This document shows, piece after piece, positions 1-64,000 of a stretch of 64,000 nucleotides of DNA (position 1 is the first letter of the stretch; each line of letters opens with the position of its first letter). Location: the NCBI RefSeq assembly GCF_013426205.1, contig NC_089425.1, forward strand, positions 4,402,001 to 4,466,000, read 5' to 3'. The notes beneath the pieces were generated by a model. That model made no database searches. It saw nothing but the letters and a program-made list of their open reading frames with translations, and had not been told where the DNA came from. The DNA is from Metarhizium brunneum (lineage: Eukaryota > Ascomycota > Sordariomycetes > Hypocreales > Clavicipitaceae). A program made the position numbers and the translations under genes.

Positions 1-29
1 GAGATGGCTTCTATCCTCTTCATAACTAG

Positions 30-2434
30 GAGTCGGAGGAATCGCTTTCCCTGGCCCAGGGAGACCACACGCCCTTCAGTGTACTACCCGTCGCCGTTAC
101 TGTAACTGAGCTACAAGGTCAGGGTCAACCCGTTCATTCCGACGCCAACGGCTCCCCCGAACGAGAGCCCTTCCTGAGGCCTTTGGACAGCCAAAACTCG
201 GAGTCGGAGTTGCAGACTCGTCTTGAAAACTCCCCCGGGGCAAAGTTCATGGCTGCCCTATCAAGCTCGCCGAGGGTTGAACACAAAGACCATATATTGC
301 TACAATCTCTCACACTGGACGAGGAAGCTCCACCGAAACCTACTCGTCCAAAGGTCAAACCGTTTTGGAAAGTATGGATATTGGAGATGGCCTGCATTTT
401 GCTTAGCTTCTCTGCCTTCATTTGTAGGTCATGTTTCAAGTTCTAGATGCGCGCAGGATTCCAAGCACTAATGCACTCATTCCCTTGTCTCAGTAATCGT
501 CATGGTACTCTCTAAATTCGACCAGCAGAGTGTGCCGGATTTGCCATTAAAGGTCACGCTGAACACGATGCTCTCCTTTTTAGTCACACTGGCGAAGGCG
601 GCCTTTATGTTTCCCGTCTCAATAGCCATCAGCCGGGCGCAATGGAGCTGGCTTCTCCAGGAGAGGCCTCTCTACGACTTCCACGTCTTCGACCAGGCCA
701 GTAGGGGAACCTGGGGCTCCCTGGTCCTGTTATGGCGAATCCGCTGCCGCCACTTTATCGCACTTGGGGCGATTCTCATGGTCGTGAGCACCCTGACGTC
801 TCCAGTTACGCAGCTGGCTATCAATTACGCCGTGCGAGACGTGGTGGCTTCAGGGGAGGCTAATACCTTCGCTGTCCGCACCATCATGTCGCCACAAGAC
901 CTCGTTGGCTTGGCGACGCAAGGGTCTGTGTCAATAACTACCTTAGGGGGCAGTGAGGGCATGAAGGGATATGCAGGCCCAGGTCCTACGCTTGGAGCGT
1001 TTTGCTCGACTGGAAATTGCACCTTCGATAGGTACCAGTCATTGGGCATCTGCATGGAGATGGTAAACATATCGTCGCAACTTCACATCCAAGAGTTCCA
1101 GGATCCAGAGCCATCGCAGAGGGCCTTGTTTGGTATTCCCAACGACTTTGACATATTCCCGGGGGAGAAGATATGGAAGGCATCCCTGCCTGGCGATTAC
1201 GACTTGATTCACCAAGGTAAGTTGGCATTGATTACGGAAATACTGAATGGACATGACAGCTTCGGGTTTCAAAATAACGAGACCCTATTGCGGACCAGAA
1301 TTGCGTCCTTTGTGCTCATCTATACTGTTCCAGTGATTCACAACATGCCGTCGGACGTCGATGACGCCGCTTACTTGGACTTGGAGTGGTCGGCAAAGTA
1401 CATGGCTGGTATTCCCGAGATACAGCATCAGGCTTTGGAGGTTCTATTCTACCTCTGTGTTCAGTCCTATGAGACAAGTTTCCGCAAGGGCGCGGAGACG
1501 ACTAGCATGGTCGGCTCGCTAGTCAAGCCGCTTGAGCAAGAAACCCATTTCTTCCTGGATATGAATTGCACATCTCAGTTGCATAACAAAACACAGAGTT
1601 GCGAGAGTACCAAGTCTCGATGGAACGACACGATTCGACTTGAGAGTCCAGTCAAGGCCCTCAGAGGGCTTAATTCATCAGAAGGAGGTTTCAGCGCTAA
1701 TTATCGCTCTATGGAAGACATGGCGCAGGAGATGAAACGGGGCCTTACAGGCGCCGCCGAGCTCCTGTACCATCCTCGCTACTTTCCAGACCCAGGTATA
1801 GGGGGCAGGGGAGGTGATTTCGTAGAAAACAACCTCGCAAGTGTCCTCTTTGACCCCATCACCATGATGAACCAAACCCGCCGCAATACTTTCCTGCAAA
1901 ATCTTTATATGAACTTTGCTACCACTTTGTCGTCGACGTAAGCCAGACTAGATGTCCGCAGTTTAAAGCCCTGACACTAATCCTCTACTTCTAAACACTA
2001 GACTGCGAGCTGCTACGCCTAGAAGGTTCACGAAAAACGCCTACAATGTTACTGGTGAAGCCTGGAAGGAAGAATCCTACGTTTACATTACTTGGGGATG
2101 GATCTCGTTCCTCGCCATTGAGCTTATAACTGCGGCTGGCTTCCTAACTCTTTTAATTGTTACCGAAGGCCGCCTTACTAGTAGCCAGGTATCAAGTCCA
2201 GAGGACCGTCTTGTATTCCAGGATATCAAAGACTCATCCTTGGCAATGCTTGTTGCTCTTAACAAGGAGTGTCATGCTGCAGCGGGCGGTGGGCTTCAAC
2301 CTATGGATGAGCTGAAAAAGACCGCAAGAAGTCTGCGGGTGAAGCTCAAGGGAAATCAAGTTGTACCCCAAGATGGTACCGCTGAAACGCAATCTAGGGG
2401 TGATGAGCAGTCAGAGCCGAGTCTAAAAGGATGA
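30..2434 (+). CDS. DUF3176-family membrane protein, 5' partial
   Basis: Exons 30..423, 494..1937 and 2002..2434 read as one frame of 705 residues. An open frame with no ATG begins right after a splice-acceptor-like cataactag at 21-29, so the gene probably starts beyond the left edge; an internal ATG at 249 is the alternative start. The intron donors are gtaggt and gtaagc. The protein has a hydrophilic N-terminus, a helix starting KPFWKVWILEMACILLSFSA that continues across intron 1, a second segment near IALGAILMVVSTLTSPVTQL, a long extracellular-type domain with paired Cys (CSTGNCTF), and a last helix (WGWISFLAIELITAAGFLTL) in exon 3. This helix-loop-helix plan, with a conserved Trp before the first helix, is that of fungal DUF3176 proteins. 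Their function is unknown. The family call is confident; the true N-terminus is not known. Confidence 0.85.
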
Positions 2435-2625
2435 AGATGGTTCGACACTTTGGTCAAGGGCTGCTACTAATAAACACGAGGCCTGTGTTGAGCTATTACT
2501 TGAGAGATATTCTAATGTTCATTCGAAGAATGAAAATGGTCAGACGGTACTGTTCATCGTAGCCCTCTTGTAACCCGTGTGATAGTAGATTGGCAGGACT
2601 TTGGCTTTAGTGCTAGTGAATTTAT

Positions 2626-2645
2626 TATATATATATATATATATT
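2626..2645. repeat. (AT)n microsatellite
   Basis: About ten uninterrupted AT units about 190 bp after the DUF3176 stop codon. Confidence 0.9.
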
Positions 2646-4850
2646 ATCTGGACTACCATCTATTTCTCGGAAACCAGTACCCGACGAGCCGTCCCCTGCC
2701 GTAGCATAGCACAGCCTTATATGACTCGCTGCACAAAATAAAGTGTCGGCAGTTTACAATTACGTATGTATTGATGCTTTACCTGGCGTCTGGATCGTAC
2801 CGACGCCGAAAAAGATACAAGGTGAGGAGCTTTCCGGAATTTCCGGCATGTACACCCTCTGTAGCCAAGACGCGTGAAACTCGAAACGGGGCGACGAAGT
2901 TCATGCATAATAGCCGAGAGAAGCTTGGCATGACCCGACTTATCGGGCTTTTAGGCAGCTAGGGTAGTTTATTTTTGGGTATAAACTCGGCAGACAAATT
3001 TCCCTGCAGAAACTTTACCATCTTGGCATGAGACGAGTGAGCTTTGCGGGCGCGTTGAGTAATGATGACAAAGCTCTACTGTAGCATGACATGGCAACAT
3101 GCACCTGTTTGGTCTACTTGCTAGAATGGCGGTTCTGACTCCGGTAGGGTTATCCAAGGTAATTGAAAACACCGAACGCGCATTGCGCATAACATATTCG
3201 CGTCTTCTGTTACCCATGGGCCATGTCGTCCGGACCAACGTGGCTCATGAGTCGTGACCCATGCGCCCGCAGGCTTTAAAGCCCCATCGTTGACTGCCAA
3301 GTGTGCGCTATTATCTAATACCGCGCGCGTCATGTCCTGTCTGGTCTGGTGTGATGTTTTCGTTGTTGGTGCCTGAGCCGCGTCTTTGGCAGCCGTGCGA
3401 AGCGACCGGCCAGAGTATCCGCGAACAGAGTTATTTGATAATACGATACGATACAATACAATACAATACAATAAAAGACTGGCCAAGAGAATGCAATTTC
3501 ATCAAGGATGTACCGAGCTGCCGAACTATAGGATCTACCCGGCTACGGAGTGGTTCCTTGCTTCGGCAATTATTCCCGAATTAAAGTTGGCAATTGATAG
3601 GCACGCCACATCGAATTGATATAGGGACGCCGCACTTTCCCATTCGCGGATGCCCCATATGTGTTGGTGTAATGCATACCGGGATCTGCAAATGTGGCCG
3701 CTGATGATGCATGAGTCCGTGAAATCTCGGTTACTGCATGGTACGAGAACTCCAGACTTGATGCATGGGCATCCTTGATGGCTTCGTGTCGCCTCGTGTG
3801 CGTCACCTGCTGAATGAGGAAGGTGCACGTTGTTTATTACGAACTAGGCCGGCGATGCGTCCCAACTTGATTTCCTCCCGCGGCAGCGCACATTGAATGT
3901 CTCAACGTCCAGCACTTGGCCGGCCCTGCTGTTGCAAAACGATAATTGCTAAATCAATTGATGTCTTGGAGCGAACCGTTGACCGGTTAGTTAGTAGCTG
4001 ACCTGCCGGGAGAGTTCCCCCTACATTTCGCCCCTGGCCATGTACGCAACGCCGCGTTTCTGGACAAGGACCCCCGGATGATGCGCGCTGCCTTGTGCCT
4101 GGGAAGCCGGCTATGGTTCATCGTGTGCTCAAGGTTTCCTCTCCCAATACCCCGGTAGCTGGGGCGTGGACGGACAAGGCCGGGGACATGGCAAACGCTA
4201 GAGAGTCTTGTATCACCGTCATGCATCACTTTGACTACACCAAGATACCCCGGTTTTGATGTTTCATTGCCGGCAGCCTCTAGTGCAAACCGTCTCCTCG
4301 GTACCGAGTAGAGGGGCCCAAAATAACCCAGTTGAGGGCTGACTGGATAATGCGTCGACCGGCGGTGGTCTGATGTAGAAACCTTGCAAAGCCTCATTTT
4401 TGGGGTCAAGGGGAATCGTTAGCGTGCTTCTGGAAGCCTAGATACGGACAAAACAGCGACAAGAGCTGGCTCAGCCTCTTTGCATTATAATGCCGTGTGG
4501 TGCAATGCCATCAGTTCATCCGTCGGGCCATCAAGCCACCCCCGTGCATCAACAACTTTATTTCGGCCGTATGATGGCATCTTGGCTCAACTCTACCAAT
4601 ACTCGTACGGGCTCTCTCTGTTCATGCAAGATAGCACCAAGTCGCTCTTACGCTCTATCGAACTGCCAGTTGAGGCATTCGGCTTTTCGAATCACAATCA
4701 TGCGGTCCATGTCCATGTCGTATCCTGGGCAGCGGCCTGTTGCAAGCTACCAGACTGCATCGTGGAAGTGCCATCAAGGTTTTTGGAATACTTGCCGAAT
4801 AGTCATCTCATAATGTAGAGTTCTTCATGCTTTTGCTCGACAACTAAATC
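2646..4850. other. Gene-free stretch with a pentamer microsatellite
   Basis: I see no convincing gene in about 2.2 kb; the short open frames lack motifs and overlap on both strands. At 3441-3473 there is a pentamer array (ATACG twice, then ATACA several times). A short stretch near 2546-2580 resembles one near 44611-44645. Confidence 0.5.
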
Positions 4851-4856
4851 TATAAA
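4851..4856 (+). promoter_or_regulatory. TATA box of the 5012 gene
   Basis: TATAAA lies 161 bp upstream of the ATG at 5012. It is followed by a pyrimidine-rich leader and an A-rich context (ACAAAAATGAAG) at the start codon. Confidence 0.55.
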
Positions 4857-5011
4857 GTAGCCACGACGAACCCGACGAGAGGGCAGAAAATCCTCCTCTC
4901 CCCATCTCATCACAGCCACGCTTTCAAGTCACATCTTGACTACTTGACCGCACTCTTTAACAAGTCAACAATCACATCCCTTTCTTCCCCTCTCAAAAAA
5001 ATAAAACAAAA

Positions 5012-5968
5012 ATGAAGCTTTCTGTGACACTCGCCACCACCCTCGTCGGTCTCGCTGCAGCCGCGCCTCAGAACGACCCTGTCCCCGAGGAGCTAGCGGC
5101 CAAAGTAGAAGAGGTCTTGAGGCAGGTAGAAGTCAAAAACAAGGAAGCCGACAACGGGGGAATAGGAGGCACCATCAACGATGTGGTCAAACAAATTGTC
5201 CCCCAAGCGGCCGGCAACCTATACCCCCCAATTGGGCAGGGAGCCAGCATCGTGGCCCTTCTCGCAACGTCAGAGTATAAATTCGACGAAGCAAACGGCA
5301 AGGAGTGGCTCAAGAACCTAGGCGGCCTAGCACTTTCGTTTCTCCCTAAAGTCGCTACTCTCGGCAATCTGCCCGGCTTCATCGGCATGATAAAGACCAT
5401 TGCCACTGGTATCGAGGCAGCTCAGTTCCCCGAACTTACGGCCAAACGAGCCGCAGCAGCAAAATGCTTTGCGGACAATAGCCAAAAGACATACAACGAT
5501 GTTTGCGCCAACTGCAAACCAGAGCTGGCCATGTCGCTGCTCGCCCGACTAAACAAATGCACCGACGAGAACGTCGTCAGCCGAAACGCCTACGAGGACA
5601 ACAAGTTTGCCCAGAGCTTCTGCGGCACCGTCCTGTGCTCCGGCCACAAGGAAGGAGACATTGACAACATCATCAAGCAGGGCTTCCGGTACGATCCCGT
5701 CCGCGCCTTCTGGTGCAAGGAGAAGGAGGAGATTATTGGCATGATTATGAGCCCCTGGATCGGCCAGCCGCTGCTGGAAAATTACCACAAGCTCGACCAC
5801 GAGGACTTGAGGGAGGCTCTGACGGAGCCGTGCCAGCAGCTTTTCAAGGTGCAGGGCTTGCAGATTGACGGCGTGTGCCCGACGAGGGCTGAGTTTGATG
5901 AGGCGAACACGCGGTCTGTTCCGCAGAGCTTCTGCGCGCCCGGGAAGAAGATTACCCCCCAGTCGTGA
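5012..5968 (+). CDS. Secreted cysteine-containing protein of unknown function
   Basis: Single-exon gene of 318 residues. The N-terminus MKLSVTLATTLVGLAAAAPQ is a clean signal peptide with cleavage likely after AAA. The mature part has a Cys-free helical first half, then ten Cys between about residue 150 and the end, including closely spaced pairs (DVCANC, SFCGTVLC). An even number of Cys suggests disulfide pairing in the secretory pathway. No transmembrane segment or GPI signal is visible. Strong start context and a TATA box support expression. I do not recognise the family; a secreted effector-like or wall-associated role is possible but unproven. Confidence 0.8.
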   Translation: MKLSVTLATTLVGLAAAAPQNDPVPEELAAKVEEVLRQVEVKNKEADNGGIGGTINDVVKQIVPQAAGNLYPPIGQGASIVALLATSEYKFDEANGKEWLKNLGGLALSFLPKVATLGNLPGFIGMIKTIATGIEAAQFPELTAKRAAAAKCFADNSQKTYNDVCANCKPELAMSLLARLNKCTDENVVSRNAYEDNKFAQSFCGTVLCSGHKEGDIDNIIKQGFRYDPVRAFWCKEKEEIIGMIMSPWIGQPLLENYHKLDHEDLREALTEPCQQLFKVQGLQIDGVCPTRAEFDEANTRSVPQSFCAPGKKITPQS

Positions 5969-6500
5969 GTCTGACGCTCGAGCCTGGCGAAGAGCTTGAT
6001 CTTGGGTCGGTTGCTGCCGACTTTTGTGCAATGGATGCCATGTGTGATTTCGAAAACGTGGCTGTTGGGATAGTCTTTTCCGCCGATGGGATCTCGGGTA
6101 GCGAGTAGTTGCATGTATTTAGCTTGTATAGAGTCTGTTGGAATTTTTTTGTATCAATATACACAGTCATTACTGCGCGCAATATTTGAAATGATATATA
6201 GTTGAATGGTGAACTAGTTGAACCTAGAAAAGTATGCGGAATTGCAAACATCTTAGCGTGCCTTGTACTCGGAATTACACTGTCTTATATAAAGCTTGTA
6301 ATAGTAATAAGCAGATTTTATAATATTAACGCTTTTATTAATGTGTTATTACCCGCTATTCAACGTCTAGATAAATTCATAACTGTCCTCATAAACAAGA
6401 TTTACCTCCTCTCTAGGCTTCCGGGCACTTTTCGCCCGTCCAGTCATAAAATCCACCTGTGACACGAGCGTCGGAAAATCTATTTGATGTCAATCTTGCA
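5969..6500. other. Intergenic, nothing recognised
   Basis: AT-rich spacer after the secreted-protein gene. No motif-bearing reading frame is visible on either strand before the NRPS relic begins. Confidence 0.5.
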
Positions 6501-9500
6501 CACTTAATCCGAGGCCCGTCTTGGCGCATACCGAAGCCATCCTGGGTGCAGCAATCGAGTCCCCCCCATATCAAAGAAGGAGTAGTGGGGATGGATTTTC
6601 CCATCAAAACAGAGTACACATTTCCAAATCGATGTAAACTCGTCCATGATTGGTGTGATGGCCAGAGCGGGCGGTCGACTTTACGACGACGACGAGGGCT
6701 AGCCTGGTTGCAGCGGCACCAAGCAATGGCTTTGGATGGTCTTGGCCGGGGGATACAATCGAGAAACAGATCAAACGCTTGCCTCTGGATCATTGTTGAA
6801 TAGTCTTAGTATGCCAACGAACAAGTCCATGAAGGCCTCGGCCTCGCTTGTTTCCATCGTCTCTTCCGAGTACCGCAAGACGCGCCGTGCCAACTACACT
6901 CGGCCATGCCGTTAACCAGCATGCACCGCTCTGCAGCAACCCCCCTCCGTACACGGCGCTTCCGAGCTTTCTCAAACCTGCTGAGCCGGGGAGTATTTGG
7001 TCCTCGTCCCCCTGGCTTGGAATGCTCTGAAATTGGAACATGGAGTGGAAGCCTGCGGCACTTGGCCAGGGGTACTGGGCGGCAATGCGGTTGAATGGCG
7101 TTGCTTCAAACGGAATAGTATCAATACCTTGATGGTATGCGTCCTTGAGAAGACTGCCAAAACATTGGTTTGCATCAAGGCGGACTCGAAAAGCAATCAC
7201 ATTCAGAGACGGTCCCACCACCTCTTGCGCGCCTTGGAAAGCAGCATACCGCCCAGAGACTAGATTGCCAAAGGTAATATCACAAGTCTGCGATATTTGG
7301 GACAGGGTAATTGCCCATGCGACTTTGAGCATCACAGGGTAGCTGATGGTTGCGGAATGCTTGAAAGCAAATGCAATAGTGCGCCTTGAGCCCCGAGACA
7401 TGACGGGCCGAGCATTGCTCAATGCTCGTGAGGGCAGAACCCTCGAGTTTCTCTCGCCAAAAGCAATCGGCCTCATCGTTGCACTGCTGGATGGTGTGCT
7501 TGATGGCATTCCTGGCTGACGAGATGAAAACTTGTTCGGAGGATGGGATGGCGCAGCGCAACAGCGGCGCAAGCTTGTTAAACCGCGGGAATCGGCGATG
7601 TGCCAACGTCGATGAAGAACCAGCAGTAATAGGCGCGGCACCGTTTTTGGAACTCGACCAGGAAACAGAGCTGCATGTGCGACGCAGGTATACGTCTTCG
7701 ATTCCAGTCTCCATGGCCAAGGCTGGCGGCATCTCTCTCTCGTTGGCAGCTCCCATGACACCATTCATGTCTTGGTCCCTTGACATGGAGCCATCGCGCG
7801 CCTAGATGTATCCAGGGTTTTTGATAGAGATGACGCTTGCCATGTTTCTCAACGTCTCGGCTCCAAAAATGTCCTGCGCAGTAACCTGTGAGCCCTTGGC
7901 CTCGAGCAAAGAGATGAGCCTGGTGGTTGTGAGGGAGTCGCCGCCTACGGCAAAGAAGTCGTCGTGCAGTTCATATGTAACGCCGTCTTGCCTGTTCAGA
8001 ACCTGCTTCCAAGCGTCTTAAGGACCTCCTCTGCCCTAGTATTCATCTCCATCTTATGACTGCTGCCATCTGCTTCAGTGGTCTGTAGATACTCCATCAT
8101 CTTGGCTGGGGCTTGGGCCTCGGCGGCTGACACGAGGCGTCTTCTGTCCGTCTTGCCGGCCTCATTCAGAGGCCACGAGCGTACGGGTATCCACAACTTG
8201 GGAATCATGTATTGCGGCAAGTTGATTTTGGAGTCTGTGTGCTGTCTTGGATATCGCCTGCTTGAACATGTCTGATGTGTGGGCAAGGAGTGATTCTGGA
8301 GAGGTTGCGTGACAGTCTAGCAGCTCAAGAGAAGCGGCCAAGGTGTTGTTGCCGCCTATGTTGACTTTTGCAACGGCAATATGACGGGCTTCTGAAAATC
8401 AAGGGCAAGATTCAATCGCGTTTTCAAACTCTCCGAGCTTAATCCGCAGTCTGTTGAGCTTGATTTGCCCGTAGTCCTTTCTGCCCACCATCTCCACGTT
8501 GCCGTCAAAATTAAACCGCGCCAGGTCTCCTGTTTTGTACAGGATATTGCCCTTTTCCTTGGCAATCCAATTGAAATGTCTGATGAAGGAAGCATTTGTC
8601 TTCGCCGCGTCGTTGAGATACCCTCTGGCCAGCGTCGGTCCGGAAACAACGAGTTCCCCGACGCAGCCTATCGGCATCAGATGCCTGCAATCCTCTTGGT
8701 CAACAATCCACAAGTAGCCGCCTAGACGCTTTCCCACGTTTCCAACTGGCCTTTCCGGGCTGATGGGCCCGACGGCAAAGCTAATAGCGCTTCTGTTGGG
8801 CCATAACTGTTGACAAATACCTCCAGGGGCGGCTCGCGACAAGCCCACTTGTCTATAAAGGCTCGGCTTGCTATCTCGCCTGCAAGAGTGACCAGTAAAC
8901 CCGGGCATCGCGGCTGGCTCTAACAAGTTGGCAACCGTCGGCGTCAGATCGACAAAGTTGATCTCCATCTTGACAAAAACCTCTTCAAGATGACCTATGC
9001 GGTCCTATTCGGACGGGATGCATACGCAGCCACCATAGGCCAGGACGGCAAAAATATCCAGGACGCTGGCGTCAAGCGTATACGAGCTAAACTGAAGAGC
9101 GCGCGTCTTGTTCCCGCGTCGATGGTGCTGGTACCTCTTGCCGTGCTCCGAGATGCTCAAGCTTGCGGCACGTGTTTTATCATCACACCTTTGGGCTGCC
9201 CGGTGCTGCCCGAAGTAAAAATGACATAGGCTACATCGCTAGGGGTAGCCAGTCGAGCCTCGTGTGGTGTCTGGGCCCAAGTGGGCGTAATGAAAGGAAA
9301 CGGGGACGCAAGGGCTAGAGTGTGTACGGAGAATCTCAAAGAATTGTGCTGGAGCGCGGAGACAATGACGACTTTTGCCTTGACCTCTTGAATGATAAAC
9401 TCTAGGCGGGAGATCGGATGAGACGTATTAAGTAGGATATATCCGGCCCCGGCCTTAAGCACTCCCATTATGGCGACCATTATGGAGGCTGATGTTTCAA

Positions 9501-12470
9501 AACACAATGGAACGAGATCCCCGGGCCCGATACCAAGTCTCCTGACTAGGGTCTCCTTTACAGCCACCGCTGCCGTATCTAGTTCGGCATATGTTAGCTT
9601 CCCGTTATGTGCGTTGACGGCAAGATCGTGTGGCTTACGCGCAGCAGAAATCTCGATGAGCTCGTGAAGGCACGTCTTGGTACAACACTGTGGTGTTTTG
9701 TTCCAAGCCACAAACTGGGAAAAGTCATGTTGCTCTGCTAGGCTCCATATTGTAGATTGAATAGTGGAAAGGCCGGCACTGTGTCTATTCAAACCCGCAA
9801 TCATCCATGAAAGCTGCCCAAGCATACCATTCACTTCTTGTCTTTGCATCAGCATAGGATCGTACAAGGCGGACAAGGAGATGGTATGTTTCAGGCGATT
9901 GTACGAGCATTCCGTCACCAGACTGAAAGAACCGACCATGCCCGGCTGATTATCCAGCACGCGCGTAAGCTCCAGACACGTCGTCTTCTAAATGCGCGGG
10001 TTGAACAATCAAAAGGTTCCGAGCCCTGCATGCGTCTCGAGCCGGCTCGCTAACCTTTTGGATCCGGCCTAGCTCATAGTATTCATAGGGCACCATCGAC
10101 ACAGCCTGCTCATGGATCTGCGACAGGTATTCCGCTATAGATTGATCCCTGTCAAGCTCTACTACCACGGGCATGGTTGTGATGGTTGGGCCGGCCATCT
10201 TGTCGATCCCGGCAACCGCGCTGCCACGTCTCGGCGTGGTGACTGCAAAGCAGGCCCTTTTGATCTGGCCCGACGACCTGCTGCGCATGGCGACAAGAAT
10301 GAACAAAGCAGCCCCAAACACGATTGCAAAAGTAAATGGACAAGCGTCGGTCCATTCCAGGCGTGTCTCGATTCGATGACTCGAGACTGTCGCAGGCGTG
10401 TATCGCGAAGAGGGCAGAGCTGGAAAATGCTCTCCGTGAAAATCACCCGTACTCCTTTTCCAGAATCCAGCGGCTTCCTCCTCATCTTGGGTTAGGGTTA
10501 ATTAGTATCGGTTGGTATGATTAGTGATTGACCTCCAACCAACGCAACATGGGCTGCGACTGTAGAAGCCGCAAGAAACACGCTTGGACAATCTGCAAAC
10601 ATACTTGGTAAATATTATATAAGCAACATCTGATTGAACCACAGCTTGAGGTATTTCTAATAAGTGCCAGGCTTCGGCGCATTTTGGATCAAGCTGTTTT
10701 CCACTATTAAGAGAAATCTTGGTCATGCAAACGTTGTGACTCATGGCAACGCCGAGAATTCTTCTAGCATCAAATCCTCGATGGTGCAGCATACCACCTT
10801 GACGGGGTAGTTCAAGAGTTTCGATGCTTGGTCAGGCGTATAGAGAACCATCTCTACATCCAGCTTGCCTCGGAGCAATTCTAGCTGATGTTTTGCAGAG
10901 TCCAGTGCTAGTGGAACGTAAGCAGCGCCAGCCTTGAGCATAGCAAACATGGAGACGATTGCCACCGCACTCTTGGACACGAGAAGGGGAATGGTATTGC
11001 CGCTTGCGATTCCAAGCGATCCAAGCCTAGCAGCAAGTTTAGAGGACAACACATCCAACTCGGCGTATGTGAGCAGGGCATCACTGGCACTGACTGCGTT
11101 CAACGATGGCCACTCGCGAGCTCGCGGGTAAACAATTGGTCAACTCGAGTTGGACTCGGTGCAGGGGCAGAACTATTCCACATATGCACCTGTTTTGTCC
11201 CTCGTGGACCAGAAATGTCAAGATCGTCTAGGGTTTGACGTCGTTTCACAACTAATTCGGAAAGGAGACGGGAGAAAATGCAGGCGATCTAGCCAACTTC
11301 CTCCCTGGCAATGGCACGGTCGTCGTGCCAGACATGATGGAGATTAGTAAATGGTTCCCTCGCGGCTGGCATTCCACCGCAAGACAATCTTCTTTGAATA
11401 AAATGTCCCCAATTTTTGCGGAATGAGTATTTTACTTGTAGCCGTTTCATACTCGGGAGGTAGCAGTTGGACCACAAGCAACGAGCTGACTTGACAGGCA
11501 TTGTGTGCATCAGAACCAAGCCTGCGTATGTTTTGGTAGCCGAATTGCTCCCACGGCAGTGTGTCAATTACAGCAGCCTCCATACTTTCAAGATAACTGC
11601 CGACGACTTGGCACGGGGGCGCAAAAACTCGTCTGGGGACGGTCACCATGGTTGGTCCCACGATAGAATATATATATTCAACCGGCGCGGTACGCCCTGT
11701 ACGTACGCATCCGAAACTAACATCCTCAAGTCCAGTGTAATGGCAGAGAAGAAGGCCCCAGGCGGCCTCGGCAATCGTGGCCAACGAGTCACGGTCATCA
11801 ACGGGCAGCTGAACTTTCACCGAGTATTTCTGATTCGTCTCAAAATGTGTTGATGTCTTGATTTGTGGTAGGGCTGTCACAGAGACACCTTTTAGATTTT
11901 GTTTCCAGTAGTTTTGTGCTTGAGGTGCTTTGCGCAGCTCCGTGATATATTGTACAAACGGCGAGAAGGGCGTCGGTGCATCTCTTGAAACATTTGTCGC
12001 AGACTATTGTTGCTCGACATCTGCGAGCACCGACCTGGACAAAGGCCGCGAGCTTTGCGATTGATTCTTCCTCTCGCAGCCACTGAGCCACGCAGGAAGC
12101 AAACATGCCCCCCTGTTGCTGAAGCTGTTGCTCCGACTCGGTAGACTCGACTCGGATTCCCTTCACCTTTACCATTTGATCCTTGCGTCCCACGAGGCAG
12201 ATACTGCCGTCCGCTGTACACCTCCCAGTGTCACCGGTGAGGCAGATTCGAGATGGTGTCAAGCCAGCGGCCAAACCAGACGCTTGGACAAAGTGTTTCG
12301 CCGTCAGGCTCGCGTTATTCACATAACCGCGGGCCAGGACGTGGCCCGCAACGGCGATTTCTCCCATGCAGCCCTTGGGGACCGAGTACAGTGCGCCGGT
12401 TGAGTCTTGTCGTACTAGTAAAGCCCGTACTCGGTTCCGGTTCGTGCTGACTTCACCGCCTCTGTCTTAA
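6500..12470 (-). pseudogene. Collapsed multimodular nonribosomal peptide synthetase
   Basis: The minus strand carries NRPS motifs in several frames. In transcript order: end of an adenylation (A) domain, about 12470-11890 (ARGY, TGD, GRKDQMVKVKG); second half of a condensation (C) domain, 11880-11350; A-domain start to the third core motif, about 11200-10590, then unrelated sequence; second half of a C domain, about 10490-9900; an almost complete A domain, 9870-8000, with [24 protein letters not shown] and AGKTDRRRL; a carrier domain, 7990-7800, with an intact FFAVGGDSL phosphopantetheine site; a C domain, 7790-6745 (FGNLVSGR, VVGPSLN); and a last carrier near 6640-6530 in which the Ser of GGDSL reads Arg (FFDMGGTRLL). 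Stops and frameshifts break every module, and two A-to-C joins look like internal deletions. The product cannot be inferred; no intact protein is possible. Confidence 0.93.
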
Positions 12471-14378
12471 CGGTCTGGAGGAAATGGATGAGTACCGCCA
12501 CGGCACGAGACAGGTTAGATCCTTCCTCTTGATGCATCACGGCTGACTATTTCAGCATGGAGAATGGATCTGACCCGTTATTTACACACTTAGTATGACA
12601 CTAATGCGGAACAAAGCGTTACCATATATTCTGGCTGTAGATTGCCCCTATTCCTTGAGTATGTTGCTTGTCTTGGCATGCATTGTTGCCTAGAAGCTTA
12701 CACGTGTGATCGTGCCGGTTGGCCGTCTCCATTCGCAGATATTTGCATCTCTTGCACTGTAATTTCTCGTGCCGAATTGTGCAGAAGCCGCCTCCACCTC
12801 CGATGAGGTTTTCGAAATACGGGCCATCCTCCTCCCCTTCCTCCGCCTCTCTCCCAGCTCTGCAAGCCTACCAGGCACTTCTATTCACTGACGGCTCCAT
12901 CATGGGTACCTTTACTCAGTGAACGATCCAACTACTAGAATATACGCCAAATGTTTGCTAGGGAATGGCCGAGATGCTTGGAGAAAGGATTCAATTCTCC
13001 AACACGCTACAGTGAATTCGCCACGAGGGTCAGGAGCAAGTTAACGTTCATGTTGCAAAAAGGGGGGGCGGCACTCGGTAGAATCAATGAGAAAGGCTGG
13101 TCATTGTCTGACACGTTCAAAATCAGCGGCATAAATCGCCAGACTAGGTGGCAGCAGTCTGGGAGGCGCAGTTTGCCCCTAATTCTCGTATATAGCTGTC
13201 AAGGCTGTTTGTCGACCAGACGCCCAGCAGTGCACTAGTATACAGAATCGACAATTTACTCGGCCCTCGGTGAGACAATCATGTATACTAGGAAGGGACC
13301 GCCCTACCCGCCGGATTGAGCGAGATGGAGTGCCCCTTTATCTCTTATGCTCTACTCGGGCTGTCGGGCACTACCCACCAAACTAGTGTCTCATAACATG
13401 TCAAGGCACCAGCCGCATGAACAGAGTGGCAGACACCTTTGTGCAGTATCATGAATGCTTGATGCGCATTTTTGCCATCGGGGTCTCTGCCTTGTCTGAC
13501 CAAGGAGGGAACGTGTCCTTGGACGGCGGGACAGAATCAGGCAAGTAACACCCCGTCGATGAATTCTTTCCATCATGTCGAATTGTGAGTACCCTATTTA
13601 CATGCGAGACGGCTAGTTCAGACATGCTGTGATTGGTTATGTCCAGGTTATAAATATATAAGCTGCCAAGGATAATTATATACAAGATTAAAAATACAGG
13701 TTGAAGCATTATGCTCGAGCGTTATTTCCGCAGCCCGATCTACTCCGTACACCGAAGGGGAGAGGGAAGCAATCGTCTTGTCCTAATAGGTGGTGCGAGT
13801 GCTCACTCGAGTCAGGCACGCCAGCGACTCGTCCTACTCGTCGAACAGGAAGGAAATTAAGGAAGGGTGGAGAGAGAATTATGCCCTACCCCTCTCTGGA
13901 GAGTATTCAACATAGTTGTAAGCATTATATTATGCATAAGCACGCATGTGTCTTTGGGAAGGTGTCGCGACAAGACTGAGTTACGAGCATGGGTGGCGTA
14001 GGGATTCCCAGGGTAAATCGAAGAGGTATAGGGCCATCGAGTTTCAGAATATAGTGCTGCTACAAAAGATCCGGTGCGCATTTCTGCAAGCCATGCTTTT
14101 AAAATGAATGCTAATCAATATAGTGTTTCAATTAGAGTAGAGGTTGTTTTATATACGGCCCACAATCCCCAATATGCTGGTAATTTCTCGGTCTCTTGGT
14201 ATGTAATGCACTTGAGAGAAATAATGAGGAAACATGCATCTTTACCTCGCGTAAAGTAGATATATAACATGCTGAGGTTACGCTCTCTTTATAGTCCATG
14301 TCAAGCTCTATATGGGACTATCTGATAGCTGTTCAGTCGTTTCTCTTCACTCGTTTTTTTATTTCCCGTGCCTTTACC
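12471..14378. other. Gene-free stretch, possible zinc-finger relic
   Basis: I see no intact gene. On the minus strand near 12860-12690 a short frame carries a Cys-x2-Cys followed by His-x-His-x-Cys spacing (CKRC, then HDHTC), reminiscent of a zinc-ribbon or BED-type finger. It is isolated and not in a long frame. A TTTATAG element near 14287 may serve the trypsin gene. Confidence 0.35.
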
Positions 14379-15720
14379 ATGGGGCCCAACAAAGCTATCG
14401 CGGCCGCAATCGTGGCATTCGCAGCCCAAACAGCTAGTGCGAAACCCGTTGACATTCAACCAAAAATTATTGGAGGATGGGAAGCCAACCAGGCTGAGTG
14501 GCCTTGGATCGTCTCTATACGACTTGAATATCCGGGCGGGCGACATCGCCACATCTGCGGCGGAACGTTGGTGTCACCCGACACTATAGTCACGGCCGCC
14601 CATTGTAATCAAGATAGACTCCGGCCTGGCTTGTTTTCAGTCCTTGCTGGGTCAAATGTAAGTTTGCCCTTTTCGTATAACTGCCTCTTTAACAAGACGA
14701 CTTGTGCTGGTAGCTCTGGTGCTCATATTGACTCTTTTAGGACCGCGAAAGCAGAGAAGCTACTGTCGTTGGAGTAGCTCAAATTATTGACCACCCACGG
14801 TTTAGCACTGAAACCATGCAAAATGATATTTCTGTTTGGAAACTATCAAGACCAATTCCAGAAAGTAACACGATTAAATATGCCAGGATGCCGCGGCAGG
14901 GCGAGGACCTGCCACGCTCAGCTGCAGTAAAGGTAGCTGGCTGGTATGTATAATCAAGAAATACTTCATCTCTACCGAGCGAGTTTCTGACAACTGGCTT
15001 AGGGGAGCTATACGGGACACAAGAAATAAACCACAAGGTGCTCAAGGCATACTGGCACGAGATGCTCCACAAGAGCCTTCCCCGAAACGATGGGTTCCTG
15101 TCATCACTCCGGGCCCCCAGCCGCGGCCTCCAGTCGACGAGACAATGTCGCCTTTCCTCCTGCGAGAAGCTTCGCTCAGCGTCGTCGACCTCAACTCCTG
15201 CATAGAGGCATACATATCTGCGTCTAAATCCAAGCGTGGCCAATTCAGCAAAAGCTTCGTTCCGCAATTTGCACAAACTATGATGTGCGCAGGTGTATAC
15301 GGAGGGGCCCAGGATTCCTGCTATGGAGACAGTGGCGGTCCTCTTGTTGATGCCAACTCCAAAGCACTGGTTGGTGTAGTTTCGTTTGGTCTTGCTTGTG
15401 GACATCCGAAAGCTCCCGGCGTTTATACCAAAGTCAGCAGCTATCTGGACTTTATTAGGCGAGTAGCTGGCAATATCGGCGGTAACGGCGACAATGGCAA
15501 TGGTAACGGCGATAATAACAATAACAGTGATAACGGCGATAACAGCAGCGGCAACGGCGACGATGACGGCGTTACTCAGGTGCCTCCAAACAACTATAAT
15601 TACTGTAGACACTTGATTGGACAATTCTTGCTAACCGCCGGTAACGGCGTCGTTATCCAGGTGCCTCCAAACTTTATTTACTGTTTACGCTTGCTTTCTA
15701 AAGTCCAGCCATCTTTCTAG
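14379..15720 (+). CDS. Secreted trypsin-like serine protease (S1) with Asn/Gly-rich tail
   Basis: Exons 14379..14657, 14741..14943 and 15003..15720 give 399 residues; donors are gtaagt and gtatgt. A signal peptide ([20 protein letters not shown]) precedes a short propeptide and the activation site KIIGG. The catalytic triad is visible: His75 in TAAHC, Asp122 in NDISVWK, Ser271 in GDSGGP. Asp265, six residues before the serine, predicts trypsin specificity (cleavage after Lys/Arg). Two things are odd. About 35 Pro-rich residues are inserted after the AGWG motif. After the domain, at about residue 312, comes a Gly/Asn/Asp run followed by two copies of a motif with QVPPN and a Cys. Secreted trypsins are common in insect-associated and plant-associated fungi. 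The start at 14379 is preferred over upstream ATGs because it begins the signal peptide. Confidence 0.9.
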
Positions 15721-16242
15721 CTATCTCGTTAGTTATTCTAAGTTTCGTCGATCGGCTAGCTAGATGCACCATCATATATGTTTATAAAAATACTCTGTTG
15801 AACAGAATTTCAAGACGGTGCATTACGAGTACTACATATGTATGTTCATCGATCGTCATATTGTGCAGGCCAAGCTAGGCACAAGACGTGTTAGGCTTCG
15901 AGTGTGTGGCGGTATTTCGTACGAGCATGAATGTGCCGCCGTAAGGATGACGTATCAATTGATGCGCTGCGACGGAAACGGTCCAAGGTCACACATGGAG
16001 TCCTCGGCAGGGCCCAAATCTTCAAAAACAGCCCAGCAGGAATCCAGATTATTTCCGTCGCTGTTCGTTTGTCGCTTCTCCTCGACGCTTGTAAAATACG
16101 AGGCATATAAGAGTACATGTTGGCATTGAGAATACCAACTTGGCAGCAATCTGCAGCGACAATACGCACCAGACCGTTTACAAAATTCGACATGAAAGAA
16201 TGGTAGCACAAATTAAAGCCACAGAAGACTCAATACGAAACC
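15721..16242. other. Intergenic, nothing recognised
   Basis: No motif-bearing frame and no RNA gene seen between the trypsin and the methyltransferase relic. Confidence 0.5.
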
Positions 16243-17170
16243 ATGAACCGTGCCGCCTGGGACGAGCGGGTTCCGTCTGGTTTGTATGTCGATGCTCTTC
16301 GTCAATTGATACAAGCTAACCACCGAAAGTATGTCGCCTCCGCCGACTACCAGGTCAGGAACTACATCTCCAGTGTTCATTTCATCGGTAATGTCGTTCA
16401 GTTTGACCGTCCGCTCCTCGGTGACACCACCGGGCTCAACTGTGTGCACCTGCAATGCCACATCGGCACCGACATGCTCGGCCTCGCTCGCCTCGGTGCC
16501 GCATCCGTGACCGGGCTAGACTTCAAATTCTGGGGTAGCAATTACAGCGGCGCGCAGACTGGCCGATTCGACGGCTGGCGGCGGCGGCGAGAAGCTCAAG
16601 TTCGTCGAGGCCTCGGTGTAACAGGGGCTGACGGTCCTGCCGCGAGATACGTTTGACCTCGTCTTCATTAGCATCGGCTCCGTGTGCTATGTTGCCAAAA
16701 TCAAAGAATGGGCTCGTGTCGTGTCTAGACTTTTGAAACCGGGTGGGCGGCTATTTGTCCGCGAGTTTCACCCAGTGCTGTTGTCTTTGGACGATGGGAA
16801 ACCAGACGAGATGGTGTTTAACTTGCCGTACTTTGAGCGCGAGGAACCCGGCATTATGGATAAGCAGGGAACATACGTCAGCTCGGGGGACTGTATATTC
16901 ACCTTGACCAAGCGCGCATTGTTTAACCATGGGATTAGGGAGGTTGTACAGGCGCTGCTGGATGAGGGGATGAAGTTGACAGGGCTGAGGGAACACCAGC
17001 GTGCGCCGTTGACAGGCGCGCAAGCAGAACTAGAGGTGGACCAACGAGGCGAGTCGCAGGTTAAAGAGAAGCCGTTGGCACGACGCATATATCTTCACAG
17101 GAGATTACTCTTTGAAGCGTCGACCGTGGCGATTGCCCTTTCGTATACGCTACTAGCCGTCAAGGAATAA
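16243..17170 (+). pseudogene. Class I SAM-dependent methyltransferase, frameshifted
   Basis: The N-terminal part opens MNRAAWDERV and holds the SAM-binding core GLNCVHLQCHIGTDMLGLAR followed by GLDF. Directly after GLDF, near 16525, the expected helix (AITAARRLADS) continues in another frame. That frame then meets TAA at 16619-16621 inside an otherwise good stretch ending EASV, and resumes with LPRDTFDLVFISIGSVCYV and LKPGGRLFVREFHPV to 17170. So there is at least one frameshift and one nonsense change. A segment at about 16277-16328 contains CTAAC near an AAG and may be a former intron, but no in-frame splice pair was found. The family methylates small molecules; the substrate is unknown. 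It lies 3.8 kb from the NRPS relic and could have been a partner, which is only inference. Confidence 0.8.
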
Positions 17171-17735
17171 GAGCTCAGGATGGACACTCCACCTTGAAGG
17201 CTTCAAAATGATTGGAACCCTTAACAGGTACTGCTAATATTGTAGCTGTGTTTGTAATAGTTCGTCTAAGCGGCGTAGTCGTAGCCAGAGAATGTTTGTC
17301 GTCAAACTACAACTCGTGTGTGACAAGGGCGTGGTTATAAGGACTTGGAACAAATTCGTATTCAGCGAATAATTAGCCTTAATAGGAATGGCCCTCGGTT
17401 TCCTCAAGGCCTTACAGGGCAGATACTCCTTATTTATACAACGCAGCGATGAGCAAGCGAGCCTGGGGCACAGGCCTCAACTCGGCCTCGGGCCCCTTTT
17501 GTAACTGTCAGGTTCAAGGGACGGCCAGGTTAAAGACAGTTGACGCCACCTCGTCCTCCACTCGGTAATCACAGATAAATAGAGTCACGTAGTATATTGG
17601 TAGATGGAGCCCTATATATGATGTACATGGAGACCGTTGGCGCCGCCTACTTTGAACCATACTCTGTAGCACCACTCCCAATCCCCATGCTGCTTATGCT
17701 GCCATCAAGACGGGGCCTTCTTTGCAGACTCCCTC
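17171..17735. other. Intergenic, nothing recognised
   Basis: Convergent spacer between the methyltransferase relic and the 3' end of the MACPF gene; no recognisable feature. Confidence 0.5.
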
Positions 17736-20626
17736 TCAGGTTATCGGCTCGCTCAAATCAACGTTACAAACGGGCATCTCTTTTTTAGGCGGTGGCGACG
17801 GGCTCCGGCTCTGCGGCACCGCCGACGAAGCCGTCTCTCGCCTCGCCGACGCCATCACTGGCTTCGCTGACGGAGGGCCTGCAGACGAGATGGGTTTCGT
17901 GTCGGCAGACCCGTCAGACTCTGATGGGGTCGCCGTCTCCTTGTATATTAATTTGAGCGGAGAGTACCCGTCGGTGCCTTTGGTCACATAGATCTTGTCT
18001 TGGCCAGAGGTTTCCGCTGCCAAAAACCCAAGGGACCCCGACGCGCCCTTGAACTCGAGGGTGACGGTGTCGCCAGTCTCTATCGTCCCCTGCTTACCCT
18101 TGCATTCGCCATCATAAAAGCGCATAGTATAGTCTCGAGTCCTTGTGCCGGAGATGAAGTAGATGGGTCCGTTCTTGTCTTTTTTGGGAGTACCGACCAT
18201 GCTCACAATCAACCGCGCCGTCTTGGCGATGTCGGAAAATGTAAGGTAAAGATGCGACTCGCAATGCATCAGATAATAGTCTTTGCCGTATTCCACCTAA
18301 GCCCAGTAAGTAGGCGCTCTCTGGACGCATGATTCCACATGGTGCTCACCGTGGTAGCGACGTCGCCTTTGTCTGCCGACGCCAATTCCCATGCCAGAAA
18401 TTTGCCGGTTCGTTTCTCAACCTCGGGTCCGATTTCGATTTTGCCCGGATCTTTACCTCATGTTAATACATTGACGTGCCAGCAGTGGAGGAACCGCTTC
18501 TTCAACTTACCACTCCCTCCATGTCCCACCATGTACTTGCCCCCAAGGCACGCCTTGACATTCAACGTAAACCTCTGCCCAACCGGTGACTCAACCGCTG
18601 TGCCTGTATTCTTCCACACCGGCAGCTGTTCCTTTACGTATCTGAAGCCTTCCAGCGTGCAAATCAAATCCATCAGGCGCACAACTCTCCCTTGCTGAGC
18701 ATCACGTCAGGCACCGAGCATGGCAATCCCATCAAACAGACTTGACGCACCTTGAGAATTCTCCAGTTGCCATAGTAGGCCACAGATGGCGCCCACGCGG
18801 CTGGGCTGGAGACATTGTATCAGTGAACCGAGACTACGTGGTGTTGCGGATGGCTTGCTTACTCGTTGCACAGCAAGGTGTTCCCACCGTTCGCTTCCCA
18901 GATGAGGGTTTTGGAAGACTCCTCATTAGAGGCGCCCCTCGCGTCCTGAGATGATTGCTGATGAGACGCGGACACGGATCCCGAGTATCCCACGCCGCCG
19001 AGCGACACGGCAGCAGCAGCCTTCAGCGACTTGGCCGTTGACTCACGGCTGCTATCCGAGCTCGTCTCGTATTCCTCTGAAGCAAACAGGGACCCCCCGA
19101 GCTGAACGGTGGTGCTAAAGAATTCGCCTGACCGGTCAGCGCAACATCGCAGAACCAGAGCTCTTGGTCTACCTACCATATCTCTTCAAGAATCTGCTAT
19201 AGCCTGCGGCGTCTTGGATTGCTTTCAAGTCTTGCTCACACTGGGGGGTTAATTCTAGACCCAGTTCGTCGAGGAACATGGTGACCCGTGGGAACTTGGA
19301 TTCAGGTTAGTCCGTCAACGTATGCCGGCAACCCAGGTCTGTCACCTACATTGTACGACATTGTTGCTTTGCCCTTGCTCGTTGCCGTGCTGCTTTGATT
19401 CGAAGTGTTTTCCGCCACGGACAAGCTTGCAGACGCATCCACGCTACATCCAAAGGCCCCTCCGCTTCTATTACGTTTTTTTCGTTAGAACACATGTACT
19501 TGTAAAGTTTCGGAGCGGAAAGCACAAACCCCGAGGCTGAAATGTCGGTCTGCGAGAAGCCCTGCCTTGCTAGAGATTCTTGCGCAGCAGAAGTAGAGTA
19601 GCGAAACGCCACGTACGACACGTCGTCATTCGTATAGCGCGGAATACGCAGGTCCAACTGTGCGTGTGTCGTGTTAGCGTCGAGGCATTTCACCGTCATG
19701 TTGCCGTACGAACCTCGACATTCTTCACCATGCTGCTTGCCACCGTGTCGGAAAGCACCTTTCTCGTCGCTAAACGGAATGCTGGTAGGACATGAGCCCA
19801 AGAACGTATTGGCCGTTTGTATGATAGAGTACGTACCTGGGTACTTGGGCTTCTGCACCCCAACAACACGCGTCTCGGTTTTCTTCTTTCCTTTTTCTAC
19901 TATAGTCACATCTTCGGTAATGGTGCTGATGCCGTAGCAGAGCTGGTTCGTCTCAACCACCACTCCCCACTGCTTCTCCTCGAGCTCGGAAACGTGCCTG
20001 ATGGTGTATTAGCACATGGAGATGATGCATACAGCGTAAACCGTCTCACCTCGCGTTGGTACCGGTCAATGGACTGCTATAATACGAGGGAACAAAGTCG
20101 TTCCATCCCTAGAAAGTGTTAGCCGGGCGATGGACTTGCGCGCTTGGCCAACACACCGTCTCTGTAGGAAGTTTTTCATCCTTCATGAATACCTCAATGG
20201 CTTGGCCTTTTGCGTCTATCTGGTACGAGTTAGAGCCTATAGCACGATACACACACATGTGATGGTATACCTTGAGGCATTTGGATAGGTAGTATTCAAC
20301 AGACATGGAGTCTTGAACTACGGCACCTGACGCCAAGCAAAAGGGAAACTGTAAGCTAATCTCGTCGGTTAGCCAAGGAGGCCGCATGGTGAGCTTTTGC
20401 CACCTTACAGTTCAACACAGCGAGTGTTCTTCACGATCAGCGATCTCAAGTCGGATAGCTTCTCATCATCAACATCGGTGCTGTGAATCTCGAGAAAGAA
20501 GGCCTCGACCGTGCTATCCACGCCATCCGTCACATTGATGATGCAAGTAACGGGCGTTGGGGGAGGGGTTTGGGTGTTGGTTGCCAGCCCAGGCTTCGAG
20601 GCCTCGGTATTTGCAGCATCAGGCAT
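17736..20626 (-). CDS. MACPF (membrane-attack/perforin) domain protein
   Basis: Fourteen exons on the minus strand: 20626..20409, 20355..20271, 20219..20157, 20108..20050, 19997..19837, 19781..19714, 19657..19530, 19467..19350, 19294..19177, 19127..18863, 18805..18751, 18694..18511, 18456..18350, 18296..17736. Phases agree throughout, giving 729 residues. There is no signal peptide. The first 140 residues form an N-terminal module, followed by LRIPRY at about 220 and the MACPF signature region (RYG..FF...VQLGGSLFASEE) at about 335-357. A Ser/Ala/Gly-rich segment typical of the membrane-inserting helices follows, then GGNTLLC at about 421. From about 450 a beta-rich C-terminal domain leads to a Ser/Pro-rich tail. 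MACPF proteins oligomerise into pores; fungal ones are mostly unstudied. No lesion is visible. Exon edges are manual, so individual boundaries could shift, but the family call is firm. Confidence 0.85.
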
Positions 20627-20726
20627 GTTGATGGGATGTCGGTAGTGGTTAGAAATGGGACGGTAGGAATTTCTCAATTCTTGCAAGGACTCGTGGAACG
20701 GGATTGTGCACGAGTGCAGATGATGA

Positions 20727-20734
20727 TATTTATA
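20727..20734 (-). promoter_or_regulatory. TATA box of the MACPF gene
   Basis: TATAAATA on the minus strand, about 100 bp upstream of the start codon at 20626. Confidence 0.5.
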
Positions 20735-21518
20735 ATGGATTCTCCAGTCGCCGTCTGTAGATGCCGTGTCGAGACCGACAACGTCCCCAGATGGTTGACC
20801 GCATCGAGTCGTCTCAAGCCCAAGGCTGTAGCACATTCAATATCGGCCGCCGCATTGGGTCTAGAGCAGGCCGGGCGCATGTTTCATTTCTTTGGGATAC
20901 CGGGCAGACGGGCGGATGGGAACCATTTCCTAAAAGCTCGGTCAAGTCTTACCTTCATCCACACCGGTCTGCGCAACGCGAGCAGATCAGAGGGCCGCTG
21001 GGTCGTCACTGCATTAGCATCTACACGTATTAGTCGAATGTTACTCTCCCGACCCCTCCACAGGCATATACAGGAAGCTATTCATGCGGTCCGTCTGCGA
21101 TGCCGGCCGTGACATGTACGTGGAGGACCGAGGCCGAGGTGTCACAGGATCGTCATCAACGTCCATCAACCAATTGTTCTTGTCTCATCACTCTGCATTC
21201 AGCCAGCCATGCATCGCAAACTCTGCCAATTTCACTTTCCGCTACCCCAGCCTCCAGAGCGCACCAGATTTCCCCATGATTTGATACGACGGGGCAAAAG
21301 TGCCGAAATCAGCGTTTCCGGCCTTCAGAACCCTCGCTTGATTGCCTACAAATGCCGCTGCACGCCCCTCGCGTTGTCTGCCTCACAACGGCAACTATCG
21401 TTTTTGCTCCCCTCCACTCTGTTGTGTATTCCCTGATTCCGCGCTTGGAAAAATAGTCAAAACGACAACAGTCCTCTTCCTTCTGTCCTCGGCTGCATTT
21501 TCTGCTCACAATTCCACC
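20735..21518. other. Intergenic, nothing recognised
   Basis: Upstream region shared by the MACPF gene and a possible small plus-strand gene. No motif-bearing frame seen. Confidence 0.4.
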
Positions 21519-21815
21519 ATGCGTAAGGACAGGCCCGACGTACCGTCCGGCATCAAAGGCTGGGGGTTCCTTTCCTCCTACGTCAAGCAAGACTTTACGC
21601 CAGCGGGTTGGCTCAGAATACCGGTCGCTATCTCAAAGACATGGCGGCCCAGACCGCGGCGTGACGTGGAACGTCCGAGCAAGTATGGCGTGGAAACCAG
21701 GCCTGGTGTGCCGATGGGCAACTACAAGAAGAGGGTTCCAGAGAAGAGGTTCAAGCCCAAAGATATTTCGTGGCTGGGGTTGAAGAAGACTTCGAAGGTT
21801 GGGCCGGCCAAGTAA
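21519..21815 (+). CDS. Small basic hypothetical protein
   Basis: The ATG at 21519 has a strong context (TTCCACCATGCG) and opens a 98-residue Lys/Arg-rich frame beginning MRKDRPDVPSGIKGWGFLSS and containing RPGVPMGNYKKRVPEKR. No signal peptide, transmembrane helix or known motif is visible. The frame is also open upstream, so a longer product is possible. It borders the RIP-degraded retrotransposon. I do not recognise it; it may be a small conserved fungal protein or chance. Confidence 0.4.
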   Translation: MRKDRPDVPSGIKGWGFLSSYVKQDFTPAGWLRIPVAISKTWRPRPRRDVERPSKYGVETRPGVPMGNYKKRVPEKRFKPKDISWLGLKKTSKVGPAK

Positions 21816-22149
21816 AGTCGAGCATGAGGCTGACGGGAAGACGACCAAGACGTGATAGCCCTAGATTGGTTGCCCAATCAGTTCGCCGTTAATTACACGC
21901 TTGCAAACAAAGAAATTGATGCCGTCCGCGCTTATGAACCAATGTGAAACTGCAGAGCATGTAGTGTCTGTAAGACGTGGCACATTGGCCAACAGTCAAG
22001 CCCCAACCTGCAATTTCTAACCAATTTCCATTTTGCATATAGTCACGCTCTAAATTAAAACTTGTAGCGGTTGTTCCTTCAATCAAGTTGGAGTAGTTTC
22101 CAGTTGTCAAGTGTCTGAGCTCAATAATTGTTGTTGTCGCTCTAAATTT

Positions 22150-22409
22150 GGATAATTATTATAATAAGGGCTATAATTATAAAGCTTAAAATAATATTTA
22201 ATATTTAACTAATAATTTACTTTAATATTAAGGGTTTTTAGTTTTTTTTAAAGCTTTAAAAGGTAAATAATTTTTATTTATATTAAAAGGTAATTAAAAG
22301 GTTATTTTAAGTACTTAAAGCTTTTATTAGATTTTAAGCTTTTATATAATTATTATTATATTTAAAGTATAATTTATATTTTTATAATAATATAATATTT
22401 ATATAATAA
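22150..22409. repeat. Left long terminal repeat
   Basis: Aligns collinearly with 29168-29425 at an offset of about 7017 bp. Anchors are the AAAGCTTAAA block at 22181 and the TATTAGATTTTAAGC block at 22325. Differences are mostly G/A and C/T, as RIP predicts. The outer edge is uncertain by about 10 bp. Confidence 0.85.
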
Positions 22410-25400
22410 ATTTTTTTTTTTTTTAGGTTTATTTTTAAGTTTTTATTTAATTTATAACTTTTTAATTATATAATTTTATTAAATTTAAGTATTAATATTA
22501 TATTAAAAGTTATTTTATATTATTTTTTAAGAAATACTTATAAAATTTCTAAGTTTAATATTTTTTTATTAATTATTTTATTTATTTAATTAAATACTTA
22601 ATATTATTTTTTATTTTTTATAAGTTTATAATTTTTTTAATTTTATAATTTATTTTAATAAATATAACTTTTTATAAAACCTGGTTTAAATTAAGTAGTT
22701 TTTAATTATTAATATAAAAAAGCTTAATAAATAATATATAAAATAAATTATAAATTTTTTTTAAATTTAAAATAATTTTAATTTAATAATAATAATAAAT
22801 ATAACTTTTATAATTTTAAAAGATTTTAATATTTTTTTATTTAGCTTTTTTATTAGTTTTTTAATTCTAATATTTTTAATATTTAATATAATAAAATTAT
22901 TTATTTAATAATTAAATAAACTAGCTTATTTTTTATTAGCTTATTTTTTTATTTTTTAATAATTTTTATTAAGCTATTTTTTTATATTTTTATAAATAAT
23001 TATTATTTAATATATATATAATTTATTTATTAGGTTTTTAGGTATAATTCTTATTTTATTTAGGTTATTAATTAATAAATAATAATTATAATTAATATAA
23101 AAAAAAGTAAAATTAAATAATATTAATATAAAATTATTATAAGTAAATTTAATAATTAATAATAAGTTTTTTTAATTTAATATTTTATAATTTATAAATA
23201 TTTTAAGGTAAATTTTTAATATTTAATTTATTTTTTTTATTTACTTATTTATTTATAAGTAAAATATTATATTTATATAACTTTTAATTTTTATAAGTTT
23301 AAAAAAAAAATTTTAAAAATATATAATAAATTTTAAGTTTTTATTAAAAATAATATTTTTAAGAATTTTATATAATTTTTAATATTATTATATAAAAATT
23401 TATATAAAAAAATTTTTTTTTTTTTAATTTAAATAAAATAAAATATATTATTTTTATAAAAAAATTAATTATAATTTAAATAAAATTATATTTATTAAAT
23501 ATTAATAAATTAATAATAAAATTTATTATTATTAATTATTATAAAATATAATATAATTTTATTAATTATAATAAGCTATAAAAAGTATACTTAAAGTTTT
23601 TATTTTATTAGTATTTTAAGTAGGTTTTAATATAATTTTATATTAAGTTTTAAAGGTTTAATTATTAAAAGCTTTTTATAATTAATTTTATTATTTTATT
23701 TATATTTATATAGCTAATAACTTAAATATTATATTTAGATTATATAATATTAATTTATAAGCTTTTTAGAATTTATAAATACTTTTTTTAATAAAATAAT
23801 TCTTATTTTATTATAATATTTTTTAATAATTTTATTAATACTTTAATATATTTATAATTTTTCTTATTATATTTTAATATTTATTAAATAAATTTTTTAT
23901 ATTAGTTTTAAATTATAAAATTATAAAAATAATTTTTTATTAATAATATTATTAAAAAAAAAAAAGTAAAATACTTATTTTATAAAATTATTATAATTAA
24001 TTAGTTTTTATTTTTTTTTTTTAATTTATATTATAATAATTTAAAAAAAATATTTATTTTCTTATTTTTTTTTATTAAATAATAATTAATAATAAAAAAA
24101 TAATTAATTAATTTTTATATTTATTAGGTTTATTTTTAATTAAAAATTTTAATAATAATAAAATACTTTAAATTTTAATAATTTAAAAAAACTTTTATTT
24201 TATATTTTATATTTTTTAAATAATATTTTTATTTCTTAAAATAATTTATAATTATAAATAGTTTTTTATTATATATTTTATAATTAATTTTTATTAAAAA
24301 AAGCTTTTTAAAATAATAAGCTATAAAATATATTTTTTTATTAGATTTTACTTATAATAATATAGCTTTTAAAATAAAATTTAATATATTAGCTTTAATT
24401 ATTACTTATAAGACTAGGTTAAATTAAATAAAAACTAAAGCTATATAAAAAATAATTTTTAGTTATTTAAATACTTTTTATATTTTTATTATTTATAATT
24501 ATATTTTCTTATTTTTATATTTTATAATATTAATTAATAAATAAGTAATTTTTAAAAAGTTTTTAATAAATTATTTATAAAAATTTATAAAGCTTATAAA
24601 TTTTTAAATATTTTTAAAATTTATTAATATTTTTTATAATTTAATATATTTAACTTTTATTAATAATATTAAAATTCTTATAATTAAAATATTAAACTTT
24701 AAAAATTTAACTTTTATAATTATTTATTTATACTTTTATAATATAATTTTAAGCTTATATTTAATTAATTAATATAATATTTCTTAAATAATAATATTAT
24801 ATTATTTTTTTAATTTTATATAAATAAAAATATTATTTAAATAAATTAAAACTTTTATATTTATTATATTTTAAAAGATTTTATTTATTATTATTTAAAA
24901 AATTAATAATATATTAATAAGTTTAAAAAGTATAATTATATACTTATATAAATTATAATAATAATAAAAAGCTATTTTTTATTTATAATTTTTAATAATT
25001 TATATTAAATTAAACTTTATTTTAAAGTTAATTTTTAAGAATATTTTAGCTTTTTATAATTAGTTTTATAGTTTTTATATTAATAATATAAAATATTTAA
25101 TTAAAATAATTATTTTATTTAAGCTTTAATAATTAATAATAAATTATAAAAGGTTTTTTAGGTTTTTTTTTTTATAAATATTATTAATATATTATAAAAT
25201 ATTTTTAACTTTTTAATTTTATTACTTTTAAGTATTTTATTTAATTAAGCTTATAAGAAATTTAATTTTTTAAGCTTATTATATATAAAAGTTTTTATAA
25301 AAGTAATTTATTATTTATAAGTTTAATTTTATAATTTTATAATTAATATTATAAAAGTTTTAATATAATTTTTTTATTATAAAAAGTATAAATTTCTTAA

Positions 25401-27726
25401 ATTTATTTAATATTTAAGTTATTATAATATTAATAATTATTTAAGCTAATATAATTTACTTTTTTATTATAAATTTTAATAATTCTAAATTATAATAGTT
25501 TTCTTAATAATATTATAATAAAAAATATTTTTTTTTATATTATAATCTTAAAAATTAATTAATTAATAAATTCTTATTTATTAATATAAAAAAATTATAT
25601 TATAATTTATATCTAGCTTATTTATTTTAAATAATAAGTATATAAAATAATTATTAATATATTTTAATATAATAAGTTTAATATAATAATATTTTTTTAT
25701 ATTATTTAAGAAATTATTAAATATATATAAAATTTTTTTATATTAATATTTTCTTAATTAAATATTTATTTTTTAAGTTAAAATTAATAATAATATTAAA
25801 AAATTATTTTTATTATTAAAAAAAACTTAAATTTTAGTTTTTTTTTTATTTATTAATAAAATTATAAATATTATTAATATATTTTTTAAAATAAGTTTTT
25901 TTTAAGGTTTTTTAAGTAATAATTTAAAAATTTAATAAATTTTTATTTTTTTTTTATTTTATATTAATTATTTAATTTTATAAAATAAGTTATAATAACT
26001 TTTTAAAAATTTAAATTAAAATTTAAAAGTTTAATAATTTATAATTTATATATATTTTTATATAAATTATTTATAATTATAATTTTAAGTATTTTTAATA
26101 ATAATTTTTTTTTTTAATTTTATTACTTTTTTTTTTATATTAATAATTTTTAAAATTATTAATAATTTCTTATTATTTATATTTTTTTATATAAAATAAA
26201 TAAATATTTAATAATTATTTTTTTTATATTATTAATATAATATTTTTATTATTTTTTATTTAATTATAATAATTATATTAACTTTTTAAAGTATATTTTT
26301 TTTTTAGTTTTTTTTTATTTTTTAAAAATAAACTTAAATTTTATTAAAAGTATTTATATAAGCTTTTTTAATATTAGCTTAATTTTAAGGGCTTAATTAT
26401 TAAATTAAGCTTTTTTTTTAGCTTTTTTATATTAATTATATATATATTTTTATAAGTTAAATTTACTTTTATAATTATATTAAAAAATATTAATTTATTT
26501 TTTAATAAGCTTTTATATTTTATATAAATAAAATATATAATTTTTTAAGAAATATTTTTATAATATAATTTTTTATATTAATATCTAATTAGCTTATTAA
26601 TTTATTAAAAATAGAAAATTTTATAATATAATAATTTATATTACTTTTATATTTTAAGGTTTAAATTTTTTTTTAATTATAGTTTTTTTTTTTATATTTT
26701 TAAATTATTCTTAAAAAATAATTATATAAAAATCTTATATTTTTATTATTTTTATAATATTTACTTATATTAAATATTATTAATATTATAACTAAGCTTA
26801 TTTTATTAATAAAGTATTAATTTAATTAATTTTTAGTTTATTTAAAATAAAAGTATTTTTATAAAATATTATATATATTTTTATAAAGTATTATTAAAAT
26901 TTAAAGTTTTTTTAAAATATATTATTAAATTATAAAAGCTTTAAAATATTAAAAAAATTTATTATTATTATTTATTTAATAGCTTACTTTTAAGTAAAAT
27001 TAGGTTTTAGGTTTTAAAATAATTAAAAAAGTTTTTTTAATAAGTTATTATTATTTAAGCTAAATAAATTATTAAGGTTTTTAAGGTTTAATATAAATTA
27101 TATTAAAATTTTAAAGTTATAAACTTATTTTTTTATTATTTTATAAAAGTTTTTATTATTAAATAATAATAATTTTTATAAAAAATATATATAAAAATAA
27201 TTTTATATTATTAAAATAGCTTTTTTTATTAATTTATTAAGTATATAAGTTATATTTATTTACTTTTTTTAATATATTTATTTAATTAAGTTTTTAATTA
27301 TAATTTTAATTAAAATATAAAGTTTCTTAAAAATTTATTACTTTTATAAGTTTAATTTTTTTAAAATAATATATTATTAAGTAAAAAAAGCTATAATTTA
27401 CTTATAATAACTAATAATTTATAAGTAATAAATATTAATAAAATTAATATAAAATTATATTTAATTTTTAAGTTTAAACTTTATTATTTTAAGCTTTTTT
27501 TTTAAAATATTAATAATAATTATAATTTAAGCTAAAATATTTTTAAAATATATATAATAATTATAAAACTATTTAATAATAAAATTTTTTATTATTAAAT
27601 TTTATATAAATTAAGCTATTTAAAAGTATATATTTTTAATAAGTTATTTTATTACCTTTTTTATAGCTTATTAAAGTTAAATTAATTATTTTTAATTAAT
27701 ATTAATATTAATATTAATTAAATTAT

Positions 27727-28500
27727 TAAATTATAATAAAAAAATAAAAAAAAGGCTAGTTAATTACCAGGACCTACTAATAATATAATTAATAGCTATA
27801 CCTAGCTAATTAAATAATAATATATAATTAAAAAAATATTATATATATATATTATAATATATTAAATTTATTAGCTTAAAAGGTAATTTATAACCTTATA
27901 TACTAGTAAAAGCTTATAACTTTATATGTTAAAAATATATATAATAATAATAATAATTTATAATTATATAAGTTATACCCTAAAAAACTTAAAGTAATTT
28001 AATATAATATAAATTAATAAAGTCCTGACTTTTATAAAGCTTATTATTTTTCTTATAATTACCTTATTTTACTTTTATATACCTAATTTAAATAAATTAC
28101 TTTATAAATAATATAACTACTTATAGGTTTTTAGCTTTATATTACTCCCTAAAGTATTTATTAATATCAGACTTAGTTAGTAATTAATAATTATAATTAT
28201 AACTAGTATTAAAAAAGGTAATAAGCTTAATATAAGTAAATTACTTATTATAACTTTAAAAATTAAAGCTAATAAACTTAAAAAAATAATAAAAAAGTTA
28301 TTATTATAAAAAATATTAATAAGAAAAAAAATATATTATTAAAAACTAAAAATATTAAAAAGGTTAAAAAACTTAATAAAATAACTAAAAAAGTAAGAAA
28401 AAAAGAAAAAATAAAAGGGAAAATTAAGAAAAATATTATAAAGCTAGTTAATAAAAAGTAGCTTTATATTATAGTTTTCCCTCTTATTATAAAGGGATAT
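27727..28500. repeat. 770-bp repeat unit, copy 1
   Basis: Matches 62971-63726 along its whole length (shared anchors: GGCTAGTTAAT near the start, CCTACTAATAA, TTATACCCTAAAAAACTTA, TAGCTTTATATTATAGTTTTCCC near the end). It keeps more C and G than its surroundings, so it may be a younger insertion nested in the retrotransposon. ATATTAATATTAAT-like sequence flanks both ends. Confidence 0.8.
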
Positions 28501-29167
28501 TAATATTAATAAAATTAATTACTTTTTAATATTTTTTATAAGCTTAAATATAATAATATTAGATTTTATTTAGGTTATATTAATTAATTAATTAAATAAT
28601 TTAAGCTTATAAGTAAAAAGCTTTATAAATAATAATTATTTACTTATTAATATAAACTAAATTAATTAATATATTTTAAGATATATTAAATAATATTAAT
28701 AGCTTTAATATATTTTTTATTATTACTTTAAAGTTAAGTAAATTATAAATTATTTTTTATAATAATTAAAAAATTAAAATTATTATAATAAAACTTTAAA
28801 AAATTATATTATTATTAAAAAAAACTTTTAAAAAAATATTATTATTAAAAAAATTAATTAATTTATTTTTTAAAAATAAATTTTTTTTTTTTAAAAGGTT
28901 TTAATATTTTTTTTAATAATAAAATATTATTAAAATAATAATTTTTAAGATTATTATTAAATATTTATTTATTTAATTTTTAAGTAATATAAAATAAAAT
29001 AATAAAAATAATAAAAATAAAAAACTAAGTTTTATTAAATAATTAATTATTTTTTAATAATTTTAAAAAAATAAAAAAAAAAAATTTTTTAATATAAGCT
29101 TAAAAGAAAATTAAAATAATAATAAAGCTTTTAATATAAATAAAAAAAGCTTTTTTTAAAATAAAAA

Positions 29168-29425
29168 TAAATTATTTATAATAAAAATTATAATTATAAA
29201 GCTTAAAATAATATTTAATATTTAATTAATAATTTATTTTAATATTAAAAATTTTTAGTTTTTTTAAAGCTTTAAAAAATAAATAATTTTTATTTATATT
29301 AAAAAATAATTAAAAAGTTATTTTAAGTATTTAAAGCTTTTATTAGATTTTAAGCTTTTATATAATTATTATTATATTTAAGGTATAGCTTATACCTTTA
29401 TAGTAACGTGATATCTATATAATAA
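29168..29425. repeat. Right long terminal repeat
   Basis: Partner of the left repeat. Its last about 30 bp (29395-29425) keeps C/G where the left copy has T/A, giving a direct view of the transitions. The sequence returns abruptly to normal base composition after 29425. Confidence 0.85.
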
Positions 29426-30090
29426 TTATTAATCCGCGCATTGAGAAGGGCAGACAGGATCGAGGTAAGAGTGTGGAAAGGCGAGCAACAGTCTCGTGAA
29501 TCTATTCGCATGGAGCCGAGCTTGAGAATAACAATTACAACCTTCTCTGCACCGACTGTTATATTATGAAGCGGCATATCAGTCAACTGTTTGCGGCAGA
29601 GTCGACGACAGCTGTAATCTTGCACCTTTACAACTATGTTAGTCGCAAAGCATTCAACAAAGACCTGTGCGTTACAAAAGAATAATAAATAAAAGAGGCT
29701 CTGTGGAATGGACCAGATCGCATTCTCAAGACTCAGGAAGACGTACAGCCTAATTGCTTCATAAGAAAGCAAACACCAATATATTATAATGTAGCGCATT
29801 CGAGCATGTCTTTATTATTTGGGATGGATTTAGCAGACCTGTTAGGACCTGTCAGCCTGTATTCCCACAATACGAGACCACTGGAAATACGGCAAGCTGT
29901 TGGCCGTGACTGCTTCCAAAGGCGCGCGTAAAGGTTCGTCTCTCATAATTTGCGACAACATCTGGTGCCCCTTGTTGTCGGGTCCTCGAACCAAATTTTC
30001 GCAGCGGCAAAAAGGACAGCGGGTGACTATGCAGCCCACCATTTGGGGTACAGTGATCTCCATTCGGTCGTAGGATCCATGAACTTCTCC
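29426..30090. other. Spacer with an unassigned minus-strand frame
   Basis: A 133-codon minus frame (29799-29398) runs into the retrotransposon LTR. It has no recognisable domain and its end lies in the LTR, so I do not call it a gene. Otherwise nothing is seen. Confidence 0.35.
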
Positions 30091-30930
30091 TTATACAGAG
30101 ACCACCTTCTCCGGATCAAAACCAGCAGCCTGGTCAAAGTAGTACCCCCTCTGGTTGGTAATTAGCCTCAAGGGCTCGACGCCATTGCCTCGGTCAAGCG
30201 AAAAATCGCAGTTGTAATGGGTGTGCCCGAATGCCCACGCCTTGACTTTGCTGCTCTTGAAGCAAGGCTGCTCCGACATATCAGTAGCGAAAGCACTGGC
30301 GATGGAGCTTCCGGCGTGCTTTGGGTCCATGGCACGAGGATCCAGCGAAGGGCTCCAGTGCGAAAGGATGATGATGCGAACATTGGAGCGGTCCAGGTCA
30401 GCGACCTGGCGGTTGAGCCAGGCGACATCCCGTTGATGCATGTCGTTGTGGGTGTCTGTGGTCCAGTCGGTTGTCTGGTAGAAGTCGTTGATGCCCATGC
30501 CAACAGCCAGGTGTTTATCGGGAAAGATGTGAGAGAAAAGGCTGCAGCCGAGAACGACGACGTTTGTACCCGGTAGGCGGTAGGCGGCTCGGTCGAGGAG
30601 GATGAATTCCCCAAGAGACGCGTCGTCACGGGTTTCCTTCTCAAAGATGCGCAGAAGTTGAATGGTGTCGTCCCAGTTGGAGCGGTACGCCTCGTGATTG
30701 CCGGGGACAAACAGCACAGCCTTGAACTGCTTCAGCTGTCGAGCTAGAAATGCAAGGCAGTCGGTGTTGTGTGCTTCGATGTAGCCACTGTCTCCAAGGA
30801 GAGCCAAGTATGGTGCCGTGGGAGTAATGTCGAATAAGTCGTAAGTCATGGGAGACTCTAGATGTATGTCGGAGATGATCTGGACCGCCATGACGGATGA
30901 AGATGGCGCAGTCTGGGTGCTCTGACGCAT
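30091..30930 (-). CDS. Calcineurin-like metallophosphoesterase
   Basis: Intronless, 279 residues from the ATG at 30930 (good context, CAAGATGC); an ATG at 30891 gives 266. The five metallophosphoesterase blocks are in order: DIHLE (Asp-x-His), LLGDSGYIE (Gly-Asp), PGNHEAYRSNW (Gly-Asn-His-Glu), a HWSPS histidine, and GHTHYNCDF (Gly-His-x-His). These residues bind a di-metal centre that hydrolyses phosphoesters. There is no signal peptide, so it is probably cytosolic; the substrate is unknown. It is the first intact gene beyond the retrotransposon and lies next to the UstYa locus, with no evidence that it takes part in it. Confidence 0.9.
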   Translation of the reverse strand: MRQSTQTAPSSSVMAVQIISDIHLESPMTYDLFDITPTAPYLALLGDSGYIEAHNTDCLAFLARQLKQFKAVLFVPGNHEAYRSNWDDTIQLLRIFEKETRDDASLGEFILLDRAAYRLPGTNVVVLGCSLFSHIFPDKHLAVGMGINDFYQTTDWTTDTHNDMHQRDVAWLNRQVADLDRSNVRIIILSHWSPSLDPRAMDPKHAGSSIASAFATDMSEQPCFKSSKVKAWAFGHTHYNCDFSLDRGNGVEPLRLITNQRGYYFDQAAGFDPEKVVSV

Positions 30931-30999
30931 CTTGTAAAAAGAAAAAGGCACCGGTTTGTGTTTGGAGTATGTGCATAGTGTCAACTGGTGTGTCATCAC

Positions 31000-31682
31000 G
31001 CATCACGCACTGTGTTTGCTCGGGTGGAGACGGTCCGGTTGGCGTCAAAAGGCACATGCACCTACCCTAGAGCTGGTATCTTCTGCCTGCTCTGTTGGAT
31101 TTCGGCTGTGCCCAGATCTCATCAATAGCTGAACTCTATCAAGACATGTCTGGTCACACAGAGGATCTTCATCGCATTAAAGACTTCGATGTTGGAGTTA
31201 CTGAACACGGGGGCGGGAGCGCACTTGTCACCACAGCCACGCGGCTGGGGGGGAAATCCAGACGGCACTGCAATTAGTATTATCGCCCCATGAAGCACCA
31301 TACCGCACAGCTCATCCTGGCCAAAGCCAAAAGAAGGTCCTTGCTACTTACATGTGTACGGAAAGTGAGGGCCATTGTGCCAGAGCCGTGCTCTGCAGTC
31401 GCCCAGGCCTCGAGTGTTCCAGAGTCCTGTCGATGCCGAGTGCCATTTCACAACCAACAGCTTCAAAGACCAACCAACATCATCTTTGTTGCAAGTATGG
31501 AGTGCCGATGGTTACCTGCACCGGGTGACTCCGCTTCATGCCGTGTTACCCTGTTGGTTGGTGGTGCGGTCTGAGTCCTGACTGATCAATGGACTTGCTC
31601 ATTTCTATGGGCCACAACTGTTTTCACCCGTGTGAGATCAAGCTATGTTTCAATTTTTGTCACGAAAAAATCATACACGGAT
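31000..31682. other. Intergenic, nothing recognised
   Basis: Spacer between the phosphoesterase promoter and the 3' end of the minus-strand UstYa relic; no motif-bearing frame. Confidence 0.4.
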
Positions 31683-32804
31683 CTACAGATCTTCTATGGT
31701 ATAATTCCACCCGGACGGAATGTCATCCGCCACAACAGCCTCGGGATCGGGGCCCCAGCTCGTATAGTCGACAATAGCTCCATTCTCAACATGAAGCCTC
31801 CTGCTACCGAGGTTTACGGTTCGCTGAGATGCCCAATTCTGAATCTTGTCGAAATTTCGGCACATGTGAACCACTTCAAGCTCCGTCTTCGTAATCTTCT
31901 TGCTCTCCAGCCACTTGTACGTGATCAAACTGGTGTCCGAGTGGCACATGATGGATTGGCGAAGCGACTCTACAGAATGGTCTATCGTTTGATTCCATCA
32001 GTATGCGGGACGTGGAGTTTTCCAGGCGGCCAGTTTCCTTCTCACCTATGTGCAGCCATTGAATGTATTTGACTGTGCCGTCAGGGTTTGTCAACGATGT
32101 GTTGTACCGCCGGGGATAGAAGGCCATTCGAATCTGATTCTGCTTCCAGTGTAAGCTTTACTTCCAATGTCACCCAGCATCTCTGACCGAGCACCTACCA
32201 GATAGTGTAGCTGGTGGAATACGTCTAGGCCAACCATGAGGTCGTTCAACATGTATAAAAGTGCCGACTATTGAAGAGCTTAGGGCGGCTGCATCAAGAC
32301 GATGGGAGACCCTCTTACCGCCATAGAGCTCTTGCCATAATCGGTCGGTCTCGTCCGTCGGAAAGCCCTGGTATGGAGAGCTGGCGTGACTATTTCCCAG
32401 CTTGAAGAGGACGGGGACATATTCCACCGCATCTTCCGCTGGACCTTGAAGGAGGAGTTAGTCTAGGGATTTAGAAGAACGTCCGAATTGCAGCCGAATC
32501 AAAGGAAAATGGCCAGTACTTACTATAACTACCTCCTTGGTCATCGGGACTCGCCTTGCATCGGGCTGTGAATTTACCCACAATCACCAGGACAAGTGAG
32601 ACAAGAAGTATGGCATTGAGAGCCCAAGAGACAAGAACAGAATGGTTTAAAACTGCGCTTGACTCTATGGTACCACGAGCCAGAACGGTAGAAAAGAAGC
32701 GAAGAGGGCAATAGACTTTGGCTGTCATGTGCGCTGAGTCCATCATCGTCTTCGTCGCCGCCCATCTCGGCGACTGGATCTTCTTTGAAGTGGCCTAGCG
32801 ACAT
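31683..32804 (-). pseudogene. UstYa-family (DUF3328) oxidase-like gene, decaying
   Basis: Exons can be traced at about 32804..32524, 32444..32319, 32267..32199, 32142..32046 and 31981..31683. They show the UstYa plan: an N-terminal tail, one transmembrane helix (SWALNAILLVSLVLVIVGK), PAEDAVEY, the SPYQGFP and WQELY region, two HxxHC sites and a C-terminal domain. Problems are visible. The natural N-terminus from 32804 is one base out of frame with the helix, although a later ATG at 32746 avoids this. Exons 2 and 3 do not join in phase with a canonical donor. Both HxxHC cysteines are replaced, as HQLHY and HIDHS. The C-terminal 100 residues look intact. Most likely a relic; an expressed but catalytically altered paralogue is the alternative. 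It is divergent to the intact UstYa gene at 33289. Confidence 0.75.
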
Positions 32805-33288
32805 CGTGATAGCAGGCGAATATCGTTCTATGGGCGGATCGCCTGAACTTGGCGTGAAACAACTGAGAGTGTATATCGGAATTCGATTCTCGGCCAACCT
32901 CGAAGAAAGCTGCCCAATCCATTCTGCAACCCTCGCCTGGGCCCAGCGTCCTATCAAAGGGCCAGCAGGTCAATCGAAGCCAAGCCAACGCCAACTTGCA
33001 TTTGCAAGGATTGCCGTTATGACTGATCCCCGGAACAACTCGGCATTTGTGACCGTCCATTTTGGTTCGATATGCTGTACCACAAGTACTGCATATTCAT
33101 CTGTTGGTCTTCACTCCAGATGCGCCGAGACAAGTCGGAGTGTCTGTCCAAGTGACAGTCGCAAGAGTCTGCCATCGGAAGCCCTCCTTCGGGTTTCCGG
33201 CCGGTTTCGGGCGTTATCATCCCATCATCTATGATGCTGCGCTGTTGAGCTTACACGACCTCTTTCTTTCATTCTCCAAGGTCACAAG
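32805..33288. promoter_or_regulatory. Shared divergent promoter region of the two UstYa genes
   Basis: 484 bp between the two divergent start codons, with no reading frame of note. A bidirectional promoter is inferred from geometry only. A CCGGCCGG-containing stretch lies near 33196. Confidence 0.4.
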
Positions 33289-34289
33289 ATGAGCTTTTTG
33301 CCAAAGTCGATTATGGCTCCCATCTCAAGCTACGCATACACGCCCATCCCCGTCAACTTGGACCATGGAAAGTCTGAGCCATATCATTTACAGGAAGGGT
33401 TGAACGAGAATAGCACTTCAGATCTTGAACTAAGAGACCGACGACGGCAACTTTTCCTGGTCGTTTTGACCTCGCTGTCTTTACTATGTCTCATGATCTT
33501 GAGCATGGCTCTGGGGCACCTTACTGTCACCAACTCCGACTGCGGCAGACAGCTTTCCACTTGGTGTAAGTTGCATGACAGGCAGAGCATGGAATAGGAG
33601 CGGTTAACTTGTTGCTAGCACCGGCATTCGAAGCTGTCGAGTATTACCAAACGACATTTGAGGGAGAATTTCTGGCTCCGTCAGTCTGGCGAGGCCCGCC
33701 CTTTCCAGAATTGGATGAAGCATGGAACCGCATCTCCATACGAGGCACGGGGAGCTTGAGAATCGCAAAATACGATCTTTCACGGCTCAACAAATCAGCC
33801 GACGCGGAAATTACTGCCGGCTTCGGAGACGGTACGAATGATGTACAAGTTTTGCTGGAGGTCTTCCATCAGCTCCACTGTCTGGTGTGTCTGTCGTCAG
33901 ATTTTCCCCCTTCAAGCTCAATGCTTACAAGAGTCATGTTACAGAATGAAATCCGCAAGCACACCTGGCCTGAATACTACAAGTTTGACGCGCCGCCCAA
34001 GGTAGAGCGAGCGCACCTCGGTATGCCCATCACCATCTTCAAGTCAAGCCTTGATGCACCTAAGCTAACAGCTATGTGTTGATAACTTTCACAAGACCAC
34101 TGTATTGAAATGCTGCGGATAAATTTAATGTGTACGGCAGACATGACCCCAATCACAGCCAAACAAGTTTCATGGAAGAACGGAGACGCTGCCCCGGATT
34201 TCAGCACTCTGCACACATGTCGGGACTTTTCCAAGATCCTAAAGCATGTCGAGGACCACGCGGATCTTTGGGGATTCTGGGCCTCGTAA
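33289..34289 (+). CDS. UstYa-family (DUF3328) oxidase, candidate RiPP-cyclising enzyme
   Basis: Exons 33289..33565, 33619..33884, 33945..34020 and 34096..34289 give 270 residues; donors are gtaagt, gtgtgt and gtatgc, and phases agree. The N-terminus is cytosolic-type, then one helix (LFLVVLTSLSLLCLMILSMA, about residues 57-77) and a lumenal domain opening SPAFEAVEYY. Both family signatures are intact: HQLHC at 176-180 and HLDHC at 205-209, the latter followed by IEMLR and ADMTPIT. UstYa-type proteins catalyse oxidative macrocyclisation of ribosomal peptides in ustiloxin, phomopsin, cyclochlorotine and asperipin biosynthesis. The family also occurs outside RiPP loci. Here a repeat-bearing small secreted protein lies 1.3 kb downstream with no gene between, which favours a RiPP role. 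Confidence 0.9.
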
Positions 34290-34741
34290 GAGTTGGTGAT
34301 GAGACCAAGAGACACAAAACGTAGTGGCTTCCGCGATCAAAGCTGCCGCCATGTTAGATGCGATACGGCATCGCAGATAGCAGTTGCTCGCGGAAAGTCA
34401 CCAACTATACGCAGGCCGAAGTTGACACAATCTAGATAGTTCAATTGAGCCACTTTTTCCACTACTGATCGGTCCATACTCATAGCTAGTCACTTGGCTC
34501 GCTGCCATATCTTGGTAATCATTCCTAGGACGAGGATGATACACGCTTACCGCGTCACGAGTGCTGCTTCATGTGTACCGTGCTCTGTAAAACTAGAAAC
34601 TTCCCACAGACTCAACCAACAAGACGAAGTGGCAAATGTGCAGCAACCATGCGTTGCATTTGATTGTCTGGCAGTCTCGAAACCGGCAATGATGACTTGA
34701 CCAACCGCATATCCTTTTCCAGCCCCCAACATTGATCTGAT

Positions 34742-34768
34742 GGTCCGAACTTGTTTATGGTTCGGACC
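34742..34768. promoter_or_regulatory. Perfect 9-bp inverted repeat (GGTCCGAAC-N9-GTTCGGACC)
   Basis: Both arms match exactly, putting CCG and CGG 15 bp apart in opposite orientation, the arrangement bound by dimeric Zn2Cys6 regulators. It lies between the UstYa gene and the candidate precursor, about 690 bp upstream of the latter's TATA box. A terminator-type hairpin is an alternative but is unlikely this far from the UstYa stop codon. Confidence 0.5.
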
Positions 34769-34866
34769 GCTCGGCCCCCGAATTTCTTGATTCGCTGTTA
34801 AGGACGGAAGCTCTTGGCGGTGTGTTGGTCTGTGAGCATCGTAACTCAAGCCTACGGCCAATATTA

Positions 34867-35500
34867 TGCAGCACCTTTGGAACCGGGTCTCGACTGGAGG
34901 GTGCTTTGACTATATGCACGTTCGGGAAGCATCAGTTCCGTCAAGTTCCATTTCGGAGCAAAGCCAACATGCAGAAGGGTACTTCCGTTCATGTGGGAAT
35001 GGAATGACGTGGAAATGGCCAACTACCAAGGCAGAGGTGTTCACAGTGTATCATCACGCAAACGCACCTAATAGATTATGCATATTTAAAACTGAGTCCA
35101 GATTGGCAGTTGAATTGACGGCACATGTAGGACAGAACTGTCATACAATTCCGTTTAGCCATCAGGGGATAACAGGCATCGGGAGGTTGTCGTTGAAACA
35201 ACGGAGACAGAACGATGCAAAAAAATACACCCAACTATTGGCAGCTATGATCACTCCGCATATCGCGCAAGAACAGACCGAATAGCGTATGCAGCTCCGT
35301 AACGAGTCTAGATTGGTAGGCGCTTGACTATGTGCGTGTTTGGATGCAACGATATGCTTTCCTCGATATGGAGACGGGAAAAAATGGAAAGATGCCAACA
35401 TTTGAACTGTCAAGGCCGCCATGACCATGCCATACCATCGCGGCCCTTTGTCATCTATAAATCCAGCAACCTGCACCTCTTCCTAGCTGCTCTACTCAGT
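34867..35500 (+). repeat. Diverged 211-bp tandem repeat, three copies
   Basis: Copies begin near 34867, 35079 and 35290, each opening with ATGCA and sharing a block like GAGTC.AGATTGG..G....TTGAC. The ends of the first two units also match (CGCAA...CA...ATAG before the next ATGCA). Identity is about 60-75% in the best blocks. The array ends at the promoter of the candidate precursor gene. Confidence 0.55.
35456..35462 (+). promoter_or_regulatory. TATA box of the candidate RiPP precursor
   Basis: TATAAAT lies 124 bp upstream of the start codon at 35580, followed by a C/T-rich leader. Confidence 0.6.
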
Positions 35501-35579
35501 CTCCTCACAACCATACAAGCCGTCGAGCCACCCTGAAAAAGAATACAACCACACCAGCCAAGAACCTGAACACAGCAAG

Positions 35580-36007
35580 ATGAAGTTCTCCGTCGCTCTC
35601 TTCGCCCTTGCCAGCTACCTTGCATCTGCCGCACCGACTGGCCCATCCCCTGGTGAGAAAGACCTCAGCGTTCTTGGTCCTTGGTTTTAGCTAACAGTAA
35701 CAAAGATGCTTCTGGTCTCAGCAAAGGAGGTTTGCCAGCGGACTCGATCAAGGCTCGCATGAGCGATGATGCTGTCAAGTCGGCCCGGGTAAGGAGGCTA
35801 TCAGCCACACATTTTCGTTTTGATCCAATCAAAGCAATGAAAACATGGCCGTCACTGACACTCTCTGCTTAGCACTCTGCGCGCCTGAACCCGGACGTGA
35901 TTGAGGCCCCTTACTACCTTACTGGCGAGCTTCAGGAACGTTCGGAGGCTCTGAATCCCGATGTAATTGCGGCGCCTTTATACCTTGTTGGCGAGCTCCA
36001 GGAGTAG
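35580..36007 (+). CDS. Secreted repeat pre-protein, candidate dikaritin-like RiPP precursor
   Basis: Exons 35580..35652, 35706..35788 and 35873..36007 give 96 residues; donors are gtgaga and gtaagg, and acceptors follow CTAAC-type branch sites. Residues 1-18 are a signal peptide (MKFSVALFALASYLASAA). Residues 19-56 form a polar pro-region ending SARHSAR. The last exon holds two repeats: LNPDVIEAPYYLTGELQE (57-74) and LNPDVIAAPLYLVGELQE (79-96), joined by RSEA. Flanks are constant; the three differing positions sit within or next to the APxYLxG centre, which keeps one Tyr. A signal peptide followed by repeats with conserved borders and a variable Tyr-containing core is the layout of UstA-type precursors. 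It differs in having only two repeats and no Lys-Arg Kex2 sites. Alternatives are a small secreted repeat protein or a pheromone-like precursor. The gene is confident; the RiPP role is inference. Confidence 0.8.
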
Positions 36008-37293
36008 ACAGCCGGGCAGCTCGGTCGTCGGGTTGAAGTTACTGCGCTGGACATGCCTAGTTATGCTCAAGTTACTCACGCATAGCAAACAGAGTATGCT
36101 TTCGCCAACAAGTACTCCTAATTGATTATCTTTCTATAATTCGCTCTCTTTTTACATGGGAAATCAAGAGTCTACAATATATGTTCCTGTAGTGAGTCAA
36201 TTAATTAGATTGTGACATGTCCGGCTGCTGTAACTGGGCCTTTGTTTCTGTATAATGGCCGCAGGTGAGACGAATCACCTTGAGAAAATCGTATACTGGT
36301 TCATGTTGAGGCACATTGTATCATATTTATATCAGGTATGAGGGCCACACTATCATCGCAATGCGGCCTTGTCGTGTTTGACCTTTTACGCATGTTGCCG
36401 GTCGTATCGTCCGGCTGTATACAGCACGTTGATATGCCTGGACATCTACTCCCAAGAAGAGGGTACAGCGAGTGATAAGGGCACAGGTGATGCAGGTGTG
36501 ATGGTGCGAATTTTCCTGCAATAGCGAATCCGCAATTCTCCCACGACAAGTGTCATCTTTCTTTGGAAAAGGACATCATGTCCTCTATAAATAGGAGACT
36601 TGCAGCCCCCTCAAACAGCTCAACGAGATTTGGTCAACGACAGATAATATCTGGTCATGTCAGGCTTTGTGGGCTGGTAAGACGCGTCGTTGGACGATCT
36701 GCGACGAACGATGCATTGAATAATAATTATTAAAAGACAGTGATATGATATTGCAGGGCACTAGCATGTTCTAAAGAAATTTGGCTAGGTCGTCGGCAGC
36801 AAAGCCACTGATAATGGCAGTAGCATCTCAATTATCACCAAACCCAAGCAGAACATGCTTCTCTTCGATAATAGAGCACGGTTATTTGGAGAGGCTAGCG
36901 TATCACCAGGTCCTCAACGTAATCGTGACTTGCAGCCAACCCACCGTGGTACATGTCTCCTGTAGCGGTTTATCAGTGGCTAGATTCAGCTCTGGTATTC
37001 GTAGCCGTCAACATTCAGAGTGTGTGGTGGTGCAGGTCCGATACGGACACTTGAGAGAGCTCAGGTTGCTGGAATAGCTGTGGAATTTGTTTAAACGAGT
37101 GTCTAAGATTTACTTGAAGCATGCATGCCAGTTTGTTGTGCCGTATAGCAATTTGCAGGGATGTTGAATCCTGTTCTTGCTCACCAACTTCTCTCCATCA
37201 TTCGCCTAGATAACGAGCCCATCGCTACCAGTATACCCCATAATCCAATAGCCTGACCACAAAGCAGCCATCAAGAAGCCCTTGACTGGTTCC
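36008..37293. other. Intergenic, nothing recognised
   Basis: Spacer after the candidate precursor. Short frames on both strands lack motifs; no tyrosinase, peptidase or transporter gene is present here. Confidence 0.45.
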
Positions 37294-38134
37294 CTAATTC
37301 TCAACCGGACGCCTATCCCGATGCCAGACACCTTGCCTGTCGTACGAGATTGCTGCGGTGGTGCCGCCACTCAAGTTTAGAAAAAAGGGATTCGAGACGC
37401 TGTCGGAAATCATTGTCGCAGTCTCTAGGTGACTTTGGAACCAAAAAACTACCTTGGGCAGTGGTTGGAGTGTTGCTTTGCCTGGTGCGTAGGGTGTTGG
37501 GGATATAAAGACTACTCGACTGTTAATCCCCGTCCCTGTCTTTGGTCCTCCGTCTTGACTCACCTGGCACGTATTTCCCACCAATAAAAAGCTCAACCGC
37601 TGCTGAAGCTGGTATTTGATTTTTAAATCCAAAAGTGGCCGGGGGGAGGGTGGCGTCGGCCTCGGTGTGATACTGGGTCCAAGTATCGAGGATGTAGGTT
37701 TGTTTGAAGTCGATATCAAGCATTTGAGTTGTCCCCGTGAAGATTTCTATACCCAACAGTTAGGTCTTGGTAACCTGTGCATGGGTCTCTTGAGATATCA
37801 TACGTCCAGGTTCAAAATTCTGGGTTGTGCCACCAATCCGGTACTTGTCTTCCCATGCCGCATTCATAAGCTCAGTCACCGCTTGTCCGCGTTAGTCAAT
37901 CATAGTAGTGAAACGCGCGGACTGCCGACATACTGTTTGTCGAGGCAACAATGTTGAAGACATCTTTACTAGAACCCGCAAACACCTTGGCCATGATCAG
38001 TTTAGTACCATTCTTGTTGAAGATGTCAACCCAGTAAGGATCTAAGGTAAATTGTTAGAACAACTGTCACTCATTAAAGGGGGTCTTACTATACCGATCT
38101 TGATATCGACGCTGTATCTGATAGCATCAGCCAT
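37294..38134 (-). CDS. Conserved-looking beta-rich protein of unknown function
   Basis: Exons 38134..38095, 38041..37934, 37881..37804, 37746..37564 and 37514..37294 give 209 residues. All introns carry CTAAC-type branch sites and all phases agree, so an apparent internal TAA falls inside intron 3. The protein starts MADAIRYSVDIKIDPYWVDI, has no signal peptide, and is rich in alternating hydrophobic residues (WEDKYRIGGT, FTGTTQMLDIDF, KVVFWFQSHLETATMI, AAISYDRQGVWH), suggesting an all-beta fold. I do not recognise the family with confidence. It lies 1.3 kb from the candidate precursor, tail-to-tail with it; no functional link can be claimed. Intron 4 uses an acceptor (GTCGAG) just beyond an AACAG, chosen because only it keeps the frame. 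Confidence 0.7.
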
Positions 38135-38252
38135 GACGACAATAGTTTTAGAGTCGGTAATGCAGGTAGCAAAGAGCAAATTTTGTATTTTGAATGGAAT
38201 CGATGTCGGGCTTGATAGGAACCTTGGCCACAAATGAAGGAAGACGAGCTCC

Positions 38253-38260
38253 TTTATATA
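38253..38260 (-). promoter_or_regulatory. TATA box of the 37294-38134 gene
   Basis: TATATAAA on the minus strand, about 120 bp upstream of the start codon at 38134. Confidence 0.5.
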
Positions 38261-41200
38261 CTTGGGTAGACACGCTCCTCTGAACGCTTTTCGAATCGAC
38301 ACTGCGTAGTGCGATGCGTCCCGTAGTGACATGATGAGCAGCCAAGGCAATGAAGCTCGAATCAACTGACCGATGGGGCTGCATTCGTGTGCCCGTCGAA
38401 GACCACATACATTGTAGACGATGCCAATCCTCAGCTACCACATCTGGCCTTGTTTCTTTTACTCGTGCCCATGTGGCGAGAAAAAAGAAACACACGTGCT
38501 GACAGCCGAAATTCTACATACGGCCTGTATGTGTATGTAGCATTGAATTGTGAACCCCTGCACCCGAAATCAAGACATATGCAAGACGCAACTGCCGCCG
38601 AACCACAAACAGAGTCACTTCAATTCTGTCAACCTAATTCCGAGACCACAGCCAGCCACAGTTCTAAAACCTAGGTACGCCCTGCCACGGTCTCTTCCAT
38701 AATGAGCAACCATGTCTTTCATTTTCCTACGTGTTCTTTTATACATTGGGATGTAGTCTGAATGATTTGCTGACCTCAGGTATACACAACAGATAAAATG
38801 ACTGGTAATGCCGGAGTAAAGAGACGTCTTTGAATGCTCAGCAAATATGGCATCATTATTGAAGCCGACAAGGAAAGAGGAAAGAGGGAATTTCCTGGCA
38901 ATCGTCTAGACCTAGACTCGCCCCTAATCATGTCATTTGCCATCACAATTCACAAATGCCAGCCAACATACGCTGTGTTACTGTCTCAATATATCACAGT
39001 GATGCATGGCTTAACCCGTGAGACGCCATTCGATTGTCAAAGTTCTATAGCTACACATCCATGGAATATGAATATCCCTGTGGACTTAAATGTGATGCAT
39101 TTATAGCGAATAATAAGGCAGGGATAAAGATTCGCCTTGTTAATTTATACTGCCGCCAGAATTAACAGCTAACCAATTTACTTTGACCAGGCGACGTCCT
39201 CCTATAAAATATATGTATATATATATGGAGGTGTTCAAGATATAGTACGTAGCTATACCGGAGTGTTGCCCGCAACCCAGTACTACACGTTATTCGTCTT
39301 CTCAACGCTATTCTGTCGCCGCAGGCAGTCATTGGTAGACTTGAGCTCGTAAGAGTCAATGCCTCATATTCATGGCGTTCAATCGACGACTATGCACGGG
39401 TCTAGCTGCTGTGTTGCACACATCTCTTGTCTCACTTCGTCACAAGTCCTACCGGGCGGTCCCGCACTGTTTATTTTCTGCGCCTCTTTTCTATACAGGC
39501 AAGGATGACGCAAAGAACAAAGGGATGGCTGGCCGCAGAAAGGCATGACTTTGTTGTAGACGAGACATTCCATATCCACCTGGGATTCATCAGGATGGCT
39601 ACCCCTCACCGCCGTCGTATATGCGAGGCCATGACGATTAAAAAGCCTTGCAAATACCGAGACATGTTATATATCACAAGACGAAGTCGAAATTTTCTCC
39701 ACGTCTGAGGGAACTACGATGCGTGCCAGATGCCGAGATCAAGCCAGCCCAACGAACCGGCATGTGATTCCATAGCCATTGTTCTTTGCAATAAATAGAA
39801 TCGAACCGGGATCGTGGTTTTGGGCACATGCCGAAACAGGTGTTTCAAATCGGGCATCGGAACTGTGGCTGGCTGAGATCTCCGCATTGGGACAAGCCAT
39901 CGTGTGAATGCAGATTTTGTACGAATTACGGCAGTACAAGATGACAGCGAAGGCTCTACCTTTGCAAAGTCAAAACGAAACAGCCAGTTTCCCACAGTAA
40001 TCTAACTCGCGGTCTGCGACGGAGCCGCGCGATCCCTGAACTGACAGCCAAGTCATATGTAGGTTGTAACGTGGCACGGGGTCTTCAAATGTTCCAACTT
40101 GACACATCTATACAAGAATTCACTTAGAAGCGCCCAACGCGACAGAACCGGGCATGACCGTGGAGAGCGACTTGGCCGGGTTTGAGCGTGGCCGCGTGGC
40201 GACTATGATATGTTTGTAGGCGCCTGCTAAATAATCTCCTTGTCCAGTGCAGGCCAAAGTCCCTTTTTTTCTTCCCCAAAGCCTTTGACGGACAGAGGCC
40301 AGTGCCCCTTGATTGTGCTATACTGGCGATGAAGGAGTCACTACGTCGAGCATAGCAAGCAGCACCAATGAAATCAGAGATATAAACACAAGTTGAAAGC
40401 GTATAAACCATCCCTCAAGACGTCTATTTTAGACACCACTGCAACGTCCCTCTTCTCTCCGACTCGACAGTTGCGAGAACAAAGTGAGACCGGTGTGGCG
40501 TGAGGGCTCGGCACATGTCTGGCGGACACGCCACGTCACAATGGACTGGCCACGCCTGGTGGCTGAGCAGAATTCAGCAGGGATCGACCAGATTCATCGA
40601 TAAATCATCAATGATCTATCCTCTTGTCTGTAGTTGGTGGCGGAGTAATGGACCAGTGAGAGGCGCATGGGCATCTTCAAGCGGCGGCCCGAGTGCATTT
40701 CCGCGCAGCCCTGTTTAACGACTCGATGCAGTCCGCGTCTCATTAATTGTCCCACCAGAATACTACTCTACTTTGGTCACGGTCATCTCACGCATCTTGG
40801 TCTTTTTTACAGAGGAATGGAACATGTAGTGAATTGCAGATGCTGGGCTGGAGTGGCGGAGCAAATCGCTCTCTCCGGTTATCTCGTCCCAATGCAACAT
40901 GCGGATTTCGAGGAGAGAACGGAGGATGATGCCATACGAAAAAAGAGTGCGGGCTGCCCAACATCGAACAGAGGCAAGAGAGAAGAGATGAGTGGACGTC
41001 GACAGCTGAAGTGGGCGAAGGCCTCGATTGCGTTTTGACTCTGGGTTGTTGATCCAATCTGCTAGGCCATGTGTGAGATGCGTTGCATGGAGTTACAACA
41101 CGCAACTTTGGGCAGTCTCCGCGTGAACGTTACTGCTTATACTACACAAGTTGAATATCTACGTGGTCATTATGTGGCAGAAGCTTGGGACTATGGTGTA

Positions 41201-41549
41201 GCACTGTTTCACGCAGACATGACCATAGAGCAGCACCGAGGTTCTTATACATTGAATGATGAGTTGTGAATCGTGGATCGTATGATATATATCTATATAT
41301 ATGGGTCAAGACAACCATATAACCAACTGCCTTCAATGTCTACTCAGCACCCTCTGGCCCCTTCCAAGCAATACCCAAGTGATTCTTTACCAAATTCACA
41401 ATACTAAAAACTATTACAGTCTGTCAGACTACGTTTCAAAACCCATCAAGCTCAGTTAGGCCTGGTGGTCTGCGTCTGGAGATTTTAAGCGACAAGATTC
41501 AGGAACAGCGCAAAAGTCCATCCTTGACTCTTTTTTCAACAACGAAATC
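38261..41549. other. 3.3-kb gene-poor stretch
   Basis: No intact gene recognised. Open frames are under 125 codons, lack motifs and overlap on both strands. No tRNA or other RNA gene was noticed. Confidence 0.5.
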
Positions 41550-44132
41550 ATGTCTCGAGAAGCCGCAAGCACTCCGCGGCCGGGAGTGAGCCCTATGCAC
41601 ATTACGGAGCACCATGATGAAGAGCAGAAAATTTGGTGCCAAGTTGATGTGCAACGCCAAAACCGGTACTATGGTAAACTGGTTGTCTCGAGCCTGCACA
41701 CCGATGGTGGTGAGCTGGTGCGAGCCAACCAGTTTCTCAGCGTTGTGTTTCTGTCGCCGACGGATGTTGCGGCAAGGGACTTTTCGTCTTCCACGGCTGT
41801 GAAAATCACGCCGCAGATGATCAACGAGCAGATTGACGCCAACACGGTCCGCGTAACCGCACGACTACAACTCGTAGAAGCATACGTATTCCAAGACCAC
41901 GAAATGTTTGAATTTGGCGTCTATGACGACGTGGGCCAAAATCCTGATCTGTACAAAGAATCGTTAGTGCTGGGAGCCGATCGAACACCCAGCGGGTGCG
42001 TTATCATCCATTGCGAGCCCGCCCCGGACGAGCGCCTCGCAAACTGCATGCAAACGATATGTTTCTGCGAGGGCAAGCGAGTACAGACAGTCTCGGTGCC
42101 TCTGGGCCAAGAAACGCAATGCGAGATAGCTGTCGGCTCGTACACCGACGTAAAGGCTCTCAAGCTCACGGCCGCGGATGACACGGCGGTCGGGCAGCCT
42201 CAGGCCTCGACTCATGCTCTGAGAGTCGAGGACGGTGGAATGAAACACGTCGACATACGCTACGACCACGTTGAGCACTTCAGTACCATAGATGTGACGG
42301 TTGGGAACATTAGGCCCCTTGAGAGGGAAAGATTCCATATTCGAATCCAGAGGAACGGCGCTGAAGTCGCCAGCAACTGGAGCCCGTGCGACCATAAGAC
42401 TCGGTTCTCGGAACTGCCGCAGGAGGGCGACGTGTCCGTCAGTGTCGATGCGACGACGGTAAACAATTACGAATTCTCCTTCAAGCCCCGCGATTTGAAG
42501 CTGTCCTCTAGGTTGGACTCGGCCTCGTTCCCCCAAGCCGATGCTGTAACCGGCATTGACACCACTGGCTTCATAAGCCTACCTATTGTGGTCAAGACTA
42601 GTATTGTGGAATCCGGTCTGACTTTGTTTGTGCGATTGCGTTCCGAGACGTTGATCTACACGCAAACAGTCCCGGTCAGGGACGGCCCTGTGTCGCTCGC
42701 CGTCAAAGTACAACCAGGGCAGTATACAGTCGAGGCCCCGAGCTTCGTCTGCAGCGGCATCGTCTACGTCGTCACCGCGGAAGCCTCGCTCACAGTCCTG
42801 GATTGCGGCTCGACCAAGCTGGAGGTGCGGGTGCAGCGCGGCGCCAATCTCAAAGTCTGCGGCTTCCCAGACGTGTTGGGTTTCGGCGGCTACGCCGACC
42901 TGGTCGACGGCAACAAGGACGACTTTGTCGAGGCGAAAGCGTCGTCCGTGTTTGCATATGCCGGCCTTGACCACGATGGCGATCCCCTCCAGCGCCTGAC
43001 AGAGGCCGAGGAGCGGCGCGCCACGTGGGAAACCATTCAGCTTGCACGGGCTGTGGAACGAGAGCTCGGCCATGGGAAGCCGGTTCTGCCCGTCATGGTC
43101 TCTTATACCTGCAACTTGCAAGGGTTCCAGGTGCAAGACCGGCTGCGAAACCACGAGGACTGGCTCGCCAACAGCTTCGCAAACCTGATCCTGTCACTGC
43201 AGATAACCAACAGTACCATGGACCCCCGGCATCCCGTGCCGGGTGGCTACATTGTGAATCCAGACTTTGTCAGCACCTGCCAGAGGGAGGGCCTCACAGC
43301 CAAGTTCACGATGCCGGTGCGCGGTCCGCTTCAATCCGCCGTCGACTATTACAAGGTCGCTGCCGAAATTCCCGACAGCATCTCCGAGAACCTTGGCGGC
43401 TATGTTGCCGCCGTCAATTGGCTCTTCCGGACGGTCTCGCCGGCTGTGCCGTTCGGTTGGCATGTCCATCTCGAGGGAGCCGGTGGTCCGGAATGGATCT
43501 ATCGAGATGATGACGATGCGGCTTCCATGGCACAGAAGACGGGCGCCTACGCCGCCTCGCTTGGTATCTTCGCTCACGCCGACTTTGTAGCCGTTGGCCG
43601 CCACCCAGGCGACGACTTCACCGTGCAGAGCTACGGCGTAGGCTATTGCTACGGCCCGCGCGAGTGGCAGCGCTTCTTTGCGTTTTGCGGCGCCCTCAGT
43701 CTCAACCAGCAGGTACCAGTCCTTCCATGGCAGGTATCGTTGAGCCGGACGCCGCTCGTCGACGACGGAGTCGCTCAAGACTTTGATTTCCAGCACTGGG
43801 GGACCGGGGGCAGCTATATTCTGGGCGACGCGGCCGTGGGCTCGAGCTACCACAACGTTCACCCCAGCATCCTCCAGCTCAAGTTCACCCTTCCGTACAT
43901 GGGGGAAGACGGGAGACGCATCTTCATTCGTGCAGAGCCTTTTGATCTGACCGAGCCAGCCGTGAAGGACTTGCTTCTCTGCGGCATCTTCACAGTCCTC
44001 GTGGGCGGACCTTCTACGACTGGCATCATCGCGGCCAGCTTCGGCAACCGGGGGCCGTGGGTGCGGAAGAAGCTGAAGGCGTACGGAGAGAATCCGATTC
44101 GCTTGACAACTATCGGCACGGGAGTGAACTAA
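41550..44132 (+). CDS. Large intronless protein, possible glycosidase-like C-terminal half
   Basis: One uninterrupted 860-residue frame, noticeably richer in G+C than its flanks. It has no signal peptide or transmembrane helix. The first 430 residues look like consecutive beta-sandwich-type segments. From about residue 440 the character changes: FGGYADL, MVSYTCNLQGFQ, SFANLILSLQI, FGWHVHLEGAGGPEWIY, ADFVAVGRHPGDDF, YCYGPREWQRFFAFCG, PWQVSLSRTP, HWGTGGSYILGD. Alternating strand/helix order with conserved Trp, Glu, Asp and His suggests a TIM-barrel hydrolase fold, but no catalytic residue can be assigned and I cannot name the family. Lack of introns in a gene this long, among intron-bearing neighbours, raises the possibility of horizontal acquisition. 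Start context ATCATGT is acceptable. Confidence 0.85.
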   Translation: MSREAASTPRPGVSPMHITEHHDEEQKIWCQVDVQRQNRYYGKLVVSSLHTDGGELVRANQFLSVVFLSPTDVAARDFSSSTAVKITPQMINEQIDANTVRVTARLQLVEAYVFQDHEMFEFGVYDDVGQNPDLYKESLVLGADRTPSGCVIIHCEPAPDERLANCMQTICFCEGKRVQTVSVPLGQETQCEIAVGSYTDVKALKLTAADDTAVGQPQASTHALRVEDGGMKHVDIRYDHVEHFSTIDVTVGNIRPLERERFHIRIQRNGAEVASNWSPCDHKTRFSELPQEGDVSVSVDATTVNNYEFSFKPRDLKLSSRLDSASFPQADAVTGIDTTGFISLPIVVKTSIVESGLTLFVRLRSETLIYTQTVPVRDGPVSLAVKVQPGQYTVEAPSFVCSGIVYVVTAEASLTVLDCGSTKLEVRVQRGANLKVCGFPDVLGFGGYADLVDGNKDDFVEAKASSVFAYAGLDHDGDPLQRLTEAEERRATWETIQLARAVERELGHGKPVLPVMVSYTCNLQGFQVQDRLRNHEDWLANSFANLILSLQITNSTMDPRHPVPGGYIVNPDFVSTCQREGLTAKFTMPVRGPLQSAVDYYKVAAEIPDSISENLGGYVAAVNWLFRTVSPAVPFGWHVHLEGAGGPEWIYRDDDDAASMAQKTGAYAASLGIFAHADFVAVGRHPGDDFTVQSYGVGYCYGPREWQRFFAFCGALSLNQQVPVLPWQVSLSRTPLVDDGVAQDFDFQHWGTGGSYILGDAAVGSSYHNVHPSILQLKFTLPYMGEDGRRIFIRAEPFDLTEPAVKDLLLCGIFTVLVGGPSTTGIIAASFGNRGPWVRKKLKAYGENPIRLTTIGTGVN

Positions 44133-45096
44133 GCTTCTTTACAGAATGGAAATTCGCTTTTCTTTCTCTGGTTCGGCAGGCTCTGTCTAATAAAGGCAGG
44201 GTTTATTTGGAGATTTTGGGCCAGGTCTGCTAGGGGTTGTCGATATGTCGGCATCGTTCCTAATAACATTGTAATTGCGACAGAGCCCTAGATAGCTCGG
44301 ATAAACGGCCAGCCTGGTAGGATTATTCCCGTCATTTTAAATTAAACAGCGGAAGTCGCGTTTTTGTGTCAAATAGGCTACACATCCGGCATCAAGGGTA
44401 CGCATGTGACTGGCATTGACACTTTCCCTCTAGCTAGATCGGGCTAGTATACCGGCCGACATGTATGTATGTACATGTAGTCACAATATGCGTCCAGCCC
44501 ATTGGCCATACGGCACCCGCCCGTATTGAAGGGCCGATGCCACGGCGAAATCGGGGCATGATTCGGGAGTCGCCCGACCGTTTGTGCATCTAGGCCGCCT
44601 ACCATGGGTCCCGTCATCGTAGCCCTCGTGAAGCCCGTGTGACAGACGGAAACTAGGCCGCATCCCTTAGTGGACAGGTGGCTGAGTAGGTCTAGGTGAA
44701 TATGATTATAGAGTTTGAAGGCTCAAGGCTGAGAGTAATGGTAACCTCGGAAGGGCTTGTATGTCAGCTTGTACTGTACTGCGGACTGGAGTACTCAAAG
44801 TTTATTAGCAGCCAGCTCGCGAACTCGGCGCTTTTCGCCCTTCAATGTTGGTTCGCTTGGCGCCATTGCACTTGCAAGCACTCATCACAGCATGGCCATT
44901 CGACGCCCTCACGCCAACCCACAATCGAGATCAATTAACGGCTGCTCAGCTGCGCCTCGTCTGAAAAAGAAAATCCCAGGCACTGGGCAATCGCCGCCCT
45001 CCCTTTATCATGTCGGCATACTCTCTTTTATATAGTTTACCTGAATGTTCTACTAGGCTGTATAATTAATTTGGAAAATCCAGATAAAAGGTCATC
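44133..45096. other. Intergenic with a possible dispersed repeat
   Basis: No gene seen. The stretch near 44611-44645 resembles 2546-2580. A TTTTATATA element near 45026 may be the TATA box of the next gene. Confidence 0.45.
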
Positions 45097-45895
45097 ATGG
45101 TCAACACCTTCATCCTCTCCCTTGCTGTTATAGCTTGTCTTGTGCCATCCATCTCTGGAGACAACTGCAAGCCGGGTCTATCCTACTGCGGTTCCACGCT
45201 CCTGCAGATTGGTACGTATATATTCCGATCATGCCAATCACGCGGCTAAAATACAAACCAATCCCATAGGTAACTACTCGGACCAAGTTGACGCGGCGCT
45301 GAAAGCGCAGTCGTTGAACACCAGTGCCCAGGTCACCGCGAATACTCTATTCGATTGTATAGGAGGCCCCAGCGGGGACATCAAGGTCATCAGCTATTGT
45401 TATTACGGATGTACAACGGTCAGTGTGGGAAACAGCGACTATTGCAAGAACACGGGGCAAGCTGCCAATAGCACATCCTCTGCTACAGTTTTGCCCAGTC
45501 CTTTATCGACCACCACTGTCGTCACTTATCCCAGTGCCTCGCCCACCACACCTACGACGAGCAGTAACGATTCCAATGGTTCATATGCTGCACCTATAGT
45601 TGGTGGCGTTATCGGCGGCGTTGTAGCACTCGCCTTGATCGGGACCATGGTCTTCCTCTTCTTTCGGAACAAGAGGCATCGGCAAGAAAGAAGCGACAAG
45701 GTTCTCGTCCCGTCAGTGGGCCACCGTCCTATAGGGCAACAAAAGCCTCTCCACGTTTCAAGACCGCCCAACAGCCGTGACTTCGGGTCAACCGCATTCC
45801 CTATCGAGGACGAGAGACCCGTATACGAGGTGCCTGGTTTTAGTGAGCCGCGAATCCACGAGGCGCCTACGGATGCCAGGCAAGAGCTCTATTAG
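45097..45895 (+). CDS. Single-pass cell-surface protein with N-terminal Cys module
   Basis: Exons 45097..45211 and 45270..45895 give 246 residues; donor gtacgt, phase 1. A signal peptide (MVNTFILSLAVIACLVPSIS) is followed by CKPGLSYCGSTLLQIGNYS, a Cys-Pro-Gly-Leu..Tyr-Cys-Gly motif seen at the N-terminus of many small secreted fungal proteins, with further Cys in DCIGG, YCYYGCTT and DYCKN. A Ser/Thr-rich stalk leads to one transmembrane helix (APIVGGVIGGVVALALIGTM) and a basic stop-transfer FFRNKRHRQ. The cytoplasmic tail is about 75 residues. The topology is type I, as in fungal wall-sensor-like proteins. The ligand is unknown. Confidence 0.85.
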
Positions 45896-46989
45896 ACAAT
45901 GTGCGAATGCCCACGTAAGAGATTGGTGAGAAAATTCAACCATGATTTCCTGCTTGATGTGCCTGGTTTCACTTCCTCCAGGGCCCACAGATGACCGGTT
46001 TTAAGAGGCCGAGAAGGGTTGAGCACATTTTAAATGATACAAAAGTACTTGATTGAGAATGGGTACTGTCATGGGAGGCGTGCAGCTTCATTAGTCGTCA
46101 TCCTCGGCTAATGGGAGCGGAAGCGGTGACATCATATAGCTTTCGCTCACCCCCATGGGTTTGACAGCAGTTGCAGGTATTTGAAGCTGTTGATTTCCTT
46201 GAAACTTGGAATTTTATCCTATGTCTCTTTTTAAGGTTTGAGGGAGGTTGTTTATCTCCTCTTGCAGCTCTGAGAATGAGTCATGATTCTGGAGCCTAGT
46301 GATGAGCAATCTGACAACCAGGACAAGCCTGATGATTGCCACGCCTTGCCTTACTGCTTCCATGTCCTGGACTTTGTTGTATTCTAGATGATGGCGGGTC
46401 CCGCGCAATATGTTGCCAGGCTCAATAATTGGCGGCAGATATCTGGGAACCGCAGGGAGGCTAGGCTTGGCCGGGCATCCACGACAGAAAAGAGGCATTC
46501 CACCACAAACTACGAGTTGCCGGCAACGTTTCATGCCAGGCGCAGGAGGCCAAACGCAATACGGAAGACGGGGCATTGCTAGAAGAGGGACGGACATCGG
46601 CCGCTGATCCTGGGGGTTCACAATCCGGTTTTACACCATCGGAAAGTTCCATTACGCCTCTCGGCAACGTCACGCTGCAGGCATTATAGCCAGCGATTTC
46701 ACCAGACCACTGGGATGATAGCCAATCTTGGCCGCAGATCATTGTCATATTAAGATATATCATCGTAGAATGGCCACTGGGGGCGGGGCAGGGTTCATAC
46801 AACTTTGAGAATACTACTGTAGCATATAAAAGCTCGCGATAATGTTGCTCGCAGTCAAAAAAAAAAAGGTCAGCAAAAGCGGAAGCAAGATTTTGGACGC
46901 GGCTTTATCATGGCCAGGGGCATTTTAAACGTCGTCCCCAACGTGGCATTGACACGACCCGTCCTATCCGACGGGTTTGTGGCTACCCG
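45896..46989. other. Intergenic, nothing recognised
   Basis: Short frames on both strands without motifs. Confidence 0.4.
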
Positions 46990-46998
46990 AGCCCACGG

Positions 46999-47190
46999 AT
47001 GCTTGCCCGCGTGAACAAACTTGTGCCTTACAATGCCGAGCAAGAGTCCCAGAAATGCGGTGCCAAGTACAGCAAGGCTACGCTGCCATTTGTATCCTAT
47101 GCGGTGTTCGACGGCAACCTGGCGACTGGGCAGAACCCTGGGTCGGCCAAGGGGACGGCCAAGGGGGCCGGCGTCACCCCGGCCAGTGAA
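46999..47190 (+). pseudogene. C-terminal fragment of a DJ-1/PfpI (ThiJ) family protein
   Basis: A frame starting at 46999 contains QKCGAKYSKATLPFVSYAVF and then DGNLATGQNPGSAKGTAKG. This matches the closing strand-helix of the class I glutamine amidotransferase-like DJ-1/PfpI fold, where (V)DGNL(I)TGQNPxS is characteristic. The nucleophile-elbow Cys and the N-terminal half are absent: the sequence upstream of 46999 shows no matching domain in any frame. After about 47190 the frame stays open but loses family character. So this is a short relic of a gene whose main body is gone. Confidence 0.65.
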
Positions 47191-48377
47191 TGGTACATTT
47201 TTCAGCTTGCTCTGAAACCCCTTCCGCCGTCCGGAGCGATACAATTCATGGCCAAGGTCGCAGACGTGCAGCAGATGGCACCGAGGCGGCACTTTATAGA
47301 TGGCCCACATGAGAACAGAAGACTATTTCTCAATATTTACGTTTCCGAGGGTCCGGTCCCGAGAGCCCCTCTATATGGCTATTCTTCACCAGGAACCATG
47401 TCGGCTTCGATTTCATCCATGTCATCCCTCCCTACCGAGCTTAGGCTTGGACGCTTATCATATTCCACCGATGTAAAAGCTGCTGGCGCTTTTCAGCTCT
47501 CAATCCAACGCCCGAGTCTCTACACCCACCGGCGAGTGCACGTTTAATCCTTGCCATTCCCTTGTCTACCATGTGTATTCTCGGCTCCTAAGTGTTTCCA
47601 TCCAGCGCCGTTTCAGTTGATGTAGCAAGCAGGTTTTTCGCTCCCGGAGGGTTAGCTTGGATCCGGCAAATTAAAATAAACAACACATGACGCATCATCA
47701 GAAAAAGAGCACGGCCGTCGGCCATGAATCGTCTGCATAATGGCCACCTTGCTCTACGGTGGCATATCCACCGGGCGTACGGAGTAGGATTACAGCCTAA
47801 TATGTGTGTACCAGACCCAAAAAAGGATGTCATGATTATGCAGTGCATATTATATATTTCTTCTTGGGACGGGCCACAAGACGAATTGGAGTGGGTGCCA
47901 AGCTTGATCTGGCGTGACAAGGGCGACGTTGCATAATACCCTGATTCAGGCACACTATCACTTCTCCCCACGGGCGTATGCATGTATAATTATGGCACGA
48001 GTACATGTATGCATAAATAGTAATAGGCGCGGGAAAAAATGACTAGCCAGTCTGGTGTCTGTCAAAGAGTCATGGTGAAATAGCAGTGACCTAACAGTAG
48101 GTCAGTGCTTGGCGTTTTTCTTGTTTCTTCTTCTCTTTTTCCCAATTTATGCGCATAAAAGAGAGCAGCGTGGCAATTTGAGCGCCCTCGGCTATTTCCG
48201 CTATTCAGGCAAGTAGAGTGATGGATATGAATTATACGATGCAAACGTACCGCGAATCTAGAAGCTGACGACGCGGGCTCTGTATTGAACGGTACCGCAG
48301 CAAGGATTGGGACGAGTTGCGTTATTATAGAGCTCGAGCCGTCTCTTCACTTGTGTGGGATACCGACCAACACTTTC
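47191..48377. other. Intergenic, nothing recognised
   Basis: No motif-bearing frame seen ahead of the promoter of the 48502 gene. Confidence 0.4.
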
Positions 48378-48385
48378 TATATAAT
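48378..48385 (+). promoter_or_regulatory. TATA box of the 48502 gene
   Basis: TATATAAT, about 120 bp upstream of the start codon. Confidence 0.5.
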
Positions 48386-48501
48386 CTAGTATTCAGTGCG
48401 GTTTCCGCAAGTGTTTGATATCGAATCACTCGCGCTCGCTACAAGTTTATTTCATATTCCTTTTTTGGTTTACTAATTTTACATCTAATAACGTATCAAC
48501 T

Positions 48502-51129
48502 ATGAAGTACCTCGTCACGGCCTTGAGCGCTGCCACGCTCGCGACCAGCGTGGCAGCCCAAGTTGCCACTCTGGATCCCGCCGAGGACATCATCCCCATT
48601 ATTCCACCGGATGTCCTGACGAACGTGCAGGAAGAACGGAAGTATGACGCCTGCCACAAGATTGACACCTCAGTCGCCGGTGGTCTCATCTGGCCTTGCG
48701 CCTCGCAGCTCAAGATTCTCGAGTCTTGCCCTAAGTCGGCCAAAACGGCCGAGGAGCGCAAGGCCCAGCGAGACTGCATCTGCGGCAAGGGAAGCTCGTT
48801 CTTGCAAGACGCTGTTGCCTGTTCAGAATGCAAGATTCAGAACGGTCTGCAGCCAGACAACCAGCGCGATTTCTGGAAAAAGTCCTTCGGAGCCCTGGAC
48901 AAGGAGTACTGCCAGTCCGACGACGTGGCTGTCGACTACAAAGAATTTACTAAAGACTGGACACCGCCAAAGGGAGTCATTGCTGGCAACTCTCTGGATG
49001 GTCAGATCGGCAATCCTAGGGACTACTATAAACAGGCCGGTGTTGCCGTCCCGGAGAAGCAGGGCCCGGGCAAATCTACGCCCGCTGCCCTCCACCCTGG
49101 AGTCAACGACAACACCGTCAATGCCGATATCAGTGACCCCCTGGCTGGGCAGGTTGTCGTTCCCGCCTATGTTGCCGTCGAGGTCAACAACAAGCCCTCT
49201 GGAGCCAACACTGCCCCCGTTACGACCACGCCTTCAGCTGCTGGCTCGCAGCCCACCACCTTGGTGCGTGTCACGTCCGGGGATTCTACCGCAGCAGCCA
49301 CTGCCTCTTTGTCACCTTCGAGCTCGCTTGTCCCTGCCTCTGGCTCCAACGGTGGCGCTGATGTCGCGCATATTATCATGATCAACGGCAAGGCCTGCCA
49401 CGTATATATCATCTGGGTCATCATTGATTGCGCCCCCAAGAAGGACGCCCAGGGAAATCTCTATATCGAATACAAGAACAACGGAATTGACAATAACAAG
49501 CCCGTCTCCATGCTGGAGAACAAGAAGCAGTTCGACCAGATCAAGGACACCGTACACGATGCCAGCAAGGACGATAACAGTGCAAAGGAACTGAAGGACA
49601 TCGTCGGTACCGAAGCCGACGTCGTTGCGGCTCCTGGAAATAAGAAGCCCCTTCCTCCTCCCGAGAAGCCCGCCTCTGGAGAGCCCCAGGCCCCCAATGG
49701 CGCCGCCGGATCTGGTACTTCTGACGAGCCTGTTACCGGCACCACTGTTAACACGCCCGATGTGTCGGATGATAAGGATGAGTGCGTCAACGAAGATCTC
49801 ACCGGCGGTGCTAACACTCCGGACAATGGTTCTACCAACACCGAGAGTATCCCCAGTGGCAGTACCGGAACTGGCGCTCCTAACAGCAAGCCTGCTGCTG
49901 ATATTAACACGCCCGCTATGTCGGATGATGATGAGTGCGACAACGAAGATCTCACCAACGGTGCTAACACTCCTGACAATGGCTCTACCAATACCCACAA
50001 CCCTGAGAATATCCTAAGTGGCGGTACCGGAACTGGCGCTCCTAATAAAAAGCCTGCTACTGACAACAACACGCCCGCTATATCGGATGATGAGGATGAG
50101 TGCGTTAATGAAGATCTCACCAACGGTGCTAACACTCCTGATAATGGCTCTACCAACACGCCCAACACTGAGAACGTCCCCAGTGGCAGTACCGGAACTG
50201 GCGCTCCCAACAACAAGCCTGCTGCTGACAATAGCACGCCCGCTGTGTCGAATGATGAGGATGAGTTTGTCAATGTCCCCAGCGGTGCTACCACTCCTGA
50301 TAATGGCCCTACCAACGTCCCCAACACTCAGAACACACAGAATCCTCCCAGCGGTGGTGCCGAGACTATCGTTTCTAGCCTCGAGGATACTATGAAGAAC
50401 CCTAATACTCCCCAGGGCCCTAAAAAGACCCCTAGCACCCAGAATCCTCCCAGCGGCGGTGCCGAGACTGTCGTTTCTAGCCCCGAGGGTACTATGAAGA
50501 ACCCCAACACTCAGCACACAGAGAATCCTCCCAGCGGTGGTGCCGAGACTGTCGTTTCCAGCCTCGAGGGTACCATGAATACCCCCAACACTCCCCAGGG
50601 CACTGAAAAGACCCCCAGCACCCAAAATGCCCCCAGCGGCAGTGCCGATACCGTTGCCCCTGGCCCGAACGGCACCAAGACGACTCCTAATGCTCCTGCC
50701 CAGAACTCCGCCGGCACCCCTGGTGGCCAGACTGGCAGCAATACTCCCTCTAACTCTGGTAGCCAGTCTGAAACCAAAGATTGCGAATGCGCCTCTGGCA
50801 GCAAGGCCCCTGAGCGCAAGGATGCCGACGAGATCTGCGCCAAGAGGGAGAAGACCGAGACAGACTGCAACAAGGAGTCGGGAGAGAACATGCGAAAGTG
50901 CTTTTGCTCCGAGGGAAGCTTCCAGAACCAGCGATTCTTCGAGGAGGCAATCACTTGCTCACGACGATCTGACAATTGTCGCTTGGGAGAGTATGGGGCT
51001 CAAGTGTTCTTCCAGATCCAGCATCTCTACTGTGATTTGAAGTTGTTTGGAAACGACTATGCCGCCGCGTACAAGAACGTGTTGGATTCTTGGGGACGTG
51101 AGAGAGCCCCGACTGCTTCTCTCATGTAA
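48502..51129 (+). CDS. Secreted repeat protein with Cys modules at both ends
   Basis: Intronless, 875 residues. The ATG at 48502 is chosen because it opens the signal peptide MKYLVTALSAATLATSVAAQ; the frame is also open upstream to 48415. Residues about 48-140 form a Cys module (CASQLKILESC, CICGKGSSFLQDAVACSEC). A low-complexity region follows, then four repeats of about 52-55 residues (core NEDLTNGANTPDNGSTNT, GSTGTGAPN), then shorter repeats around PPSGGAETVVSS. The C-terminal about 110 residues carry a second Cys module (CECASG, CFCSEGSF, CSRRSDNC) whose spacing echoes the first. No GPI signal is obvious. The design, folded caps around a Pro/Thr/Asn/Gly-rich repeat stalk, suits a secreted wall-associated or adhesin-like protein; the function is inferred only from architecture. 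Confidence 0.88.
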   Translation: MKYLVTALSAATLATSVAAQVATLDPAEDIIPIIPPDVLTNVQEERKYDACHKIDTSVAGGLIWPCASQLKILESCPKSAKTAEERKAQRDCICGKGSSFLQDAVACSECKIQNGLQPDNQRDFWKKSFGALDKEYCQSDDVAVDYKEFTKDWTPPKGVIAGNSLDGQIGNPRDYYKQAGVAVPEKQGPGKSTPAALHPGVNDNTVNADISDPLAGQVVVPAYVAVEVNNKPSGANTAPVTTTPSAAGSQPTTLVRVTSGDSTAAATASLSPSSSLVPASGSNGGADVAHIIMINGKACHVYIIWVIIDCAPKKDAQGNLYIEYKNNGIDNNKPVSMLENKKQFDQIKDTVHDASKDDNSAKELKDIVGTEADVVAAPGNKKPLPPPEKPASGEPQAPNGAAGSGTSDEPVTGTTVNTPDVSDDKDECVNEDLTGGANTPDNGSTNTESIPSGSTGTGAPNSKPAADINTPAMSDDDECDNEDLTNGANTPDNGSTNTHNPENILSGGTGTGAPNKKPATDNNTPAISDDEDECVNEDLTNGANTPDNGSTNTPNTENVPSGSTGTGAPNNKPAADNSTPAVSNDEDEFVNVPSGATTPDNGPTNVPNTQNTQNPPSGGAETIVSSLEDTMKNPNTPQGPKKTPSTQNPPSGGAETVVSSPEGTMKNPNTQHTENPPSGGAETVVSSLEGTMNTPNTPQGTEKTPSTQNAPSGSADTVAPGPNGTKTTPNAPAQNSAGTPGGQTGSNTPSNSGSQSETKDCECASGSKAPERKDADEICAKREKTETDCNKESGENMRKCFCSEGSFQNQRFFEEAITCSRRSDNCRLGEYGAQVFFQIQHLYCDLKLFGNDYAAAYKNVLDSWGRERAPTASLM
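49750..50300 (+). repeat. Coding tandem repeat, four units of 156-165 bp
   Basis: Units begin near 49750, 49906, 50068 and 50233, so periods are 156, 162 and 165 bp, always multiples of three. The last unit is shortened. Confidence 0.85.
50340..50660 (+). repeat. Coding tandem repeat, PPSGGAETVVSS units
   Basis: Four degenerate units begin near 50346, 50451, 50529 and 50634, separated by PNTPQG/KTPSTQN-type linkers of variable length. Confidence 0.75.
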
Positions 51130-52576
51130 ATTAGCCGTATCTTGCCATAGTCAAAACTGCCTGGACGCTCCGGTCAGTGGTACAATTTATCTATGTGCTT
51201 TTATACAAGAGTCATCAAAAATACGTGCACCAGTTCCAGCTCCACGCCAAGAGTCGTCGCATTATCGCGGGCGTCTTGTCCCTCGGCAAGTAAGGGCCCT
51301 GCGGTAATTTCACAGCTGTGGGGGATCAATATAGCAAGGCAGAGTTCAAATGTGTGAGAGCGTCCACTGAAATTGATGAGGAACTTGTGCTGTGACGAAT
51401 GGGTACCACTAATCAAACACATCAATTGCCAGGCAGGTCTTAACGCAGACGTCTGCTGGCATTTAGATCGGTCGTTCTCACCTTCGTAGTAACCGATTCC
51501 TGTGTAATGCCGTGAGAGAAAGAAGACGGCATCGAATATCCGGCCATGGCCTAGAACCTTCTGTTTGAGAGCGGGTTACCCGGTCCAACGGGGGTTTTTG
51601 GGCGCTCGACACAGTTCGGCTGACATTTTCCAGTGAAGAATTCTTCGCACGACGGTGTCAGTTTGAGCCATGCGCACTAGGCGTGTCGTGTGATACTGAG
51701 CAGTAGACCTTTAGTTTTGCAAATATTCATCAGTCCACAGTCAAGGCTACAGCAGTCGCGGCAACATTCGCCAAGCGCTACGTCGAGGAAAATATACACA
51801 CATCTCATATGCGCGAGCCAGGGAGACATGCCATCCGGACGAGGCAAAGCCCGATGAGGATGGAAGAGAACAGAAGTACTGCTGTAAGACCAACGAACCC
51901 ATGCCCGTGTCGAATTGCCACTGGGCTGGCCAACTGGGTAAAGGGTCAACTGTTCGGCCTATGACTCGTCATGGACACGGTTGCAGAGATGATATTGGTG
52001 ATACGACGCGATGCACCACGATATTGCCTCACCTTCAGGTTATTGGGTAGTGGAAACCGAATGATTAAAAAAAAAGATGGAGATATAACATGGGCGGCTT
52101 CATATAAGCAAGAGTATAGTAAGCCGGCTCTATCGCGAAAGGCTACGGGCGAGTATTCGTAAAAGCTAAATAACAAATTTAATTTCTCATGTCTCAATCT
52201 AGTGACTACTATCTCGGTTAAGTAAAGGCGTATTCAAAGTGTAACTAATAAAACTATCCAAGGGTTCCTAGAAACACGACAGCCAATATGTCCCACGATA
52301 CTACAAGACTACGTATAAATATACGCGTGATAAAGATCATACTATTTGTTATTCTTCCTAACTAGTTAAAGCTGTGCAAGCATATATTTCCTAAGCAGCT
52401 AAGATGCAACAAGTCACTTGAGCCTGCAAACGACGATTCAGCCACCCTTCCTGCCCTTGTGTACGCCGTGACACTCTTCACAAAACTCGGGGGTTGGCAG
52501 ACAAGAGCTCCATCAGAGTTGAAACCCGAAAGCAGCTACAATTCAAGCCTTTGGCACGAAGGGCCTGTCAGGCACG
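51130..52576. other. Intergenic, nothing recognised
   Basis: About 1.4 kb between the 3' ends of two convergent secreted-protein genes; only short frames without motifs. Confidence 0.45.
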
Positions 52577-53662
52577 TCAAAAGCCGTAATCGAAGTCCTT
52601 TGAACGTTGCCTCTTGTCCATGCACTCGATAACACCATCAAAGTTTTTGACCTTTGGGTTCTTTTTCTGTTCTTCAAAAACACACTGCGCAATAGTTCTC
52701 CTGCATGCACCCTCATTTAAACCCCACTTATTCCATGACTGCATGTCATCGAAACCATTCGGCGCCTTTTTTGGGATGCAGAGCTTGTCTTCTATAACCT
52801 GGGCAGGATCCCGAGGAGGATCCTGAGGAGCTTGCACTTTGGCGGGCGGCTGAGCTACTCCTGAACTAGATTGCGTCGACGTACTAGCCACGGTGCTGGC
52901 GGTGACAGCGGGGCTTTGGCTTTGCCCGGATGTCGTCGTGACCTTGTTCTTTTTTACGCAGTCAGGGTAGGCTTTCGACTGTTCATTGAAACAAATTTTC
53001 CAGGGCGTTTTTCCCTTTTCAATACAGTCTCTAGCGCCCTTGAAGGCCTCGGCGCGGCATTGCATATAAACTGCGCCGCTCGCCTCTGGAACTTTGCTGT
53101 ACTTCACCAAACATTCTAAACTGGCATCCTGGCCGGCAGAAGGGTTAAACCTGGTTGTCCAAGACCCGTTCATGTCTGCCAAGGCTTTCGATATAGCATC
53201 ATCATATGCCTGACTGCAGAAATCGTCCCAGATGGCGGGGCTTTGGCTTTGCCCGGATGTCGTCGTGACCTTGTCCTTTTTCACGCAGTCATTGTAGGCT
53301 TTGACCCCTACCTTAGAACAAAGCCTCCACCTTGTTTGGGAGCCCTTGGTATAACAGACTTTGCTGCTCTTGACGGCCTCGGCTTGGCATTGCATATGAA
53401 CTGCGTCGCTCGTCTCTGGAACTTTGCGGGAGTCCACCAAACATTTTATACCGGCATCCTGGCCGACAAGATAACAATCTTCAGACCCTCCCTTGTTACG
53501 CTCCTTTTCGCATTTCAACCGAGTAGTCCCCACTACCTGAATGCAGGTACCGTCCGGGATTTCTGCACGTCTCAAGATTCGGAAGCCTTCTCCTGGACGG
53601 CCAGATGCAAGCGCGAAGGCGGGTGCGGCCAAAAACGCGAGGGTGACAGCTGCGGCTTTCAT
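52577..53662 (-). CDS. Secreted protein with a duplicated cysteine module
   Basis: Intronless, 361 residues from the ATG at 53662, which opens a signal peptide (MKAAAVTLAFLAAPAFALAS); the open frame extends a little upstream without another ATG. Two modules of about 68 residues share KVPE(T/A)S.AV.MQC.AEA, W..C, KAY.DCVKK.KVTTTSGQSQS and Cys spacing. A Ser/Thr/Pro linker then leads to a third Cys-bearing segment ending DFDYGF. A diarginine (RILRR) at about residue 35 could be a Kex2 site. No catalytic motif is seen. I do not recognise the family; secreted Cys-repeat proteins of this kind are often effectors or wall proteins. Confidence 0.83.
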   Translation of the reverse strand: MKAAAVTLAFLAAPAFALASGRPGEGFRILRRAEIPDGTCIQVVGTTRLKCEKERNKGGSEDCYLVGQDAGIKCLVDSRKVPETSDAVHMQCQAEAVKSSKVCYTKGSQTRWRLCSKVGVKAYNDCVKKDKVTTTSGQSQSPAIWDDFCSQAYDDAISKALADMNGSWTTRFNPSAGQDASLECLVKYSKVPEASGAVYMQCRAEAFKGARDCIEKGKTPWKICFNEQSKAYPDCVKKNKVTTTSGQSQSPAVTASTVASTSTQSSSGVAQPPAKVQAPQDPPRDPAQVIEDKLCIPKKAPNGFDDMQSWNKWGLNEGACRRTIAQCVFEEQKKNPKVKNFDGVIECMDKRQRSKDFDYGF

Positions 53663-53880
53663 TGTGGATGCCTGAAATTTGACAGAAGACACAAAAAGAG
53701 TACTTGGTAGTAGGGATAATAAATAGTATTGAACAGGAAAAAAGAGTCCTTTGGCGAATACTATCTGGACAGACTATATCGAGCCTATTGTCACCTTTTA
53801 TAGTCAAGCTTGGGCTGAACCTGTCAAGTGCTGCCCTTGGCTTTTCTTAGTAGCCTACTAGCCATGTCTACAGCCCCGTT

Positions 53881-54215
53881 TTTCGTTCCTATGCCGGTGG
53901 AGCTTTTGCGTCATGTTCTTGTTTATGCCTCATGCGCATTGTTGCTTTGTCGGTGTATATTATGCGGCTTAAATTTGCTAATAAACAGGACCAATAACTT
54001 TGCACTGCTAGATAATATATTAACTTATAAAGGGGCAAAAAAAGCTTACTATTCCTATTCCGGTAGAGCTTTTGAGTCATGTTCTTGTTTATGCCTTATG
54101 CGTATTATTGCTTTGTCGGTGTATATTATACGGCTTAAATTTGCTAATAAACAGGACCAATAACTACGTACCGGTAGTTGACGTATCGACTTATAATAGG
54201 GGCACAAAAAGCTTA
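53881..54215 (+). repeat. 166-bp tandem duplication
   Basis: Copy 1 starts near 53881 and copy 2 near 54050; CCGG anchors at 53894 and 54060 set the period at 166 bp. Differences are dominated by C/T and G/A (GCC/TTC, GCGT/GAGT, TGCGG/TACGG), as expected of RIP acting on a duplication. Confidence 0.85.
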
Positions 54216-55631
54216 CGAATTGTAAGTATAACCTATCTTGTTTTAAATAGTATAGCTAGGTAGCCAGGCTTGCTAATCAACCAATCAATTACAATCGGGT
54301 GTCAGCTACAATTAATTAACAGGGCCCTACACGAGATTACGACTGCAATTAATTAAATAGCAGCTACCTATAACAGTCACGTCGTGATTGCTAGTAGCGC
54401 TAAGGTGCTAGTACCAAGGACGTAGCAATTGCCATCTCTTGAGCTGCCTAGTAGCTTGAGGTGACTCGCTTACGTAAGAAGTTTATGTGCCAGAGCAGTC
54501 TTTATAAGCTACTAGACAGCTAAAGAGATACTTGCGAGGCCCGGCTTTATTTTGTCTTGTTTTCAGAAGCTTATCTATTATTAATATATTACTACTATTA
54601 AATAAACTGCTTTCTCCTTTTATATAAGCTTATATATAAGCTACTTTCAGCCAAGGGGATCGACAAACGTGGTATTTATACGAATTTATACCTATTAGCG
54701 TGGCTAGGTTTATTTTTCTTCCGAATAATTTATAAAATTATAAGACTCTTAAATTGAGAGATTAACGCCTGGGTAAGCTAGAGTTACTAGTTTAGCGGAA
54801 TAGCCCTCGGCTTCCCTACTTACTATTAGGGTAAGTATAATTTTATAATCCTACTAATATTAGTATTAAAATTATTAGTTAATTAAATTCACTTAAGTTG
54901 TTAAACCTAATACGCGCGGCTTTTATATAAGGTATATATTGGTGGTCTTATATAACACAGGCAACTGTCGTGAGGGAAAAGAGGCCAGGACACCTAGAGA
55001 GACAATATATCAAAGGTCTCTGTGTAAATCCTAGACCTGGGGTGTAAGTCTTTTAAAGTAATTATTTTGTTAAGTTTATTTTGGTAATAAAGTGTTTATA
55101 GCGCTCACACTATTAGTAAAATTACTATTAATAAGGCACAAGCTTGCTTCCTGTTCAAGTACGTACCTTTCTTCACACTTGGTATTGTTGATTTTATTAA
55201 TATCCGGTCGCGCAAGGAAACGGACTGCCGCCTGCCGCCTGGGTCTCCGCACTCAAAGCCGGGTCCAACAGACGTAAAACCTTTGGACAGACAGTCTCAA
55301 TCTATCAGATGCTACCGACCAAGACAGTAGGCACTAAGCTGGGGTGATATCTACTCCTTGGCAGGAAGCTATTAGAGTGGCTAAATCTTGAAATTTGGAA
55401 GTGGCGAACGGCGGATGTTCTAGGATGCCTCGTATAAGTTCTTCCCCCTTTACACTATGTATATCGTTGGGGTTTTTCCTACACTATAATGCAAATGCAA
55501 AGGCTATAAGGCTTTGGTTTTATACTCGAGCATGCTACGATTAATCTAACAGGCCAAGCCCGATAGTGGCTCGGTTTGGGCTCTCGCCTGTAGTCCTGAC
55601 CTATGATTTATGCGGTCAAAAGTTCACTCAA
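54216..55631. other. AT-leaning gene-free stretch
   Basis: No gene seen. The sequence is rich in TTATA and TAATTAATTA-like runs but less extreme than the two RIP blocks; it may be old transposon debris. Confidence 0.4.
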
Positions 55632-57236
55632 TTAGTTAGCTACAGGACATGAGGCGCCATCATTCCCATCGCTTGCCGGACCCTTTCCAACAAGTTCGCC
55701 ACGAGATGTGTTGTTCGTTACCTTGACTCTATAAACGTTCCCGGATATACTGTCTGCGCCATATAAATATCCATCGGCAGCCGCATATACCGCTCCGAAC
55801 CTCCCGGATACCCCCAAATCCCGAATGACTGTGAATATGTGAGTTGACATATCCCAACGGATCAAGAAATTATTGCCTGTATTTGTGACACCAAAGGACC
55901 ATAGGTAGTTACCCGTCCCCGGGACATGAGCCCAATCGAAGATGGGCAAGATCTGGTCGCTGGTTCCGCTAGCAACGACGAGGCCAAAAGTGCTAGACTT
56001 GGAATCCGAAAGATCCAATTGAGCCCACGACGTTGCGGCTCCATCGGGTTGAAAAGCTTGGAGAATATAGTACTGCCCGTCAGGTGCGATATCACCGGTG
56101 ACAGTGGCAAACGGGATCTTGTATGGCAGTACTGTGGCCATACCACCGTCTCCAATGCGAATTAGATTGCGGGCTTGGTTGGCCGAATTTGTCGCGGTTC
56201 CGTAAATATAGCCATCGCGGATATTAAACCCAATAGCATTAATATGTGACCCCGATGGCCCGGCATTCACATTACTGTTAACCAGTGTCGCCATTCCGGA
56301 TACGTCCACGCTATACAGCCAATTTAGATCCGACCCAGGCTTGGTGTTCTGTATGAGATAGCCGGAGGAGGAGCATTTCAGAGGAGAAAGAGGGCCGGTA
56401 GGAGGAAGAGGAGCAAGAGGACCGCCGCACCCAGCGCCGTCGTTACCACTGCTTGCCGGGCCTTTGGCAATAAATTTAACAGGCGCTGTGCTGTCGGCGA
56501 CCTTGACTCTGTAGATGCTGCCGGAGCCGCTCTCCTCCCCATAGAGATAGCCGTCTGCTGATGCATACATGGCCCCATATCGCCCGGATATCCCCAAGTC
56601 TCTCACCTTGACGTAGGCGTGAGATTGAATATCCCACCGGACCAAGACGTTCTTGTCCTCGTTTGGATACATGAAGCCGTACGACCAGAGGTAGTCACCC
56701 GCCCCCGGGACATGGGCCCAATCGAACATAGCCAAGCCAAGCGAGTCGCTCGTTCCGCTAGCAACCACCCGGCCAAAGGTTGGAGAATTGGAGTCGGAAA
56801 GGTCCAACTGAGCCCATGGCACGTTGCCCACGCCCGCGGTAGAACGGATGTAGTACTGTCCGTTGGCGGCCACGTCGCCGACAACGGTGTCAAACGAGAT
56901 TTGTATCGGCAGCACAGTGGTTTTACCCCCGGCTCCAACGCGAATCAGATTGCGTGTTCCATTTGCGGCATTCGTTGCCGTTCCGTACATGAAGCTGTCC
57001 CGGGAATTGAACCCGATGGCATTGATAGCGGACCCAGGCGGCCCAGCGTTGACATTGCCATTGACCAGGGTCGTTTTCCCAGATGCCAAGTCCACCTCGT
57101 ACAACTCGTTTAAACCAGAACCAGTATCCCTGTTCTGTATAAGATATGCAGAAGAGCACGGCAGGTTTGGATCTGCTGCGATGGGAGGGAGGCAGAAGAT
57201 TCCGACGGCAATGAAGCCGGCCACGAACCGATTCAT
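55632..57236 (-). CDS. Secreted protein with two tandem DUF6923-like domains
   Basis: Intronless, 534 residues. A signal peptide (MNRFVAGFIAVGIFCLPPIA) precedes two similar halves of about 250 residues. Each half runs from a CSS.YLIQN strand through LYEVD/LYSVD, INAIGFN.RD..(M/I)YGTATN, ARNLIR-type, DG/NGQYY, WAQLDLSDS, FDWAHVPG.G.YLWS, GR(Y/F)GA(M/V)YA.ADGYLYG and YRVKV, closing KGPAS.GNDGA. Repeating short strands with these signatures fit the fungal DUF6923 beta-propeller-like fold. A Pro-rich linker (GPLAPLPPTGPLSPLKC) joins the halves. No catalytic motif is visible; a carbohydrate- or surface-binding role is possible. The near-perfect order of motifs shows an internal gene duplication. 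Confidence 0.87.
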   Translation of the reverse strand: MNRFVAGFIAVGIFCLPPIAADPNLPCSSAYLIQNRDTGSGLNELYEVDLASGKTTLVNGNVNAGPPGSAINAIGFNSRDSFMYGTATNAANGTRNLIRVGAGGKTTVLPIQISFDTVVGDVAANGQYYIRSTAGVGNVPWAQLDLSDSNSPTFGRVVASGTSDSLGLAMFDWAHVPGAGDYLWSYGFMYPNEDKNVLVRWDIQSHAYVKVRDLGISGRYGAMYASADGYLYGEESGSGSIYRVKVADSTAPVKFIAKGPASSGNDGAGCGGPLAPLPPTGPLSPLKCSSSGYLIQNTKPGSDLNWLYSVDVSGMATLVNSNVNAGPSGSHINAIGFNIRDGYIYGTATNSANQARNLIRIGDGGMATVLPYKIPFATVTGDIAPDGQYYILQAFQPDGAATSWAQLDLSDSKSSTFGLVVASGTSDQILPIFDWAHVPGTGNYLWSFGVTNTGNNFLIRWDMSTHIFTVIRDLGVSGRFGAVYAAADGYLYGADSISGNVYRVKVTNNTSRGELVGKGPASDGNDGASCPVAN

Positions 57237-57357
57237 ATTGATGGATCCTTTTCACGGAAAGATATAATTTAATTATCCGCTAGAGCTTTTTTGAATAGTT
57301 TTGAAGAAAAGAAAGCAGAGGAGTGTAGTCTCTTGTAAGTTCTTTTGGCATCGACTC

Positions 57358-57365
57358 TTTATATA
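57358..57365 (-). promoter_or_regulatory. TATA box of the DUF6923 gene
   Basis: TATATAAA on the minus strand, about 122 bp upstream of the start codon at 57236. Confidence 0.55.
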
Positions 57366-57940
57366 CGTCGCTTTTACAGCATTGCACTAGAACGAATATT
57401 AAGTGTTCAACAGGAAGCCGGACTCGACGCAAAAAGCAATGTTACTACAGGATATAGCGATGCTACTAAATGAGTAAGTAGCTGGATAGGCCCTTTGGAG
57501 AGAAAATGGACAGACATCATACAACACACAATACACAAATCATGGCTGACAGATCTCTCTTGGTTTCCTCACTCTAGATGGTTCCCGTTACGGAAATTGC
57601 GGGGTATCACTGGCTGTGCGTTTATCGGTGCAAAGTATTGATCAATCATTTTATAACGCCACCATTGCAACTTTGCCACAGATTTGTCTGGTCTGGTGAC
57701 AGTTGGGCAGGGAACTTTCAGCCCATGGTTATCATGGAACCCGTTCCAGGCGCCGAGAGGCTGGCTGAGGCAAGGTAGTGGAGGTTGTATTATGCAACGA
57801 ATGTTTAAGACAGATGCAAGTGTGGGCTAATGCCATCAATTGAGTGTACGTTCACAACGCGACGTACATGCAAGTTTCGAGAGTTATTCACAAGCAATCC
57901 CTCGAAAACGGCCCGCATAGTTGTCTCATCACGCAGTCAT
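57366..57940. other. Intergenic, nothing recognised
   Basis: No motif-bearing frame seen. Confidence 0.4.
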
Positions 57941-58501
57941 TTATTGGTGTGCGATGCGGGATAGCTCGTCGCGGAAGGAGTGTTTGTTTTGCCCCATGAC
58001 GCCGTACATATGATCAACCGCATGCTTCAGGCAACTGTCGGTTGAATAAACTCCAGTCGAGGCCCTTGGACGTTCAAGGGATATGAGCTTTCTTTTTACG
58101 AGTTTCAGCTGCAGCAGCCAGCTTTCAGCTCTGCCGGCACCATCGTCATTATCCCTTTGTTCAACGAGGGCCGAAGATCGTTTCTGTAATGGAACTCGAC
58201 TCATATTATATATGTGAAACTGTTGTCCCTGTAGGCTTCCCAAATCTTCCTCCAAAGTCGAAGCTGAGGAAGCACGATCATCTATCAAATACACCGTCGG
58301 CGCCACCAAAGAGTGGCAAGGCCGAGGTTTCAGAAGTGCCGCATTTAGTGCTATTCGTGGCATAATTAAAACTGCCGTGATTCTCTCCATACTGGCAACC
58401 ATGTCACCCCCGAGTCCCTGATATCCCAGCTCCGAGCGGCCCGTCCCAAGTCTAGACCTTATTCCCCATGCCAAAGTAAAAGAGTATGGGATCAAATCCA
58501 C
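57941..58501 (-). CDS. Unassigned 186-codon frame, possible 3' exon
   Basis: The minus frame reads as natural protein (ELGYQGLGGDMVASMERI, HSLVAPTVYLIDDRASSAST) but lacks a credible start codon. Possible upstream exon pieces near 58730-58560 do not join cleanly. No domain is recognised. It could be the last exon of a gene whose 5' part is decayed, or chance. Confidence 0.3.
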   Translation of the reverse strand: MDLIPYSFTLAWGIRSRLGTGRSELGYQGLGGDMVASMERITAVLIMPRIALNAALLKPRPCHSLVAPTVYLIDDRASSASTLEEDLGSLQGQQFHIYNMSRVPLQKRSSALVEQRDNDDGAGRAESWLLQLKLVKRKLISLERPRASTGVYSTDSCLKHAVDHMYGVMGQNKHSFRDELSRIAHQ

Positions 58502-59428
58502 GCCCGCAACATGTCACACTAATTGTCAAGTGGAGATGCGACGCAAGCCTTGTGCGTGTCCTTTTTCGTAGAAACCAACCCAAGTCGTCGTACTCTATTG
58601 ATGAGGGCAATGCTAGACTGTCGTTTCTCGGCGGCGTATGGTATATCCAGGAACTACTTCTACCCTGTCTTCAGCCCATACAGCCTGCAACGCCACGCGG
58701 TCAAAAGCCACCTACCACACGAATGATAAGTGTGCAACTGCCGGACTTTGCTCCTCAAAGCTTTTGATTCACCCTGACCGGTGAGCTTGGTTCGCCTCGG
58801 GAAGTAATCAACCAAGGCCCCAGAGGTGTCATCGATGATGTCCCGGGATCCAGGACTAGATTGATGTCGGGCAGCTTTACGACCCCGACTTCTACCGGCT
58901 GAGTCTTTGAGAGCGCAAGTCCACGTACAGTATTCACATGCTCTTCGCTGGTTACATCGGATGCACTCCGCTTCCTGGGTTGATGTTGAATCCGGGCGAG
59001 GTTATTCTGGGGTAATGAGAGAATAGGATAAAGCCGGTTGCTGAGTTGAGGTGTGACGTACTCCGTAGTAATTTATAACAAGGCAATGCAATACACATTG
59101 CGCCGTGGAATCGGATAGGCCGAGTTTTCGAGATCAGGGCCTTACCACGTGGCTGCTGCCATCTTGAGAGCCTCAAGTAGAGGTGAATGCACCCTGATGG
59201 CATGGGTCCTAGGTCCAGGAATTCATGCATTGACGATACATGCACCCTGATGATCAATAAACCAAGTAAATTTCCTGTATTCAAGTCAGGCCTTCCCGGT
59301 AAAATCGACTTGATCAGTTCATCAATGTTCATCTCTAGTGTATTTCTGCTTACAAGTATCCATATTTTCAGAGATTTTGCGCCATTTACTCGCGACACAA
59401 GAAATCGCCCAAAGGCCAGAGCAGTGAC
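58502..59428. other. Intergenic, nothing firm
   Basis: Overlapping short frames on both strands; none has a motif or good start context. Confidence 0.4.
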
Positions 59429-59434
59429 TATAAA
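59429..59434 (+). promoter_or_regulatory. TATA box of the HRXXH gene
   Basis: TATAAA, about 80 bp upstream of the start codon at 59510. Confidence 0.55.
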
Positions 59435-59509
59435 GCTAGGGACGTTTGGCAGTCGAATCCAAGACAATAACAAATACAACAAACTCATCAAATTCTCGAT
59501 CTTATCTTT

Positions 59510-60505
59510 ATGATCATCAAGATGTATGCAATTATTGCATTGTTGTTCCTGTCTCCTATTTGGGCCTCTCCTCTTGGCCGCCCGGCCGACGAACTAATAC
59601 CAACAATTGATGCGTCTGCCAAGGCATCCCCTACGCCGGCGAATTATCAGTGGTCATCAGGATGGACGGCCACAATCCCTATTCATGAGTCCTGTAATAG
59701 CTCATTCAGGGCACAGATCAATCAAGGCCTAGATGAAATGGTCCAGCTGTCTGAGCATGCACGCAACCACCTTTTGCGATGGGGTCATAAATCTACGTTT
59801 ACCCAAAGATATTTTGGCAACGGCTCCACGGCTCATGCCATCGGATGGTATGATCGTATTATTCTAGCCGATAAGAGCGATATGCTGTTTCGCTGCGACG
59901 ACCCCGACAGTAATTGCGACATACACAAGGGTATTTCAGCACTCCGCGAATATAGTACTTGAGGCATGAACTAATACTTGACATTTCCAGACTGGGGCTC
60001 TTACTGGAGACCTAATGCCACTTCCGAGGTCAATGTTTGCCTATTTGCAGCCGAGTATCGGCTCCTCTCATCAGTCTGCAACCTCGGCCACACGGTAGCT
60101 GGGTCTGGGCTTGAATTATTCTGGGCAACAGATTTAATGCATAGGCTATTTCATGCCCCGATTGTCAATGAAGACATAGTAAATCATTTCTCAGATGATT
60201 ACTCGGACCTTTTGGAGCTTGCGAAAACAGAGCCAGAAAAGAGTGGCATTGATATGGACGCGTTGCAGTATTTCGCCATCGATGTATGGGCTCACGATGT
60301 TGCCGCCCCCGGCGTCGGCTGCACTGGCAAACCACCGCCAAAAAAGAGTCCGGCCGAGTCAGTATCCGGCAGTCCTGCCACTGCTACTGCTACCGCTGCG
60401 TCTTCGGTGAGTGAAACCTTGGTAACTTAAACCTCAATGCAACTCAAGCACTAATGATGAAAGCAGTGCCACACCCACAGTGACGGGTCTGAACATTGCG
60501 TCTAG
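59510..60505 (+). CDS. Secreted putative metallopeptidase, HRXXH family
   Basis: Exons 59510..59930, 59991..60406 and 60467..60505 give 291 residues; donors are gtattt and gtgagt. The last exon adds only CHTHSDGSEHCV, a His/Cys ending I recall as common in this family, which supports the second intron. The signal peptide (MIIKMYAIIALLFLSPIWAS) may start at Met1 or Met5. Features in order: ESCNSSFRAQINQGLDEM, RYFGNGSTAHAIGWYDRI, DKSDMLFRCDDPDSNC, VNVCLFAAEYR, then the HRLFH motif at 191-195 that names the family, and QYFAIDVWAHDVA. HRXXH proteins are predicted zinc peptidases related to deuterolysin (M35). All key residues are present, so the gene looks intact. It is the last gene before the right-hand AT block. 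Confidence 0.88.
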
Positions 60506-60959
60506 ACGGAGTCAAGGCCAAGTATACGAGATATGATTCGATGCCAGAATAATGTTGCCTTAACGCGAGACCAGTAATAAAAGCATTGCGAGTTGGGGGT
60601 AGAAGCAGTTTTGCGCCACAGTGCAAAGGGTAAATATCTGCGGTGACCAGAGAATAATGGCTAGCCAGTAGGAATAGAAAGCCCAGTAGATATATACTAG
60701 ACAATTATGACGTATCGCAGCACCAATAAAATAAAAACTGTCATTAATTAAATCGCGAACGCCCTATACCCATAACGGCGGACAGGCTAACAGATTTGTG
60801 TGCGCAAGTAATCACTAATAGACAGCAAACTGTTACTCTTGCTAGCGCTGTCAGGGACTTGATTGCTTTTATAGTGTCGGGAATGCTCTAAAAGCAGAAT
60901 GCTTATGAAAATTTACAGAAAAGACTTAGCAGGTAGGTAATAAAAATAAGGATAAGAAT
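60506..60959. other. Transition into the AT-rich block
   Basis: No gene; base composition falls gradually toward the RIP-type block. Confidence 0.4.
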
Positions 60960-62247
60960 AGTTACTAGTAATAACTTATACTTTAAGGAGATACTTAAGA
61001 AGAGTAATAAGTTAAGTTTTAAATGTATTTTATTTCTAATAAATATATAATATATTATACTTTTATATTAAAAAGCTTTTAATTACTTTTAATAAATATT
61101 TTATTATTTTTTAGGATTTTTTTATATAATATATTTATAATTAATTACTTTATTTTTGCTTATAAATTTTATTATAATTAGAATTTATAAAAGTATATAT
61201 AAATTCTAATTATATAAAACTTTAATATATATACTAGTATATATACTACTTATAGTAAATTTAAACCTCTAATATATTATAACGCTCTAAATACTTACTA
61301 GGGTAAGCCTAGCTTTATTTTCTAGCTTCTTATAAGCTATTTTATACTTTTATATATTATACTTACTATTAGATTTTCCTAAGAATATATTTTACTATTA
61401 TTTATTAAAAATAATAAGTATTAATATTACAAATTATAATAATATACTTATACTTAATATATTTTCATAATATTTTAGATATATTTATTAGGTTATAAAG
61501 TTAATAATATCTAATAAAATAATAAAAAATTTAAAATTTAAAATAATTATTTTTTTTTAAAAAAATATAATTTACTTTTTAAGTATTCTATATATATTTA
61601 TAAATTATTATTATTTAACTTTATAAATTATTATATTTTAGCTATAAAGCAATAAGTTACCCCTAGTAATATAATTATATTAGTTATATAAGCTATATTT
61701 ATTTAAGATAATTATAATAATATAAATAATAAATTAAACTTAAATAATTATAATATTACTTTTATATTAGCTATTTTTTTCTTGTTTTTATTATTTTTTA
61801 TATTAATATATAATTATTATTTATTATTTTTATAATAAATAAAATAAAAGCTATATAATTAAGCTATATAAATTTAGATTTATTTATTAAATAATAGTAA
61901 TAAAAGCTAGCTTTTTTTTTTCTTACTCAGTTTTTCTTACTAGTATTTTTTATTTTAAAAGGGAGGAAATATAAATAAATAATTTTAAGTTTATATAAAA
62001 ATTTAATAAAAGTTTTTAAACCTAAATTATAAGCTCTAATAATAAGCTAATTAGCTACTATTATATTTATACTTTTTTAGGGTATAAGCCTTTTTAACCT
62101 TAAATTATAAACCTACTTATATATAATATATATAAAATTATTAGAATACCCTATATTACTTAGTTTAACTTTCAGCCTAAAATATTAGTTATTCCCTAAT
62201 TATATATATATAATAATAAGTATAGCTAGTTTATTATAATTATAAAT

Positions 62248-62344
62248 ATCCCCTCTAAAAGAGGTAAAACCGCTAATATAAATTTATTAGGTAGTTTTAC
62301 TCTTAATATTATTAGTTTTATTAGGCTTTTTTATAGCTAATATA
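62248..62344 (+). repeat. Direct repeat, copy 1 (about 95 bp)
   Basis: Starts with CCCTCTAAAAGAGGTAAAAC and matches 63906-64000 almost base for base apart from transitions. Spacing is about 1.66 kb. Confidence 0.8.
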
Positions 62345-62970
62345 ATAGTTTTTTTAAAGTTATATTTTAGCTTTATATTTTTAAAAGTCTTTTTTTTTAT
62401 ATTTTTAATAGCTTTATTATTTTTCTTAATTTTTATTAAATTAAGATTTTTAGCTTTATAATAATTATTTTTTTTATTATAAAAAGCTTTTAATTTAATA
62501 TTAATTATATTACCTTTTAAGCTTTATTAGCTTTTAACCCTTAAAAGTTATAATAAGTAATTTACTTATATTAGGCTTTTTATTATACTTAAAAGTTATC
62601 TTATTATTATTAGTATATACTTTATATATAATAGTTTATAAATAGCTATAATAAATATTAGTAAATACTTATAAGAGATATATATATATAGGAGTAGTAA
62701 CTTATAATTAATTATAGTCTTAATAGTAAAAAAATAACTTAAATATAAGATTAATTAAAAATATAAAAAAGAGTAAACCTTATAAATATATTATATATAT
62801 AGGTATTTTAGGTTTTTAGTGTGATTTAATATAAATTATAGCTATAAAATTAGTAGGTTTATATAATAATATATAAGGTTTAATTATATAATAATAGCTA
62901 AGGCTATTATAAAGTAATTATAACTAGCAAGCTATAGTGTAATACTAATTATACTAGTATATTTTTTTTT

Positions 62971-63726
62971 TAAATTATAATAAAAAAATAAAATAAAAGG
63001 CTAGTTAATCACCAAGACCTACTAATAACATAATTAATAGCTATACCTAGCTAATTAAATAATAATATATAATTAAAAAAATAGTATATATATTATAATA
63101 TATTAAATTTATTAGCTTAAAAAGTGATTTATAACCTTATATACTAATAAAAGTATATATATAATAATAATAATAACTTATAACCACGTGAGTTATACCC
63201 TAAAAAACTTAGAGTAATCTAATATAATATAAATTAATAAAGTTTATACCTAACTTTTATAAAGCCTATTATTTTCCCTATAATTACCTTATTTTACTTT
63301 TATATACTTAATTTAAATAAATTACTTTATAAAGTAGCTACTTATAAGTTTTTAGCTTTATATTACTCCCTAAAGTATTATAGCTTACTAATATTAAACT
63401 TAGTTAGCAGTTAATAACTATAATTATAACTAGTACTAAAAAAGGTAATAAGCTTAATATAAGTAAGTTATTTATTATAATTTTAGGGATTAAAGCTAAT
63501 AAGCCTAAAAAGGTAATAAAAAAGCTATTATTATAAAAAATATTAATAAGAAAAGGGATATATTATTAAAAGCTAAAAATATTAAAAAAATTAATAAATT
63601 TAATAAAATAACTAAGAAAATAAGAAAAAAAAAAGAAATAAAAGGGAGAATTAAGAAGAATATTATAAAACTAGTTAATAAAAAGTAGCTTTATATTATA
63701 GTTTTCCCCTTTATTGCGGAGGGATA
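62971..63726. repeat. 770-bp repeat unit, copy 2
   Basis: Same orientation as 27727-28500 and about the same length. Flanked on both sides by ATACTAGTATATTT (about 62951 and 63724), either a target duplication or part of the element ends. Part of it (about 63450-63520) also matches 62500-62590 in inverted orientation. Confidence 0.8.
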
Positions 63727-63905
63727 CTAGTATATTTAATATATTATAATATATATATAAATAGTTTACTTTTTTAGTTTTTTATTATTTTTAGCCTAGT
63801 ATAGCCTAATATTATTTTAGATTTTACGCTTATATAATACTAGTATTATATATATAATTTTATTTAACTATAAAGTAAATTAACCAAATATTAATATTAA
63901 TAAAA

Positions 63906-64000
63906 TTCCCTCTAGAAGAGGTAAAACCACTAATATAAATTTATTTAGCAGCTTTACTCTTAGTATTACTAGCCTTATTAGGCCTTTTTATAGCTAATAT
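63906..64000 (+). repeat. Direct repeat, copy 2 (runs off the window)
   Basis: Partner of 62248-62344. The match continues to the last base, so the true repeat is longer. Confidence 0.8.

What the first reader, a model, noticed from the sequence alone, without database searches (positions are those of the whole stretch)
31683..36007. Candidate undescribed dikaritin-like RiPP locus: UstYa pair plus repeat-bearing secreted precursor
Seen: an intact UstYa-family gene with both HxxHC motifs, a divergent decaying paralogue, and 1.3 kb downstream a 96-residue signal-peptide protein ending in two 18-residue repeats (LNPDVIEAPYYLTGELQE and LNPDVIAAPLYLVGELQE). Known: UstYa proteins cyclise Tyr-containing cores of secreted repeat precursors (ustiloxin UstA, phomopsin, asperipin, epichloecyclin, victorin). 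Inference: APYYLTG-like and APLYLVG-like cores would be released and oxidatively cyclised. Unlike known dikaritin precursors there are only two repeats and no dibasic Kex2 sites, and no peptidase, tyrosinase or methyltransferase gene lies beside it.
Basis: partly seen in the sequence, partly recalled or inferred. Interest (0 to 1): 0.88.

Follow-up and report, generated by a model that had tools for sequence, protein, structure and literature searches.

The report
Cyclic-peptide gene pair in Metarhizium
An insect-infecting fungus carries, side by side, a gene for a UstYa-family enzyme and a gene for a small protein with two closely similar tyrosine-bearing repeats; the small protein is predicted to be secreted, cut up and likely turned into a cyclic peptide, and published searches that rely on standard cutting sites would likely miss it.

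Summary
The window is Metarhizium brunneum. An intact UstYa-family gene (33289-34289 +, both HxxHC motifs) lies 1.3 kb upstream of an intron-bearing gene (35580-36007 +) for a 96-residue, Cys-free protein with a signal-peptide-like start and two 18-residue repeats. The repeats exceed 5000 shuffles, and 8 of their 12 nucleotide differences fall at third codon positions. The divergent UstYa copy (31.7-32.7 kb, -) has lost the Cys of both motifs. Homologues of the small protein were found only in four other Metarhizium species, with 2-3 repeats; in M. acridum precursor and UstYa carry consecutive locus tags. All Tyr beyond the signal region lie in the repeats (P-[YFL]-Y-L). Repeats meet at a single Arg (E-R|S), not at a dibasic Kex2 site, though two relatives have RR|S before repeat 1. 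Four of 12 other UstYa loci in this genome also carry a precursor-like repeat gene; one (C1:9.444 Mb) again has two repeats and a single-Arg junction. Best reading: a dikaritin-like RiPP locus with atypical processing. Cutting, cyclisation and product are untested. New variant of a known kind.

The parts
33289..34289 (+). UstYa-family gene A, four exons (33289-33565, 33619-33884, 33945-34020, 34096-34289); HQLHC at 33867-33881; HLDHC at 34014-34020 joined to 34096-34103
   Evidence: Gene model; PF11807 1.6e-50; P0005 100% identity over 97% of query; motif H and C invariant in the 38 rows
35580..36007 (+). Putative precursor gene, three exons (35580-35652, 35706-35788, 35873-36007), 96 aa, signal-peptide-like start
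   Evidence: Gene model; homologues P0001-P0004; hydropathy
35885..35938 (+). Repeat 1, LNPDVIEAPYYLTGELQE
   Evidence: 66-base spacing
35951..36004 (+). Repeat 2, LNPDVIAAPLYLVGELQE
35936..35944 (+). Single-Arg junction E-R-S between the repeats, proposed cutting site (inferred)
   Evidence: sequence; the equivalent place before repeat 1 is R-R-S in M. majus and M. acridum
35449..35462 (+). TATA-like stretch TGTCATCTATAAAT about 120 b before the precursor ATG; a near copy lies at 36579-36592
   Evidence: role not tested
31683..32746 (-). Divergent UstYa-family paralogue B, likely decayed: Cys lost in both motifs (HQLHY, HIDHS), HMM positions 103-122 not matched
   Evidence: PF11807 pieces at 31821-32243 and 32290-32466; raw frames; junction listing

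Best explanation
The pair is likely a minimal RiPP locus in which the 96-residue repeat protein (35580-36007) is predicted to be secreted and cut at its single-arginine repeat boundaries, while the intact UstYa-family protein (33289-34289) would oxidise the tyrosine of each P-x-Y-L core to give a cyclic peptide. Steps: (1) shown: gene pair, repeats, presence of both in other Metarhizium species; (2) predicted: a signal peptide sends the precursor into the secretory path, where UstYa A (long helix at residues 35-71 of the P0005 model, likely transmembrane) would sit; (3) inferred: a Kex2-like or other protease cuts after R in E-R|S (R-R|S before repeat 1 in two relatives), giving units of about 22 residues, by majority S-A-G-L-N-P-D-V-I-x-x-P-Y-Y-L-x-x-E-L-Q-E-R; (4) inferred: conserved LNPDVI and ELQE serve as recognition flanks and UstYa A cross-links within P-[YFL]-Y-L; (5) unknown: trimming enzyme, exact core, cross-link and biological role.
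For: Intact UstYa with both HxxHC. Consecutive locus tags in M. acridum, precursor J3459_022396 and UstYa J3459_022397; in M. anisopliae both proteins are listed with a longest contig of 1,185,143 b, consistent with one contig. Repeats held by purifying selection. In the 5 proteins (one per species) no Cys, and every Tyr beyond residue 22 lies in a repeat. Repeat number varies 2-3, and neighbouring copies match in M. anisopliae and M. guizhouense, as in repeat precursors; in the other three species the copies differ. In this genome 4 of 12 other loci with over-cut-off UstYa matches carry a tandem-repeat frame behind a signal-peptide-like exon, judged by eye (L012, L014, L017, L019), against 0 of 5 control stretches of 10 kb. 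L019 looks like a textbook dikaritin locus (EDYFIGADKR repeats, UstYa, tyrosinase). L017 is an unrelated two-repeat precursor with NKR|S and YQR|S junctions, which puts KR and QR at equivalent places. Asperipin-2a shows that one UstYa homologue can suffice, with no tyrosinase or peptidase in the cluster (PMC6514808 passages; PMC12048977 section 23).
Against: No dibasic site between repeats in any of the 5 proteins. Repeat centre as conserved as flanks. Synteny in close relatives is weak evidence, since any two neighbours may stay together. The homologue lists overlap in 3 species only (brunneum by the window itself, acridum, anisopliae); humberi is listed for UstYa alone, guizhouense and majus for the precursor alone (the database is clustered at 90% and shows one name per cluster, so absences are not firm). 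No precursor homologue outside Metarhizium, although UstYa A has relatives at 47-61% identity in Echria, Podospora, Apiosordaria and Xylaria. Only 5 control stretches. 2 of the 12 other UstYa loci gave repeat hits that do not look like secreted precursors (L016, L024) and 6 gave none; L012 has a stop inside its repeat region. The UstYa beside L017 is only 29% identical to A. No expression or mass data. The precursor model is uninformative (pLDDT 41, 4 sequences).
Confidence: 0.7

Rival explanations
1. The small protein is a secreted repeat protein released as linear peptides (signal or surface peptides, as KEPs can be), and UstYa A does not act on it.
For: Only 22% of KEP genes lie near a DUF3328 gene (PMC7329392, abstract and passages), so repeat secreted proteins without UstYa chemistry are common; the repeat centre is conserved.
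Against: Tyr beyond the signal region only in repeats and invariant at one site; intact UstYa next door in at least two species; the KEP definition itself is not met (no dibasic sites between repeats, two repeats).
Confidence: 0.15
2. UstYa A belongs to another pathway, such as that of the broken NRPS about 20 kb upstream (UstYa-family proteins also act on NRPS products in cyclochlorotine biosynthesis, recalled), and its place beside the repeat gene is accidental.
For: NRPS pieces at 6790-12003 (-); the database name 'Cyclochlorotine biosynthesis protein O' for P0005, probably an automatic label.
Against: The NRPS pieces lie in broken frames and are parted from the locus by a 7.3-kb block of 6.8% GC; UstYa A is intact although the NRPS seems not to be; the repeat gene is the nearest gene seen downstream.
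Confidence: 0.08
3. A dying dikaritin-like locus: UstYa B was the partner enzyme, has decayed, and the remaining pair no longer makes the product.
For: B lost both motif Cys; M. brunneum has 2 repeats against 3 in M. guizhouense, M. majus and M. acridum, and L replaces Y in its repeat 2.
Against: Repeats show low pN/pS; UstYa A and the precursor have open frames with usable splice sites.
Confidence: 0.15

Closest known systems
Asperipin-2a locus (aprA, aprY, aprT, aprR; Aspergillus flavus)
   Same: One UstYa homologue, Tyr-rich core (FYYTGY), no tyrosinase or peptidase among its four genes (PMC6514808 passages)
   Different: Its precursor has Kex2 sites and more repeats (recalled); no transporter or reductase was recognised here among the open frames scanned
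Ustiloxin / phomopsin dikaritins; in this genome the L019 locus (EDYFIGADKR)
   Same: Signal peptide, tandem cores with Tyr, acidic residues in the flanks, UstYa neighbour; Y-x-[IL] spacing (YYL) in 11 of 13 repeat copies
   Different: KR between repeats and a tyrosinase there; neither here
KEPs (Kex2-processed repeat proteins)
   Same: Secreted (predicted here), tandem repeats
   Different: KEPs need at least 3 repeats between KR/KK/RK/RR (PMC7329392 section 13; minimum of three also in PMC6339444 passages); this has two, joined at a single Arg
G000:C1 locus L017 (9444174-9444498 +, with UstYa 9442758-9443356 -)
   Same: Two repeats of about 22 residues, R|S junctions, UstYa next door, same genome
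   Different: Unrelated repeat sequence, Tyr near the repeat end, one junction is KR, UstYa only 29% identical to A

Membership tests
Dikaritin (UstYa/DUF3328-defined RiPP) | DUF3328/UstYa protein with two HxxHC motifs | tested here: met
   UstYa A; criterion from PMC12048977 section 23
Dikaritin (UstYa/DUF3328-defined RiPP) | Secreted precursor with repeated core motifs | tested here: inconclusive
   Two repeats confirmed; signal peptide by eye and hydropathy only
Dikaritin (UstYa/DUF3328-defined RiPP) | Precursor is a KEP (definition used in PMC10512285, passages) | tested here: not met
   No dibasic pair in the protein
Dikaritin (UstYa/DUF3328-defined RiPP) | Tyrosinase, methyltransferase, and transporter or peptidase in the cluster (Ding's original definition, via PMC12048977 section 23) | tested here: not met
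   Nearest tyrosinase and S41 matches on C4 about 223 and 263 kb away; no Pfam match to such families in the open frames scanned between 30 and 46 kb. Transporters and methyltransferases were not searched genome-wide. Known dikaritins lack some of these
Dikaritin (UstYa/DUF3328-defined RiPP) | Product is an oxidatively modified, cyclic peptide | not testable with these tools
   needs LC-MS and gene deletion
KEP | At least 3 repeats between dibasic Kex2 sites | tested here: not met
   2 repeats here, 3 in three relatives, with no dibasic site between repeats in any
UstYa protein family (PF11807) | PF11807 above cut-off over most of its length | tested here: met
   172.5 bits against cut-off 25, profile 6-220 of 220

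The most novel reading that the evidence does not exclude
Fungal UstYa-linked RiPPs include a class whose precursors are cut at a single arginine (R|S) and carry only two or three repeats; it arose at least twice in Metarhizium (this locus and C1:9.444 Mb) and is invisible to genome mining that demands Kex2 sites, so the count of fungal cyclic peptides is too low.
Probability: 0.4. Interest if true: 0.7.

Novelty: new variant of a known kind. Interest (0 to 1): 0.5.

Why it matters
A 2022 review counts only five reported dikaritins (PMC10512285, passages). The two large surveys seen here counted only precursors with three or more repeats between dibasic sites (PMC7329392 section 13; PMC6339444 passages). 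A UstYa-paired precursor with two repeats and a single-Arg junction, found in five species of a genus of insect-pathogenic fungi, gives a concrete, deletable gene pair to test whether UstYa chemistry extends beyond Kex2-cut precursors. It may be unannotated in M. brunneum itself: none of the 4 homologues listed bears that name, though members hidden in the 90% clusters cannot be seen.

Tried and rejected
Searched for precursor homologues outside Metarhizium with one sequence (9 candidates scored) and with a five-row alignment (7994 candidates scored, the list being capped): the same four proteins. Looked for solved relatives of UstYa by sequence (0 hits) and by fold (58 matches at E <= 10, none at E <= 0.001): none. 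Folded UstYa A (mean pLDDT 76.6, pTM 0.64) and the precursor family (pLDDT 41; too few sequences to conclude disorder). The first splicing script used a start one base off and its frames are void; one search replaced it. Tandem Repeats Finder does not report the repeat; the repeat finder does. Considered a chance repeat (rejected); a mis-spliced artefact (rejected: the four database homologues have the same reading; the 17 extra residues of M. majus P0002 look like a retained first intron); a close tie to the L017 UstYa (rejected, 29% identity). No paper on the AT-rich blocks of M. brunneum was found in one listing.
Full report
Identity of the window. The UstYa-family search of the window's genome places the window at G000:C4:4402001-4466000, in a genome of 7 contigs and 37.77 Mb. 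UstYa A matches at 100% identity, over 97% of the query, a protein named from Metarhizium brunneum whose longest contig is 4,632,031 b (P0005), the length of C4. The species is therefore taken as M. brunneum.

The genes. UstYa A has four exons and reads 270 residues; the database protein starts at its second Met. It hits PF11807 with 172.5 bits over profile positions 6-220. HQLHC and HLDHC are present; in an alignment of 38 of the 67 homologues found (short or partial ones, among others, were left out) the H and C of both motifs are invariant. The small gene starts 1290 b downstream on the same strand, has two introns and encodes MKFSVALFALASYLASAAP... with both repeats in the last exon. Its most hydrophobic stretch is residues 5-15, it has no Cys, and its Tyr beyond residue 22 (66, 67, 89) lie in the repeats. 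No Pfam family matches at E 0.01.

The repeats are real. The self-alignment scores 78 against at most 44 in 5000 shuffles; differences by codon position are 1, 3 and 8; 7 of 10 changed codons are synonymous; pS 0.53 and pN 0.12, Fisher p 0.004 on rounded counts from one pair of 18-codon copies. Tandem Repeats Finder misses them, so they are kept alike as protein rather than being recent DNA copies.

Relatives. Two database searches returned the same four proteins, all from Metarhizium: guizhouense MGU_07797, majus MAJ_09654, acridum J3459_022396 (also J3459_017956) and anisopliae VCV18_010927. Guizhouense, majus and acridum have three repeats, brunneum and anisopliae two; the anisopliae protein ends just after a junction and may be cut short by annotation. 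Across the 13 copies L, D, V, P, Y, L, L and Q (positions 5, 8, 9, 13, 15, 16, 20, 21 of the table) are invariant; position 14 is Y in 11, F in 1 and L in 1; the most variable sites inside the repeat are the two after P-x-Y-L. Before repeat 1 acridum and majus read RR|S, brunneum and guizhouense RH|S, anisopliae GH|S; all eight later repeats start with ER followed by S (7) or A (1). Dibasic pairs occur in the pro-region of guizhouense, majus and acridum, and none lies between repeats in any of the five. UstYa A homologues were listed for brunneum, acridum, humberi and anisopliae, then for Echria, Podospora, Apiosordaria, Xylaria and Colletotrichum at 45-61% identity over half or more of the query. 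In acridum the UstYa is J3459_022397, next to the precursor's J3459_022396.

Paralogue B. PF11807 finds two pieces on the minus strand. The first motif reads HQLHY and the second HIDHS (raw frames). HMM positions 103-122 are not matched. Of three frame-compatible junctions between the pieces one has no stop, with a GTCTCC donor. It is likely decayed; this is not proven. The search with UstYa A as query does not list B, so B is a distant paralogue.

Neighbours. The nearest recognised gene upstream is a metallophosphoesterase (30091-30996 -); downstream, the four open frames scanned up to 46 kb gave only two below-cut-off matches. Peptidase S41 and tyrosinase matches nearest on C4 lie about 263 and 223 kb away. 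A trypsin piece, a below-cut-off methyltransferase match and an HRXXH peptidase lie in the window 14 kb or more off.

The rest of the genome as a yardstick. Over-cut-off UstYa matches fall, by my grouping, in 13 loci counting this one (which calls its counts lower bounds). The 12 others were fetched. A repeat scan of stop-to-stop frames of 30-200 residues at score 70 or more gave hits in 6 of 12: L012, L014, L017 and L019 lie behind a signal-peptide-like exon by eye (only L017 was joined), with a stop inside the repeat region of L012; L016 and L024 do not look like secreted precursors; 6 loci gave none; 5 control stretches of 10 kb gave none. In the window, with the AT-rich 21.8-29.9 kb left out, the same scan gave this precursor and two hits in the region of one long acidic-repeat ORF at 49.6-50.5 kb. 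With so few controls this is a yardstick, not a test. L019 carries EDYFIGADKR repeats with UstYa and tyrosinase, the ustiloxin/phomopsin type that surveys report in Metarhizium (PMC7329392 and PMC6339444, passages). L017 is the closest in plan: two repeats, NKR|SHF and YQR|SNF.

Mechanism and standing. UstYa homologues are needed for cyclisation in ustiloxin and asperipin-2a and, in phomopsin, for cyclisation and desaturation (PMC6514808 and PMC10512285, passages). By analogy UstYa A would act on the P-x-Y-L core. Cutting at single Arg is inferred from the repeat register, from RR|S in two relatives and from the QR|S and KR|S pair of L017. The protein fails the KEP definition (PMC7329392 section 13), and so the dikaritin definition that builds on KEPs; the locus meets the enzyme-based one. 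It is therefore described as dikaritin-like, not filed as a dikaritin.

Print. The listings showed no paper on this protein in the held open-access library. I read passages or single sections of PMC7329392, PMC6339444, PMC7099791, PMC12048977, PMC6514808 and PMC10512285, none whole. Nagano 2016 was not held and supplementary tables were not read; PMC6339444 says that 'almost all' of Nagano's precursors have Kex2 sites, so exceptions may already be listed there.

Noticed in passing
window 22101-29450 and 60901-63950: Extremely AT-rich blocks, 6.8% and 14.9% GC with almost no CpG (4 and 5), on either side of the gene island with the UstYa locus; possibly RIP-mutated or centromere-like DNA.
   Followed up: partly
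window 6790-12003 (-): NRPS pieces (three Condensation matches, one AMP-binding) in several short frames; looks like a decayed NRPS gene.
   Followed up: no
L017 6175-6499 (G000:C1:9444174-9444498 +): A second two-repeat, signal-peptide-like precursor beside a UstYa gene, with NKR|S and YQR|S junctions and unrelated repeats.
   Followed up: partly
L019 5844-6089 (-): EDYFIGADKR repeat precursor with UstYa and tyrosinase nearby: typical ustiloxin/phomopsin-type locus.
   Followed up: partly
L014 5192-5455 (+) and L012 7690-7989 (+): KR-separated repeat frames with Trp-bearing cores (GSFIWDWA; GWSYIKARDEKR) among several UstYa matches near one end of C3; L012 has a stop in its repeat region.
   Followed up: partly
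window 48385-51126 (+): 914-residue open frame with 55-residue acidic repeats and no Pfam match.
   Followed up: no
window 41460-44132 (+): 890-residue open frame without Pfam match.
   Followed up: no
window 35449-35462 and 36579-36592: TATA-like elements alike in 13 of 14 bases, 1130 b apart, the second without an obvious gene behind it.
   Followed up: no
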